64,000 bases of DNA from Rhabdophis nuchalis (GCA_039707465.1 CM077648.1:75451119-75515118), one strand, 5' to 3'; counted from the first letter of the stretch, positions 1-64,000 are shown. Numbers and translations: made by a program. The notes: generated from the letters alone by a model not told the origin.

Positions 1-102
1 TATCTCTGTTAGTAGTACAATTTTCTAACCACCCACTGGTTCCACTGCAGTGATGATTTATAAAGTAAGGAAGTCAATTAAATTAAAAAAAGGAAAGTGC
101 TT

Positions 103-186
103 CAGTGTCGGATAAAACCCCTACCGCCCACCATGAAAGCTGGAATGCCCACTAGTGGGCGGTAGGGACCAGGTTGACTACCACTG
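103..186. repeat. short palindromic MITE-like segment
   Basis: A GC-rich 13-bp inverted repeat (arms 119-131 and 155-167, CCCTACCGCCCAC and its complement) sits inside a segment that begins CAGTG and ends CACTG, like hAT-type ends. No 8-bp target duplication is visible, so it may be a decayed MITE or only a chance hairpin. Confidence 0.3.
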
Positions 187-651
187 CTGTAGAGTAATCA
201 CTTCTCAATAATGTTTAAAGATCTGATCAAATTTCTTAGCTCTGACTTTTGAGTGCTTTTTTTTTTAACTTTAAAGTTATTGGTGCTTTGGGATTAAGGT
301 ATTTAATAATTGCCTGCTTTCTTATAAAACTGTATCATATTGGGGATCTGCCCTTTAAAGGAGATTTTATAGCTATTAGATTTCTTTTGCGGCATAAAGT
401 TACTGAGCATGATTTCCAGCATTCTTACTACCTTGCATGTCTCAAAGGTTTTAAAATGATTTTTCATCTATACTGTGTATGTGTGAGTGTGTGTGTGTGT
501 GTGTGTGTGTCCCTTTTCTATTTTGTTGAAGTTTTATAATAGGATGAAGTGGGGAGTCACCATGATTGTAATACATTGGATAGGATATAGGGATCTTTGT
601 TTTATTATTTTTTAAACTAAAAATGGATATGAAACTTGCAAGATTTGACTA
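187..651. other. anonymous AT-rich DNA with a GT microsatellite
   Basis: I see no gene here. A (GT)n run lies at about 474-510. The short open frame over it (249-539) has no recognisable domain and takes its C-terminus from the microsatellite. Confidence 0.6.
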
Positions 652-676
652 CCGTATTTATTCGAATATAACGCGC
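652..676 (+). repeat. left terminal inverted repeat of the pogo-type element
   Basis: This is a 25-bp end matching the complement of 3521-3545 with two differences (G/A at position 3 and A/G at position 15 of the repeat), flanked outside by TA. Confidence 0.9.
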
Positions 677-734
677 AAAATTTTGTACCCAAAAAAGAAC
701 TCAAAGTTTGGGTGCGCGTTATAAACGAGGGTTC

Positions 735-1575
735 GGGTTTCTGCGCGGCGGCGGGGGGAGAAGCGGAGCCAGAAAGAGACGCGGGGGGGGGGGAGAGAAG
801 CGGAGCCAGAAAGAGACGCAGGGGAGAGAAACGGAGCCCAGAAAAAGACGCGGGGGAGAGAAACGGAGCCCAGAAAGAGACGCAGGGGGGGGGGGAGAAG
901 CGGAGCCAGAAAGAGATGCAGGGGAGAGAAACGGAGCCCAGAAAAAGACGCGGGGGAGAGAAACGGAGCCCAGAAAAAGACGTGGGGGAGAGAAACGGAG
1001 CCCAGAAAGAGCCGCGGGGGAGAGAAACGGAGCCCAGAAAGAGACACAGGGGGGGGGGGAGAAGCGGAGCCAGAAAGAGACGCAGGGGAGAGAAACGGAG
1101 CCCAGAAAGAGACGCAGGGGGGGGGAGAGAAGCGGAGCCAGAAAGAGATGCAGGGGAGAGAAACGGAGCCCAGAAAAAGACACGGGTGAGAGAAACGGAG
1201 CCCAGAAAGAGACGCAGGGGGGGGGGAGAAGCGGAGCCAGAAAGAGATGCAGGGGAGAGAAACGGAGCCCAGAAAAAGACGCGGGGGAGAGAAACGGAGC
1301 CCAGAAAGAGACGCAGGGGGGGGAGAAGCGGAGCCAGAAAGAGATGCAGGGGAGAGAAACGTAGCCCAGAAAAAGACGCGGGGGAGAGAAACGGAGCCCA
1401 GAAAAAGCCGCGGGGGAGAGAAACGGAGCCCAGAAAGAGACGCAGGGGGGGGGAGAAGCGGAGCCAGAAAGAGATGCAGGGGAGAGAAACGGAGCCCAGA
1501 AAGAGATGCGGGGGGGGGGGGGGGAGAAACGGAGCCAGAAAGAGACGCAAGGGGGGGGAGAAACGGAGCCACAAA
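735..1575. repeat. 32-bp GC-rich minisatellite inside the transposon
   Basis: Roughly 25 tandem units share the core ACGGAGCC(C)AGAAA(A/G)AGA. The spacing between adjacent full units is 32 bp, and shorter variants have longer G runs. One strand is almost purely purine with G-runs of 7-14, so it may form G-quadruplex or triplex structures. All reading frames are open simply because the repeat lacks stops; the long Arg/Gly/Glu- or Pro/Leu/Ser-rich frames over it are artefacts. Confidence 0.9.
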
Positions 1576-2067
1576 GGTTTCCTCAGCTGAGGAGCCCTTT
1601 GCCCTGCCGGGCTGGTTAGGGTGGAACGGCATCGTTCCAATTTATTTCTAGGAGGATCCTCCTCTCCAATCTTGACCAATCCCTAGGCGGCTCAGAGGGG
1701 GTGGAAACCTGTTTCTTCGCAGGCGGCATTTGTCAAAAAGGCGGAGGAAATGCGTCGCGATCAGTCCCTTTCCCCTTTACCTCAGGCATGGGTGAGCGGG
1801 TAAACTTCACTCTGCATACAAAAGCAAAAATACTCCGGCCCTTAAACTTTTCGCCCTGTGAAGACATTTCCTTCTACCCCTTCTCCTCCTCACACCCATT
1901 TCTCCCATTGCCAGAAAAGTCAACTTTTTCTTTCCATGGTATCTCTGTCTATGAACCCCAAAACTAACCAGCCTCACTCGCGTTATACACGTGGTCGCCT
2001 CTTCATTTCCTTTCCTCGCCTCGCCCACACCCGCTCATATTTTTATTGATATACTGGTATCTGTTAG

Positions 2068-3339
2068 ATGGCAACTCAGGGTATCAAGAAAAAACGTTCT
2101 GCATATGACACTTCATTCAAGCTCAAAGTTGTTGATCATGCTGAAATTCACGGAAATCGAGCAGCTAGCCGAGAATTCACTGTACCAGAGACGAATGTTA
2201 GAGAATGGAGAAAACAGAAAGTCATCCTGAAAGATATGAAGAAAACCAAAAAAGCACAACGAGGGAGACAAGCCATGTACCCAGACATGGAGAAGGAACT
2301 TTATGAATGGATCATTGACCAAAGAAGTAGTGGGTACATCGTCACATCACTCCACATTAGACTTCAAGCCCAAAAGTTTTGCAAAGATTCAACCTTCAAA
2401 GCCTCTAATGGATGGACACAAAAGTTTATGAAAAGGCATGGACTTGCAATACGTCAGAGAACAAAGATAGCACAGAAGATGCCAAATGATTTAGAAGAGA
2501 AGATCGCTTCATTCCATACCTTTATAATCAACCAACGCAAGCAGATTAATTTTGAACTTTCACAGATAGGCAATATGGATGAGACCCCCATGTGTTTTGA
2601 CCTACCAGGCAACAGGACAATTGACAGCAAAGGGAAGCACACAGTCCAGATTAAAACCACAGGCCATGAGAAAACTCATTTTACGGTTGTGTTATCCTGT
2701 ATGGCAGACGGTTTTAAACTTAAACCAATGGTGATTTTTAAAAGAAAGACTATTCCAAAAGGAGTTAAATTTCCACCAGGTGTCGTGATCCATTGTCATC
2801 CTAAAGGATGGATGGATGAGAAGGGCATCATTTTATGGTTAAATAAAGTTTGGAATAATAGACCAGGCGCACTACTGAAGAAATCCATGCTTGTATGGGA
2901 CCAGTTCCGCTCACACTTGACAGACACTGTGAAGGACAAACTGAAAAGTCTAAAAACATTTCAAGCTGTGATTCCAGGTGGACTAACCTCTATTCTTCAG
3001 CCACTAGATGTTGTTTTAAACAAACCCTTCAAAGACAGAGTCAGGGAAAAGTGGATTACCTGGATGAAATCCGACAACAAAGAATTGACTGCAAAAGGAA
3101 ACCTCAAGAAACCTGGCCTATCTCTCGTGACGTCCTGGATTAAAACATCATGGGAAGACATGCCAAAAGAAATGATCATCAAGAGTTTTTTAAAGACAGG
3201 CATCAGCAATAAAATGGACGGCACAGAAGACGACCTGCTGTGGAATTCAGACTCAGAAGAAAGCGAAGAAACTGGAGAAGAATGGGAACAACTCTTTAGT
3301 ATATCTGATGATGAATCTGACTTTGAAGGATTTAAATAA
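2068..3339 (+). CDS. pogo/Tigger-family DDE transposase, intact
   Basis: This 423-residue protein should cut and re-insert its own element in the nucleus. The N-terminus (about residues 8-60, KKKRSAYDTSFKLKVVDHA) looks like a psq/CENP-B-type helix-turn-helix. About 65-135 holds a second, CENP-B-like DNA-binding region (YPDMEKELYEWI, then SNGWTQKFMKRHGL). The catalytic DDE domain follows, with D171 (NMDETP), D278 (VWDQFRSH) and D314 (ILQPLDVV), giving DD35D spacing as in pogo relatives. The C-terminus is acidic (SDSEESEETGEEWEQ). The start at 2068 directly precedes the basic HTH, and no upstream in-frame extension looks conserved. Length, all three catalytic residues and the absence of stops indicate a potentially active gene. 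A domesticated pogo-derived host gene is unlikely because the TIRs are intact and close by. Confidence 0.9.
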   Translation: MATQGIKKKRSAYDTSFKLKVVDHAEIHGNRAASREFTVPETNVREWRKQKVILKDMKKTKKAQRGRQAMYPDMEKELYEWIIDQRSSGYIVTSLHIRLQAQKFCKDSTFKASNGWTQKFMKRHGLAIRQRTKIAQKMPNDLEEKIASFHTFIINQRKQINFELSQIGNMDETPMCFDLPGNRTIDSKGKHTVQIKTTGHEKTHFTVVLSCMADGFKLKPMVIFKRKTIPKGVKFPPGVVIHCHPKGWMDEKGIILWLNKVWNNRPGALLKKSMLVWDQFRSHLTDTVKDKLKSLKTFQAVIPGGLTSILQPLDVVLNKPFKDRVREKWITWMKSDNKELTAKGNLKKPGLSLVTSWIKTSWEDMPKEMIIKSFLKTGISNKMDGTEDDLLWNSDSEESEETGEEWEQLFSISDDESDFEGFK

Positions 3340-3520
3340 ATATTGTTACCGGTAATTTTATTTCGGTATTGTGTTCATAGTTTACATTGTCAATAAATGA
3401 TTTTTACGTGTTCAACAACGTTTGTCACTTACAATGCTTGGTCTAAGCCGAGAAAAAGTGAAAAAAAAAATTTATACCGATTTTTAATCGAAAATTAGGG
3501 GGTGCGCGTTATACACGGGT

Positions 3521-3545
3521 GCGCGTTATACTCGAATAAATATGG
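3521..3545 (-). repeat. right terminal inverted repeat of the pogo-type element
   Basis: This 25-bp end is complementary to 652-676 with two mismatches, followed by the TA target duplication. A subterminal repeat of GTGCGCGTTATA at 3501-3512 lies just inside. Confidence 0.9.
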
Positions 3546-3547
3546 TA

Positions 3548-4938
3548 TATGTCCTTAGGAAAATATATGATGGTACTTGTTTGTGGAGGTTGCTGCCCTC
3601 CATAATAACACTGAAAAAAGTTGCTGAAAAAAGAAATTTATATTCTGTTGCAGAACTATATTTAAAAGTGCAAGATTGCAGTTTATCCAAAGTTGCTTTT
3701 CGATGAAAATTGCCTGGATGAAAAATTAACACAAGAATCAGAGAGCTCTGAAAAAAATCTACAATGAGAAAATATTTACTTTTGTACCTGTGTGGATAGT
3801 GCTTTTGAGGGGGGGGATCATCAACTCTGGATCAACTCAAATGTTTGTTATGTTCATAGACCAGCATAACTGTAGAAATATTTTTGTGGATGGAACTATT
3901 GCAATTGGATATTTTAATTTCACACAACGATTGTGTATATATTTTCAATTATTCCTTTTTTAAAAGGAATTTTAATTTGGCTTATTTTTTCTTTTTAGTT
4001 AAGGTTTTGTCACTTTACTTTGCAAAAGCAACTATGAGATTTTCACTGAAAAGTTGAGTATCAATACTTCAAATAATAATATTCATATATTTATTTATTT
4101 ATTTTTAAAAAATCTAGTTACTTCCTAGAGAAAGAGACAATAGCAATGTAACTGGTTCATACAAAATGCCTATTATCTATATAATGTAACATATAATAGG
4201 GTTTTCATTATTCTATTAACTAAATGAGGAATCTCATTAATTTACTGTATAAGAATTGATGAATAAAGATTTTTAATCTGATTGATTATGATTCAGCAGA
4301 GACACTGTAATTGGTTTTGAGAAGATAGAAATAGAAAAGGGGATTGATACTTCAATTTTCTAACTTTACTTGTGGGAAGTTAGCAGGAAACACGGGATTG
4401 AGATCATATGACCTCTCATATACTACTATCATAGTACTACCATAAATGGGGCAAGGAAGACAGAAACACATGGCAGCGTCAGTGTTCAGTATCAATACTG
4501 CATTCCAATCCCTGCTCTCATTTTTTTCTTTCTTTTACTGTGTTATTTAAAAATTGAACTATCCAGGATCCTGGAGAAAAACATAAAGATTATTAAAATA
4601 ACTACACATGGTTCAGCTGGAGGTAAAACACCATTAAATGCCACTGATTTCAGCAAGAGAGATTAAAGGACATGGTTAAATCAATTGAATAAAAAAATTC
4701 CCTAGTAAGGCCATATTATGCTCTTTATTAAGAAGAGGTCTTTATTATGAAGTTTCCAAAACTCCTATTCATGAAACTGAATCAATAAATCTTCCTTCAT
4801 AACAGATGGTAATAATTATGAGATATATTACCTGTTAAAAGATAACAGTTTGCTTTCTTCTACCCATTCTAAAAATAAACACCAAAATAATCATTCTTAT
4901 GGTAAGTAACAGTATCTGCCTGGACAATATATTTTGGA
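3548..4938. other. anonymous AT-rich DNA
   Basis: I see no coding signal, RNA gene or recognisable repeat beyond short A/T runs. Confidence 0.5.
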
Positions 4939-4996
4939 CAGTGGTGGGATCCTCCCAGTTTAACAACTGGTTTGGTAATCGCATGATTTGCGGAAA
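4939..4996. mobile_element. hAT-type MITE end fragment
   Basis: It begins CAGTGGTGGGATCCTCC and continues with AGTTTAACAAC. This matches the inverted right end of the MITE at 12910-13200 and resembles the 37141-37583 copy. Only one end is present. Confidence 0.5.
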
Positions 4997-5420
4997 AAAA
5001 TTATGGATTTATCCAACTTAATCTTTGACGTCAGTTTCCCTGTGTCTCCCTATTCCCTGCAGTTTTTCTGTAGTTATTTTATACTGTTATTTTAAATAAA
5101 TTTTATACACATTTTTTCAGACATGCCTGAGGGTCCAATGTGGTGATTTTTGAAAAAGAAGTGTGTGAGAAAACAGCAGGAGTCTAGAATGGATAATACC
5201 GATAAATTTAATGATGACAATGATAATGAACTATTTAAATAATCTTCTGCATTTTCCTGCAGTGGTACATCAACCTTTTTTTTAAAGTCCATATTTGTAA
5301 TGAAAACTATTTATCAATGATATTTACATGATTAGGTGGTCCAGGTTGTCCTATTCCATTGTGCATCATCTATGAAAAACAACTTGCAAATGCATCCACG
5401 ACTTCAGCAAAATTAAAAAT
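4997..5420. other. anonymous AT-rich DNA
   Basis: Nothing recognisable on either strand. Confidence 0.45.
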
Positions 5421-6104
5421 ACATAAGAATATAAGAACATAAGAATAGCCTTGCTGGAACAGGCCACAGCCCATCCAGTCCAGCATTTTGTCTCACACAG
5501 TGGCTCACCATTTGCTTCAGGGTATTCCCAAGCAGATGTCTTCACCTGGTTATGATTTCCTGCAAATGGCATTGAGAAATATCCTGCCTATCTCTCCAAC
5601 CCGGAGGGTATCCTTAGGCATCCATAATGATAGCCATGGATACCCTTGTTCTCCATTAACTCGTCTAATCCTTTCTTAAAGGTGTAGAGGCTGACAGCTG
5701 TCACCACTTCTTCTGGCAGGGAGTTCCATAGACCAGTGATCCTCTGGGTGAAAAAGTACTTCCTCTTATTTGTTTGAGGTCTAGCTTCCAAAAGTTTCAT
5801 GGAGTGCCCCCTAGTTCTAGTATTGTGCAATAGGGAAAACAGTTTTTCCTTTTCTACTTTGTCCACACCGTGCATGATTTGATAGACTTCAATCAGGTCA
5901 CCTCTCAGGCGCCGTCATTCTAGAGTGAAGAGGCCCAGCCGTTGCAACCTCAGATGGTAAGGAAGGTGTTCCAGTCCCCTAATCCTTCTGGTTGCCCTCC
6001 TCTGCACCTTTTCCATTTCCATAATATCCTTCTGAAGGTATGGTGACCAGAACTGTACACAATACTCCAGATGGGGCCTCACCGTAGATTTATAAATACA
6101 CATA
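5421..6104 (-). pseudogene. CR1-type LINE 3' end, RT C-terminal fragment
   Basis: On the minus strand the frame reads [16 protein letters not shown] and [18 protein letters not shown], then after one stop RRLRGDLIEVYQIM and YFFTQRITGLWNSLPEEVV. This is the C-terminal region of CR1-clade reverse transcriptases. One TGA near 5914 interrupts the frame at the usual LEKRRLRG motif; otherwise the phase is kept. The 3' end (low coordinates) finishes in short tandem repeats of TTCTTATG type, as CR1 elements do. It is a 5'-truncated, dead insertion of a subfamily different from the CR1 copies at 7.5-9 kb. Confidence 0.8.
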
Positions 6105-6159
6105 ACTACAGATCACAGCCATATGACAAGATTACTTTAAATGGCTTTTGAAATCACAG

Positions 6160-7493
6160 AACAAGTAGCGTAAAGCTTTTGTTAATAAAATGACAGTGCA
6201 AAAGCCCAAGAAGCACGTAATTTAGTAGCAGAACTTATTACATAACGGAGCAAGAAAGTAATCTTGCGAGTGTAAAACGATAGTGGCAAAACTGATAGGA
6301 CCAGATGCAGTACAAGACACTGAAAAGGTTCCAATGTCAGAAAGTACAATAAATTGGCATATTAATGGCATGTCACGTGATGTTGAAGAGGTTTTGGATG
6401 ATAAAGTGAAGAACAGCTTTTCTAACTAAGTTGATGAGTTAACAGATTTCACCAATAAATGTCACACTATGGCATTTGTAAGATTACATGAGCCACTATC
6501 GCAAATTTGTAAGATTTGTAAATGATGGTAACATTGAAGAGAACTACAAGAAATATGCAAAGGCCAAGATATATGTGTTCCTATCTGGCAACAAAAAATC
6601 TGTCTTGGAGGAAGTGTGCTGGCATCTGTTAATGGTGCTGCTCCAATAATCGTTGGCTCCATAAGAAATTTTGTCTGTCTTGCAAGAAAAGAAAACTCTG
6701 GTGTCACAACACATTGCTTTCTTCACAGAGAAATGTTGGCTTCAAAATCCCTTGGAGATCAAATGAAAAAAGTTCTGGATCATCTTACAAAAAATGGTTA
6801 ACTGTATTAAGCAAGGCCAGTTCACTCAAGAATGTTCAAAAACTGAAACTCTAGACAAAAGAGGACATAAGTCTCCTGTTACAGATAGAAATATAGTGGC
6901 TCAGCAGAGACAAGAGTTCTCAACAGTGTTTGAGCTGAAGGCAGAATTGCAATTTCAAGAAAATAGTGTTCCACATTTTGCTGAGTGCTTTGAAGATGGA
7001 GAATGGTTGCAGAAATAAGCATACTTAGCGGACATCTTTCATCACAGGAAGAAGCTGAACAAGTCTGCAAGGCACTGAAGAAATGTTTTGACTTCAAGTG
7101 ACAAAATACTTGGATTTAAAAGAAACCTGAATGTTTGGGAAAATCATCTTGCAAAAGGAAATGTTGAATGTTTCCACTGCTGTTTGGGCTTGAGAAAGAG
7201 AAAAAGATATCAGAAAGTCTCAAATCTGATTAAACGCCACCTGGAAGTACTGCAGTACAAAATCGATTAGTACTTTCCCTCCATTGCATCACAAATATAA
7301 TGCTGGGTGAGGGATCCTTTCACTGCATTTTCTGCTGAGTCTGAGAACTTAATTTGAAAGAGGAGGAATAACTTTCTGAATTGCAGTTTGATCCTACACT
7401 CAAGATGAGATTCACTGATCTGCTCATGGAAAAGTTCTTGATTTCTGTTGAAAGAAAGGGGTTCTGTCATTCATAGGAAGGCAAGAAAAGCAA
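6160..7493 (+). pseudogene. decayed hAT transposase (ZBED5/GTF2IRD2-like), 5' and middle part
   Basis: Several plus-strand frames, broken by stops and frameshifts, read like hAT transposase-derived proteins of the Charlie/Buster type: APIIVGSIRNFVCLARKENS, TTHCFLHREMLASKSLGDQM, then PVHSRMFK, HFAECFEDGEWLQK, TSSDKILGFKRNL and near 7,460-7,490 an IHRKA motif. The order matches that protein family from the DDE core to the start of the dimerisation region. It is interrupted by CR1 insertions and continues at 8195-8327 and 9045-9291. At least ten disabling changes mark it as a relic. The N-terminal BED finger is not recognisable. Confidence 0.7.
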
Positions 7494-8193
7494 AATGCAC
7501 AGGTGCAGTATAATGTGGTACCTTGCTCAATAGTAGCAACTGTGAGAGGGATCTTGGAGTCCTAGTAGACAACCATTTAAATATGAGCCAGCAGTGTGCA
7601 GCAGCTGCCAAAAAAGCCAACCCAGTTCTATGCTGCATAAACAGAGGGATAGAATCAAGATCATGTGAAGGGTTAATACCACTTTATAAGGCCTTGGTAA
7701 GGCCACACTTGGAATACTGCATTCAGTTTTGGTCACCACGATGTAGAAAAGACATGGAGACTCTGGAAAGAGTGCAGAGAAGAGCAACCAAGATGATTAG
7801 GGGACTGGAGGCTAAAACATATGAAGAACGGTTGCAGGAACTGGGTATGTCTAGTTTAATGAAAAGAAGGACCAGGGGAGACATGATAGCAGTGTTCCAA
7901 TATCTCAGGAGCTGCCACAAAGAAGAGGGAGTCAAACTATTCTCAAAGGCACCTGAAGGCAGAACAAGATAGAATGGATGGAAACTAATCAAGGAGAGAA
8001 GCAACCTAGAACTAAGGAGAAATTTCCTGACAGTTAGAACAATCAATCAGTGCAACAACTTGTCTCCAGAACACTGGAAGTTTTTAAGAAGATGTTGGAT
8101 AACCATTTGTCTGAAGTAGTGCAGGGTTTCCTTCCTAAGCAGGGGGTTGGACTAGAAGACCTCCAAGGTCCCTTCTAACTCTGTTATTCTGTT
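7494..8193 (+). pseudogene. CR1 LINE 3' fragment, copy A (inside the hAT relic)
   Basis: The frame reads [60 protein letters not shown] and [16 protein letters not shown]. This is the RT tail of CR1, ending with the CR1 3' UTR motif GGGGGTTGGACTAGAAGACC. The frame is open from about 7523 to 7972, then a stop and small deletions follow. The 5' end is truncated at almost the same consensus point as copy B. hAT coding sequence resumes directly after its tail, so it inserted into that element. Confidence 0.85.
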
Positions 8194-8194
8194 T

Positions 8195-8327
8195 TATTTT
8201 ACTACACTTCTACTGTTTGCCTATGTAAATAAGCATTTTCTTATGTAACAAGCTTCAAAAACAAGACAGGAATCATCTTATTTCAGATGAAGATAAAATC
8301 TGTGTGTCTTTGTCTCAAGAAAAACCA
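8195..8327 (+). pseudogene. hAT transposase relic, second segment
   Basis: Between the two CR1 copies, shifted frames give pieces resembling the C-terminal dimerisation domain of hAT proteins (SYVTSFKNKT, then HLISDEDKICVSLSQEK, compare the family pattern of LTxxKxKxRNRL and VEDxxRVxLS). It continues the relic at 6160-7493. Confidence 0.55.
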
Positions 8328-9044
8328 AATGCACAAGTACAGTATAGGTGGTACCTTGCTCAATAGTAGCAACTGTGAGAGGGATCTTGGAATCCTAGTG
8401 GACAACCATTTAAATATGAGCCAGCAGTGTGCAGCAGCTGCCAAAAAAGCCAACACAGTTCTAGGCTGCATAAACAGAGGGATAGAATCTAGATCACATG
8501 AAGTGTTAATGCCACTGTATGGTGCCTTGGTAAGGCCACACTTGGAATACTACATACAGTTTTGGTCGCCACGATGTAGAAAAGACGTGGAGACTCTGGA
8601 AAGAGTGCAGAGAAGGGCAACCAAGATGATTAGGGGACTGGAGACTAAGACATATGAAGAACGGCTGCAGGAGCTGGGTAGAGAAGGACCAGGGGAGACA
8701 TGATAGCAGTGTTCCGATATCTCAGAGGGTGCCACAAAGAAGAGGGAATCAAACTATTCTCCAAGGCACCTGGGGGCAGGACAAGAAGCAATGGGTGGAA
8801 ACTAATCAAGGAGAGAAGCAACTTAGAACTAAGGAGAAATTTCCTGACAGTAAGAACAATTAACCTCTGGAACAGCTTGCCTCCAGAAGTTGTGAATGCC
8901 CCAACCCTGGAAGTCTTTAAAAAGATGTTAGATAGCCATTTGTCTGAAATGGTATAAGGTTCCTGCCCATGCAGGGGGTTGGACTAGAAGACCCACAAGG
9001 TCCCTTCCAACTCTGCTATTGTATTGTATTGTATTGTATTATTG
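8328..9044 (+). pseudogene. CR1 LINE 3' fragment, copy B
   Basis: It is about 90% like copy A by eye and starts at the same consensus position ([20 protein letters not shown]). The frame is open to about 8703. Lacking the GMSSLMKRR segment, it shifts and continues as MIAVFRYLRGCHKEEGIK and NLWNSLPPEVVNAPTLEVFK up to a stop at 8957. The 3' UTR motif GGGGGTTGGACTAGAAGACC is followed by a (TATTG)n tail at about 9019-9044. Confidence 0.85.
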
Positions 9045-9291
9045 TAAAGTTGAACGAGAATTGTTGCAGAAAAAAAATCAAGCATAGATTGCATATTAAA
9101 GAGTTAAGTTTCATTCTTTATTTTTTACTTTAAGAACATTGTTAATGCCTATATACAAACTTACACATGAAATGAATATAATAGTTTTATAATTTCTGGC
9201 CTATATTTGAACCTAAATGTGCAGGGATTCCTTGAGGCCTGAAAAATATTTCAAGGGTTCCTTCAGGCTCTAAAATTTGAGAAAGGCTGGT
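9045..9291 (+). mobile_element. hAT relic, 3' end
   Basis: After copy B the sequence ends in a segment (about 9220-9291, GGGATTCCTTGAGGCCTGAA then TTTGAGAAAGGCTG) that resembles the 3' terminal region of hAT/Charlie-type elements. This is a weak call based on the end motif and on continuity with the coding relic. Confidence 0.4.
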
Positions 9292-9775
9292 GTAGAGATT
9301 TTTCATTTAGAATATGTGATGCAAAAGCAAGAGCATCAGGGAAAGGAAAATCTATTTTTTTTTTTTTAAAAAGGAAATTCAGTCACATTTGTTCTCTGGC
9401 CTCTATTGTGTCTAAGGTCTTTTCCACATGCAAGAAATGCAGCAATTTGAGCTCTGTTCTGCCTTTGCAAATTGCCTGAATGTTTTGGGCTTCTGGCGAT
9501 GTTAGAAAGTCAATATATTAACTCCACAGATGATTTGGCTCAGTTCCAGCTCCAGAGGAAATCTTATTAAAGTTTATCATGCATCCATCTTGTATTCTTC
9601 CTTTCTTCATGGTGGAATATGAGTGGCTTGGGGCTTCCAGTAACAGTGCCTAGGTAGCTTCCCCTGATAAATTGAAAAGTTAACATAGCAAGGTGAAGCA
9701 CAGATTGTTTACTGTCTCCTGTTTTTAGTGCACTTATAGCAATAAGTGGGTGAGACAGTGTCTTGTAAAAATGTA
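9292..9775. other. anonymous DNA
   Basis: No gene or repeat recognised. An open frame at 9567-9836 on the minus strand partly overlaps the CR1 3' end and has no domain. Confidence 0.45.
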
Positions 9776-10145
9776 GAACATAGAATAAGAGAGTTGGAAA
9801 GAATCTTGGAAGACTTCTAGTCCAACCCCTGCTCAAGCAGGAGACCCTACATTATTTCAGACAAATGGTTCTCCAGTCTGTTTTTGAAAGCCTCCGGGGT
9901 GGAGGAGCACCCATAACTTCTGAAGGCAAGCTATTCCATTGGTTGGTTGCTCTCACCATTAGGAAATTTCTCCTTAGTTCAAGGTTGCTTCTCTCCTTGG
10001 TTAGTTTCCAACCATTGTTTCTTGTCTTGCCTTTTGGTGCTTTGGAAAATAATTTGACCCCCTTGTCTTCGTTGGAGCCCCTCAAATATTGGATCAGTGC
10101 TATCATGTCGCCCATAGTCCTTTTTTTAAAAAAATTGACTTGAAA
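9776..10145 (-). pseudogene. CR1 LINE 3' fragment, copy D
   Basis: On the minus strand, MGDMIALIQYLRGSNEDKGV, LTKERSNLELRRNFLMV and TNQWNSLPSEVMGAP are the end of CR1 RT. The usual CR1 3' UTR (GGTTGGACTAGAAG) and a short tail at 9776-9835 follow. Relative to copies A and B the Cys/Gly region differs (SNEDKG), suggesting another subfamily. It is 5'-truncated. Confidence 0.8.
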
Positions 10146-11549
10146 GAAGGGCCCTGATTATAGAAATGTATTTATAGCAAAGTAAATTTCATTTTGTTTT
10201 ATTAAGGCTATATATGTATCATTCAGCAAAATACAAGTAATGCATCCTCCCTGGAACTCTTCCTTAAAGCTACAAGTCAGTGGCAACAAACCAAAGGCTC
10301 CTTGCTATTGCTTTCAAACTGTACTGAGATGTTCTGGGCATATTATGTATGCATGCCCAGAAAATAGTTCCTATGGGATAGCTTAAAGTGTAAAGTGTGC
10401 CATGCGCAAACTCTGATAGCATGACTGAAACGTAATCAAAAGTACACTTCACAGCTTGATGCTATTTAGCATAAAGACTATTTTGGTAGTACACAATGTT
10501 TTCTATCGTAAAATTTCTGTATGTTCTTTGAAGTGGTGCCAATTATTTCAGTTGCCTGCTACTGAAACAATAATAGTGTGGTCTTTGCAAACCTCTTCAG
10601 CATGAGAACCAAAAGCAAACTCATATATTCAGATTGTTAACAATCAGTTCCCACAGGCATCTTATTACAGAGGACTGTATTTCAAATACTCCCGAAATGA
10701 TTTGTATTTCTTGAGTGATATTTGGCTGGGATGGTAAGCAGCAGCTTTTGACAAGATTCTACGAATGCATTGTTCCTGATATGGTAAAAACTGCCACATG
10801 GGATGTTATTAAGTTGCAATAATATGTTAAAGACCTTCTGTTTTCCTTGACAGAAAGAAGATTGAGTCTATATTTCACACTTTTGTCCTTACATCTCTGA
10901 ATACATTTATCCAGAAATCTATTCCACAGATTATTCAATACTGCAGAAATACATTGGGAGACCTCTAAAATCTCTTTTAAAAAATTGTGGTAGAAAGCAT
11001 TGGTCTCAGAATAGTTGCTTGAATAATTCAGTGTAGATCTGGTCCATCATAATTGTGTCATCTGGGTCTGGAGCAATTTATTTTTATGGTTCGTTGTAAG
11101 TTAACTTAATCTTCAACCTGATATTACATGTTGTATGAAATCAGACAGCAGAGTTTCCTCATGGCACAGACTGGGAGAGAATAACTGGATAATGGGGCCC
11201 TTTCACTTAGCTGTTTTAATTTCTCTCAAGGGAGTAGGAGGAACTGTTAGCAATATTAAGAGATTTCTAATAATTTCAGAGGGTTTAACCCTAGATCATT
11301 TTTTCTCAAAATGTGGTCTGAGGTAGTTTCTATAAAATCAACATTACTTGCTAGCCATTGTTGAAGAATAATGTAATATTAAAACAATCAAACAGTCATG
11401 AAAAATGGTAGTGGTAACAAATGTGTCAATTTTAATTGTTAATATGGTATATACAGATAAATATAATCCATACAAATAAAAGCTCCTTTGGGATTGTCCA
11501 TAATTTTAAAAAGTGCGAAGAAATCCCAAGAGAAAAAACTTAAGTAGCA
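10146..11549. other. anonymous AT-rich DNA
   Basis: No coding region, RNA gene or recognised repeat. Short open frames (10270-10452, 11135-11326) show no motif. Confidence 0.45.
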
Positions 11550-12101
11550 TTGGAGGCTAAAACATATAAAGCAGGGGTCTCCAACCTTTGCAACTTTAAG
11601 TCTGAAGGACTTCAGCTCCCAGACTTCTCCAGCCAGCTGGGAGCTGAAGTCCTTCAGATTTAAAGTTGCAAAGTTTGGAGACCCCTGATATAAAGAACGG
11701 CTGCAGGAACTGGTTATGTCTAGTTTAATGAAAAGAAGGACTAGGGGAGACCTGATAGCAATGTTCCAATATCTCAGGGGTTGCCACAAAGAAGAGGGAG
11801 TCAAACTATTCTCCAAGGCACCTGAGGGCAGCTCAAGAAGCAATGGGTGGAAACTAATCAAGGAGAGAAGCAACTTATAACTAAGGAGAAATTTCCTGAC
11901 AGTGAGGACAATTAATTAATCAGTGGAACAGCTTGCCTCCAGAAGTTGTGAATGCTCTAACACTGGAAGTTTATAAGAAGATGTTGGATAACCATTTGTC
12001 TGAAGTGGTGTAGGGTTTCCTGCCTAAGCAGGGGGTTGCACTAGAAGACCTCCAAGGTCCCTTCGAACTCTGTTATTCTAATCTACAATATTCTATTCCA
12101 T
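11550..12101 (+). pseudogene. CR1 LINE 3' fragment, copy C, split by a MITE
   Basis: CR1 sequence starts at about 11550, is cut by a MITE at 11572-11687, and resumes as [20 protein letters not shown]. It ends in the standard 3' UTR (AGGGGGTTGCACTAGAAGAC) and an ATTCTA-type tail. The 8 bp around the insertion (ATATAAAG) are duplicated, so removing the MITE and one duplicate gives continuous CR1. Confidence 0.85.
11572..11687. mobile_element. palindromic hAT-type MITE (family A)
   Basis: This 116-bp, almost perfectly self-complementary unit has ends CAGGGGTCTCCAACC and GTTTGGAGACCCCTG. An exact 8-bp duplication ATATAAAG at 11564-11571 and 11688-11695 marks a hAT-type transposition into CR1 copy C. 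Confidence 0.9.
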
Positions 12102-12909
12102 TGCCCTACATAAACATATTATTTTACTAATCATATATATTCTGATTTATTACAAATCAATTTCACCATAAAAATACAAATAATTTATTTATGTACCATT
12201 AATATGGTACCTTCTTAGTGACCACTTTGACAGATCTTTTTCCAGAATGATATGGTTTTCCAGCCATATCATCCATTTCCAACCATGCATCCATTGTAAA
12301 CAACTGGATGGCCTTTGAGAATGAGTTACAGAAAATTAGAAATAGCATAGCACCTCTCTAAATAATTCTTTTTATTAAAAGTTTTAACAATTCTTTTTAT
12401 AGAATTCTTTTTAATAATAATTCTTTTTAATAATAATTATTTTCAATAATAATTCTTTTTATTAAATTTTTTCATGAATTGCAGTTTGCTTCCTCCAATA
12501 TGCCGTGCATATTAATGTAGGATTTAAATTGGAGTGGGGCTTAATGAGGGTGTGAAAAGGAGGATAGGAAGGTAGGTTGTTTATGTAGATGTGGGTTACA
12601 TATGAGACAGAATACAACTTATCAATTAACAATTACAATGTGTTGAATACCCATTGTGTTTGTTGACACTTTATGAAATTACCTGTCACCTTTTGATGTA
12701 TGTAAGTTGAATAACTTGTTACTTGATGGTGTTATTAAAGTTCCACTTTTTCAAAACTGTCGCCAAAGCGCCTGTCATGGAGTGTTCTGAAAGGTTGAAA
12801 TGCTCGGATATTACTTTGTCCTTGTTCTGGGTTCTGATGTACAAAGTTTACTCTATTTTCCTTTGTAGAATCCAGAAAAGCATTACTAGCAGATGTCATA
12901 TGTCACATT
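12102..12909. other. anonymous AT-rich DNA
   Basis: No gene found. Degenerate tandem AATTCTTTTTA-type units lie at about 12360-12470. Confidence 0.45.
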
Positions 12910-13200
12910 CAGGGGTGGGATTCTACCAGTTTGGACCAGTTCAGGCGAACCGGTAGCTCTGACAATTAGCTGGGAGTGAACCGGTAGCTCCGACGATCAG
13001 GTGGGACCACCTGTCCGCTCCTGTGCAATATTGACCTATATCTTCTCAGCTGATTCATGTGCCAGAGTGGATTGCCGCGCCTCAGCTGCGTTACTCCCCA
13101 GCAGTAATGCGGAAGGTAAGTATTCTTAAAACTGCGCATGCGTGTGGTTTTTAAACTGGATCACTGAAACGGTTGTTAAACTGGCAGGATCCCACCACTG
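12910..13200. mobile_element. hAT-type MITE (CAGGGGTGGGA family)
   Basis: Terminal repeats CAGGGGTGGGATTC and GGATCCCACCACTG bound 291 bp with internal inverted motifs (GAACCGGTAGCTC twice near 12945-12990). The flanks GTCACATT and TTCATATT match at 6 of 8 positions, a decayed 8-bp duplication. Confidence 0.7.
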
Positions 13201-13534
13201 TTCATATTGGAGGCAAAGTATATGAAAGCACCTGTAATCCTGTGTACTTGCGTGGTGGCACTGTTGATAGAGATTTGGAGGAAAAAGTAAAAATCTGGGT
13301 ATATTGTATTATTAGGGTCTCGTATTGGATTTTTGTCCTGTTATTTCTTGTTTCTTGTGATTTTCTTGTGAGAATCTGCTTCAGTTTGGGTTGTAGTTTG
13401 TATACAGTGCCATCCAGTGCCTAAGGTAGTGCAATGTTATTGCACAGTATTTTTTTCCCTTTAATTCAGCCCTGTCTGATTTTCAAAGACTGCCTGGACA
13501 AGTCCCTGCAGTTTTGAAAAGGGATTTGACACAG
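13201..13534. other. anonymous DNA
   Basis: Nothing recognised; the open frame 13173-13424 has no domain. Confidence 0.4.
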
Positions 13535-13645
13535 CCTCCTGAGCGGACTGAGAGAAAGTGACTAGCTCAAGCTCACCCTAAGGTAGAACTAAAACTCATG
13601 ACCTCTCAATTTCAGGCCTGACGACTTAAAACTACACCAAACCGA
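13535..13645 (-). mobile_element. tRNA-derived SINE relic
   Basis: The segment GAGAGAAAGTGACTAGCTC, a run similar to CACCCTAAGGT and a remnant of the CATGACCTC region match in order the SINEs at 42585-42810 and 59870-60005 of this window. Read on the minus strand it begins at the tRNA-like head. It is strongly decayed. Confidence 0.5.
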
Positions 13646-13899
13646 TTCTCGGTATCTGTATAACTTACTAATAATGCGTTTGAACTGTTTGAGATGAAGG
13701 TGACAATCAGTGATGTGCTGTTGTTCTGTTTCTATGACCTGTCTTTTAATAAATCCTCCTTGGGAATGGAATTGGCTTTATTGATTTGTCTACTGATCTC
13801 ACTGAATAGATACTTTAGCCTGAAAACACAAAGCAATCACACACAAAAAAATCGCCCCCAAAATCATCATCAAAACAACAACATTAAAAAGCCCTATTA

Positions 13900-14170
13900 A
13901 AATCCCCCATAAGCTATGGTATATTGCACTCAACTTTCCAAGCAATACAGACATTTGAAATGTCAATACCCATGTTGCCAGATACCCAGGCCTGGTGGTA
14001 AAGCTATGTTTTTAGACCCTTCTGGAAGCCCAATCCAAGGTTGGGCCAATCTGACCTCAGGGGGAATTATGTTCCAAAGGGCAGGAGCTTCAATAGAAAA
14101 TGCTGTCCTCCTGGATCATGTCAAATGTAACCTTCAATATGCCATTCCTTCCAGAGCAGGGATAGACAGA
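13900..14170 (-). pseudogene. old L2-type LINE RT C-terminal relic
   Basis: On the minus strand the region gives AFSIEAPALWNIIPPEVRLA followed by SKNIALPPGLG. This matches the L2 pattern RAFSVAxPxLWNxLPxxIR and a following Lys-rich helix. It is far more diverged than the young L2 copies in this window. Confidence 0.5.
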
Positions 14171-14639
14171 CCCTCAAATAATCTGTCCCTTTGCCATGTT
14201 TTTCCACAATCCGTTGATATTTTCCATTGAGTAGCTATTATAGTTTTTCAAGTTGCCATTTATGTGAGATAAGGGTTTGGGGTATAGCTGGTACAAGGCA
14301 GCGTTTCCTGGAGCAGGTGTTTAACACATTCAAAAGCAGTAGCAATTTGTCCCTGATATCTGTACTTTTCAATTATGTTGACTCATTACCAGGATTATGA
14401 TGGGGAAGAACCATCAGATTTTTCTACTCTCTCAATTTCAACTTGGCTTTGGAATAATAACCTTATATGGGTTTAAATAAAACAAGGCAGCAATGCATCT
14501 ATATTATATATTAATATATATATTAATGTTTCCTAAAACCTTTCAATGACATGAATCACCAAACAGTTGCATTCGATAAACAATTGCTTTATGAGCAATA
14601 CCTACAACTGTTTCCTTCCTTCATTCACAAACAGTCTCC
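14171..14639. other. anonymous DNA
   Basis: No gene recognised; a (TA)-rich run lies near 14500-14525. Confidence 0.4.
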
Positions 14640-14765
14640 ACACATTTATTTATTTTATTTATTGATTAAATTTATATGCCACTCATTTTCCCCCATAAGG
14701 CAACTCCGGGTAGCTTACGAAAATGTAAATATAAATATAAAACCAATTCTAAAATTCTAAAAACT
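14640..14765 (-). repeat. LINE/SINE 3'-UTR relic with TTTA tail
   Basis: A TTTATTTATTTTATTTATTG tail joins a segment (TATGCCACTCATTTTCCCCC, then AAGGCAACTCCGGGTAGC). This resembles the 3' UTRs of reptile L2-like elements read from the minus strand. Confidence 0.4.
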
Positions 14766-14779
14766 ATGCAAAACCTGGA

Positions 14780-17215
14780 ACCAAGGAGATAAATGGCACA
14801 GGGATGAGATCTTACTTCATCAATCATCTCAGCAATGAGTGCCTCCCCTTCCACTGGAACAAGTGGGGTGGGTTAGTCCCATTGGGGTGGCCATGCACAT
14901 ATTACATGCAGAGGCTTGAAGAGGGGCTGCAAAAACCAAAATGCTGCTGTCCTGTCTTCTAACAATCAAAGAAAATATTATGAACATGCAATTGGGGAGG
15001 TGAGCTGGGTGTAGATCAACCACTAGATGATTCTAATTGACAATTAAGCCAAGAGAATGCACTGTCCTATGTTTAGAGCCTGTCCCTTATACATGGAGTT
15101 CCTGGGCTTGATTCCATTTAGGATCTTGGCAAGATTGTGACTGTCTGATATAAGCACATAAGTGATATAAGCACATAAGCGGTGTGTACATGTAAGTATA
15201 AGTTGAGGCTTAAAAGTGTTTCTGTAGAAAAGAATTTGGGATAAGCATTATATAATTTTTTCCTGACCCTTGTTATTAGTTGGCAACAGATAGAAGATGT
15301 ACTTATCTTACTGGCTATATAATGCTCTTCATTGCCTCGGCATTGCCTGGAGTGGTGTATAATACATAGAGTGGGATTTTTTTTGCAATACTTTAAGAAG
15401 GGAATTCTGCATAGATTTAGAGGACATCATAATAAAGTGATCAGACATTGTTTTGAGTAATTGAGTAATTCACCAGTATAGTATGCAGGGTTTAGTCAGG
15501 ACATTGATTTCCTCACTTGAAGCACAGCAATAATTTAAAATGATGTTTCAAATCAACTTGACAAAAGATCTACACAATCCTATATTCGTAATAGCAGCTT
15601 AGCAAATAGGATTGAATTATTTTTATAGGCCCTTGCAAGTTATAGTACGACTTCCATTATGTGATTATATGAATTATTTTAGAGCACTCTCAATCATCCA
15701 GCTCATGGTTGCCTTAAAGGTGCTTTGCAAAAGGAAACTGGGTTTTTTTCCTTTTTTTCCCCTTGAAAATGAATTGAAGTGAAGAAGCTTCAGGGATGAG
15801 AAGGAAAAGGAACAGGGGAAAAAAAGAACCCAAGAAAATCTAGTTGCCTTTTGAAAAGAACTTTTGGGACATCCTCAACTGGTATTTAGTATCATTATTC
15901 CTAGAATTACTAATATAAAAGATTCAGTGGTTTGTGCAACTACCAACATTGCTCTCAGCTGTTGGCAGTTTTAACTGGCCCTTCCTGGTGAAATGAACAT
16001 GGGCTTGCTCTTGGCATAATGGAGATGAATTTGGGTTCATTTTTAAATGATCCACTTCATACATTTGAAAAGATTGGGGAACTGTGAGGGCTGCTTTCCT
16101 TATGAGTCATTGAAAGCATGTCAAGATAAATCTTTCTGAAGAAAGAAATAGGAATGCTTTATATATTTGAATGGCAGTTTTACATCCAACAACATAGGAT
16201 TCTTCATTCTTCATTTTTCTTTCCCTCAAGAACTGCTTTTACACCGCAAATCTTTAGTTATTTCTCACAATATTTAAATATAGGAGTGTCAAGATTAAAG
16301 CATATATTTGTCTGCCATTATAAGTGTTAAGCCTTTGGGAAGTATAGGTCAGCATAGCACTAGTAAAGTACTACTGGAAATAAAGTGGATCGAGAGGGTG
16401 GGTGGGAGGGAGGGAGAGAGAGAGAGAGAGGTTTTGATAAAAGAGCATCACGTTAAAATGAATCAATTTTTGTTTTGCAGTAGTTTCCTCCATAAGAAGG
16501 ACAGTCTGGGAAGTGTTTTCACTTGACTGCTGATATAGGAGCAGTCCTTGCTCTCTGGGAACTGCAGGAGAGGTAGGAGAGATCATATGTCTCAAGGATC
16601 TAGTCTAGTGGTTAGGTAATGGGCAGGCATAATTGGCAGGCAACACTGCAAATTTCCAAAATGTAATTGGAAGTGAAAACATATCTTCCAAATCCTTGTT
16701 TTTATAGCAAAAAAGATTGATTCTTCTATTGTCAGCTATTGTGATTGTTTTCTGCTTAACCAAAATAAAAAGTATTTAAAATAAAAATAAACACAGAAGT
16801 CATTAAGTTGTGTTTCAGTATTATTTTAAGCATGGATATGTTATATGATTGGGGCAAGGCAATAATTTATTTCCATTTCCTTTAAAGCAGCTCAATTCTG
16901 GAGAAAAATATATGTGATTTAAACTGAATATAATAAAGATGTTCCAGGGAATTATTTGTATAGTAAAGATCTAGTAAAGTTGTGAATCTTCTTTTCGAGA
17001 ATAACAGTGAAAAATTCAGTGATGCTTTTTTTCTCCCTAAAATTGTTTGAAATAATTCAAACAATTACTTCACATTGTGTCACATGCTAGTAAAAATTAG
17101 ATGATATTAATATTTAATTAATATGATATCTTCTCTATCCTGTATTCACTGGAGGTAAAAATAGGAAAATGGTTGTATATTACTTAGTTATATGTAAAAT
17201 TAGTTTTACATTACA
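14780..17215. other. anonymous AT-rich DNA
   Basis: No gene or clear repeat. It includes a GA microsatellite at about 16411-16431 and a duplicated ATAAGCACATAAG motif at about 15150-15180. All open frames are short and without motifs. Confidence 0.45.
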
Positions 17216-17640
17216 TGGATTCTGCCTCATACATCCTCCTGGCCGATTCGCTCCCACAGAGAGGGACTTCTCCGGGTGCCGTCCACTAGACTTTGTCAGC
17301 GGGCGACGCCCAGGGGAAGGGCCTTCTCTGTGGCGGGCCCAGCCCTCTGGAACGACCTTCCCCCCGACATTAGAACAACTACGGACCTCCGCTCCTTCCG
17401 TCAGAAATTAAAAACTCATTTTTTCTGCTTGGCCAGCCTAGGTTAGTCTCTACCCAGGGATTAGGGATTGTTAATTTTAAATGGGAATTTTAGTGCAGGG
17501 ATAGTTAAATTTAATTTGTTTTTAGTGTATTTATGTATATTTTTTATGCTGTTTTCATTTTCTCCCTGTACACCGCTCCGAGTCCCCTAGGGGAGAGGAC
17601 GCGGTTATACAAATAAATATTCGTTCGTATTCGTAGTTGA
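17216..17640 (+). pseudogene. 5'-truncated L2 LINE, last ~75 codons and 3' UTR
   Basis: The coding part reads ILPHTSS, IRSHREGLLRVPSTRLCQR, FSVAGPALWNDLPPDIRTT and ends near 17440. It is followed by the same 3' UTR as the full-length L2 at 25.3-29.4 kb, including the stem ACCGCTCCGAGTCCCCTAGG. Close similarity to the intact copy indicates a young insertion. Confidence 0.85.
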
Positions 17641-19527
17641 GCTGCTTCTACTTTCTTGATAGGCAGAGTGGCCATAGATGAGGAATTCTGCATGATAGGT
17701 GATATTTTGTGTGCTCTCTGTAGAAAATAAAAAATATATATCCACACCTGTTTGTAAACATCACAGAACACAGAGACAGAATTGTTTCCAAGTGAAGGTG
17801 CATGTCTTAAGAAGGGCTTATTAAATACCCATGCTGAAATGGGTATTGGTGAAAGTTTCATGTGCTTGTAAACTTCTTGATGCAGTTTATCCTTTTATTT
17901 TTATTTTTTAATGAACGGCATTGCCTCTTCCCTGGTCACATACATGGCAATATTGCTGAGAAGTCTGTACTCCCTTTGGACTTACAGCTAAGATTGTCTG
18001 AATAAAATATATACAAACATATTCTGTGCCTTCCGAGTTTCTTTGCTACTTAAAAATATAAATTGAATGCCATTAGATTTCTCTTATTTTTATTTCTTCC
18101 TTCTTCTTTTTTAAGTCTACTGCTTTTTCCTGTTAATGAAAAATGTTATTCTAATTGGTTCAGTGAGATAGATCCAAACCTATGAAAGTGTTGCAGCATT
18201 ACTATAATTAAGCTTATTTCTGATATACAAAATTAACAAACGGAAGTGAATTAATGAAAAGCAAAGCAAAAATGATCGTCAAATGGCCCTTCGATTCACC
18301 GTATCGATTTATATTTACCATTCAATATAGGATTTAGGGACCCTGCTTTCCAAGATTTTTTTTCTTCTGTAAACCATATTTTATTGGATATCATAGCTAA
18401 AAGTTAGCAAACTGACCCAAAAGTAGCGCTATTATTTCAGTATATTATATATTGATGTGCTGTTGCTGATGAACTTTGAGAGATGTGCAGTCTTGTAATA
18501 AAGATTCTAGATACAATGCCAAACAGATGTACGTTGCAGCCAAATCAAATGCTTTTTAAAAAACTTAATAAGTAGGAGCCAAAGCATTTTAATCATTCTT
18601 TTCTCTTTGTTATAGTCTGGCATACACAACATACCCAGTTCCTATGCTGATCAACCAGGGCCATAATAAAGAATAAGGATAGTATGTTAATAATTATGTG
18701 GTTGCTTATGGTTGATGATATAATTGGTACTACACTTGGTTATTCAGGCTTCTGCAGTATTGGTAAGATTCTAATGATATAATTAGAAATATATCAGAAC
18801 TAAACTTTCTCCTATTCCTCTTAATAGTGGACTGGTGAAGAAGCTTAAGTATCATTATAAATCCTAGTCACTGCAACTGCTTGAGAAGATAGCTAAACAT
18901 TACCTCTGAATATATTTTTTCTTTAAACTACGGTAGTTTCCTATATTTTCTCCAAACTTTTCATGACTTCATATATAATTTTAAAAAGAGCTCTCATTGG
19001 AATAGGAAAAAGATAGTACAATAACTAAAAAGTTTAGGCAGACATTGTGTTTCACTTCTTGTGCAAAAGTGAACACTTACATAAATTCCCTTTCATGTGC
19101 TTCAGAAAACTGTTGCTGTGGAGCTATAAGATGGAGCAACAAAAAGATGCCTAGAGTTTCACTGGCAAAAGATGAGAAATGAATTGTTTGTGGCAGTAAA
19201 AGCAGCCAAGCGGCAGCATTTCTCCTTTATGCCAGAGATCCTATCCACCAACCTGATTTAAAGGAGCTTAGAACCTTTTGGTGGAAGATGGTCAGGAAAT
19301 TATTTAGTCAGCCACTAAATGCAGAGGTTGCTGGCATCTACATGAAAGAAGTTGCTCAGGCTTACCTGGAATTAGATACTAACTGAACAACAGATTTGCT
19401 TGAGTCTGTCCAATAGTTATCTGGATTAAGTTTGAGCTAAAGAAGTAGATAGGATTCTCTGGGATATCAATGTTCACATGTAGCTTGCATCTCATTGCTT
19501 TTCTTCATTGGTGAAAATTTGCAGGTG

Positions 19528-19530
<3 letters not shown>
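17641..19530. other. anonymous AT-rich DNA
   Basis: No gene, RNA or repeat recognised on either strand. Confidence 0.45.
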
Positions 19531-19594
<64 letters not shown>

Positions 19595-19596
19595 TT
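19531..19596. repeat. (CA)n(GA)n microsatellite
   Basis: An uninterrupted CA run of about 48 bp is followed by GA repeats; open frames over it are artefacts. Confidence 0.95.
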
Positions 19597-19825
19597 TTAT
19601 ATACAGTCTCAGAGCATAAATACTGAAAACCCATCCAAAGAAGTCAAGACAATGGCCAATCATTTTACCTTCTTTATTATAACATATTTTACAAAGATGA
19701 ATACATTCCATTCACATGGGAATATAGAAAATAGTGAGAAAGAAATAAGACCCCTCTAATAACCAAGTGAATGAAAAGTACTTGGGAGAAGGAGAATCTC
19801 AGTGATTTAACAGAATGTTCTATAT

Positions 19826-19952
19826 CAGGGGGCTCCAACCTTTGCAACTTTAAGTCTGAAGGACTTCAGCTCCCAGAATTCTGGGAGCTGGCTGGAGAAG
19901 TCTGGGAGCTGATGTCCTTCAGACTTAAAGTTGCAAAGGTTGGAGACCCCTG
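19826..19952. mobile_element. palindromic hAT-type MITE (family A)
   Basis: Inverted arms start CAGGGGGCTCCAACC and end GGTTGGAGACCCCTG. An exact 8-bp target duplication TTCTATAT flanks it (19818-19825, 19953-19960). Confidence 0.9.
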
Positions 19953-19984
19953 TTCTATATTTTATGTATTTGTTAATTTATTAA

Positions 19985-20960
19985 ATTTGTTTGCTGCCCA
20001 TCTTGCCTTGGGGCAACTCTGGATGACTTACAACATTACAAGTTTTAAAACCATAACACATAAACATTTCTGAAAACAATAAAACCAGCATTACAATTAG
20101 AGGAAGATCACAGTTAAAAGATGGGGTGGGGCAGGATGTGCAGGGAGAAGGTAGGTGGGATCTCCTCTTAAACCATCTATCACCCCCAGTGTGATGCTCC
20201 CCTATTGTGGCCCCAAGCCAACTGGCAGAGCCAGGTCTTTAGACCCTTATTTTACAATATATACAGGTCAGAGTGGCTGTGCTGGTTTTCATATGAAGTG
20301 TTCATTTTCATACTCCCCCCCCCCCCAATCCATTTATTTGGGTTTTTAAAAAATAATTTTCTTTTTTTATGTTAGTCCACTTATACACAACTCTGAGAAT
20401 TTGTTGGCTGGACAGAGGTTAAGACCTAAGACCCTCTGCTGTGAGATGCCATGCTTTCTCCCTTCCTGTTTAACATATGCATGAAACTTCTTTGTGAGAT
20501 AATTCACCATCATGGACTATACAATATCAATATACTGATAATACTCAGTTTTCACTGAAAAATGTGACTGGGGTCCTTTATCTGTCCTTGGAGTTTATTA
20601 GTGTGTGTGGATCAAGACAAACAGACAAACTCAGTTCCAACAAGACTTTTGGTTCCAAAGAAATCTGATTCTGAATTGGGGTGTGTGCCACATTTTCTCA
20701 GGAAGAATCAGTATATAATCTGATTATTAATTTATACTCTCAGTTCTGATATTATAGGAAGGTGGAATCTGTCTAGAACAGGGGTTCCCAAACTTGGCAA
20801 CTTTAAGACTTGTGGACTTCAACTCCCAGAACTTCAACTCCCAGAACCCCTGGTCTAGAAGGTCTTTTGAATGTGTAGGTGAGAATTATGCTATCAGTGC
20901 TTGGAGTAGTTAGACTGCATATTTAGATATTGGGTTTTATCCAATTGTTGTACTGAGTAT
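19985..20960 (+). pseudogene. old L2-like LINE relics, interrupted by a MITE
   Basis: About 19985-20110 resembles an L2-type 3' UTR (TTGCCTTGGGGCAACTCTGG). About 20430-20560 preserves an echo of the RT core in the plus frame: SPFLFNICMKLLCEII followed by HHHGLYNINILI, compare LLFNxYMKPLGEIIRxxG and YADD. Very decayed; boundaries are approximate. Confidence 0.45.
20779..20852. mobile_element. palindromic hAT-type MITE (family B, internally deleted)
   Basis: It starts CAGGGGTTCCCAAACTTGG and ends AGAACCCCTG. The exact 8-bp duplication GTCTAGAA is at 20771-20778 and 20853-20860. The 74-bp length shows an internal or arm deletion before or after insertion. Confidence 0.85.
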
Positions 20961-23330
20961 ATATGCTGTCTAGAGTCTATTGAGATAGGAGTGGCCTATA
21001 AGACCAGCAAATAAATAAACTATTGACATCAAAAAGTATTCTTCTTCCTCTGCTATATAGATAGTCTTCCCATAATATACCAAGAGACACATCAATAACT
21101 GTTTCCATTATCTAACTCATTTTCTTTAGTTGACCTGTGAAAAGGGACTATTTTCTTTCTTACTCTTTTCTATGCTAATCCCAATTTTCTATTTTCTTTT
21201 ACTATTCCTTTTCCTAAAGTTACATTTTCTAAGTTGCCTCAGCCTTTTATTTTTAGGAAGGTGGCTTTTCTGTATAACTCCAAACTCTATGATAGACTTT
21301 CCCTAACTGGTGCTTCCTCCAGTGGCTCCTGGTAACAATTCCACAATTATTAGTTGTACTGAAATATCTAGTGTTTTGGAAAAGCTATTTCTCTTTTTAA
21401 GATGTTAGTAATTGAACTGAAATTTCACTGTATAAATACCGTGTTAATATTATAATAATCATATAAAATGCCTAATATAAATAAAATGTTTATAACTTAA
21501 TAAATATAACATTGTAATATTCATGAAATTATTTGGCTAAAATAAGAATATACTTAAGTCCATAACTTATAATAAAATCATAATATCTATCTCATGGGAA
21601 ATAATAAGATAGCCAATATTTTCATTGCAAGCTTTAACAAAAAAAACCCCTTGGTTTGTGTCTAAACTGCTTTTTTCTACATGCTGATACATATACACAA
21701 TTGAGTCTTCATTTCTGCTCAACTCAGCATGTTGCAGAGGTACTGATGTGCAATAGATTTCTTTTATCTTTTTTTTTTACTATTAGGAGTATCTGGAGTG
21801 TGTATTTATATATATGGAAAGGATTGAGATCACTAACGATTTGCTGTGTGTCATAGCAACCCCCCCTTGTTTGAGCTGCAACAAAGATAACTTTTTTTTT
21901 TTCATTGCACCTGGCTAACAGCAATAAATAGTACAGATTCAGTCTTAATGAAATGGTACTACCAGTATGAATCTAAAGCTTCTTAGTTTATTAATCCAAT
22001 AGCTGTATATACTGAATTGACAAGGCACAGTCATATTTTTAGTTTCTCTTTCTTTGAGCCTTTTTAATATCTTTTATTTATTATGGATTTAGGCTATTAT
22101 GGCAGCAATTCGACAAATTTTGAAATAAATCATTGCCTATTAGCACATTGATGTATAAAATAAGTGTAATTAAATGCTGATAAATACCCATTTTATTTTA
22201 AAAGGTTTGGTGTTTCTTATCTGGAAATAATTTATCTCTTTCCTGAGTATCAATACAATGGCATTAGTCTGCAGATTCCCAAAAGCAAGGAATGACAATC
22301 TGATGAAAGATCAATATAAACCAGAGAGTTATGTTTCTCTTCCTTGATAAAGACTATGCATCTTAAAGTTCTCTGAAGGAGCTGTAAAAATCCTGAAGAA
22401 GAAAGAGAGACCATGAGGCAAATTGTATTGTTATAAACTAAAAAAAGTACTGTCGCTGTATGCAGACTTTTTATGCTAGATAGCTAAAGGAGATATAATT
22501 TAATTTAGTAAAGGGACAAAATTATACCTGATTTTTATAGCCTTAAAATGTTGACCAACACTATCAACATATAAGTTTTGACATCAGAACAAAACTGAAT
22601 TGATTTTCATATGATAATATATTTTAAAAGATGGGGAACAAAAGCAAACACGTATCATTTAATTACTTCAAAATATTTTTGGTAAAGAATTCAGAATAGT
22701 GTGTGAATATTACAACTTAGCTTCTTTTCATTTAGATATTGTAGGAAAAGGTATAATATTTTAACTGGTCCAACCTTTACTTCTATCTTAGTGCTATCTA
22801 AGCATCTTTGTGTTAGATGAATCATGCTGTGCTAATGTTTTCATTATTCTTATTTCTAAGTTGCCCAGAAATATGCCTGATGAAACCTCAGATTTTTCTT
22901 TCTTTCATTCAATAAAATAAAATAAAATGGAAGTAGAGGACCTACTGGAAAAGAAACTCCATATTTATATTTCTTTTTTGTTTTATATTTTGAGTTGAGT
23001 GTCTGTTCTTTCCTGTTGCAAAGATAAATAAATTATACTGTACCTTGAGCTTTCTTCAGGGCTGGCTAGGAAAATTAAGTGGAGATTTTGGAAAAGCGGC
23101 AAAAAGAAGTTTTTGTCTACTGTATGTTCTACAACTTCAGGCTGTTTACTCTTTTGCTAGCTGGTGGCTATAGCACTTGACTCCCGTGGTATTTGCTAAT
23201 CCATTAACCAGCTAAACTGTCTTATAAGCTCTAGCTGAGCTCCACTGTTAAGGGAAATGCAGGAAACACTATTGTATTACCGATAAACTGAATCTTTGTA
23301 GCTCAGGACTGAAAGAAGGAGACCTTGGTG
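20961..23330. other. anonymous AT-rich DNA
   Basis: No gene, RNA or transposon recognised. Open frames such as 21656-21856 are short and featureless. Confidence 0.45.
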
Positions 23331-23459
23331 TTCTCTGAGCTTGGTTGTTTTCTTGCAGATGTTTCATTACCTAAACTCAGTAACATCATCCTCTTCCTAC
23401 TGGCGCTAACCTACTTTGGATAATAAAACATCTGCAAGAAAACAGCCAAGCTCAGAGAT
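23331..23459 (-). repeat. Penelope-type terminal palindrome (pLTR-like)
   Basis: 32-bp arms (23333-23364 and 23426-23457, one mismatch; CTCTGAGCTTGG and CCAAGCTCAGAG ends) enclose a hairpin region. The minus strand reads GATGATGTTAC, a loop, GTAATGAAACATC, the layout of the hammerhead-like ends of Penelope-like elements seen at 54.1-54.5 kb here. The first core bases are degenerate, so a working ribozyme is doubtful. Confidence 0.5.
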
Positions 23460-23696
23460 TGAACGGATTAGGGCTCAAATATTATGGGATGGATTGGGAC
23501 TCGGTAGTCCCCTAGTAACAAGAGAATGGCAGCAATAGTGCCCTTCTGGCTTTGTGTTCAGTTTGGTTAATCACTTCACCACTTTTCTTTCCTACTTCTA
23601 ATTTCATGGCTATTTATTTTTTCTGCCTGGAATTCATATGGAGGAATGTGTCCTGTTTTGTATTTGCTGCTAGGCCAGCACCCTGGCAGATTATAC

Positions 23697-23817
23697 CAGG
23701 GGTCTCCAACCTTTGCAACTTTAAGTCTGAAGGACTTCAGCTCCCAGCGAAGCTGGCTGGAGAAGTCTGAGAGCTGAAGTCCTTCAGACTTAAAGTTGCA
23801 AAGGTTGGAGACCCCTG
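23697..23817. mobile_element. palindromic hAT-type MITE (family A)
   Basis: Arms CAGGGGTCTCCAACC and GGTTGGAGACCCCTG, 121 bp. Flanks GATTATAC and GGTTATAC match at 7 of 8 positions. Confidence 0.9.
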
Positions 23818-24335
23818 GGTTATACCATTTCTCCTCCTTTTCCTTTAATTGATTCTGTGTCCTCATCTCTTCCTCTTCCAGCCTGCCCCATTGTTTCCCT
23901 GGCTTCCTATTGTTGCTTTAATTTTCCCGGCTCTTCCTGCAGTGCGTAAGCAGGATGGGAGAAGACAGAGGATTTTAACGTACTCCTTTACCAGTGAGTA
24001 AATTTCCCTTTCATGTCTGCTGTGTCTTCTAGTAGCCACCTCCATACTTGTTCTGCAATTGATGCTGCTACCAGTATATATCAATGGACTGTGGTGTAAT
24101 TGGATTAGTGAATATTTAGGAGGGCTTTCAGGATTATATAACTATACAGCTTCAGACTTTTTTTTTACTTAGGAAATTTAATGAAAAACACTAAAAAAAT
24201 ATGGTTCACAAAATCTTTTTTCCTCTCCAGTTGAATTTTCTAACTTTTAAATCAACTCCTGATAGTTTAATATTTTGTAGTTTTCTGGCTACAGCTGTTT
24301 CAGGAATTATTTTATAGAGATTATTATTTGACATA
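23818..24335. other. anonymous DNA
   Basis: No gene recognised. Confidence 0.4.
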
Positions 24336-24660
24336 TATATATATATGCGCTCCCTTAATTGGGGCTTAACACCCTGGTAAGCCCCAATTAAGGGAGGAAG
24401 CATACTGCTTTCCTTTTCTGCCTTTCGGCTCATCACCAGAGACCATCTAGACAGAAAGCCATGAGTTCCGTTGTGTACTTTTTTAATATATGTGTTAGGG
24501 TTTTTTTTTTTTTTTTGAACTGATCAATAAATCAGCCATACTCTTACTGGGATTCTGATGGCTAGCTGATGAGAGCTAAATAGCTCGAAATAGATCTATC
24601 CTAGTCTCCCTGATTTATTTATTGATCAGCTAAAAAAAAAACACAACCTAACACACACAC
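24336..24660. mobile_element. hammerhead-containing repeat, inverted fragments
   Basis: The left part (TTAATTGGGGC, CTTTCGGCTCATCACCAGAG, ATCTAGACAG) matches the 49.7-54.1 kb repeat in the array's orientation. At about 24530 the orientation flips and a plus-strand hammerhead follows, ending at TGATTTATTTATTGATCAGC. The two halves share the inverted motif CTGATCAATAAATCAG, consistent with a snap-back joint. Confidence 0.7.
24560..24606 (+). ncRNA. type I hammerhead ribozyme motif
   Basis: Stem I is GGCUAG with CUAGUC. The core CUGAUGA is followed by stem II GAGCU-AAAU-AGCUC, then GAA, stem III AUA-GAUC-UAU, and the cleavage base C17 at 24600. The third stem I pair is U-A here but C-G in other copies, a compensatory change. 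Confidence 0.8.
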
Positions 24661-24720
24661 ACACACGTATGTATGTATGTATGTATGTATGTATGTATGT
24701 ATGTATGTATATATAATGTA
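24652..24720. repeat. (CA)n and (TGTA)n microsatellite
   Basis: It grows from the AACCTAACACACAC end of the hammerhead repeat. Confidence 0.9.
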
Positions 24721-25269
24721 TGTAATGTAAGGCAAAACCAAAATTAGACAAGCTGATGCTGATCTGCTTTTATGACTATATCTTTAACTATATTAATATT
24801 AAAAGCAGATAAATAGAATCCATCTGTCATAAATATTAACAGACCATGTATATGAAAAGCTAAGCTTACACATTTTAAATCAGAATAAAGTATCATCTAT
24901 TAAACAAAATATATTAATGTAATATAAATATTTAACAGTTTATAAAACTGAAAATTAAAAGGTTTGTAATTTTAACCATATTACTGTTCTTCATTCAAAT
25001 GTGGAATATCAGAGAAACTATGAAATTTATACTTTAGGTAATGAAGCATCGCTTAGTAAAATCATTTTGATATTCTGTTAATTAGTGTGTATGTATATTC
25101 GGGAGAAAGTTCATGTTGAGGTATTATTAAGTATGAAAAATAGAACTGTGTTATGCTGGATATATTGCCTTCAACATTTCATTTTAATCTAGTAGTGAAG
25201 ATATACTATGTAAGAATTGTATTGTACTATATTTGTTTGGAACATTAACCTAAACTTTTGGAAAGAATG
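24721..25269. other. anonymous AT-rich DNA
   Basis: Nothing recognised before the GC-rich L2 5' UTR. Confidence 0.45.
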
Positions 25270-28200
25270 AATGAAGACTTAGTTTAGAGAAGGGGGAACA
25301 CCGTAGGATGGAAGGTAAAAGGAAGAGAGAGAGCGGTGGTGAGAGTGCCGCGAGGTGGAAGGAGAGAAACGGATGGAGTAGCCGCTGGAGGCCGAGCCGA
25401 CGGCGGTGGGAGCGCTGGGAGGCCAACAGCCAAGGCGGCAGGAGAGGGCGGCGGTGTGAGCGCCGAGTTGAATGTGTGTTGGATAACCAGGCCGACCGTG
25501 GGGACTCTGCTGACCAAATTTGGACTTTGACCATCTCTAATAATTTTAATATCTGCCCCGTGGTTTCCTAAAACCAGGATGCAAGATCTAGAGAATTGAA
25601 CCACGCTTTCCTGAAAGATGTTAATTTGTCTTAAAAGATCTTAGACCGGACATTAATTGACATTACGAACTTTCACGAACTCTGAACCTCACAGACGCAC
25701 TTTTGCACTTTATTTCACTTGTGGTGCACTTTAGTATTGCACTTTATTTTTAAATCTTAACATCTATAAATCTTAACATCTATGAAATAACATCTTGAAA
25801 TGAATTGCTTTAAAATCTTGGCTAACGACTTTTTAAAATTTCTGTATTTTAAACCCACATCCCATCGTGAATTCCATCTTGTATGTATTCCAGAGCTAGC
25901 CTCTTATTGCTGCGAGAGTCCCCGCTCTCGCAGGTTTGGCCCTCTGAATTATCGAGGGCCCGTCTTGAGGAAGGATTTATTAATCCGGAGAGACGGGTGA
26001 AGCGCGGCCTCAGGGGATTTTTAGTTAGGAAATTTTTATCTATTGTAGGGGGCACCAGGGAGGGGGGTGGGCATAGACAGATTGAGACAAAACAACTATA
26101 TGAAAGAAAGGGCCGGACCAGTAGCCGACGGGAGGGGACGGAAGGTACCGATTTGAGGGGGGAACTACTAGTCGCGCCATTGGAGGGCATGCCAATCCAG
26201 ACGGTTGTGGGGAGGGGCAGGGCCGAGGGGAGACCATCCTCCCGGTTGTTGGCACGCAGCCGTTGTTTACGAACGGTCAGGTGCCACAACCCCCGCAGGC
26301 TAGGTGGTCAGGGAATACAGAGCCTGGGCCTGCAGCTGATGTTCTGCAATGCCAGGTCCGTTGTCAACAAAGCCCCCCTCGTCCATGACCTTGTGTCAGA
26401 GGGGGAGCCGGACCTGGTAGGAATTGCGGAAACCTGGTTGGGCCACGAGGGAAGACTTCCCCTCGTTGAAATGTGCCCACCAGGCTACCGCGCTTTTCAT
26501 CAGCCCCGGGCCCAAGGTAGGGGTGGAGGGGTGGCGGTCATTATCAAGGAAGGTCTTGAGCCAAGAGAGACCATTGTGCCACAGACTACCGGTTGTGAGT
26601 CCCTCTGCGTGAAGTGGGGCCTGGGGAGGCAGTTGGGCTTGCTGGTTATATACCTGGCTCCTCGCTATGTAGCAGCAGCCCTGCCCGAGCTCCTGGAGGT
26701 GATCGCTACGGTGGCAGTGGAGACCCCCAGACTTATAGTCATGGGGGACTTTAATCTGCCATCGTTGGGCGAATCATCCGAGGTAGCTCGGGAGTTCATG
26801 GCTTCCATGACGGCCATGGACCTGACCCAACTAATTCAAGGCCCCACCCACGAGGGTGGTCACACACCGGACCTCATCTTTGTCTCAGGCCAATGGAAGA
26901 GTGATCTGGGCTTAGGGGATATAGTCATCACACCCTTGTCATGGTCAGATCACTCACTTCTCCGGCTCGACTTTCCGACCGCTACCCCCCGCCGCGAGGA
27001 GGTGGCACCAGAACCACCTATCTGGTTCCGCCCCAGGCGCCTGATGGACCCAGATGGGTTCCAGATGGCGCTTGGGCCACTTCCTGTACCCCTGACCCGC
27101 GCCCCGATGGAGGATCTCGTGGCCGCATGGAATACTGCGACCACGGGAGCCTTGGATCAGGTCGCGCCCTTGCGGCCTCTCTTGCGGCGCCGAACCGCCC
27201 CGGCCCCTTGGTTTACCGAGGAGCTGAGGGCGATGAAACGCCACAAGAGATGCCTAGAGAGAAGATGGAGGGCTACTCGATCTGGATCTGACCGGACACA
27301 GGTAAGAGCCCATTTACGGACTTACATTGTGGCGTTGAGAGTGGCCAAACGCCATCATTGTGCCACTCTCATAGCATCCGCAGAAAACCGCCCTGCCGCC
27401 CTGTTTAGGGTGACCCGTTCCCTCCTTCAGCAGAGGGTGCGGGAAGCCCCGTTACAGGGTAGAGCAGAGGAATTTGTGACTTTTCTGCAGGACAAAATCG
27501 CTCAGATACAGAACGAGTTAGCCCCCATTCATGGCCCAGTGGGATGCCATGAGGCAGATCTTGTTTGGGAGGAGTTTGACTCCGTTGCTTCCGAGGATAT
27601 GGACAGGTTACGTGGGCGACTGCGAGCCACCACATGTTTATTGGACCCGTGTCCCTCCTGGCTTGTACTGGCATCCTGGGAGGTGACACGAGGCTGGCTC
27701 CAAGAGGTTGTCAACGCATCCTTGAGTGAGGGTTCCTTGCCTGCTTCCCTAAAAGAGGCTATGGTGAGGCCCCTCCTTAAGAAGCCCTCTTTGGACCCAG
27801 CTCTTTTAACAAACTATCGTCCCGTCTCCAACCTTCCCTTTTTGGCGAAGGTTGTCGAGAGTGTGGTGGCACAACAGTTTCCCCGTCACCTGGAGGAAGT
27901 TGATTATCTAGACCCGCCCCAGTCCGGCTTTCGGCCCGGGCATAGCACTGAGACGGCATTGGTCGCGTTGGTTGATGATCTCTGGAGGGCCAGAGATGGG
28001 GGTTGTTCCTCCATCCTGGTCCTATTAGATCTCTCGGCGGCTTTCGATACCATCGACCATGGTATCCTATTGCATCGGCTGGGGAGGTTGGGGGTGGGAG
28101 GCACCGTCCTACGGTGGTTCTCCTCCTACCTCTCTGGCCGATCGCAATTTGTGTTGGCAGGGGAGCAGAGGTCGATCCCGAGACCCCTCACATGTGGGGT

Positions 28201-29362
28201 GCCTCAGGGGTTGGTCCTTTCGCCTCTCCTGTTTAATGCATACATGAAGCCGCTGGGTGAGATCATCCGTGGTTTTGGGGTAGAGTATCATCTCTACGCT
28301 GATGATACTCAGCTGTATATATCTACCCCAAACCACCCCAACGATGCCGTAGCGGTGATGTGCCAGTGCCTGGAAGCCGTGCGGATCTGGATGGGAAGTA
28401 ACGGACTTAGGCTCAACCCGACCAAGACCGAGTGGCTGTGGTTTCCGGCTGCCCGATTCAACCACCTTTCTCCAACGCTGGCCATAGGGGGCGAACATCT
28501 TGCCCCTGTGGATGGGGCGCGCAATTTGGGTGTCCTCCTGGATACCCGGCTGTCTATGGAAGAGCAAGTGACAGCCGTGGCCAGGAGGGCGTTTTACCAG
28601 GTTCGCCTGGTTCGCCAATTGCGCCCCCTATTGGATCGGGACGCCCTTCGCACAGTCACTCATGCCCTCGTGACATCTCGACTGGACTATTGTAACTCTC
28701 TCTACATGGGGCTCCCCTTGAGGTGCACCCGGAGGCTTCAGTTAGTTCAGAATGCAGCCGCGCGAGCAATTATGGGAACCACCAGGTTCACCCACGTTAC
28801 ACCGCTCTTGCGCGAGCTGCACTGGCTACCTGTCGTCTTCCGGGTGCGCTTCAAGGTACTAATCATCATCTTTAAAGCGCTCCATGGCTCGGGACCTAGC
28901 TACCTGCGGGATCGGATCCTGCCTCATACATCCTCACGGCCGATTCGCTCCCACAGAGAGGGACTGCTCCGGGTGCCGTCCACTAGACTCTGTCAGCGGG
29001 CGACGCCCAGGGGAAGGGCTCTCTCTGTGGCGGGCCCGGCCCTCTGGAACGACCTTCCCCCCGATATTAGAACGACCACGGACCTCCGCTCCTTCCGCCT
29101 GAAATTGAAGACTCATCTTTTCCGCCTGGCCGGCCTAGGGTAGTCTCTCTGTCTATGGGTTTTTAAATGTATACTATATTTATTGGGTATTTTTAGTTAA
29201 TGGGATTTTAGCACAGGATTGATTGAGTTTAATTCGTTTTAATTTGTATGTATTTTGTATATTTTTCGTTTTTTAATTTCCCTGTGCACCGCCCCGAGTC
29301 CCTGTGGGGAGAGGGTGCGGTCAATAAATTTCAACTTATTATTATTATTATATTATTATTAT
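25270..29362 (+). mobile_element. apparently full-length L2-clade LINE
   Basis: A GC-rich 5' UTR (from about 25285) leads into one long ORF (25883-29143). A 3' UTR with the stem-forming motif CACCGCCCCGAGTCCC follows, then a TTA/ATT-repeat tail (29335-29362). The same 3' UTR ends all younger L2 copies in this window (17.2, 36.7, 41.8, 44.2 and 56.4 kb). No separate ORF1 with a recognisable domain is visible upstream. I could not identify a target-site duplication, so the exact 5' end is approximate. Confidence 0.85.
25883..29143 (+). CDS. L2-type LINE ORF: AP endonuclease and reverse transcriptase, intact
   Basis: This 1086-residue protein should nick chromosomal DNA and copy L2 RNA by target-primed reverse transcription. 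The APE-type endonuclease lies at about 150-360: FCNARS at 154-159, ETW with E183, GDFNLP with D289, and SDHSLL with D356-H357. The RT domain covers about 620-890: [20 protein letters not shown], motif [10 protein letters not shown] (D716), motif [16 protein letters not shown], and the YADD box at 805-808 with D807-D808. The C-terminus carries the L2 signature LLRELHWLPV and ALWNDLPPDIR and ends RLAGLG. No stop or frameshift is present. The G to L change after GVPQG (usual GVPQGS) is the only oddity noticed. The ATG at 25883 is the first in the long frame; the true start may lie further in because the first ~100 residues look low in conservation. Confidence 0.92.
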   Translation: MYSRASLLLLRESPLSQVWPSELSRARLEEGFINPERRVKRGLRGFLVRKFLSIVGGTREGGGHRQIETKQLYERKGRTSSRREGTEGTDLRGELLVAPLEGMPIQTVVGRGRAEGRPSSRLLARSRCLRTVRCHNPRRLGGQGIQSLGLQLMFCNARSVVNKAPLVHDLVSEGEPDLVGIAETWLGHEGRLPLVEMCPPGYRAFHQPRAQGRGGGVAVIIKEGLEPRETIVPQTTGCESLCVKWGLGRQLGLLVIYLAPRYVAAALPELLEVIATVAVETPRLIVMGDFNLPSLGESSEVAREFMASMTAMDLTQLIQGPTHEGGHTPDLIFVSGQWKSDLGLGDIVITPLSWSDHSLLRLDFPTATPRREEVAPEPPIWFRPRRLMDPDGFQMALGPLPVPLTRAPMEDLVAAWNTATTGALDQVAPLRPLLRRRTAPAPWFTEELRAMKRHKRCLERRWRATRSGSDRTQVRAHLRTYIVALRVAKRHHCATLIASAENRPAALFRVTRSLLQQRVREAPLQGRAEEFVTFLQDKIAQIQNELAPIHGPVGCHEADLVWEEFDSVASEDMDRLRGRLRATTCLLDPCPSWLVLASWEVTRGWLQEVVNASLSEGSLPASLKEAMVRPLLKKPSLDPALLTNYRPVSNLPFLAKVVESVVAQQFPRHLEEVDYLDPPQSGFRPGHSTETALVALVDDLWRARDGGCSSILVLLDLSAAFDTIDHGILLHRLGRLGVGGTVLRWFSSYLSGRSQFVLAGEQRSIPRPLTCGVPQGLVLSPLLFNAYMKPLGEIIRGFGVEYHLYADDTQLYISTPNHPNDAVAVMCQCLEAVRIWMGSNGLRLNPTKTEWLWFPAARFNHLSPTLAIGGEHLAPVDGARNLGVLLDTRLSMEEQVTAVARRAFYQVRLVRQLRPLLDRDALRTVTHALVTSRLDYCNSLYMGLPLRCTRRLQLVQNAAARAIMGTTRFTHVTPLLRELHWLPVVFRVRFKVLIIIFKALHGSGPSYLRDRILPHTSSRPIRSHREGLLRVPSTRLCQRATPRGRALSVAGPALWNDLPPDIRTTTDLRSFRLKLKTHLFRLAGLG

Positions 29363-30744
29363 GGCTAATAATAAGATGCAGCCATAGTTGATAAGATTGG
29401 ACACTTCAGAATTTAAATGAGATGACGGCTTCATTGTACTTGAGTGCAATGGTGGAAACAAGTTGTTGGAAAACAGAGTGCATAAAATTGAGGCATATTG
29501 GCATTTGGCTCAGCAAAATGACAATGGATTGGTTTTGATCTTTAGTACTTCTTAGAATCTGGTTATCTTAATTGCTTATTAAGTCTCAATGAGCTAGTCT
29601 TTCAGTCCTGATTGCTTTGTTGTAAGTTAGCCTTAGTTTTATTACCATTGCTACAAAATATTTTCACACTTCAAGTGCCTATTTCGCATATTTTTGCTAC
29701 TGTACTACATCTGTATTAATGCTAAAAGACATTTTACTCTACTTGAACATAAAAAGCAACGGTGGAAAAATAATATGGCAATTGCTATTGCTTTGTTCAA
29801 GTAGCAGCTCCCTATTGTTTCCTGAGCTAAAAAACACTGTTAGCACTCAACATCTTATTTTTCACATTTGGGAACTGGTTATAGAATCAGTAGATCAAGA
29901 CTTGTTGAATAATAATAAGTTCTATTAAACACACTGCTACCTATTGGTGCTTACATAATTGCCCCTAAATATGATAATGGACATGAGCTAAAATATTAGC
30001 AAAGTAAGAATAGCATTTTAAAAACAAATATATTGTTTTCAATTTTTCAAAGAATACATTTATCAATAGTGATGCAAACAACTATCAATAGTGGTACAAA
30101 TAACAATTTGTATTGTTCAAAGGAAAGTGGGCTCCCATGCTATTCTAATTTAAAACCAAATTTTCAATAAGAAAGGTGCACTAAATTTTACCAAACTGAA
30201 TTTTGTTCTATTTATATAAATATTTCATTGTATCTGTAGTAAAAAAATTTCGTGATACTTTGCTGGTTTTGTAATTTCATAATTGTGAGGGGAAAGTCAC
30301 ATGCTTATGTGAATAGATGTGCCCTCATGAGTGCGTTATTCCAATATGCTCTGCAGAAGTTAATATCTGCTCCATGGGAATATATTCTTATATTTCTTAT
30401 CTATCCTACTTAATAGGATCCTATTAAGTAGCATGGTATTGTAGCAGACAAGATTGTAGAGAATTGGCACAACATTACACTTTGTTAGTAATCAATATTG
30501 TTAGATGGAAACAGTAAGAGATAAAATAACTTTTCTGTACACTTTTGAGTATGCTTGACAAAAAGGCAGCAAGGAAACTCTAATCTTAATGGTATGAGTA
30601 TTTAAGGTGTGAAAATATTAACTAATAAAAAATGCAAGCTGTGCACAGTCTATTATTTTCATAATGACTTGTTTTTCATTGTATGAATATAAAAAGAATT
30701 GCTAAGCCCAAATAATGATAAAAAACTGAAATGTGCCATTTTAT
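29363..30744. other. anonymous AT-rich DNA
   Basis: No gene or repeat recognised. Confidence 0.45.
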
Positions 30745-30875
30745 TTAATTTTAATTTTTTTAGACTTATAAACCGCAACCTATCTCCCCGGAGGGACTCA
30801 GGGTGGTGCACAGGAAGTTAAAACAGTTATAAATATAAATAGATAAATACAACCATACAAATATACCAACAATAA
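30745..30875 (-). mobile_element. L2 3'-UTR fragment
   Basis: TATAAACCGCAACCTATCTC and CGGAGGGACTCAGGGTGG match, on the minus strand, the stem-forming 3' end of the L2 family in this window, with more divergence. Nothing coding remains. Confidence 0.65.
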
Positions 30876-32479
30876 AAATTAATTAAATTTGACAAGCCCT
30901 ATAATACAGGTAAATCTCTTCATTTAAGCCCCATATTCTTTATCCCAAAACCACATTGGATTTTTACATTTTTCTTTTTGTCCAAATATGTTGTTGACAT
31001 TTTTTTGTGCAACATTTGTTTCTTAACTGTTTTTTATTTTATTAGCATTTTTAATCAAGCAATAAAATTTTAAACTATTTGCTGTATTATATATCATGTA
31101 AATTACCAAAGAATCATTGGCGATACAATAAATAAATAATGCATCATTTATCAGATACCTTCACCACATTTTTTTCAACCTTACAGGTTATGTCTCAGAT
31201 TGTATAGATGATTTCTCATTCAGTTCAGTGTTCCATAGTCTTCCAGTGTTACCTTTTCAGGTAACGCTGGAAAATATTCTCATTTGTTTCTTCAACGGGA
31301 AAAATGTTTCTTCTTGTTTGTGTCCACCCCCCTGCCTTGCCCCCTTCTTCTTCTGCAATCCAATCAATTCATTTCTTTCCTAATTGTTCCACTCTACTTT
31401 TCTGGTATCATATTATAAGGATTTCATATTTCTGTGCAATGCATTAAAGAATATAAGAAACTGAAATCTTGCATGAATATTAGGAATATTTAATTCTAGT
31501 TTAAAGTTCTTTACGTTGATGGGGAGTGAGTCTTCCATTCATTCTGGAGCTCATATTTGTTGTCCATAGCTATTGCTGTAGATGTCATGAAGTTAAAATA
31601 CTGTACTTTGTTTAGAAACCCTAAGTACTACCAGTATTCTGATTTGAATACAAACCTGGCAAAGAATCCATTAAAAGATTGCAGATTATATGCAGAGCAA
31701 TGTATATTGCCCAGAATTGTTTGATTTGCCTAGGAATGTGCTTAGAAAGATCTTAATTCTATACTAGCTAAGATCCTCTATCAAAGAATAGTCATGGATT
31801 AACTCAGAATTTTATACATTTTAATGTATTCAGCCATTGAGCTTTGATCAGCCTGAATATGTTGTTACCAATAATGTAGTGTTTCCACAGTATTTGCTTT
31901 TGCTCATTTTGGATATGTAATTATTGTACCTTAAGCTTATGATTTTTTGAGTTATGTAACTACTTTCTGGATTTATGATGTTGTTTTTTTGCAACGAGCT
32001 GCAATAGCAACTGAAATGACTGAATTTATTTTTATGGAATAAAATGTGAGAAGCATTATAAAACTGCTTCTCCTGATATTGTATTAGAGCAGATTCTACT
32101 CTTCAAAAAATAACCTGAAAAACATACACATAGCATCAGTGAAAATGATATCTCAATTTGTCTAATATGTGTGAGTAAAGCATTAGTTATGAGGTTATAA
32201 CATTGCAGATAGTGATAGTTCATCAGTATTAGAGATAGCTTCAAGGATATTTTATCATGTTAAAATAGATGGACTCACTTTTTGTTGCTAGCAGTTTAGA
32301 CATTAATGGCTGTGTGTTGCGTTATTTTGAGGGAACAGCACATATACACTGTTATACAAGCTGTATATTCACTACTTTACATTGTAATCAAGTGTCATTT
32401 TTTCACTGTTGTCACATGAAAAGATATACTTAAATATTTACAAAATGTGAGGAGGTGTACTAACTTCTGTGATATACAG
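30876..32479. other. anonymous AT-rich DNA
   Basis: No gene or repeat recognised. Confidence 0.45.
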
Positions 32480-32614
32480 CAGGGGTCTCCAACCTTTGCA
32501 ACTTTAAGTCTGAAGGACTTCAGCTTCCAGAATTCTCCAGCCAGCAAAGCTGGCTGGAGAATTCTGGGAGCTGAAATCCTTCAGACTTAAAGTTGCAAAG
32601 GTTGGAGACCCCTG
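32480..32614. mobile_element. palindromic hAT-type MITE (family A, fullest copy)
   Basis: 135 bp with arms CAGGGGTCTCCAACC and GGTTGGAGACCCCTG meeting at a CCAGCAAAGCTGG centre. Flanks ATATACAG and ATATACAA agree at 7 of 8 positions. Confidence 0.92.
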
Positions 32615-33486
32615 ATATACAATATATTTACAGTTTACTGTAATATGATTGACTACATCAGTCTGCAATTCAACATGAATTGTTAGCATTTATTACTTTG
32701 GATTTTTGCAACCAAAGTAAAATGTTCAGATGTAATGCAAATATATATCTAAAATGTAACTTCATCCTTCTCTGCAATATTTTAAAAATAACAGAATATG
32801 CCTTTTATATTTAAAAAAATTGTATTCATTGTTTTGTTTCATGCTTTTAAAGTTAATCTGATGTATGGATCCCTTCGAAAGACTTCCAACACTTTCCCTA
32901 AATGGTACTTTTAAACAGAGAACTTTTATAAGTTAAAATGTATTTATTTCGCTTATTTTTAGGATATTTAGGGACATATTGTTATATTTATATTAATTCA
33001 AAGGACTTAAATTCTAAGATCTAGTATTTACTTCCAACTCATAAATCTTAGGCATGTAATTAGATGTAAGAATTTTCACAGTAAGATAGATGTTAGAATA
33101 AAATAGAACGGAAATGTTATTGTCACTTTAAATGTACACTAATCAGCATACATTAAAATGAAATTTCATTGCATTCAGCTCTAAAAAGATAATCATTATA
33201 CATATACCCATATATATGACACAGAGAAACATCTTCAAATGTTTAGTTCAAATGTGTACATATAAGGAAGAAAGAATCATTTGAATTTACAAGACAGATG
33301 GCATAAAGAACAAACATGTTACAGAATATAGTAGTCCTACTATAGATACTTTGAAGCCTCCTCCCAGAGGGGAGCAATAGAAACAGAGTGTGAAGTGGGT
33401 GTGTGGGTCTAACAGTGCTTTGAGCTCTAATCACATAGCGCCTATTAACAGTATCCTGAATAATAGGAAGTGAGCTTCCTATAATC
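32615..33486. other. anonymous AT-rich DNA
   Basis: No gene or repeat recognised. Confidence 0.45.
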
Positions 33487-33596
33487 CAGAGGTTCCCAAA
33501 CTTGGCAACTTTAAGACTTGTGGACTTCAACTCCCAGAAATCTCCTGCCAGCTCGCTGTCCACAAGTCTTAAAGTTGCCAAGTTTGGGAACCTCTG
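33487..33596. mobile_element. palindromic hAT-type MITE (family B)
   Basis: 110 bp, ends CAGAGGTTCCCAAACTTGG and AAGTTTGGGAACCTCTG. The exact 8-bp duplication CTATAATC is at 33479-33486 and 33597-33604. It sits at the 3' edge of a Rex1-like LINE relic. Confidence 0.92.
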
Positions 33597-33604
33597 CTAT
33601 AATC

Positions 33605-34035
33605 TTCTCAGTTGTCCTTACCACTCTGTATGAACTGTCTATCTGAGGTACTACTGCCACCAAACCAAAGAGTGATGCAGTTTGTTAAAACATTATCAAT
33701 TGTGTGTCTGCAAAAAGTGGACAGGACAGAAGGGTAAAGATCTGCTCTCCTCATCCAAAGCAGGAAATGCGAACACTGGTTTGAAAACTTCAATAAAGAT
33801 AACGTATGAAGAGAGTCAGTTTGTTAGTTATCTGTACTCCCAGATACTTAATATAATCAACTACCTCCATAGCTGCAGCCTTGATACAAAGTGGAGCATG
33901 ACTATGCGACTCTTTCTAAAATCAACAATGATCTCCTTTGTTTTGTTAATATACAAAACTAAGTTATTTTTATTGCACCAGTCCACCAAAGCCTTCACCG
34001 TGTCCCTATAAGAATCTTCATTGTTATCCCAGATA
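33605..34035 (-). pseudogene. Rex1/Babar-like LINE, RT C-terminal part
   Basis: On the minus strand the frame reads DNNEDSYRDTVKALVDWCNK, then LVLYINKTKEIIVDFRKS and, after stops, pieces such as NCITLWFGG. This is the region just after the YxDD box in fish/reptile LINEs of the CR1 group (Rex1/Babar-like). It is the downstream part of the element that continues at 36767-38650; an L2 insertion separates the two. The subfamily name is a recollection of the protein pattern and needs a library search. Confidence 0.65.
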
Positions 34036-36381
34036 GGATATGGACAGGTTGCGGAGGAACCTTAGAGCCACCACATGTTTATTGGACCCGTGTCCCTCCT
34101 GGCTTGTACTGGCATCCTGGGAGGTGACACGAGGCTGGCTCCAGAACATTGTGAATGCGTCTTTGGGTGAGGGGTTCTTACCTACCACCTTGGAAGAGGC
34201 GGTGGTGATACCTCTCCTCAAAAAGCCTTCCCTGGACCCAGCATTGCTGGTAAATTACCGTCCGGTCTCCAACCTTCACTTTTTTGCGAACGTTGTAGAG
34301 AGTGTGGTGGCTCAACAGTTTCCTCGTCACCTGGAGGAAGTTGATTATCTAGACCCGCGCCAGTCCGGCTTCCGACCCGGTCACAGCACTGAGACGGCAT
34401 TGGTCGCATTGGTTGATGATCTCTGGAGGGCACGGGATAGAGGTTACTCCTCTATCCTAGTCCTATTAGACCTCTCAGCGGCTTTTGATACCATCGACCA
34501 TGGTATCTTATTGCACTGATTGGGGGGGTTGGGGCTGAGAGGTACCGTTCTGCGGTGGTTCTCGTCCTACCTCTCTGGTCGGTCGCAATGGGTGTTGGCA
34601 GGAGGGCAGAGGTTGTCCCCGAGGCCCCTCATATGTGGGGTTCCTCAGGGGTCGGTCCTCTCGCCACTTCTGTTCAACACCTACATGAAGCCGCCGGGTG
34701 AGATCATCCGTGGTTTTGGGGTGGAGTACCATCTGTACGCTGACGACACTCAGCTGTACATATCCACCCCAAACCACCCCAACGATGCCGTCGAGGTGCT
34801 GTCCCGGTGTTTGGAGGCCGTACGGATCTGGATGGGTAGTAACAAACTCAAGCTCAACCCGTCCAAGACCGAGTGGCTGTGGTTTCCGGCACCCCGGTTC
34901 AGCCAGATAAGTCCAACACTGGCCCGGAAAGGTTCCAGAGGGAGCTTGGGCCAATTCCTGTGACCCTGCCCCGCGACTTGACTGAGGACCTAGTGGCCGC
35001 ATGGTTAAGTGCGGCCACGGGGGCCTTGGACCGAGTCGCGCCCTTGCGGCCTCTCTTGCGGCGACGAATCACCCAGGCTCCTTGGTTCACTGAGAAGCTT
35101 CGGGGGATGAAACGCCACAAGAGATGCCTAGAGAGCAGATGGAGATCCTCTCGCTCCGAAGCCGACCGAACACTAGTGAGAACCCATATTAGGGCTTATT
35201 TAGTGGCGATAAGAGTGGCCAAACGTGAGTATTGTGCCACCCTTATTGCATCCGCAGATAACCGCCCTGCCGCCCTGTTTGGGGTGACCCACTCCCTCCT
35301 CCACCAGAGGCCGCGGGAAGCCCCTCTGCAAGGGCGAGCAGAGGAATTTGGGATTTATCTGCAGGAGAAAATCACTCGGATTCGGAATGAATCCTTTCAC
35401 TTTTTGAAAGGATTCATTCCGAACAGCACCGAGACGGCATTGGCCGCGTTGGTTGATGATCTCTGGAGGGCGCGGGATAGAGGTTATTCCTCTATCCTAG
35501 TCCTATTAGACCTCTCGGCGGCTTTTGATACCATCGACCATTGCACCGACTGGGGGGGGGGGTTGGGGCTGGGAGGCACCGTTCTGCGGTGGTTCTCGTC
35601 CTACCTCTCTGGTCGGTCGCAATATGTGTTGACGGGAGGGCAGAGGTCGACCTCGAGGCCTCTCCTATGTGGGGTCCCTCAGGAGTCGGTCCTCTCGCCC
35701 CTCCTTTTCAACACATATATGAAGCCGCTGGGTGAGATCATCTGTGGTTTTGGGGTGGAGTACCATCTGTACGCTGATGACACTCAGTTGTACATATCCA
35801 CCCCAAACCACCCCAACGATGCCACCGAAGTGCTGTCCCAGTGTCTGGAAGCCGTACGGATCTGGATGGGTGGTAACAAACTCAAGCTCAACCCTGCCAA
35901 GACTGAGTGGCTGTGGTTTCCGGCACCCCGGTTCAGCCAGATTATTCCAACTCTGGCCATTGGGGGCGAAACACTGGCCCCCGTGGAGACGGCGCGCAAT
36001 TTGGGTGTCCTCCTGGATTCCCGGCTGTCCATGGAGGACCATGTGGCAGCCGTGGCCAGGGGGGCGTTTCATCAGGTACGCCTGATGCGCCAATTGCGCC
36101 CCTTACTGGACCGGGCTGCCCTTCGCACAGTCACTCAAGCTCTCGTGACGTCCCGACTCGACTATTGTAATGCTCTCTACATGGGGCTCCCCTTGAGGTG
36201 CACTCGAAAGCTACAGTTAGTACAGAATGTGGCCGCGCAGGTGATTTTGGGTGCCCCAAGGCAAGCCCACATAACACCTCTCCTACGTGAGCTGCACTGG
36301 CTGCCTGTGGCCTTTCGAGTGCGCTTCAAGGTGTTGACCATCTTCAAAGCGCTCCATGGCTCGGGGCCTAGGTATATATGA
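34036..36381 (+). pseudogene. L2 ORF remnants: duplicated and deleted RT region
   Basis: Part 1 encodes [19 protein letters not shown] through motif A ([14 protein letters not shown]) and YADD. It carries an in-frame TGA at 34517-34519 where relatives have Arg (CGA to TGA, a CpG-type change). At 34925 it jumps back to the linker (ERFQRELGPIPV) with a change of frame. A 502-codon frame (34873-36381) then runs through the linker, crosses a 19-bp hairpin at 35381-35423 where the endonuclease-RT linker and first RT motifs were lost, and continues from STETALAALVDDLW through a second motif A, YADD and LLRELHWLPVAF until a stop at 36379. It has two YADD boxes but no endonuclease, so it cannot move by itself. 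Confidence 0.8.
35381..35423. repeat. perfect 19-bp snap-back hairpin at a deletion joint
   Basis: The arms 35381-35399 (TTCGGAATGAATCCTTTCA) and 35405-35423 are exact complements with a 5-nt CTTTT spacer. The left arm matches L2 poorly beyond GGAATGA, and the right arm directly precedes the resumption of L2 sequence. Confidence 0.9.
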
Positions 36382-37140
36382 GACCGCCTCCTGCCCCATA
36401 CATCCCTTCGTCCGATCCGCTCCCACAGAGGGTCTTCTCCGGGTGCCGTCGGCTGGCGACACCCGACTGGCGACACCCAGGGGAAGGGCCTTCTCTGTGG
36501 CGGGACCTCCGCCTCTTCCGCCAATGTCTTAAGACATTTGTATTCCTACAGGCCAGCCTAGCATAGCCCCCCGTTTCTGACTTTTTATGGATAAATTATA
36601 ATTAGGCAGGGTTTTAAATGAGTCTTTTAGCACGGGTTTATATAATTTAATATGTTTTTAACGATGTATATTGTTTTATTGTGATTTTAATAATGCCTGT
36701 GCGCCGCCCTGGGTCCTAACAAGGAGAACGGCGGGGTATAAATTTAATAAAAAAAAATTAAAAAAAAGATAAGACCCACCACGGCTGTGTCATCTATATA
36801 CTTCACAATATGATTCACTGTAGACTTGGCACAGCAGTCATGGGTCATTAAGGTGAACAGTAATGGAATTGGAAACTTTTTTTCCAACTTGCACAACCTG
36901 GTGCCTATCAATAAGGAAATCAAGTATCCAGTTACATAAAGAAATATTAAAACCCAATAGGACCAGTTTGTTCACCAAATGAAGAATGATTGTGTTGAAT
37001 AGTGAACCAAAATCAACAAACAGCATTCGCACATGAGTATTCTTCTCCACCAAGTGTGTGCCAAACTAAGATGAAGCACACAAGAAAGTGCATCATCTAT
37101 AGAACAGTTCTTCCAATAAGCAAACTGTAATGAGTCAAAT

Positions 37141-37583
<443 letters not shown>

Positions 37584-38650
37584 AGTCAAATGTAGGGGAA
37601 AGTCCTTCACCAGTCTCTCAAAGCACTTCATCATAATAGAAGTAAGAACAACTGGATGATAATCATTAAGGCATGCAATTAAAGATTTTTCTGGGATCAG
37701 TACAATGATTGCAGTCTTAAAATATGATGGCATTTCTCAACTTCAACATCACATGTACCTCCTGAGACATCCAAGATTTCTCATTTACTCACATAAAAGT
37801 CTTAAGAACACTGACATCCTCCGTTCACATTTGAATATAAGCATAGTAGAAGCACATTTATTTACATCAGTATGTAGTCCATTCATCGTAGCCTCTTTAA
37901 ATATGTTCCAATTTTTGCATCCAAAACAATCTTTTAGAGCTTCCATAGCTCCTGCTGACCATGCTGTCATCTGTTTCATCGTTGGTCTCTCTCTAATTAA
38001 TGAAGGCTTATATACTGGCATAAGCATCATAGAGAGATGATCTAAAGAGCCAAAATAAGGGATAGGGGCAGCCATAAGTACATTACCTCAATGTTAGAGT
38101 AAGTTAAATCCAGAGTATTCACACCTCTTATAGCAAAATCCACATATTGATGAAAATTAGGGAGGGCTGCTTTCAAATCGATCTGATTAAAATCCCCTAC
38201 CACATTGAAAAACCTCTCTGAATGGATAGCTTGCAAGTCATTGATAGTGCAATAAAGAGCAGTCAGGGCTTTATTCTTGTTGGCATGGGCAGGGATATAC
38301 ACAGTTATGATTAGATTAACAGTAAATTATCTTGGCAAATAAAAGGGTCAAACATTTGACATCTGGAAAGCAGATACTTTAGTATTAGTACGCCATCTCG
38401 CATTAATATAAATACATACATCTCCACCACAAGATTTTCCACTCAGAAGCACAGCTCCTGTTCCAGGTGAAATGTAAACCCCATTGCACCGATGGCATTG
38501 TCTGGAATAGATGACTTTAACCAAGACTTCCAGGATTATAGCACAGCAGTCTCTCATCTGCCTGTTTGTGGCTAGCTCAATTCAGATTGTCCATTTTGAT
38601 CTGTAAGGAGCTAAAGTTAGCAAAGAAGACAGATGGGAGATGCAGATTAA

Positions 38651-39080
38651 CTCTCAGTTTAGCTCATATCCCTGCACGACAACCACACTTTCTTTTTCGA
38701 TCATGGCTCTTCCACCTTTTCTTTAAAGGGGCATCACTTGTTTCCCCCCGTATCTCGCTGCCACCGCTTCCAACTCCTCCTCTTTTCTGGACCTGCTCAT
38801 ATCCCTGCACGACAACCACACTTTTCTTTTTCGATCATGGCTCTTCCACCTTTTCCTTAAAGGGGCATCACTTGTTTTCCCCTGTATCTCGCTGCCACCG
38901 CCTCCAACTCCTCCCCTTTTCTGGACCTGTCAACAGTCACATACAATTCCTTCACCCCATAAGCCTTGGGATCTCTCCTCCTCTGTCTCCTTTGAAGAAA
39001 ACCCTGGTTGGTAAGAAAATCTATCACTGGGCCAGCAGTCATTCTTGCTGCTGGCAGAACAATTCCAAACAACACAAATG
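38651..39080 (-). repeat. 133-bp tandem duplication in the LINE 5' region
   Basis: Two copies (about 38662-38794 and 38795-38928) share GCTCATATCCCTGCACGAC and CTTTAAAGGGGCATCACTTG with few differences. They lie directly upstream, in LINE sense, of the endonuclease start, so they probably belong to the element's 5' region. A short minus frame (38857-39075, GPVIDFLTNQGFLQRRQRR) crosses the second copy but shows no known domain. Confidence 0.6.
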
Positions 39081-40700
39081 GATTTTAATGGCCTCACCAA
39101 CAGTTCTAAAATAGCTAATAAACTCACTGAAAAAGCCTTTTAAAAATATTTAATGTCCTAGTCTAATATACTATAAATATTATTAAGCCAAATGGATTAA
39201 ATAATTAATGTTGACCCTTTTGAGCTTCCTCTTTTTTTCCTTTACTTTATTTATTTACTGGATAAATTATTAACTAATTTACTTACTTTCTAGCACAACA
39301 GAATTTCTCTCAGTGGTTTCCAATACATTTGCAGAAAAGGGCAGTACTAAAACATCGACAATTTTGAAATCCTGATAATAAGCAAGAACAAAAACAACTC
39401 CAGATAATTCATGACCCAAAAACTGATAATACTATTTCTCTTCCAAATGTCTAACAAACAACTTTGTAATAATTTTCAGAAATTCCCTTGCTTTCTATCT
39501 CTGTGTCTGTTTGTTTGAACAATTCTAGAACAGTCACATCACATCTGGAAAGTGTCAGATAAGTAGATAGAATATTGGAAAGGCAGCATAAACGAATGGG
39601 AAGGGCATTTTGCAAAATTTTATTATACTTTTCTTTTGGTTAGATTTCAAGATTAGGGAAATCCCCTGCTAGGAGAAAAGGAAGCTTTGAAGAAAAGAGG
39701 GTTTTTAAAATGAAAAACATAACGTGGAGAAGAATTCACTACCATCCGGTCCATTAAATCGTGTATTACTTCGTAGAAAATTTCCACGATCAAGATTATT
39801 GCCTGCCACTGTTATAACACAAAGGAGTGTCTAGATTGCCCTTTAAGCATGAACACAAATGAGACATGAATTTTTAGTCACTTAGAGAAATGTTCACGAA
39901 TATTTCAATAAAATATTTCATCATACCAATAAACTGCAGACTATGTTTAAGCTTTTAAGTTTACCAGATCATTTCAAGTACCAATCAGCACATTCTTATT
40001 CAAAGAAAACTCCAATTTTTTTTTAGGAAAACAACTCTACAATTAAAAACATTATTGTTAAAGTCCTGGAATTTAAGGATTACTATGGATCTCTTAAGAA
40101 CATAAGAAGATGTCTTAGATGCTTTTTATTGTGAGAGATATTTCACATTTATTTGTAGTTTATGTTGATAGTTGACTTTCCTTTTTCATCAGTTTATTTA
40201 TTTCTGTGTTATTTATTTATCCAAAAATAATGGCTTCAAAATAAAATGGCTTCAAAATAAAATGTATCTGTAGCTTAAAAGTATTGAGCAAGATTTAGAG
40301 TCCCATGGTTTCTCTTAAGTATAATTATAGACATCCCACCTCTTGACCACATTTAAGATTCCTTCCAGTAATTACATTAAATAATATTTGAAATGTTCCA
40401 TCCAGGGAGGCAGCATAATTCAGTTATAGTACATATTCTTTATATGCTGCTGTTGCCAAAGTATGCTATAGTGATCTACATAATACAACAGTATGATTTA
40501 TTCAGAGCACATTCATATAAAGTCACAGGGTGTGTGATAAACTGAGACAAAATCATTCTCAGAGGAGGGATGTAAGTTTGTTATCAACCTATGACTGTTG
40601 ATTAGAAAGTGAAGAAATATAGGTGAAATAGTTCCTGTTTATAGCAAGATCATGAGATGTTACAAGATTGTGTCTATATGTCCCAACAGACTTTCTAAGT
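39081..40700. other. anonymous AT-rich DNA
   Basis: No gene or repeat recognised. Confidence 0.45.
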
Positions 40701-40711
40701 GTGTGTGTGTG

Positions 40712-40756
<45 letters not shown>

Positions 40757-40762
40757 ATATAT
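40700..40762. repeat. (GT)n/(TA)n microsatellite
   Basis: Two GT runs are joined by short TATA and GTATGT stretches. Confidence 0.9.
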
Positions 40763-40985
40763 AAACACCCCAAAATAATGAATTTCTAATTCCCCCTTGC
40801 TTCTTAAAGGGGGAATTTGAGAACATGTATGCCTTGCATAGGGCACCATCTCTGCCACAGCTATTTATTTGCTGGCTGGAGAATTCTGGGAGTTGAAGTC
40901 CACAAGTCTTAAAGTTGCCAAGTTTGGGAACCTCTGCCTTAATAGAAAACCACATTGTGTAGTATCTGGATAAACAGTTACAGAA
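40757..40985. repeat. duplicated block, copy 1 (with half a MITE-B)
   Basis: Segment X (40757-40870) is followed by half of a family B MITE (40871-40936, ending AAGTTTGGGAACCTCTG) and the unique sequence TTAATAGAAAACCACATTG. Copy 2 at 41299-41520 has X inverted but the rest direct. Confidence 0.8.
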
Positions 40986-41298
40986 TTAGGAAGAGAAGCT
41001 GTGCTTTGTACTTTTTGTATCTCAAAGTGGATATTATTCTACTCCTATTTCCAGACATCAGTTTGTTTTTCCGCAGTCTGTCAGCTTATAACTCATTGCC
41101 CCAGTCAATAGATCATTATTGTCCAAAATAGAGCATAGAAACTAACTGTGATTTTTTCAGACCCCTGAGAGATTGAAAAAGCATTAAAATGCAGTCTGCA
41201 TAATATCAATCATCATGGCATTAATCTCTGTAAATGTTTGCCTCAATTTAATAATTTTCTGTATTAAAAAAAAAAACCTCCTGCATTTGCAAATTTGC

Positions 41299-41520
41299 AA
41301 ATAAATAGCTGTGGCAGAGATGGTGCCCTATGCAAGGCATACATGTTCTCAAATTCCCCCTTTAAGAAGCAAGTTAGAAATTCATTATTTTGGGGTGTTT
41401 ATATATATGCTGGCTGGAGAATTCTGGGAGTTGAAGTCCACAAGTCTTAAAGTTGCCAAGTTTGGGATCCTCTGCTTTAATAGAAAACCACATTGTGTAG
41501 TATCTGGATAAACAGTTATA
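41299..41520. repeat. duplicated block, copy 2 with an inverted segment
   Basis: 41299-41406 is the reverse complement of X in copy 1 (GTGGCAGAGATGGTGCCC against GGGCACCATCTCTGCCAC). 41409-41520 repeats the half MITE and its flank in direct orientation. Confidence 0.8.
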
Positions 41521-41762
41521 GAACCTCTGTATTAAAGCTATACATTTACTAGATACACAAGCTAGATTGCCATTTATTAAATTAAATTAAAGTACCCTTA
41601 ATGCAAACAAAGGAAAAAGAATAAAATACTCAAGACTCATTTCTTCCAGCAAGCTGGACTAGCCTAGAATTTTAGACCTCATATACGCCAAAACTCCAAC
41701 CAAACTAGTAAATGGTTAATAGGTTAATGGAAATTTTAGTACAAGTTAATTTAATTTTAATT

Positions 41763-42408
41763 CTTTTAATAATAATGATAATAATTTTAATTTATAACCC
41801 GCGCTCTCTCCCCGAAGGGACTCGAGGCGGGGCACAGGGAATTAAAAATACAATTAAAACAAACAGAGTACAAAGTTAAAAACAAATTAAACTGGCCCTG
41901 CGCTAAAAACCCCTATAAAACTAAAACTATCCCTAAAAACCCCTAAAACAATTTAAACAATTTAAATTACCCTAGGCCGGCCAAGCAGAAGAAGTGTGTT
42001 TTTAGTTTCTGTCGGAAGGAGCGAAGGTCCGTGGTTGTTCTGATTTCGGGGGGAAGGTCCTTCCAGAGGGTCGGGCCCGCCACAGAGAAGGCCCTTCCCC
42101 TGGGTGTCGCCCGCTGGCATAGCCTAGTGGACGGCACCCGGAGAAGTCCCTCTCTGTGGGAGCAAATCGGCCGCAGGGATGTATGGGGCAGGATGCGATC
42201 CCGCAGATAGGTAGGTCCCGTGCCATGGAGCGCTTTAAAGATGATAACCAACACCTTGAAGCGCACCCGAAAGACCACAGGCAGCCAATGCAGCTCGCGC
42301 AGGAGCGGTGTTACATGGGAAAACCTGGAGGTTCCCACAATTGCCCGCGCGGCTGCATTCTGGACAAGCTGAAGCCTTCGGGTGCACCTCAAGGGGAGCC
42401 CCATTGTA
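41763..42408 (-). pseudogene. 5'-truncated L2 LINE, last 145 codons and 3' UTR
   Basis: The minus-strand frame (42404 down to 41967) reads MGLPLRCTRRLQLVQNAAAR, TPLLRELHWLPVVF and LWKDLPPEIRTTT and ends CLAGLG with no disabling change. It is followed by the L2 3' UTR with the CCCGCCTCGAGTCCCTTCGG stem and a TAATAATAAT tail at about 41763. It is a young dead-on-arrival copy. Confidence 0.88.
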
Positions 42409-42489
42409 TATGTTATTATTTATTATGGTAGATTCATCTGTACACCACCCTGAGTCCATTTCGATGGAGATAGGCACGATTTACAAATA

Positions 42490-42536
<47 letters not shown>

Positions 42537-42562
42537 AGAAAGAAAGAAAGAAAGAAAGAAGA
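42409..42562 (+). repeat. LINE 3'-end fragment with (AAAT)n and (AAAG)n tail
   Basis: CTGTACACCACCCTGAGTCC resembles another L2-like 3' UTR. It runs into about 11 AAAT units and then AAAG units (42488-42560). Confidence 0.75.
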
Positions 42563-42584
42563 TAGGTTTGTATGATTTTATTCA

Positions 42585-42810
42585 TTTATTTGTATCCCGC
42601 CTTTATTATTTTTGCTAATAACTCAAGGTGGCAAATATATTTAACACACCTGCCTCTTCCTATTTTCCCACAACAGTAACCGTGGGATGGATTGGGCTGA
42701 AAGAAAGTGACCCACCCAAAGTCATGCAGCTGGCTTTTCATGGTTAAGGTGGGACTTGAGCACATGGTCTCTGGTGGTCTAGCATGGTACCTTAATCACT
42801 AGATTAACTT
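42585..42810 (-). mobile_element. tRNA-derived SINE copy
   Basis: From right to left the minus strand has a tRNA-like head with AGACCATGTGCTCAAGTCCC, a body containing CAGCTGCATGACTTTGGGTG, and a tail related to TTTATTTGTATCCCGCC. It is the same family as 59870-60005. Confidence 0.6.
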
Positions 42811-42847
42811 GAATGTGAAAATATGGGTGCTATGAATTTATTTATAT

Positions 42848-43010
42848 GTACTCTGAGAGCCAATGTAGTGTAGTGATTAAGACATTAGATTATAAAGCAA
42901 GAGACCATGAGCTCTAACCCCACCTTAGGCATAAAGCTAGCTGGGTGTTCTTGGGTTAGTCACTTTCTCTCAGCCATATGAAGGAGACAGCCCCTAGGAA
43001 CTCTCTGAAA
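42848..43010 (+). mobile_element. tRNA-derived SINE copy
   Basis: GAGAGCCAATGTAGTGTAGT, then a B-box-like GAGCTCTAACCCC and the body GCTGGGTGTTCTTGGGTTAG match the head and body of the SINE at 42585-42810 in the opposite orientation. Confidence 0.65.
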
Positions 43011-43071
43011 GCCTCCATAAGGGTATGCACAGCCATTTTGGTGAAGGAGGCGGGGTTTCGGGAGGCAAAAA

Positions 43072-43160
43072 ATGCTGTATTCGATGTATAAGATGCACCC
43101 AGATTTTCAGTCTCTTTTTTGAGGAAAAAGATGCGTCTTATACTCTGAAACATACAGTAC
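43072..43160. mobile_element. short palindromic MITE (TA-flanked, mariner/pogo-like)
   Basis: The left end CTGTATTCGATGTATAAGAT and the complement of the right end (CTGTATGTTTCAGAGTATAA) form imperfect inverted repeats around 85 bp. The RTATAAGAYGCA motif is typical of non-autonomous TA-targeting elements. No clear target duplication. Confidence 0.5.
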
Positions 43161-43377
43161 TTGATTATATCTTTGTAAATGTAGGTGTATGAACTGTATA
43201 ATTGTAAAATCATACTTCAGCTGAAAGTGCTGAAGCCCTCAAAAAATGTAAAGTAAATAATTACTTTTCTTCTAAATTACCAAATTTGGCAAAGTATGTT
43301 ATGTGGAATGCTACTATTGCACAGTGTTTATTGAGGTACTTTCATTTGTATGTGTGCCTGTGTGTGTGGTATGTGTA

Positions 43378-43443
43378 TATAATAATAATAATCATCAGCA
43401 TCAGCATCATCAGCATCATCAGCATCAGCATCAGCATCAGCAT
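43378..43443. repeat. (ATA)n(ATC/AGC)n microsatellite
   Basis: An AATAAT run is followed by CATCAGCATCAG units. Confidence 0.9.
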
Positions 43444-43530
43444 TATTGTCATTGTAATAAAATTACAATGAAATTGGTTTGAGCGTTGTGCTAACATTTG
43501 CATCAAGTGCAATATAGACAGCAGTGATAA

Positions 43531-44165
43531 CTATAACAGAAATCTCTCTAGGTAAATAAAATGGCTGACAAATGACAGTTGATAATTCCACGTCTGCAGA
43601 ACAGTGTGTATAAGCAACTCTACTGTTAGTACACCAGTTATTATGTGTGTAAATACACAGTCCTCCACCTTTGCTTTTACCAGAGTTGTTGTTTCTGTCA
43701 AAGCGTGTGTGGTGCGGTTAGTTAGCTCCACAGACGCATCCAGTACAAGTGGATGAAGCCAGGTCTCTGTGATGATCATCACACAGCAGTCACGAATGAG
43801 CTTATTCGCTGCCATCCATAGCTCTAGTTCATCGGTTTTGTGGACAAAGGATCTAGAGTTGGTTAGGAAAATGCTTGGTAATGCTGGTCTGTGAGGCTGC
43901 TTCCGTAATCGAACTAGCAAACCTGCTCTGCATCCCCGCTTCTGCTTCAGCTCTCTTCGCTGCCTCCTAGGTCAAACAACAATCCATGAAGAGCCTGGCA
44001 GTCTTACTATGTCACTCGGTATATTATGAGACTGCTGGAAGTCGCTGGTAATATCGAGTCGACTAGAAGATCCAATCTTTAATAATAACTTAATAACTCC
44101 CTGCGGGTATAGACTAGTTTTTGCCTAACTCTACTGTGACACCAGGAGCTCAAAGCCGCAGCACC
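43531..44165 (-). pseudogene. Rex1/Babar-like LINE 5' part, endonuclease fragment
   Basis: The minus frame reads RQRRELKQKRGCRAG, LVRLRKQPHRPALPSIFLTN, SFVHKTDELELWMAANKLIR and CCVMIITETWLHPLVLDASV. This is the start of an APE endonuclease with the ETW motif (43790-43780 region). After a frame break come EDCVFTHIITGVL pieces. Upstream (44165-43990) is the probable 5' UTR with AAGATGGTGCTGCGGCTTTG. It is a 5' fragment, or a copy truncated at its 3' side, from a different copy than that at 36.8-38.6 kb. Confidence 0.65.
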
Positions 44166-44199
44166 ATCTTGAATGGATTAGAATTAGTATATGAATTGT

Positions 44200-46560
44200 A
44201 TAGTAATAATTTATAATAATAATAATTTTATTTTTATAAACCGCGTCCTCTCCCGACGGGGACTCGGAGCGGTGTACAGGGAAAAAATTAAAACGCATAA
44301 AATACATATACAATAAATACACTAAGTTAAAAACCAAATTAAACTCAATTCAATTGTCCCTGCACTAAAATTCCCATTAATTAAAACTAATAATCCCAAA
44401 CCCTAAAGGTAGAGACTAACCTAGGCCGGCCAAACGGAAAAAGTGTGTTTTTAATTTCTGACGGAAGAAGCGGAGGTCCGTGGTTGTTCTAATGTCGGGG
44501 GGAAGGTCGTTCCAGAGGGCTGGGCCCGCCACAGAGAAGGCCCTTCCCCTGGGCGTCGCCCGCTGACAAAGTCTAGTGGACGGCACCCGGAGAAGTCCCT
44601 CTCTGTGGGAGCGAATCGGTCGTGAGGATATATGGGGCAGGATCCGATCCTGCAGATAGCTAGGTCCCGAGCCATGGAGCGCTTTGAAGATGATAACTAG
44701 CACCTTGAAGCGCACCCGAAAGACGACAGGCAGCCAGTGCAGCTCGCGCAAGAGCGGTGTTATGTGGGTATACCTTGCGGTCCCCATTATTGCTCGCGCG
44801 GCTGCATTCTGGACCATCTGAAGTCTTCGGGTGCACCTCAAGGGGAGCCCCATGTAGAGAGAGTTACAATAGTCCAGTCGGGATGTCACGAGAGCATGAG
44901 TGACTGTGCAAAGGGCATCCCGATCCAATAGGGGGCGCAACTGGCGTACCAGGCGAACCTGGTAAAACGCCCTCCTGGCCACGGCTGTCACTTGATCTTC
45001 CATGGACAGCCGGGTATCCAGGAGGACACCCAAGTTGCGCGCCCCATCCACAGGGGCAAGATGTTCGCCCCCTATGGCCAGCGATGGAATCAGCTGGTTG
45101 AATCGGGCAGCCGGAAACCACAGCCACTCGGTCTTGGTCGGGTTGAGCCTGAGTCTGTTACTTCCCATCCAGATCCGCACGGCTTCCAGGCACTGGCACA
45201 TCACCGCTACGGCATCGTTGGGGTGGTTTGGGGTAGATATATACAACTGCGTATCATCAGCGTAGAGGTGATACTCTACCCCAAAACCACGGATGATCTC
45301 GCCCAGCGGCTTCATATATGCATTGAACAGGAGAGGCGAGAGGACCGACCCCTGAGGCACCCCACATGTGAGGGGACTTGAGGTCGACCTCTGCTCTCCT
45401 GCCAACACAAATTGCGATTGACCAGAGAGGTAGGAGGAGAACCACCGTAAAACGGTGCCTCCCACCCCCAACCCCCCCAGCCGATGCAATAGGATACCAT
45501 GGTTGATGGTATCAAAAGCCGCTGAGAGGTCTAATAGGACCAGGATGGAGGAACAACCCCCATTTCTGGCCCTCCAGAGATCATCCACCAACGCGACCAA
45601 TGCCGTCTCGGTGCTATGCCCGGGCCGAAAGCCGGACTGGCGCGGGTCTAGATAATCAACTTCCTCCAGGTGACGGGGAAACTGTTGTGCCACCACACTC
45701 TCTACAACCTTCGCCAGGAAGGGAAGGTTGGAGACGGGACGATAGTTGGATAATAAAGCTGGGTCCAAAGAGGGCTTCTTCAGGAGGGGCCTGACCATGG
45801 CCTCTTTAAGGGAGGCAGGCAAGAATCCCTCACTTAAAGAAGCGTTGACAAACTCTTGGAGCCAGCCTCGTGTCACCTCCCAGGATGCCAGTACAAGCCA
45901 GGAAGGACACGGGTCCAATAAACATATGGTGGCTCGCAGTCGCCCACGTAACCTGTCCATATCCTCGGAAGTAACAGAGTCAAACTCCTCCCAACCAGGA
46001 TCCGCCTCGTGGCCTCCCACTGGGCCATCAATGGAGACTAACTCGTTATGGATCTGAGCGATTTTCTCCTGCAGATAAATCACAAATTCCTCTGCTCTAC
46101 CCTGTAATGGGGCTTCCCACACCCTCTGTTGAAGGAGGGAGCGGGTCACCCTAAACAGGGCGGCAGGGCGGTTATCTGCGGATGCTATGAGAGTGGCACA
46201 ATGATGACGTTTGGCCACTCTCAGCGCCACAATGTAAGTCCGTAAATGGGCTCTTACCTGTGTTCGGTCGGATTCAGATCGAGTAGACCTCCATCTTCTC
46301 TCTAGGCATCTCTTGTGGCGCTTCATCACCCTTAGCTCCTCGGTAAACCAAGGAGCCAGAGTGGCTCGCTGCCGCAAGAGAGGCCGCAAGGGCGCGACCC
46401 GATCCAAGGCTCCCGTGGTCGCAGTATTCCATGCGGCCACGAGGTCTTCCATCGGGGCGCGGGTCAGGGGTACAGGAAGTGGCCCAAGCACCGCCTGGAA
46501 CCCGTTGGGGTCCATCAGGCGCCTGGGGCGGAACCAGATAGGCAACTCAGGTTCCGCCCC
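44200..46560 (-). mobile_element. 5'-truncated L2 LINE with long open frame
   Basis: The tail of ATT units is at about 44200-44235. The L2 3' UTR (GTCCTCTCCCGACGGGGACT stem) spans 44236-44415. The coding part ends abruptly at about 46560 where non-L2 sequence starts. Confidence 0.9.
44416..46545 (-). CDS. L2 ORF, C-terminal 709 codons without stops (truncated)
   Basis: Minus-strand protein starting IWFRPRRLMDPNGFQ. It has no endonuclease but carries the whole linker, the RT ([14 protein letters not shown], motif [37 protein letters not shown]) and the C-terminus (LLRELHWLPVV, ALWNDLPPDIR, RLAGLG). It differs from the intact copy at 25.9-29.1 kb by scattered substitutions only. It keeps the usual GVPQGS, which the full-length copy lacks. 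With no promoter or endonuclease it should be inactive, but the long open frame shows recent arrival. The listed Met start is just the first ATG after the truncation point. Confidence 0.88.
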   Translation of the reverse strand: MPIWFRPRRLMDPNGFQAVLGPLPVPLTRAPMEDLVAAWNTATTGALDRVAPLRPLLRQRATLAPWFTEELRVMKRHKRCLERRWRSTRSESDRTQVRAHLRTYIVALRVAKRHHCATLIASADNRPAALFRVTRSLLQQRVWEAPLQGRAEEFVIYLQEKIAQIHNELVSIDGPVGGHEADPGWEEFDSVTSEDMDRLRGRLRATICLLDPCPSWLVLASWEVTRGWLQEFVNASLSEGFLPASLKEAMVRPLLKKPSLDPALLSNYRPVSNLPFLAKVVESVVAQQFPRHLEEVDYLDPRQSGFRPGHSTETALVALVDDLWRARNGGCSSILVLLDLSAAFDTINHGILLHRLGGLGVGGTVLRWFSSYLSGQSQFVLAGEQRSTSSPLTCGVPQGSVLSPLLFNAYMKPLGEIIRGFGVEYHLYADDTQLYISTPNHPNDAVAVMCQCLEAVRIWMGSNRLRLNPTKTEWLWFPAARFNQLIPSLAIGGEHLAPVDGARNLGVLLDTRLSMEDQVTAVARRAFYQVRLVRQLRPLLDRDALCTVTHALVTSRLDYCNSLYMGLPLRCTRRLQMVQNAAARAIMGTARYTHITPLLRELHWLPVVFRVRFKVLVIIFKALHGSGPSYLQDRILPHISSRPIRSHREGLLRVPSTRLCQRATPRGRAFSVAGPALWNDLPPDIRTTTDLRFFRQKLKTHFFRLAGLG

Positions 46561-47906
46561 ATCTATAGGTGTTATAGATGTTACACTGAAGGTTTACAGC
46601 ACTCTCACAGCCTTAGTTTTGACTTGGTTGGCATTAAATTAAACCAATTTGGTGATATTTTATTCTAGGATCTATTTCCAGTGGTTATTATGCACATGGA
46701 AATCATTTGATAAAATGGTTTGCTCTGGTCATTCCTCAGAATAGCTGTTCAGCATCTTAAGGCACCTGCTTTGAAGTTCTCTATAGGTTTCTCAGTGTGT
46801 AGCCATTGTGCAGCTCTAAAGAATGGATCCAGAACCTCCCAGTGACGAACTTGAGAATAAAAATTAAATGAATGACAGACTGAAATATTGAGCGATGATC
46901 ATATTCCTTTTCTCTGTTGTCCTGTCTCAGGCCAAGCTCCCGGAAGCACACAGAGAGCTGGTTACAAACTTTACTGACTAATTTGTGAAGGAAATGAACA
47001 GTGGCAAAGGAAATGAGAGTGCAATGCAAATCATATGCACTAGAGAAAACAAGCTTGTCTTGATAGTTTCAAATCCAAAATCGCCAGCACAAACTAAATA
47101 CAAGTGTCCAAACATTGTAGAAAGGCTGTCAGCCAGTTCAGGTTCAAAGTCATAAAAGTTTCAAGTTGGGAATCAAGGCACTCACACAATCTGCATGAGC
47201 AAATGGTTGCTGCCATTGAAGAGAAGTAACCCCAATGTTGCTCATGTGGAAGGGCATGGTTCCTTTCTGTGGGGAATCTCACAGAACACCTTAGCACTGC
47301 TCTCCTGTTAGCTTGGGAAGTCCTTGTATTGGAAGAGGTAGCAGTTCAGAGACCCCTTTTTTGTTTTTTTGGGTTTTTTTTTTTTTTTTTTGAAAAAAAG
47401 AAGAAGCAAAAAACCCCTTAAGGATCAGTTTCTGAGATCCAAATGATCAGTTATGGCAAATTCTAGAATTGTAATTGGTAAAGGTTCAGAAAATGTATGA
47501 TAGCTTTGTAGACTCTCAACAATTTGTTCCTATCCTCCTGCAATACAATATGAACTGTAACCATAATAAATTGACTAGTGTACTAATCCAATCTATCTAT
47601 CAAAACAATAGCTTTGAGTTTCTGCAGATTCAGACAACTTTATATGCACAAGTGAAACTATTCTTTAAAATGATATTATACAAACACTATAAGGTGGGGG
47701 GAAGGAGAGATCTATTACTTGATTTTCATGCTACAGAATAAGTTTGCAAATGGATTCTTAACTCTCTTCAGTTGTATTCATAGCATGTTTCATTATTTTG
47801 TCCAGACATCAATCTTGTCACTAAATTTCCTCAGTATCAAAAAGATGACAAGATGCTCTGAGAATGGGGTAAGGTTGCTGGGAGTGATTTTAGTGATGAC
47901 TTAAGT
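46561..47906. other. anonymous DNA
   Basis: No gene recognised. A T-rich/poly(A)-like stretch lies at 47355-47400. Minus frames at 46781-47029 and 47094-47297 show no domain. Confidence 0.45.
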
Positions 47907-48041
47907 CAGGGGTCTCCAACCTTTGCAATTTTATGTCTGAAGGACTTCAGCTCCCAGACTTCTCCAGCCAGCTTTGCGTGCTGGAGAATTCTGGGAGCTG
48001 AAGTCCTTCAGACTTAATGTTACAAAGGTTGGAGACCCCAG
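47907..48041. mobile_element. palindromic hAT-type MITE (family A)
   Basis: Ends CAGGGGTCTCCAACC and GGTTGGAGACCCCAG. Exact 8-bp duplication ACTTAAGT (47899-47906, 48042-48049). Confidence 0.92.
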
Positions 48042-48049
48042 ACTTAAGT

Positions 48050-48687
48050 TATCCTTGTTGTAGGCAGAGGTCAGAGCTTCAACAGAGCATTCAACTAAAC
48101 TAGCAGGATTTGTTTTAAAGAAACCATTTGGATTCATCAGCTATTATACCTGACAGTCAGTCAAAACTAATGTATGCAGTAGTGCAAATGGAATGTTTTC
48201 ATAGTATCCTTTAATCATGTTTAGAATACAATCCAAAGTATGTGTTGTGCCGTATATTAATTGAGGCAGGTCCACTTCTGAAGACTATGAATCCCAAATC
48301 TTTTTTAACAAAGAGGTCTCAAAAAATTCAGAGGGCTACCTTTGGTTAAGCAGTTGGGAAAATTTGGGTATCAACATAATTTCAATTTTCCGTTAAGGAC
48401 CTAGTGCCAGGTCATCAAAATCCTATGGAGTTCTGGACTGGATTTTTAGTCAGGTAGTTGGAATCCAACCTAAATTAAGACCATTATTGTCCCACTTATC
48501 CATAGAACTTTGAGCTGCACCAGAAACCTAAGTGTTAACATTTGGTGAATCCCAAAGTTTGATCTGGATGACTGATAATTTCCATTAACATTGGTGAATC
48601 CTTCTGCATTCATTCAACTACAGTAGTTAAAGTTAGTTAATAAGTGGTTGCGATTAGGTAATTAGGTATTTAGTGCAGTATCTACAC
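48050..48687. other. anonymous DNA
   Basis: No gene or repeat recognised. Confidence 0.4.
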
Positions 48688-48802
48688 CAGAGGTTCCCAA
48701 ACTTGGCACCTTTAAGACTTGTGGACTTCAACTCCCAGAAATCTCCAGCCAGCAGAACTCCAAGTCCACAAGTCTTAAAGTTGCCAAGTTTGGGAACCTC
48801 TG
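48688..48802. mobile_element. palindromic hAT-type MITE (family B)
   Basis: Ends CAGAGGTTCCCAAACTTGG and AAGTTTGGGAACCTCTG. Exact 8-bp duplication ATCTACAC (48680-48687, 48803-48810). Confidence 0.92.
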
Positions 48803-48810
48803 ATCTACAC

Positions 48811-49700
48811 TATACCTACAGAAGATAGTAGGTTGTCCACAATCATTGTACTAAATGTTTGAAACAAGTTGCAAGTATTTCTCATCAAAGTCAGATGAGG
48901 CAGGCTCTTTCCCAACGCTGAGGGCAGCAGTTCTGCTCTTTTCTGAAATTTGCATCAGAAGGATAACGCAAGACTTACCTTTTCAGAACGTAATCTTATT
49001 CTTCTGCATGCATATTTGCTCTTCTTTTTAATATATCTTTTTATTTTTATGCTTTACATTAAATGAATATTTATGCTGTCTATCTCTGCTATAAGGCAAC
49101 TTGCTTTCCCAAGCTTTACATAGAAAAGATGTCTATATTTGCCTGGATCTCTTTGGATTTTTTTTTAATGGGGACCCTGATATTAATTATGTTTCTTTTA
49201 ATATCTATTCCATTTTCCCCTCCATGTCCAATTTTCCCTTGGAGCAGAGGATAAGATATTCCTTAAACTAAATTGCTATCTATGTAATTTTGTGAAAATG
49301 ACTGTTCCTTTTAACATTGCCTAGTTTATTGAACTCTGAATATTTTTATTCTTTTCTCTGTATCAACTCATAAAATATCTTTCCTCTCATGGACATTTTA
49401 TTTTAGCTTAAGCAGATCCTTCTCATTTTCTCTGTTCACTAAGCTATGGTCACATATCTATATTTGCTGGACTCACTGTGTCTGTACAGGAAGAAAAATG
49501 TTTTAATATAAAGCCAAACAAGTTTCATTGGAATTGGTATAAAGATTTTTTCCTCTCATAGTATAGTAGTTTGAGAAAATAAGAGCCTGTGAAAAAGATT
49601 TAGTCTAAAACACCCTAGGCTTCTTATTAAACAATCATTTATGCATGCCACTTTCTCCCCTTTGTTTATTTTATGATAGTGCTGGTCACATTTATTTATT
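48811..49700. other. anonymous AT-rich DNA
   Basis: No gene recognised; the frame 49063-49254 is hydrophobic but featureless. Confidence 0.4.
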
Positions 49701-49701
49701 C

Positions 49702-49703
<2 letters not shown>

Positions 49704-49754
<51 letters not shown>
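49704..49754. repeat. (GT)n microsatellite at the hammerhead-repeat edge
   Basis: About 23 GT units directly precede a copy of the hammerhead repeat. Confidence 0.95.
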
Positions 49755-49809
49755 ACAACATCCTGGTAAGCCCCAAGTTTTATGAGCTGATCAATAAATA
49801 AATCAGAGA

Positions 49810-49856
49810 GACCAGGATAGATCTATTTCAAGCTTATTAACTCTCATCAGCTGGCC
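49810..49856 (-). ncRNA. type I hammerhead ribozyme motif
   Basis: Minus strand: stem I GGCCAG/CUGGUC, core CUGAUGA, stem II GAGUU-AAUA-AGCUU (paired using G-U wobbles), GAA, stem III AUA-GAUC-UAU, cleavage after C. Confidence 0.8.
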
Positions 49857-50211
49857 ATACCCTTTACTGGGACTCGAACCCGGGCTGTATTGCATATCAG
49901 GCAGGAGCCTAGCAATTCAGCCAAGCTGGCTCTCCCTTATTGCATCAGCTGAGACAGGGGTATTTAGTATAGGTAATTGTTTTCAGAACAATTACCTATA
50001 CTATACGAACTAAGCTTAAAATAGATCTATCCTGGACACTCTGATTTATTTATTGATCAGCTCATAAAACTAACACACATAGCTAAAAAATTTACACAAC
50101 GGAACTCTTGGCTTTCTGTCTAGATGGTCTCTGGTGATAAGCCGAAAGGCAGAAAAGGAAACAGTATGGCTCCTCCCTTAATGGGGCCCTAACAGGATGT
50201 TATGAAAACAA

Positions 50212-50272
<61 letters not shown>

Positions 50273-50308
50273 TATGTTAGATTTTTAAGGGCTGATTAAT
50301 AAATAAGA

Positions 50309-50355
50309 GACCAGGATGGATCCATTTCGGGCTTGTTAGCCCTCTTCAGCTGGCC
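50309..50355 (-). ncRNA. type I hammerhead ribozyme motif, CUGAAGA subtype
   Basis: Minus strand: stem I GGCCAG/CUGGUC, core CUGAAGA (position 7 of the hammerhead core tolerates any base), stem II GGGCU-AACA-AGCCC, GAA, stem III AUG-GAUC-CAU, cleavage after C. Stems II and III differ from the CUGAUGA type in both strands but stay paired. Confidence 0.8.
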
Positions 50356-50659
50356 ATACTCCTTCTACTGGGATTTGAACCGGCACTCTCCAGCATATCA
50401 AGGCATAAAAAGGCGAGCCTTTTTATGCCTTGAACTATCCGGCATCCCTGATTACATCAACCATTACAGGACTCTTTAATGAGAGAATATTTTCACAACT
50501 CCTGTTATGGGCCCCTTTAAGGGAGGAGACATACTGTCATCCTTCTCTGCCTTTCGACTCAACCTAGAGATCATCTGGGCAGAGAGCCAAATGAGATTAC
50601 TGTTGTGTGAATTTTTTTAGATATGTGTTAGATTTTTAAGGGCTGATTAATAAATAAGA

Positions 50660-50706
50660 GACCAGGATGGATCCATTTCGGGCTTGTTAGCCCTCTTCAG
50701 CTGGCC
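50660..50706 (-). ncRNA. type I hammerhead ribozyme motif, CUGAAGA subtype
   Basis: Identical in all stem and core positions to 50309-50355; the surrounding unit is also repeated. Confidence 0.8.
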
Positions 50707-50758
50707 ATACTCCTTCTACTGGGATTTGAACCGGCACTCTCCATATATATATATAAAC

Positions 50759-50801
<43 letters not shown>

Positions 50802-50970
50802 ATTGTTTTCACAACTTCCTGTTAGGGCCCCATTAAGGGAGGAGACATACTGTTTCCCTTTCTGCCTTTCGGCTCATCACCAGAGACCATCTAGACAGAG
50901 AACCATGAATTATGTTGTGTAAATTTTTTTTAGATATGTGTGTTAGTTTTGATCAGCTCATAAAACTAAC

Positions 50971-51015
<45 letters not shown>

Positions 51016-51047
51016 GTTTTTGAGCTGATCAATAAATAAGTCAGGGA

Positions 51048-51094
51048 GACTAGAATAGATCTATTTCGAGCTTATTAGCTCTCATCAGCTACCC
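51048..51094 (-). ncRNA. type I hammerhead ribozyme motif (variant)
   Basis: Minus strand: stem I GGGUAG/CUAGUC (one mismatch), core CUGAUGA, stem II GAGCU-AAUA-AGCUC, stem III AUA-GAUC-UAU, cleavage base U instead of C (still an allowed NUH site). Confidence 0.7.
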
Positions 51095-51272
51095 ATACCC
51101 TTACTGGGATTCGAACCCTGGAAACAGTATGTCTCCTCCCTTAATTGAGGCCTTAACAGGGTGTTGTGGAAACATATATATATGCTAGTTTTTATGAGCT
51201 GATCAATAAATTTAAATTTGAGAGACCAAGATAACCGCCTTATTAGCTCTCATCAGTTGGCCACACCCCACT

Positions 51273-51345
51273 GGGATTCGAACCGGGGCTGTAATGTATC
51301 TAAGGCAGAAGCCTAGCACTCCAGCCTAATCGGTTCTACCCTGTT
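51273..51345 (-). promoter_or_regulatory. tRNA-like polymerase III promoter head of the repeat unit
   Basis: Minus strand: an A-box-like TTAGGCTGGAGTGCTAGG and a B box GGTTCGAATCC matching the GGTTCGANTCC consensus, about 30 nt apart as in tRNA genes. The head recurs at about 51619-51691, 51965-52037, 52311-52383 and 52658-52730 (the last with GGTTCAAATCC). It begins about 10 nt upstream of each hammerhead. The full cloverleaf is imperfect, so this is a tRNA-derived promoter and not a tRNA gene. Confidence 0.7.
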
Positions 51346-51561
51346 TCATCAGCTAATCCAGGAGTATTTAGTATAGATAATTGTTACCACAACTTCCTGT
51401 AAGGGCCCCAATTAAGGGAGGAGACATGCTGTTTCCCTCTCTGCCTGTCGGCTCATCACCAGAGACCATCTAGACAGAGAACCATTTTTTAGTTACGTTG
51501 TGTAATATTTTTTAGATATGTGCTAGTTTTTATGAGCTGATCAATAAATTTAAATTTGAGA

Positions 51562-51608
51562 GACCAAGATAGATCTATTTCGAGCTTATTAGCTCTCATC
51601 AGTTGGCC
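51562..51608 (-). ncRNA. type I hammerhead ribozyme motif (array unit 2)
   Basis: Minus strand: stem I GGCCAA/UUGGUC, core CUGAUGA, stem II GAGCU-AAUA-AGCUC, GAA, stem III AUA-GAUC-UAU, cleavage base C opposite 51568. The pair next to the core is A-U here and G-C in 49810-49856. Confidence 0.85.
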
Positions 51609-51907
51609 ACACCCCACTGGGATTCGAACCGGGGCTGTAATGTATCTAAGGCAGAAGCCTAGCACTCCAGCCTAATCGGTTCTACCCTGTTTCATCAGCT
51701 AATCCAGGAGTATTTAGTATAGATAATTGTTACCACAACTTCCTGTAAGGGCTCCAATTAAGGGAGGAGACATGCTGTTTCCCTCTCTGCCTGTCGGCTC
51801 ATCACCAGAGACCATCTAGACAGAGAACCATATTTTAGTTACGTTGTGTAATATTTTTTAGATATGTGCTAGTTTTTATGAGCTGATCAATAAATTTAAA
51901 TTTGAGA

Positions 51908-51954
51908 GACCAAGATAGATCTATTTCGAGCTTATTAGCTCTCATCAGTTGGCC
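51908..51954 (-). ncRNA. type I hammerhead ribozyme motif (array unit 3)
   Basis: Same bases as the motif at 51562-51608. Confidence 0.85.
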
Positions 51955-52253
51955 ACACCCCACTGGGATTCGAACCGGGGCTGTAATGTATCTAAGGCAG
52001 AAGCCTAGCACTCCAGCCTAATCGGTTCTACCCTGTTTCATCAGCTAATCCAGGAGTATTTAGTATAGATAATTGTTACCACAACTTCCTGTAAGGGCCC
52101 CAATTAAGGGAGGAGACATGCTGTTTCCCTCTCTGCCTGTCGGCTCATCACCAGAGACCATCTAGACAGAGAACCATTTTTTAGTTACGTTGTGTAATAT
52201 TTTTTAGATATGTGCTAGTTTTTATGAGCTGATCAATAAATTTAAATTTGAGA

Positions 52254-52300
52254 GACCAAGATAGATCTATTTCGAGCTTATTAGCTCTCATCAGTTGGCC
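52254..52300 (-). ncRNA. type I hammerhead ribozyme motif (array unit 4)
   Basis: Same bases as the motif at 51562-51608. Confidence 0.85.
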
Positions 52301-52600
52301 ACACCCCACTGGGATTCGAACCGGGGCTGTAATGTATCTAAGGCAGAAGCCTAGCACTCCAGCCTAATCGGTTCTACCCTGTTTCATCAGCTAATCCAGG
52401 AGTATTTAGTATAGATAATTGTTACCACAACTTTCTGTAAGGGCCCCAATTAAGGGAGGAGACATGCTGTTTCCCTCTCTGCCTGTCGGCTCATCACCAG
52501 AGACCATCTAGACAGAGAACCATTTTTTAGTTACGTTGTGTAATATTTTTTTAGATATGTGCTAGTTTTTATGAGCTGATCAATAAATTAAAATTTGAGA

Positions 52601-52647
52601 GACCAAGATAGATCTATTTCGAGCTTATTAGCTCTCATCAGTTGGCC
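52601..52647 (-). ncRNA. type I hammerhead ribozyme motif (array unit 5)
   Basis: Same bases as the motif at 51562-51608; the adjoining B box in this unit reads GGTTCAAATCC. Confidence 0.85.
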
Positions 52648-52799
52648 ACACCCCACTGGGATTTGAACCGGGGCTGTAATGTATCTAAGGCAGAAGCCTA
52701 GCACTCCAGCCTAATCGGTTCTACCCTGTTTCATCAGCTAATCCAGGAGTATATAGTATAGATAATTGTTACCACAACTTCCTGTAAGGGCCCCAATTA

Positions 52800-52898
52800 A
52801 GGGAGGAGACATGCTGTTTCCCTAAAAAATGGTTCTCTGTCTAGATGGTCTCTGGTGATGAGCCGACAGGCAGAGAGGGAAACAGCATGTCTCCTCCT
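52800..52898. repeat. fold-back end of the tandem array
   Basis: GGGAGGAGACATGCTGTTTC near 52801-52822 is followed, after a joint, by an inverted piece of the same unit. That piece runs from TCTAGATGGTCTCTGGTGAT through GAGGGAAACAGCATG and ends at 52897. Confidence 0.85.
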
Positions 52899-53185
52899 TA
52901 TATTTATATTTATATTTATATTTATATTTATATTTATATTTATATTTATATTTATATTTATATTTATATTATTTATATTTATATTATTTATATTTATATT
53001 TATATTTATATTTATATTTATATTTATATTTATATTTATATTATTTATATTTATATTTATATTATTTATATTTATATTTATATTTATATTTATATTTATA
53101 TTTATATTTATATTTATATTTATATTATTTATATTTATATTTATATTTATATTTATATTTATATTTATATTTATATTTATATTGA
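52896..53185. repeat. (TTTATA)n hexanucleotide satellite run
   Basis: About 290 bp of TTTATA units with occasional 3-bp losses. The alternating Tyr-Ile or Phe-Ile frames over it are artefacts. Confidence 0.95.
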
Positions 53186-53218
53186 TTTATTGATTTATTG
53201 ATTAGCTCATAAAAACTA

Positions 53219-53249
<31 letters not shown>

Positions 53250-53280
53250 AGATTTTTAAGGGCTGATTTAATAATTAAGA

Positions 53281-53327
53281 GACCAGGTTAGATCTATTTC
53301 TGGCTTTTTAGCCTTCTTCAGCTGGCC
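53281..53327 (-). ncRNA. decayed hammerhead motif, CUGAAGA subtype
   Basis: Minus strand: stem I GGCCAG/CUGGUC and core CUGAAGA are kept. The last stem III base is changed (AUAGAUCUAA) and the closing stem II pair is A-A, so activity is unlikely. Confidence 0.6.
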
Positions 53328-53620
53328 ATACTTCTTCTACTGGGATTTGAACCGGCACTTTCCAGCATATTAGGCAAGCCTTGCTATGCCTTGAGCTAAC
53401 CGGCTTTCCCTGATTACATCAGCCTTTTACAGGACTCTAATTGATGAGAGAATATTTTTACAGCTCCTGTTTTTGAGGCCCGTTTTAAGGGAGGAGACAA
53501 ACTGTCATCCTTCTCTGCCCTTCGACTCAACCTATAGATCATCCAGACAGAGACCCATTAAGATTGCTTTTGTTTTTTAGGTATGTGTTAGATTTTTAAG
53601 GGCTGATTTAATAATTAAGA

Positions 53621-53667
53621 GACGAGGATAGATCTATTTCTGGCTTTTTAGCCTTCTTCAGCTGGCC
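53621..53667 (-). ncRNA. hammerhead motif, CUGAAGA subtype, weakened stems
   Basis: Minus strand: core CUGAAGA and stem III AUA-GAUC-UAU are intact. Stem I has one mismatch (GGCCAG/CUCGUC) and stem II an A-A closing mismatch. Confidence 0.6.
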
Positions 53668-54129
53668 ATACTTCTTCCACTGGGATTTGAACCGGCACTT
53701 TCCAGCATATTAGGCAAACCTTGCTATGCCTTGAGCTAACCGGCTTTCCCTGATTACATCAGCCTTTTACAGGACTCTTATTGATGAGAGAATATTTTTA
53801 CAGCTCCTGTTTTTGAGGCCCGTTTTAAGGGAGGAGACAAACTGTCATCCTTCTCTGCCCTTCGACTCAACCTAGAGATCATCCAGACAGAGACCCATTA
53901 AGATTGCTGCTGTTTTTTAGGTATGTGTTAGATTTTTAAGGGCTGATTTAATAATTAAGAGACCAGGATAGATTTATTTCTGGCTTAAAAATCTAACACA
54001 TACCTAAAAAACAGCAGCAATCTTAATGGGCATAGCAAGGCTTGCCCATTAAGGCCCCTCAAGGCATAGCAAGGCTTGCGTAATATGCTGGAAAGTGCCG
54101 GTTAAAAATCTAACACATACCTAAAAAAT

Positions 54130-54268
54130 ATATGTTTTCTGAGGTTTTCGCGGGTGGAAGCTCCTGGAAGCACCAGCCTGAAGATGATGAATGAGACTTC
54201 ATTGAAACGTCGTGAAGATACTTCCAATTCTACGCGGGAGAAACCCCGAACAACCAAAGACCTATATA
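54130..54268 (+). repeat. Penelope-type terminal (pLTR-like) sequence with hammerhead-like core
   Basis: It includes CACCAGC, the core CUGAAGA (54178-54184), a stem-loop GAUGAA-UGAGAC-UUCAUU, and GAAACGUC (54204-54211). It then runs TACGCGGGAGAAACCCCGAA and ACCAAAGACC, the ending style of Penelope-like element termini. The same start, truncated, closes the minus-strand PLE at 54680-54720. Stem I pairing is weak and one U is unpaired between core and stem II, so cleavage activity is uncertain. Confidence 0.5.
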
Positions 54269-54275
54269 TATATAT

Positions 54276-54501
54276 ATGCTGGCATAGCTGGCTTCGGGGA
54301 TTTTCCCGTGTATAAGGCATAGAAATGTTATTGCAACATTTCGACAAGATCTCACTTGTCATCATCAGGCAGGCTTCTGTCTGTGACTGTCACAGACAGA
54401 AGCCTGCCTGATGATGACAAGTGAGATCTTGTCGAAACGTTGCAATAACATTTCTATGCCTTATACATGGGAAAATCCCCGAAGCCAGCTATGCCAGCAT
54501 A
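54276..54501. repeat. 226-bp near-perfect palindrome of PLE terminal sequence
   Basis: The arms (54277-54386 and 54390-54500) are reverse complements with about three differences, separated by CTG. Each arm carries GATGATGACAAG, a loop, CTTGTCGAAA (cores at 54333-54368 minus and 54408-54443 plus), the arrangement of PLE hammerhead-like motifs. The outer ends are TGCTGGCATAGCTGGC and its complement. Confidence 0.88.
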
Positions 54502-54522
54502 CCTACACCTGTGAAAATCTAC

Positions 54523-55697
<1,175 letters not shown>

Positions 55698-55731
55698 TCA
55701 CATACATCGGACAAACCAAAACTTCTTCCCT
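55698..55731. repeat. inverted-fragment joint between PLE and CR1
   Basis: 55698-55719 (TCACATACATCGGACAAACC) is the reverse complement of PLE sequence at about 55462-55483. 55720-55731 (ACTTCTTCCCT) is the complement of about 55386-55397. CR1 starts right after. Confidence 0.7.
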
Positions 55732-56217
55732 TTGGGTCGCCATGATGTAGAAAAGATGTGGAGACTCTAGAAAGAGTGCAGAGAAGAGCAACAAAGATGA
55801 TTAGGAGACTGGAGACTAAAACATATGAAGAATGGTTGCAGGAACTAGGTATGTCTAACTTAATGAAAAGAAGGACTGGGGAGACCTGATAGTAGTGTTC
55901 CAATATCCCAGGGGTTGCCACAAAGAAGAGGGAGTCAAACTATTCTCCAAGACACCTGAGGGCAGAACAAGAAGCAATGGGTGGAAACTAATCAAGGAGA
56001 GAAGCAACTTAGAACTGAGGAGAAATTTCCCGACAGTTAGAACAATTAGTCAGTGGAACAGCTTGCCTCCAGAAGTTGTGAATGCCCCAATACTGGAAGT
56101 CTTTAAGAAGATATTGGATAGGGATTTGTTTGAAATAGTATAAAGTTTCTGCCAAGGCAGGGGGTTGGACTAGAAGACCTCCAAGGTCCCTTCCAACTCT
56201 GCTATTGCTGTTGTATG
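55732..56217 (+). pseudogene. CR1 LINE 3' fragment, copy E
   Basis: It starts in [18 protein letters not shown], continues as MIRRLETKTYEEWLQELG and MSNLMKRRTG, and after a frameshift [35 protein letters not shown] and NSLPPEVVNAPILEVFKK. It ends in the 3' UTR GGGGGTTGGACTAGAAGACC and a short tail. It belongs to the same subfamily as copies A and B. Confidence 0.85.
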
Positions 56218-56226
56218 TTTTGTATG

Positions 56227-56357
<131 letters not shown>

Positions 56358-59300
56358 TTATTACTTTTATAAACTGCCCCCCTCTCCCCGAAGGGACTCG
56401 GGGCGGTTTACAGGAAAATTAAAAAACTATCTAAAAACATACAAGACATACAAAGTTAAAAACGAATTAAATTACCCTGTTCAAGAATTTAAAACATTAA
56501 AATTATAACCCATTAAAACCAAATCGATAATTTGCAAAAAACGGACTGGGGCAAGAAGCGTCGATTAGGCCAAACCGGCCTGATGGAACAAATAAGTTTT
56601 TACTTTTTGGCGGAAGGTGCGGAGGTTTGTGGTCGTTCTAATATCTGGGGGTAGGTCGTTCTAGAGGGTCGGGCCCATCACAGAGAAGGCCCTTCCCCTG
56701 GGCATCGCCTGCTGGCATTGCCTAGTGGACGGCACCCGGAGAAGTCCCTCTCTATGTGAGCAAATCGGCTGAACGGACATATGGGGCAGGATACGATCCC
56801 GCAAATAACTAGGTCCTGTGCCATGGAGCGCTTTAAAGATGATAATCAACACCTTGAAACGCACCAGAAAGGCCACAGGCAGCCAGTGCAGCTCGCGCAG
56901 GAGTGGTGTTACATGGGACTATCTAGTAACTCCCATAACTGCCCGCGCGGCTGCGTTCTGGACCAGCTGTAGCCTCCGAGTGCATCTCAAGGGGAGCCCC
57001 ATGTAGAGAGCATTGCAGTAGTCCAGACGAGACGTCACAAGCGCATGAGTGACCGTGCGCAGGGTGCCCCGGTCCAATAGGGGATGCAACTGGCGCACCA
57101 GGCGAACCTGGTAGAATGCCCCCCTGGCCACGGCTGTCACATGATCTTCTATTGACAGCCGGGAATCCAGGAGGACGCCTAAGTTGCGTGCCTGCTCCAC
57201 GGGGGCTAGCTGTTCGCCCCCTATGGCCAGTGATGGCGTCAACTGGTTGAACTGGGGAGCCGGTAGCCACAGCCACTCAGTCTTGGATGGGTTGAGCCTG
57301 ATTCCTTCCCATCCAGATCCGCACGGCTTCCAGACACCAGGACATCACTTCGATGGCATAGTTGGGGTGGTTTGGGGTAGAAATGTACAGCTGGGTGTCA
57401 TCTGCGTACAGATGGTAATGTACCCCAAACCCACGTATGATCTCGCCCACCGGCTTCATATATGTATTGAACAGGAGAGGCGAGAGGACCGACCCCTGAG
57501 GCACCCCACAAGTGAGAGGCCTCGAGGCCGACCTCTTCCCCCCTGCCAATACAATTGCGACCGACCTAAGAGGTAGGAGGAGAACCACCGCAAAACGGTG
57601 CCCCTCACCCCCAACCTCTCCAGTCGATGCAATAGGATACCATGGTCGATGGTATCAAAAGCCGCCGAGAGGTCTAATAGGACCAGGATGGAGGAGCAAC
57701 CCCCATCTCTGGCCCTCCAGAGATCATCCACCAACGCGACCAATGCCGTCTCGGTGCTGTGACCGGGCCGGAAGCTGGACTGGCACGGGTCCAGATAATT
57801 TCCTCCAAATGACGTGGAAACTGTTGTGCCACCACACTCTCTACAACTTTTGCCAAAACGCAAAGGTTGGAGACGGGACGATAATTAGCTAACAATGCTG
57901 GGTCCAGGGAAGGCTTCTTGAGGCGGGCCCTCACCACCCCCTCTTTCAAGACGGCCGGCAAGAACCCCTCACTCAAAGATGCGTTGACCACCTCCTGGAG
58001 CCAGCCTCGTGAAACCTCCCAGGATGCCAGTACAAGCAAGGAGGGACACGGGTCCAATAAACATGTGGTGGCCCTCAGTCTCCTACGCAACCTGTCCATA
58101 TTATCGGAAGTAACAGAGTCAAACTCCTCCCAGAATGGTCCCTCAAGACCCGCTTCCGACGTCTCCTCCGGACCACTTTCGGTGGAGGCCAACTCGCTCC
58201 GAATCTGAGCGATTTTGTCCTGCAGATACTCTCCAAATTCCTCTGCTCGTCCCTGCAGAGGGGCTTCCTGTGGCCTCTGGTGAAGGAGGGAGCGGATCAC
58301 CCCAAACAGGGCGGCAGGGCGGTTATCTGCGGACGCGATAAGAGTGGCACAATACCGACATTTGGCCATTCTTATTGCCACAATGTAAGTCTTCAAATGG
58401 GCTCTTACCTGTGTTCGGTCAGATTCAGAACTTGTGGATCTCCATCTCCTCTCTAGGCGTCTCTTGTGGCGCTTCATCACCCTCAGCTCCTCGGTGAACC
58501 AGGGAGCCAGGGTGGTTCGCTGCCGCAAGAGAGGCCGCAAAGTCGCAACCCGGTCCAAGGCCCCAGTGGCCGCACTATTCCATGCAGCCACTAGGTCCTC
58601 CATCCGGGCGTGGGTCAGCGCTACAGGTAGTGGCCCAAGCTCCGTCTGGAACCTTTCAGGTTCCATCAGGCACCTGGGGCAGAACCATCTTGGATATTCC
58701 GGTTCCGCCACCCCGCAGTGGGGTGTAGCGGTGGGAAAGTCGAGCCGGAGAAGTGAGTGATCTGACCATGACAGGGGTACGATGACTAAATCCCCAACTC
58801 CCAGATCACTCATCCACTGGCCAGAGACAAAAATGAGATCCAGTGTGTGTCCTCCCTCGTGTGTGGGGCCCTGAATTACTTGGGTCAGGTCCATGGCCGT
58901 CATGGAGGCCCTGAACTCCCGAGCTGCCTCGGAGTTCTCGCCTACCGATGGCAGGTTAAAGTCCCCGATGACTAACAGTTTGGGGGTCTCCACCGCCATC
59001 TCGGCGATCATCTCGAGGAGCTCAGGCAGGGCTGCTGATACGTAGCGGGGAGCCAGGTACACAATCAGCAAGCCCAACTGCCTCCCTGGGCCCCACTTCA
59101 CGCAGAGGGACTCGGAACCCGATATCTGTGGCACAGTGGTCTCTCACGGCTCAAGACCTTCCCTGACAATGACCGCCACCCCCCACCCCTGCCTAGGGCC
59201 CGTGACTGATGGAATGCACGGTAACTTGGTGGGCACATTTCCACGAGAGGAAGTCCTCCCTCGTGGCCCCACCAGGTCTCCGTAATTCCCGCCAGGTCCG

Positions 59301-59705
59301 TAATTCCCCCCTCCGACACAAGGTCGTTAATGAGGGGGGCTTTGTTGACAACGGACCTGATGCGTTGCATAGCATCAGTCTTAGGCCCTGGCTCTGCAAG
59401 CCCTGACCACCTTGATTGCGGGGGTTGGGGCATGTGACCCTTTGAACCCAGCGGCCACGCTCTCCCAACCGGTGATGAGATCTTAGTTTACCATCGCACC
59501 TACCCCTCCCCACGACCGTTTGGATGGGATGACCTTCTTCTGGAACCTCCTTTGTTCCCCTCTCCTTAACGGACCCACCCGCTTCCTTTTCCATTCCGCC
59601 CGACAGCGTGGTTTTAGTCCTGCCCTCAGTCTTACTAACCCCACCCCCCTCCCTGGGACCCCCTAACATCCGAATAAAAAATTTCATTAAAAACCCCCTG
59701 AGACT
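56358..59705 (-). pseudogene. nearly full-length L2 LINE with frameshifts
   Basis: It aligns with the full-length L2 from KFFIRMLGGPREGGG (equivalent to residue ~50) to the 3' UTR. Minus-strand pieces lie in different frames. 59687-59193: HPIQTVVGRGR, LMLCNA. 59433-59098: VVNKAPLINDLVSEGG, WGHEGGLPLVEMCP. 59134-57674: VKWGPGRQLGLL, IGDFNLPSVGEN, SDHSLLRLDF, linker and [14 protein letters not shown]. 57863-57456: motif [15 protein letters not shown]. 57588-57277: [15 protein letters not shown] and YADDTQLY. 57242-56919 and 56876-56661: C-terminus. At least five frameshifts kill it. Catalytic motifs remain recognisable, so it is moderately young. Confidence 0.88.
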
Positions 59706-59869
59706 GTGTTTATATTACTTTTGGAAGGGCAATAGAGGTAGGAATGTTGAGCAACATGTCTGGTTAGTCAAGACTAAAAATCTCCAGCCTCTTTCTTTTA
59801 AATATGTTCAAAGTGGACATTAATTCATTTTACCTCTTAGAATGTTAACATACTCATTTTTAATCCATT

Positions 59870-60005
59870 TTATTTTTTGAGTTGGACTGAGAGAGTGACT
59901 GGCCAAAAGCCACCCAGCCAACGTTCAGCGTAAGGTGGGACTAGAACTCACAGTCACCTTGTTTCTTATCTAGTGCCTTAATCACCATACCAGACTCTCT
60001 CTTTC
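59870..60005 (-). mobile_element. tRNA-derived SINE copy
   Basis: On the minus strand: GAGAGAGTCTGGTATGGTGA with A-box character, GTGAGTTCTAGTCCCACCTT with a B-box-like core, then GCTGGGTGGCTTTTGGCCAG and a tail in CTCTCTCAGTCCAAC. It is the best kept of the SINE copies here. Confidence 0.7.
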
Positions 60006-60810
60006 TCTCCTGAAAAGGAAGTTAAGCAACAGAAGTTGAGAATTTTTTGCACCTTTAACATTATGAAGCCAGTGCACACAACCAGGCCTAGATTAAAATA
60101 TAGCAGTTGAAGGCTATCTATCTAGCCAGTTTGACATATGAAACACATTTTTTACATTCCCAGTTAGTCTCCTAAAATGGAACTAAGCAAATGCACCAAT
60201 GTTCACTGAAATTATTTCTGTACCAAATGATTTGGGGGTGGGGGTGGGTGGGTCTAAGAATATACTAATATCTAGAGGAAGAAAAAATCCTGAGATTATG
60301 AAATGAGTTATGTTCCTCAGCCTGGCCTGAGGAAATGGGCTAATGCATTGTTTCACACAATAAAATATATGGAACAGTAGGAATTCCTTTGGTTTACTTA
60401 GCAAAATAGGCCTACATATGGCTATTTTATACAGATCAATTAGTTCTGTTTGCTTGCACAGAAGCTAATGACTAAAACTCTGTAAGGGATGTAAAATTTG
60501 TACTTTAACACAGTTTTTTGAGGAAAGGATTTTCCTGAGCAGGGAAAAAATGATACAAGTGGATTACAGAAAAATAATCCATGAAATAATCAGTTTTGAC
60601 CAGGAATTGAGGAGTATAAAGAAGGTAGCCCAGCAATACGTTTGTTGGAATTTTATTTGCTAAGTCAAGCAATAAATACATTTTCTGCTAAGAAATAAGA
60701 TGATTTCTGACACCAACTTCTCAAATAATAGCCACGTGCAGAAATGTCTCAAATCTAGAGCACACCTGCTGCACATGGAGGTTTTACAAGACTTTTCACT
60801 TATGCATATT
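60006..60810. other. anonymous AT-rich DNA
   Basis: No gene or repeat recognised. Confidence 0.45.
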
Positions 60811-60985
60811 TGATCAACCCTGGAAGTCTTTAAGAAGATGCAGCCCCAACCCTGGAAGTCTTTAAGAAGATGTTAGATAGCCATTTGTCTGAAATGCTAT
60901 AAAGTTCCTGCCCACGCAGGGGGTTGGACTAGAAGACCTACAAGGTCCCTTCCAACTCTGCTATTGTATTATTGTATCATTTCAA
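60811..60985 (+). mobile_element. short CR1 3' end with 32-bp duplication
   Basis: LEVFKKM coding end and CR1 3' UTR GGGGGTTGGACTAGAAGACC, tail ATTGTATTATTGTATC. The first 32 bp (CAACCCTGGAAGTCTTTAAG) are duplicated in tandem at 60815 and 60847. Confidence 0.8.
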
Positions 60986-61112
60986 GTTAGGGGTGCTTCA
61001 GGGCTCCATATAATTGAATCAGTAAAACAAACCATCATTTTAAAAAAAAAATTGAAAACCAAGTGGAATTCATTAGGGAATAGAAGATTTAAGGGATTAT
61101 TATGCTCTACCA

Positions 61113-61248
61113 CAGGGGTCTCCAACCTTTGCAACTTTAAGTCTGAAGGACTTCAGCTCCCAGAATTCTCCAGCCAGCAAAGTTGGCTGGAGAAGTCTGG
61201 GAGCTGAACTCCTTCAGACTTAAAGTTGCAAAGGTTGGGGGACCCCTG
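61113..61248. mobile_element. palindromic hAT-type MITE (family A)
   Basis: Ends CAGGGGTCTCCAACC and GGTTGGGGGACCCCTG. No clear 8-bp duplication (CTCTACCA and GTTTAGAA), so a flank has changed or rearranged. Confidence 0.85.
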
Positions 61249-61775
61249 GTTTAGAAAAAAAGGGGGTTGGAACATTACATGTAATTAAGGATTTTGTTAG
61301 ATAAATCAAGAATATTCAAATAGTATTTATTTGGTGACTACATTTGAGACTGGCAAACTAGTTGCTAAGTGGGGAATCACATCACACTGACTATATTTTC
61401 CTTTTCCCCACTCTCCTGCCCTTTAGAATGCTCACGCCCTCATGGCAATAGCTGGCTCACAGCTGCTGTCTGTAACTAATAAAAATAATCAATTTCACAT
61501 CTTTGGCTTTTGTTTGTCTCCCAACCACTCTCCCAGCCTTTGGAATGCTTAGCCTGGTACTGGGATAATTAGCCAGAAAGGTGTTAATGTTTGCATTTAT
61601 ATTCATTGGAGAGGGAGGGAGTACAAGAGAGTAAGCAGACATAAAATGGGTTATGCTGATATTAAAAGGAATGCAGTGACACTGGCGGTCCAGAATGCAC
61701 CAAGTAAACAGCTGGGGAATTTAACATGCTTTCCCATTGCTTGTCAACAGAAAATTATTTTCCCGTTATATATTT
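61249..61775. other. anonymous DNA
   Basis: No gene or repeat recognised. Confidence 0.4.
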
Positions 61776-61797
61776 TTATGCTATATATATATAGCAT

Positions 61798-61839
<42 letters not shown>

Positions 61840-62159
61840 GAGACAATGTTTTACAACTCCTGTTGAGGCCCCTTTAAGGAAGGAGACAAACTGTCATCCT
61901 TCTCTGCCTATTCGGCTCATCCCAGAGACCATCTTTGGCAGAGAGCCATGAGATTACTGTTGAATTTTTTAGATATGTGTTATATATATGTGTTAGTTTT
62001 ATGAGCTGATTCTTGGCTTGCTGTCTAGATGATCTCTGGTGATGAGTCGAAAGGCAGGAAAGGAAACAGTATGTCTGCTCCCTTAATTGGGGCCTAATAA
62101 CAGGTTGTTGAGAAACAATTACATATATATATATAAATTTATTGATCAGCTCATAAAAC

Positions 62160-62190
<31 letters not shown>

Positions 62191-62199
62191 CGTATGTAT

Positions 62200-62231
<32 letters not shown>

Positions 62232-62277
62232 TTGTTTTCGTAGATATATATAGATATAGATATATGTATGTATGTAT

Positions 62278-62341
<64 letters not shown>

Positions 62342-62690
62342 GTATATATATATATGAAGAATAATTATCACAGCTCCTGTTCAGAGGTCCCTTTAAGGGG
62401 AGGAGACTCAACGTCATCCCTCTCTGCCCTTCGACTCAACTCAGAGATCATCCAGACAGAGAACCAATTAGATTACTGCTGTGTGACATTTTTTAGATAT
62501 GTGTTAGATTTTTAAGGGCTGAAAATAAAGAGACCAGGATGAATCCATTTCAGGCTTATTAGCCTTCTTCAGCTGGCCATACTCCTTCTATTGGGATTTG
62601 AACCGGTGCTTTCCAGCATATGAGGCAGGCTTCTCTATGCCTTGAGCTATCCGGTATCCCTGATACGTTAAGTCTCCTCCCCTTAAAGGG
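61776..62690. mobile_element. hammerhead/tRNA repeat copies with microsatellites
   Basis: Fragments of the 49.7-54.1 kb repeat alternate with (TA)n/(CA)n (61778-61838), CATA/GTAT/TA runs (62160-62360) and inverted pieces near 62000-62110. A complete minus-oriented CUGAAGA-type unit occupies about 62372-62690. Its tRNA-like head is at about 62590-62665 (A box GGATAGCTCAAGGCA, B box GGTTCAAATCC). Confidence 0.78.
62532..62578 (-). ncRNA. type I hammerhead ribozyme motif, CUGAAGA subtype
   Basis: Minus strand: stem I GGCCAG/CUGGUC, core CUGAAGA, stem II AGGCU-AAUA-AGCCU, GAA, stem III AUG-GAUU-CAU, cleavage after C. Stem II again differs from other copies on both strands. Confidence 0.82.
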
Positions 62691-64000
62691 ATCCTTCATA
62701 GAAACAATAAAAAAACAAAATCTACAGCCCAGCGATCTACTCGTGAGTTTTGATGTCATATCCCTCTTCACCCAAGTGCCTATAAAAGAAGCCTTGACAG
62801 CCATCCAGAACAAATACAACCCCCCCAAGCACATCCTGGATCTGACCAACCACTGTCTAACCAACACATACTTCATTCACAATGACCAAAGATACAAACA
62901 GATAGAAGGAGCACCCATGGGATCACCCCTCTCACCGGTCATCGCAAACTTATACATGGAACACTTTGAAACCAACGCCCTAGAAAAATCTGAACACAAA
63001 CACAAACTCTGGCTCAGATATGTAGATGACACTTTTGTAATTTGGCCACATGGGAAAGAAAAACCGGACAACTTCCTCACACACCTCAACTCCCTACACC
63101 CCAAAATACAATTCACCATGGAAATAGAAGCCAACAACCAACTCCCTTTTCTAGACGTCCTAATCTACAAAAAACCTAATGGCTCCCTAGGACACACCAT
63201 CTACCAGAAAAAAACACACACCAACCGCTACCTAAATGCACAATCCCATCACCACCCTGCACAGATAAACTCTGTAGCCAAAACCCTCATACACAGAACC
63301 AAACGCCTAGCTGACAAAGACCATCTGAAAACCAAAATACACTTCCTCACAAATACATTAATATCCAACGGATTCCGAAGAAAAACAATCACCAAACTAA
63401 TCCAACAAGAGACACCCCCCAGGAACCAAGACAAAGAACAGGAAAATGGCATTGCCCTCATCCCATACATTAAAGGTACCACAGACAAAATCAGCAAAAT
63501 TCTCCACAAGCACAACATCAAGACAGCCTTCAACACCGACCAAAAAATAACCAATATCCTAAGGAACGCAAAAGACAAGATCCAGCTAGAAAACCAAGGA
63601 GTCTACAAAATTCCATGTAAAAGCTGCCCTGCCACTTACATAGGACAAACCAACAGAAGGATTAGTGCACGTATTGCTGAACATAAAAATGCTTTAAAAA
63701 ATCATCTTAATACCTCATCTCTCTATCAACATTTCAAAACTACAGGACATGACATTGACTTTCAAGGAACTAAAATGATCTCCAAGGCGGAACAGCTCAA
63801 CAGGAGAATAATCAGAGAAGCCATTGAAATAGAGAAACAATCTAGCAGCATGAATAAACGTGATGATACCTCCCGCCTACCAGATATCTGGAAGCCAGCA
63901 TTGACCAGCAGACGAGCCCCACCCTCCAGCCAAGCCGTTGAAATTCAAAACAAGGAGAAACATACAAATGAGACCAATCAACATCAATCTACCAGTCATG
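62690..64000 (+). CDS. Penelope-like element RT with GIY-YIG endonuclease, open to window end
   Basis: The plus-strand frame through CTA at 62722 has no stop from about 62689 to the window end (about 435 codons). It begins inside the RT at motif A (LVSFDVISLFTQVP, Asp codon at 62752), then has motif B GAPMGSPLSPVIANLYMEHF (62908) and the catalytic YVDD box (63019-63030) followed by LPFLDVLIYKK. A linker (PYIKGTTDKISKILHKHNIK) leads to the GIY-YIG nuclease: GVY at 63598, CxxC (PCKSCP), YIG at 63637, then RISARIAEHKN. The C-terminal LNRRIIREAIEIEKQ region follows. This order is diagnostic of endonuclease-bearing Penelope-like retroelements. The N-terminal RT part is absent (5' truncation next to a hammerhead repeat) and the stop lies beyond the window. 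It is likely a recent copy because no disabling change is visible. Confidence 0.92.

Follow-up and report, generated by a model that had tools for sequence, protein, structure and literature searches.

Hammerhead-bearing repeats in a Rhabdophis nuchalis locus are probably squamate retrozymes mobilised by Penelope-like elements

What are the hammerhead-bearing repeats clustered at 49.7-54.1 kb of a 64 kb stretch of Rhabdophis nuchalis DNA (the window), and by what route did they spread? The initial annotation had placed twelve hammerhead ribozymes in a repeat family to which it gave no identity; the repeats are real, and the evidence points to a retrozyme-type mobile element. We consider it probable, at roughly two chances in three, that they are ~345-bp non-coding non-LTR retrozymes of a squamate, carrying a type I hammerhead and mobilised by Penelope-like elements. 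What is observed directly is the motif and its covariation, together with the arrays, the ends of the copies and their head-to-head layout (Table 1).

Table 1. Features of the window, with positions counted from its first nucleotide.
Feature	Position	Strand	Details
Tandem array A	51175-52823	-	346-bp unit, ~4.8 copies
Tandem array B	53247-53986	-	340-bp unit, 2.2 copies, ~69% identical to unit A
B-box-like GGTTCGAATCC	51966-51976	-	one example, shortly upstream of hammerhead
Hammerhead type I	24560-24606	+	fully paired, isolated cluster I; strict scan; model R1 71.5 bits over 24554-24610
Hammerhead type I	49810-49856	-	fully paired, G-U in helix II; strict scan
Hammerhead type I	50309-50355	-	CUGAAGA core variant, fully paired; strict scan
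Hammerhead type I	50660-50706	-	identical to 50309; strict scan
Hammerhead	51048-51094	-	one helix I mismatch, UU cleavage site; site inspection
Degenerate hammerhead	51220-51268	-	deletion, 3'-most unit of array A; model R1 39.7 bits
Hammerhead of array A	51562-51608	-	strict scan
Hammerhead of array A	51908-51954	-	strict scan
Hammerhead of array A	52254-52300	-	strict scan
Hammerhead of array A	52601-52647	-	strict scan
Damaged hammerhead of array B	53281-53327	-	helix II A-A; U16.1 lost
Damaged hammerhead of array B	53621-53667	-	helix II A-A; helix I C-C
Truncated hammerhead	53957-54005	-	head of array B; model R1 20.4 bits, E 0.0058
Hammerhead type I	62532-62578	-	fully paired, cluster VII; strict scan
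Pair I	24348-24654		isolated copy, extra small fold-back at left tail
Pair II	49754-50214		minus arm 49754-49985, plus arm 49986-50214, both internally deleted; flanks (TG)n 49707-49753, (TACA)n 50213-50274
Pair III (weak)	50277-50758		minus arm with hammerheads 50309 and 50660, plus arm ~15 nt; head at 50743 adjoins short (TA)n
Pair IV	50801-50970		palindromic joint between minus arm 50801-50957 and short plus arm 50958-50970
Pair V	51014-51173		joint 51118/51119, at unit position 284 in the minus arm and 132 in the plus arm
Pair A	51184-53218		minus arm is array A, from unit position 131; joint 52822/52823; plus arm from unit position 77 has (TTATAT)n tract, then plus tail ending 53218
Pair B	53247-54128		array B (minus, starts 322) joined near 53985 to plus arm (starts 29), several short pieces
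Pair VI	61841-62158		minus arm, then plus arm; each outer end at a microsatellite
Pair VII	62358-62690		hammerhead 62532 in minus arm; only 16 nt of plus arm aligned, end approximate
Penelope-like fragment 1	54165-54262	+	minimal hammerhead 54178-54211, ~50 nt AC-rich tail (by eye), then (TA)n
Penelope-like fragment 2	54275-54501		head-to-head palindrome 111/113 nt, plus-arm hammerhead 54408-54441
Penelope-like fragment 3	54675-55715	-	3' part, ends at (AT)n tract
Penelope-like reverse transcriptase frame	62710-63999	+	runs off window end

The annotated coordinates, strands and 47-nt length of the twelve sites were confirmed, and all twelve are hammerhead-shaped. A strict scan of both strands of the 64 kb (core CUGA(U/A)GA, fully paired helices with G-U permitted, helix I of at least 4 bp, A15.1-U16.1, H17) returned nine matches, all among the twelve, and the same scan of 100 dinucleotide-preserving whole-window shuffles returned none. 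The full set of type I features (CUGANGA...GAA, A15.1-U16.1, H17, three helices, open helix I) is likewise present in nine of the twelve; it is incomplete in 53281 and 53621, and 51048 has an intact core with one distal mismatch, a G-G pair in helix I. Site 53281 lacks U16.1 and has A opposite A in the core-proximal pair of helix II; that A-A mismatch recurs in 53621, together with a C-C mismatch in helix I. The cleavage dinucleotide had been given as UC or UU; 51048 has UU, but 53281 reads AC. The variants listed for stem I (GGCCAA/UUGGUC, GGCCAG/CUGGUC, GGCUAG/CUAGUC), stem II (GAGCU/AGCUC, GGGCU/AGCCC, AGGCU/AGCCU) and stem III (AUA/UAU, AUG/CAU) match the sequence at the sites concerned. 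The further statement that the stems stay paired describes 107 of 112 cells (95.5%; 47-nt alignment, with the 12 rows collapsed to 8 distinct sequences) but not every site, pairs being broken in three of the twelve (51048, 53281 and 53621). From the sequence, the identification as hammerheads is supported, and self-cleavage is a prediction. Model R1, built from the twelve copies, recovers all of them, as it must, and at E <0.01 adds two degenerate copies (51220 and 53957); eight more matches lie at E 0.23-4.6.

In an extended 57-nt alignment of the 8 distinct sequences, both sides have changed in 7 of 17 pairs (13 of 136 cells), the outer helix I extension included. None of 500 shuffles, a control that ignores the relatedness of the copies, equalled the real alignment in covariation score or in the share of cells paired, and when partners were slid by 1 to 3 columns 32-53% of cells paired, compared with 94.1% unshifted. 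In the 47-nt alignment 5 of 14 pairs show both-side changes, which 7 of 500 such shuffles reach. The proposed comparison with shuffles came out in favour of the fold for covariation score and cells paired, but not for the number of further pair types, which was not above control (439 of 500 shuffles as high at 57 nt, 492 of 500 at 47 nt). Compensatory changes in the ribozyme helices are thus supported. Their attribution to selection on the fold agrees with the covariation of 7 of 17 pairs above shuffles; however, independent double changes are few, because the 8 distinct sequences comprise two subfamilies and a few outliers, and selection is not uniform, since three of the twelve sites are damaged and both array B sites share the core-adjacent mismatch. 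Minimum-energy folds of eight of the twelve ribozymes kept helices I and II in six and helix III in none, with z-scores from -2.13 to +0.39. In three of four copies tested the helix III loop, AUAGAUCUAU or AUGGAUCCAU, is an exact 10-nt palindrome, and an unconstrained two-strand fold produced a double hammerhead with a 10-bp helix III in two of these four.

Units within the arrays are ~97-99% alike, and among the three full units of array A that lie between intact cut sites (347, 346 and 346 bp) there are differences at 5 columns. Their lengths, 346 and 340 bp, and a GC content of ~42% (145 of 346 bases in unit A, 143 of 340 in unit B) fall inside the ranges described for metazoan non-LTR retrozymes in the accessible part of PMC7229834, that is, units of 150-450 bp with GC below 45-50%. 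No open reading frame of at least 150 aa was found in the 49.7-54.1 kb cluster; one at 61874-62371 (minus), with no Pfam match, overlaps the 61.8-62.4 kb copies. The B-box pattern GGTTCRANTCC occurs 12 times in the window, always on the minus strand and within the hammerhead-bearing repeats, and is present in both units. Three A-box patterns matched neither unit, ARAGORN returned 0 tRNAs, and no tRNA family matched up to E 10 in 49600-54800. This lack of an A box or tRNA is counted against our preferred reading, as are the minimum-energy folds of the eight ribozymes, the amplification of array B although its units carry core-adjacent ribozyme mismatches, and the pairing of the predicted circles, 54% (A) and 58% (B) of bases in the minimum-energy fold only, which is below the retrozyme figure of above 70% given for such highly self-paired RNA in the accessible text of PMC4918200.

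The copies are arranged around nine head-to-head joints; both arms align well in six, and the second arm is just 15-29 nt in III, IV and VII. By machine alignment, 14 of 17 outer ends are sense 3' ends that fall at one of two sites in the unit, sites which were picked after inspection of the data. The last unit position is 39-46 in eight ends, 178-190 in six and other or unalignable in three; these values mix A and B numbering and correspond to ~39-46 and 185-195 in A numbering, and the left end of pair II, one of the eight, lies 24 nt past the aligned stretch. The first end site is closely followed by CACATAT in unit A and by ACACATAC in unit B. Twelve of 17 outer ends abut microsatellites (period-2/4 identity at least 0.8) compared with 1.4% of all window positions, the P value of this periodicity not being blind because the ends had been picked and trimmed by eye beforehand. 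At the same threshold none of the nine head-to-head joints does so, the pair III joint scoring 0.72, just below it. The two sets of 17 ends differ, the alignment set lacking the left end of pair I and including a second boundary in the pair VI plus arm. As copies on alternating strands must alternate head-to-head and tail-to-tail, the placing of the microsatellites alone is informative. The left and right repeats of one pair are often unlike, and the flanking tracts may derive from the CACATAT/ACACATAC stretch of the element itself instead of having served as targets. Most ends lie in microsatellites, which would hide target-site duplications; by the retrozyme criterion these exceed 4 bp when present.

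Penelope-like pieces, all partial, adjoin the retrozymes at 54.1-55.7 kb and 62.7 kb. Positions 54683-54723 of fragment 3 match the hammerhead stretch of fragment 1 at 97.6% identity, and an overlapping frame (55346-55921) gives a weak GIY-YIG match of 21.3 bits against a cut-off of 22.6; an (AT)n tract at 54525-54673 lies beyond fragment 2. A Podarcis muralis protein matches the reverse transcriptase (query 62620-63999) with 81% identity over 90%. Penelope-like elements with minimal hammerheads were reportedly described by Cervera and de la Pena in 2014. The four pieces, searched against the window, gave no match inside the retrozyme units at E 1e-3, and this lack of similarity speaks against Penelope mobilisation; by analogy, the retrozyme copies would work like Penelope products without being members by sequence. 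According to PMC11167929, the Penelope protein of Anolis prefers AT-rich DNA, in which it cuts both strands and extends them; it starts 111-118 into the ORF, within an AC-rich stem-loop, compared with a hammerhead cut at +26, and insertion in vitro can do without the hammerhead, which counts against our reading. The accessible part of PMC3846280 describes inverted Penelope repeats of rotifers as "most frequently" head-to-head, and Penelope as favouring simple AT-rich targets, with short target-site duplications of 8-10 bp; against our reading, it reports no evidence of cross-mobilisation between rotifer families. Our repeats resemble Penelope-like elements in their hammerhead, AC-rich stretch, 3' end tens of nt past the cut, head-to-head inverted copies and simple AT-rich targets (PMC11167929; PMC3846280, accessible part), but differ in being apparently non-coding, in a 3-bp helix III with a loop, and in having no detected common sequence.

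For these repeats we infer transcription, cleavage and mobilisation along the following lines. Transcription of a unit or array would follow the hammerhead strand, with the B-box-like motif, which ends 11-15 nt before the ribozyme, perhaps serving as an RNA polymerase III promoter. Multimeric transcripts would cut themselves at each hammerhead, best as ribozyme dimers via the palindromic helix III loop, and some monomers would be re-ligated into circles by the host, or multimers left uncut; because copies continue through the cut site, the template would be an uncut multimer or a circle. A Penelope-like reverse transcriptase/GIY-YIG endonuclease would cut simple-sequence DNA, and copying would start internally, at an A/C-rich site ~39-46 or 178-190 nt past the ribozyme cut. 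Extension on both target strands would give an insertion in the form of a head-to-head pair of partial copies, and one arm might sometimes cross several units, producing a tandem array.

The pairs could also stem from fold-back self-priming of one cDNA instead of priming on both target strands, as the authors of PMC3846280, in its accessible part, proposed for Penelope inverted repeats. The arms of pairs II and IV and of the Penelope palindrome start at about one position, as this would have it; about equal starts are found in two of the nine pairs. In the other seven, however, they differ (284/132, 131/77 and 322/29, for example; I and III are poorly defined), which is not expected of a simple fold-back, and we regard this route as possible but doubtful.

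It seems somewhat less likely still that the repeats are a retrozyme-type SINE moved by a LINE, with microsatellites arising from the 3' tail by slippage, as in many SINEs. Reverse transcriptase-domain frames are present (25883-29143, with an endonuclease domain, 44416-46545 and 34873-36381), the B-box-like motif is SINE-like, the CACATAT or ACACATAC stretch could naturally seed (AC)n and (AT)n, and Nematostella hammerhead repeats carry 15-bp LINE-like duplications (PMC4918200, accessible part). Nevertheless, the two 3' end sites, the tails-outward head-to-head pairs and the like-built Penelope fragment nearby fit Penelope better.

Satellite DNA spread locally by unequal crossing-over and inversion, with the ribozyme a relic playing no role in the spread, would account for the likeness of the array units, the amplification of array B with damaged ribozymes and the broken pairs in three of twelve sites. 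We consider it improbable in view of the compensatory changes and of separate copies ~25 kb and 8 kb off (24.35-24.65 kb and 61.84-62.69 kb), which have separate breakpoints and 3' end sites that largely coincide with those of the main cluster (pair I differs).

The Rfam search suggested as a check of the twelve sites gave 0 matches at the gathering threshold in the whole window. Below it, Hammerhead_HH9 scored 27.4, 27.4, 23.8 and 23.7 bits at four sites of 49600-54800 (E up to 10), array A and B copies being absent among the matches listed; its best score, 28.8 bits at 51894-51965 (E ~1e-5, 141-base search), compares with a gathering cut-off of 52 bits, which bears on the Rfam family models and not on the fold. 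HH9, the Rfam hammerhead model among the matches listed, and HH10 are amniote type I hammerheads known as conserved intronic motifs (PMC6155905, accessible part), and a domesticated intronic ribozyme of this kind, serving a host gene, would explain the weak similarity. It is very improbable, as scores of 23.7-28.8 bits are far under the cut-off and we see a multicopy repeat with tandem arrays in mobile-element surroundings. Chance resemblance or artefact, which the missed Rfam threshold might suggest, is the least credible explanation, given the empty shuffled windows and covariation beyond the controls.

The retrozyme reading can be set beside known systems. Schistosoma Sm-alpha is likewise a short multicopy repeat combining a tRNA-like sequence, derived from tRNA-Gln (PMC2770079 and PMC4918200, accessible parts), with a type I hammerhead, whereas here there is a B-box-like stretch alone, and neither a full tRNA nor an A box was found in the units. 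Closer are axolotl Rtz_331/Rtz_353 and newt satellite repeats, compared by description: according to the accessible part of PMC7229834, they are low in GC, repeat in tandem every 330-350 bp and carry a type I hammerhead whose helix III is very short (HHR_Amex1 has a palindromic tetraloop), in genomes which also contain Penelope elements, named by the authors as a strong candidate helper. Our repeats differ in the B-box-like motif upstream of the ribozyme and in their squamate host; no squamate or reptile retrozyme was found in the literature searched. The head-to-head layout with two 3' sites and microsatellite flanks has no description for the axolotl and newt repeats in the accessible text of PMC7229834, and the comparison suggests that this arrangement of retrozyme copies is new here.

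The hammerhead family in the window is of the retrozyme type, is real and is structurally supported. All twelve 47-nt type I hammerheads claimed in the initial annotation are present, and its statement that their stems stay paired holds for nine of them, which are fully paired, whereas the sites at 51048, 53281 and 53621 are damaged. The damage is mild at 51048; at both 53281 and 53621 the helix II pair adjoining the core is broken, and 53281 is additionally damaged at U16.1. By criteria set out in part of PMC3088659, 53281 and 53621 would fail as hammerheads. A strict descriptor (hammerhead core, a U-H cleavage site, and helices paired throughout, with G-U counted as a pair) was scanned over the 64 kb and matched nine of the twelve sites and none elsewhere, while the same descriptor gave no match in 100 dinucleotide shuffles of the window, which rules out chance resemblance. 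A covariance model built from the 12 copies recovered two more decayed copies (E < 0.01). The Rfam search proposed with the initial annotation returned no family at gathering score in the window, and a domesticated intronic ribozyme is ruled out by the copy number together with the weak score of HH9, the Rfam model of amniote intronic hammerheads.

We folded eight of the twelve ribozymes as single molecules: helices I and II were kept in six and lost in 51048 and 53621, and the 3-bp helix III was absent from all eight. Three of four copies tested have a 10-nt palindrome as their helix III loop, and two-strand folding gave a double hammerhead with a 10-bp helix III in two of four. According to part of PMC7229834, cleavage by amphibian hammerheads with a very short helix III is poor in the single molecule and improves greatly in the dimer. 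Inspection by eye suggested that the UGAUGAGCCGA stretch, halfway along the subfamily A unit, might be a second hammerhead; the idea was abandoned, since subfamily B has not retained it. At 50120-50175 (+) and at equivalent places in other subfamily A copies lies a conserved mid-unit TGGTGATAAGCCGAAAGGCAGAAA, or elsewhere TGGTGATGAGCCGA..GGCAGA, which resembles a decayed second hammerhead.

The compensatory changes originally reported could be confirmed in part. With identical rows counted once, leaving 8 distinct sequences, 94.1% of 136 cells were paired in a 57-nt alignment and both sides had changed in 7 of 17 pairs; when the partners were slid as a control, only 32-53% of cells paired. This alignment extends the 47-nt version by taking in three outer base pairs of helix I that lie past a small internal loop; the 47-nt version itself gave 95.5% paired cells and both-side changes in 5 of 14 pairs. 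However, the count of further pair types was not above that of shuffles in either alignment. Since the changes reflect two subfamilies and a few outliers, they should be read as several independent double changes and not as dozens.

The two subfamilies are named after tandem arrays on the minus strand: array A (346-bp units, about 4.8 copies) and array B (53247-53986; 340-bp units, 2.2 copies). Their units share about 69% identity and have a GC content of about 42%. Only five columns differ among the three full units of array A, thus this array is recent or homogenised. Array B has grown in copy number even though each of its two listed ribozymes has a mismatch beside the core, an argument that tandem growth does not require a perfect ribozyme. 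Each unit carries on the ribozyme strand a B-box-like GGTTCGAATCC or GGTTCAAATCC, ending 11 nt (A) or 15 nt (B) before the hammerhead, and all 12 matches to GGTTCRANTCC in the window lie on the minus strand inside retrozyme repeats. Neither an A box in the units nor a full tRNA in the repeats was found, and the latter was rejected; polymerase III transcription from the B-box-like motif, read from sequence, therefore stays a suggestion. The sense strand has no T-run of four or more in either unit (A-runs: 3 in A and 7 in B), which is weak evidence for polymerase III because TTTT is also missing from 25% (A) and 41% (B) of mononucleotide shuffles. According to part of PMC4918200, metazoan hammerhead repeats are without PBS or PPT motifs, the exception being a tRNA in schistosome repeats. 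The predicted circular RNAs have 54% and 58% of their bases paired, below the figure found for retrozyme RNAs in that same portion of the paper. Scans of viral contigs for relatives gave no matches.

The copies are arranged as nine head-to-head pairs, each with its minus-strand copy on the left and its plus-strand copy on the right, the heads meeting and the 3' tails pointing outward. Six pairs have both arms well aligned; the other three, III, IV and VII, have plus arms of just 15-29 nt. Of the 17 ends that we aligned by machine, two are boundaries within the plus arm of pair VI, while pair I is represented by its right end, its left end being a small fold-back; on the left of pair II, 24 nt extend beyond the aligned stretch. 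Counted from the ribozyme cut site, the last unit position was 39-46 in eight ends and 178-190 in six, in a mixture of A and B numbering (about 39-46 and 185-195 in A numbering); the other three, the right ends of pairs I, III and B, lie elsewhere or are unalignable. Typical sequences at the two end sites are ...AAAACTAAC and ...AACAATTA. In a closely similar end set, 12 of 17 outer flanks counted as microsatellite-like, defined as a period-2/4 identity of 0.8 or more in 20 nt, versus 1.4% of window positions, a contrast whose P value is not to be taken literally as the end positions were set by eye. The remaining five flanks score 0.56-0.78 and are mostly shorter (AT)n. None of the nine head-to-head joints reaches a periodicity of 0.8, the joint of pair III, beside a short (TA)n, scoring 0.72. 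Alternating strands force both kinds of joint to alternate, so the informative point is that the microsatellites are at the tails. Pair A also has a (TTATAT)n stretch of about 50 copies (52898-53183) in its plus arm, which separates unit position 151 from the tail.

Head-to-head retrozyme pairs and Penelope-like sequences in the window
Feature	Position	Strand	Remarks
Pair I	24.35-24.65 kb		
Pairs II, III, IV, V, A, B	49.75-54.13 kb		
Pairs VI, VII	61.84-62.69 kb		
Penelope-like piece	54165-54262	plus	
Penelope-like head-to-head palindrome	54275-54501		111/113 nt, 1-nt spacer; near (AT)n tract of ~74 repeats
Penelope-like piece	54675-55715	minus	overlaps frame with weak GIY-YIG match (21.3 bits vs cut-off 22.6)
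Penelope reverse transcriptase frame	from 62.7 kb, running off the window end		after pair VII; 81% identical to a Podarcis muralis protein that carries RVT_1 and a weak GIY-YIG match

The Penelope-like pieces to the right of pair B carry minimal hammerheads and are separated by (TA)n tracts. Because Penelope-like sequences adjoin both pair B and pair VII, inverted copies and simple repeats follow one another from the retrozymes into Penelope pieces. A head-to-head arm for the plus-strand piece was suspected by eye and is unsupported by alignment. Among the best 120 of 1271 relatives of the Penelope protein, Podarcis muralis has 81% identity over 90%, Vipera 81% over 57% and Ahaetulla 77% over 68%; other squamates, e.g., Anolis sagrei, reach 44-49% and other or insect entries up to 60%.

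The window holds further features. A GC-rich LINE-type frame of 1086 aa (25883-29143), which has endonuclease and reverse transcriptase domains, gave at least six matches at E 1e-50; among those listed are Crotalus (55% identity, 60% of the query covered), Vipera (50% over 53%), Varanus (44% over 43%) and Pituophis (60% over 16%). An open 423-aa pogo/Tigger-like transposase frame (2068-3339) shows 93% identity to two proteins; among the 120 of 885 matches listed, those with a named source have 51-57% identity and come from turtles, amphibians, a fish, arthropods and Podarcis. A purine-rich minisatellite (GGGGAGAGAAACGGAGCCCAGAAAGAGACGCA; 751-1576) has nested periods of 32, 100, 164 and 332, and a 134-bp tandem duplication with 95% matches lies at 38662-38929. 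Sequences at 56.1-56.4 kb resemble repeats that we take to be common in squamates. Squamates also supply the best named relatives of the Penelope protein and, at no more than 55% over 60% of the query, of the LINE-type protein, while the DNA transposon says nothing about the host; a squamate host is very likely.

A Penelope-like helper was proposed by the authors of PMC7229834, in the part consulted, from coexistence, type I hammerheads in both elements and the tandem occurrence of both. The retrozyme layout in the window resembles that of published Penelope insertions. Passages of PMC3846280 describe a head-to-head arrangement as the commonest for inverted Penelope repeats and simple AT-rich sequence as the preferred target of Penelope, and portions of PMC11167929 report that the Anolis Penelope protein cuts and extends both DNA strands and prefers AT-rich targets. 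There, reverse transcription starts inside the RNA, at an AC-rich stem-loop 111-118 into the ORF, about 85-92 nt downstream of the hammerhead cut (26 after the start codon), and the hammerhead is dispensable for insertion in vitro. We estimate the probability that Penelope-like elements mobilised the squamate retrozymes at about 0.66. Insertion would proceed by reverse transcription that begins at fixed places inside the unit and from each of the two cut strands. As tailed copies mostly run through the ribozyme cut, the template would be an uncut multimer or circle and not a cut linear monomer.

Fold-back self-priming, also proposed in PMC3846280, would make head-to-head pairs as well, and it accounts at least equally well for the Penelope palindrome and for pairs II and IV. 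However, the arms start at different unit positions in seven of nine pairs (I and III being poorly defined), which makes priming on both strands the simpler explanation. Alternatively, a LINE could have moved the units, and the element's own CACATAT/ACACATAC sequence, found at the first of the two end sites, could have seeded the microsatellites; comparison within the window found no sequence common to the retrozyme and Penelope pieces, and the same part of PMC3846280 reports no observed cross-mobilisation between rotifer Penelope families. Insertion by Penelope-like elements is still the reading we prefer. The wider proposal is of a family of squamate retrozymes that includes one or more arrays of recent or homogenised units, uses a B-box promoter and is inserted by Penelope-like elements from both cut strands at fixed places in the unit; it is tentative, at somewhat less than even odds. 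For both, confidence was set slightly lower because some second arms are weak and the circles are predicted to pair little, and the whole case comes from one 64-kb window.

Squamates are probably a new host group for retrozymes. We found no report of a squamate or reptile retrozyme in titles and the beginnings of abstracts, and an earlier mention of lizard hammerheads is possible; for amniotes, the parts of PMC7229834 and PMC6155905 seen mention only isolated, domesticated hammerheads. A squamate host would extend retrozymes to amniotes and offer a living source for their domesticated hammerheads. If the proposal is true, the head-to-head pairs record integration directly and so link retrozymes to the element that helps them. 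Their layout, with two start sites, outward tails and simple-sequence targets, opens the Penelope helper hypothesis to a direct test.
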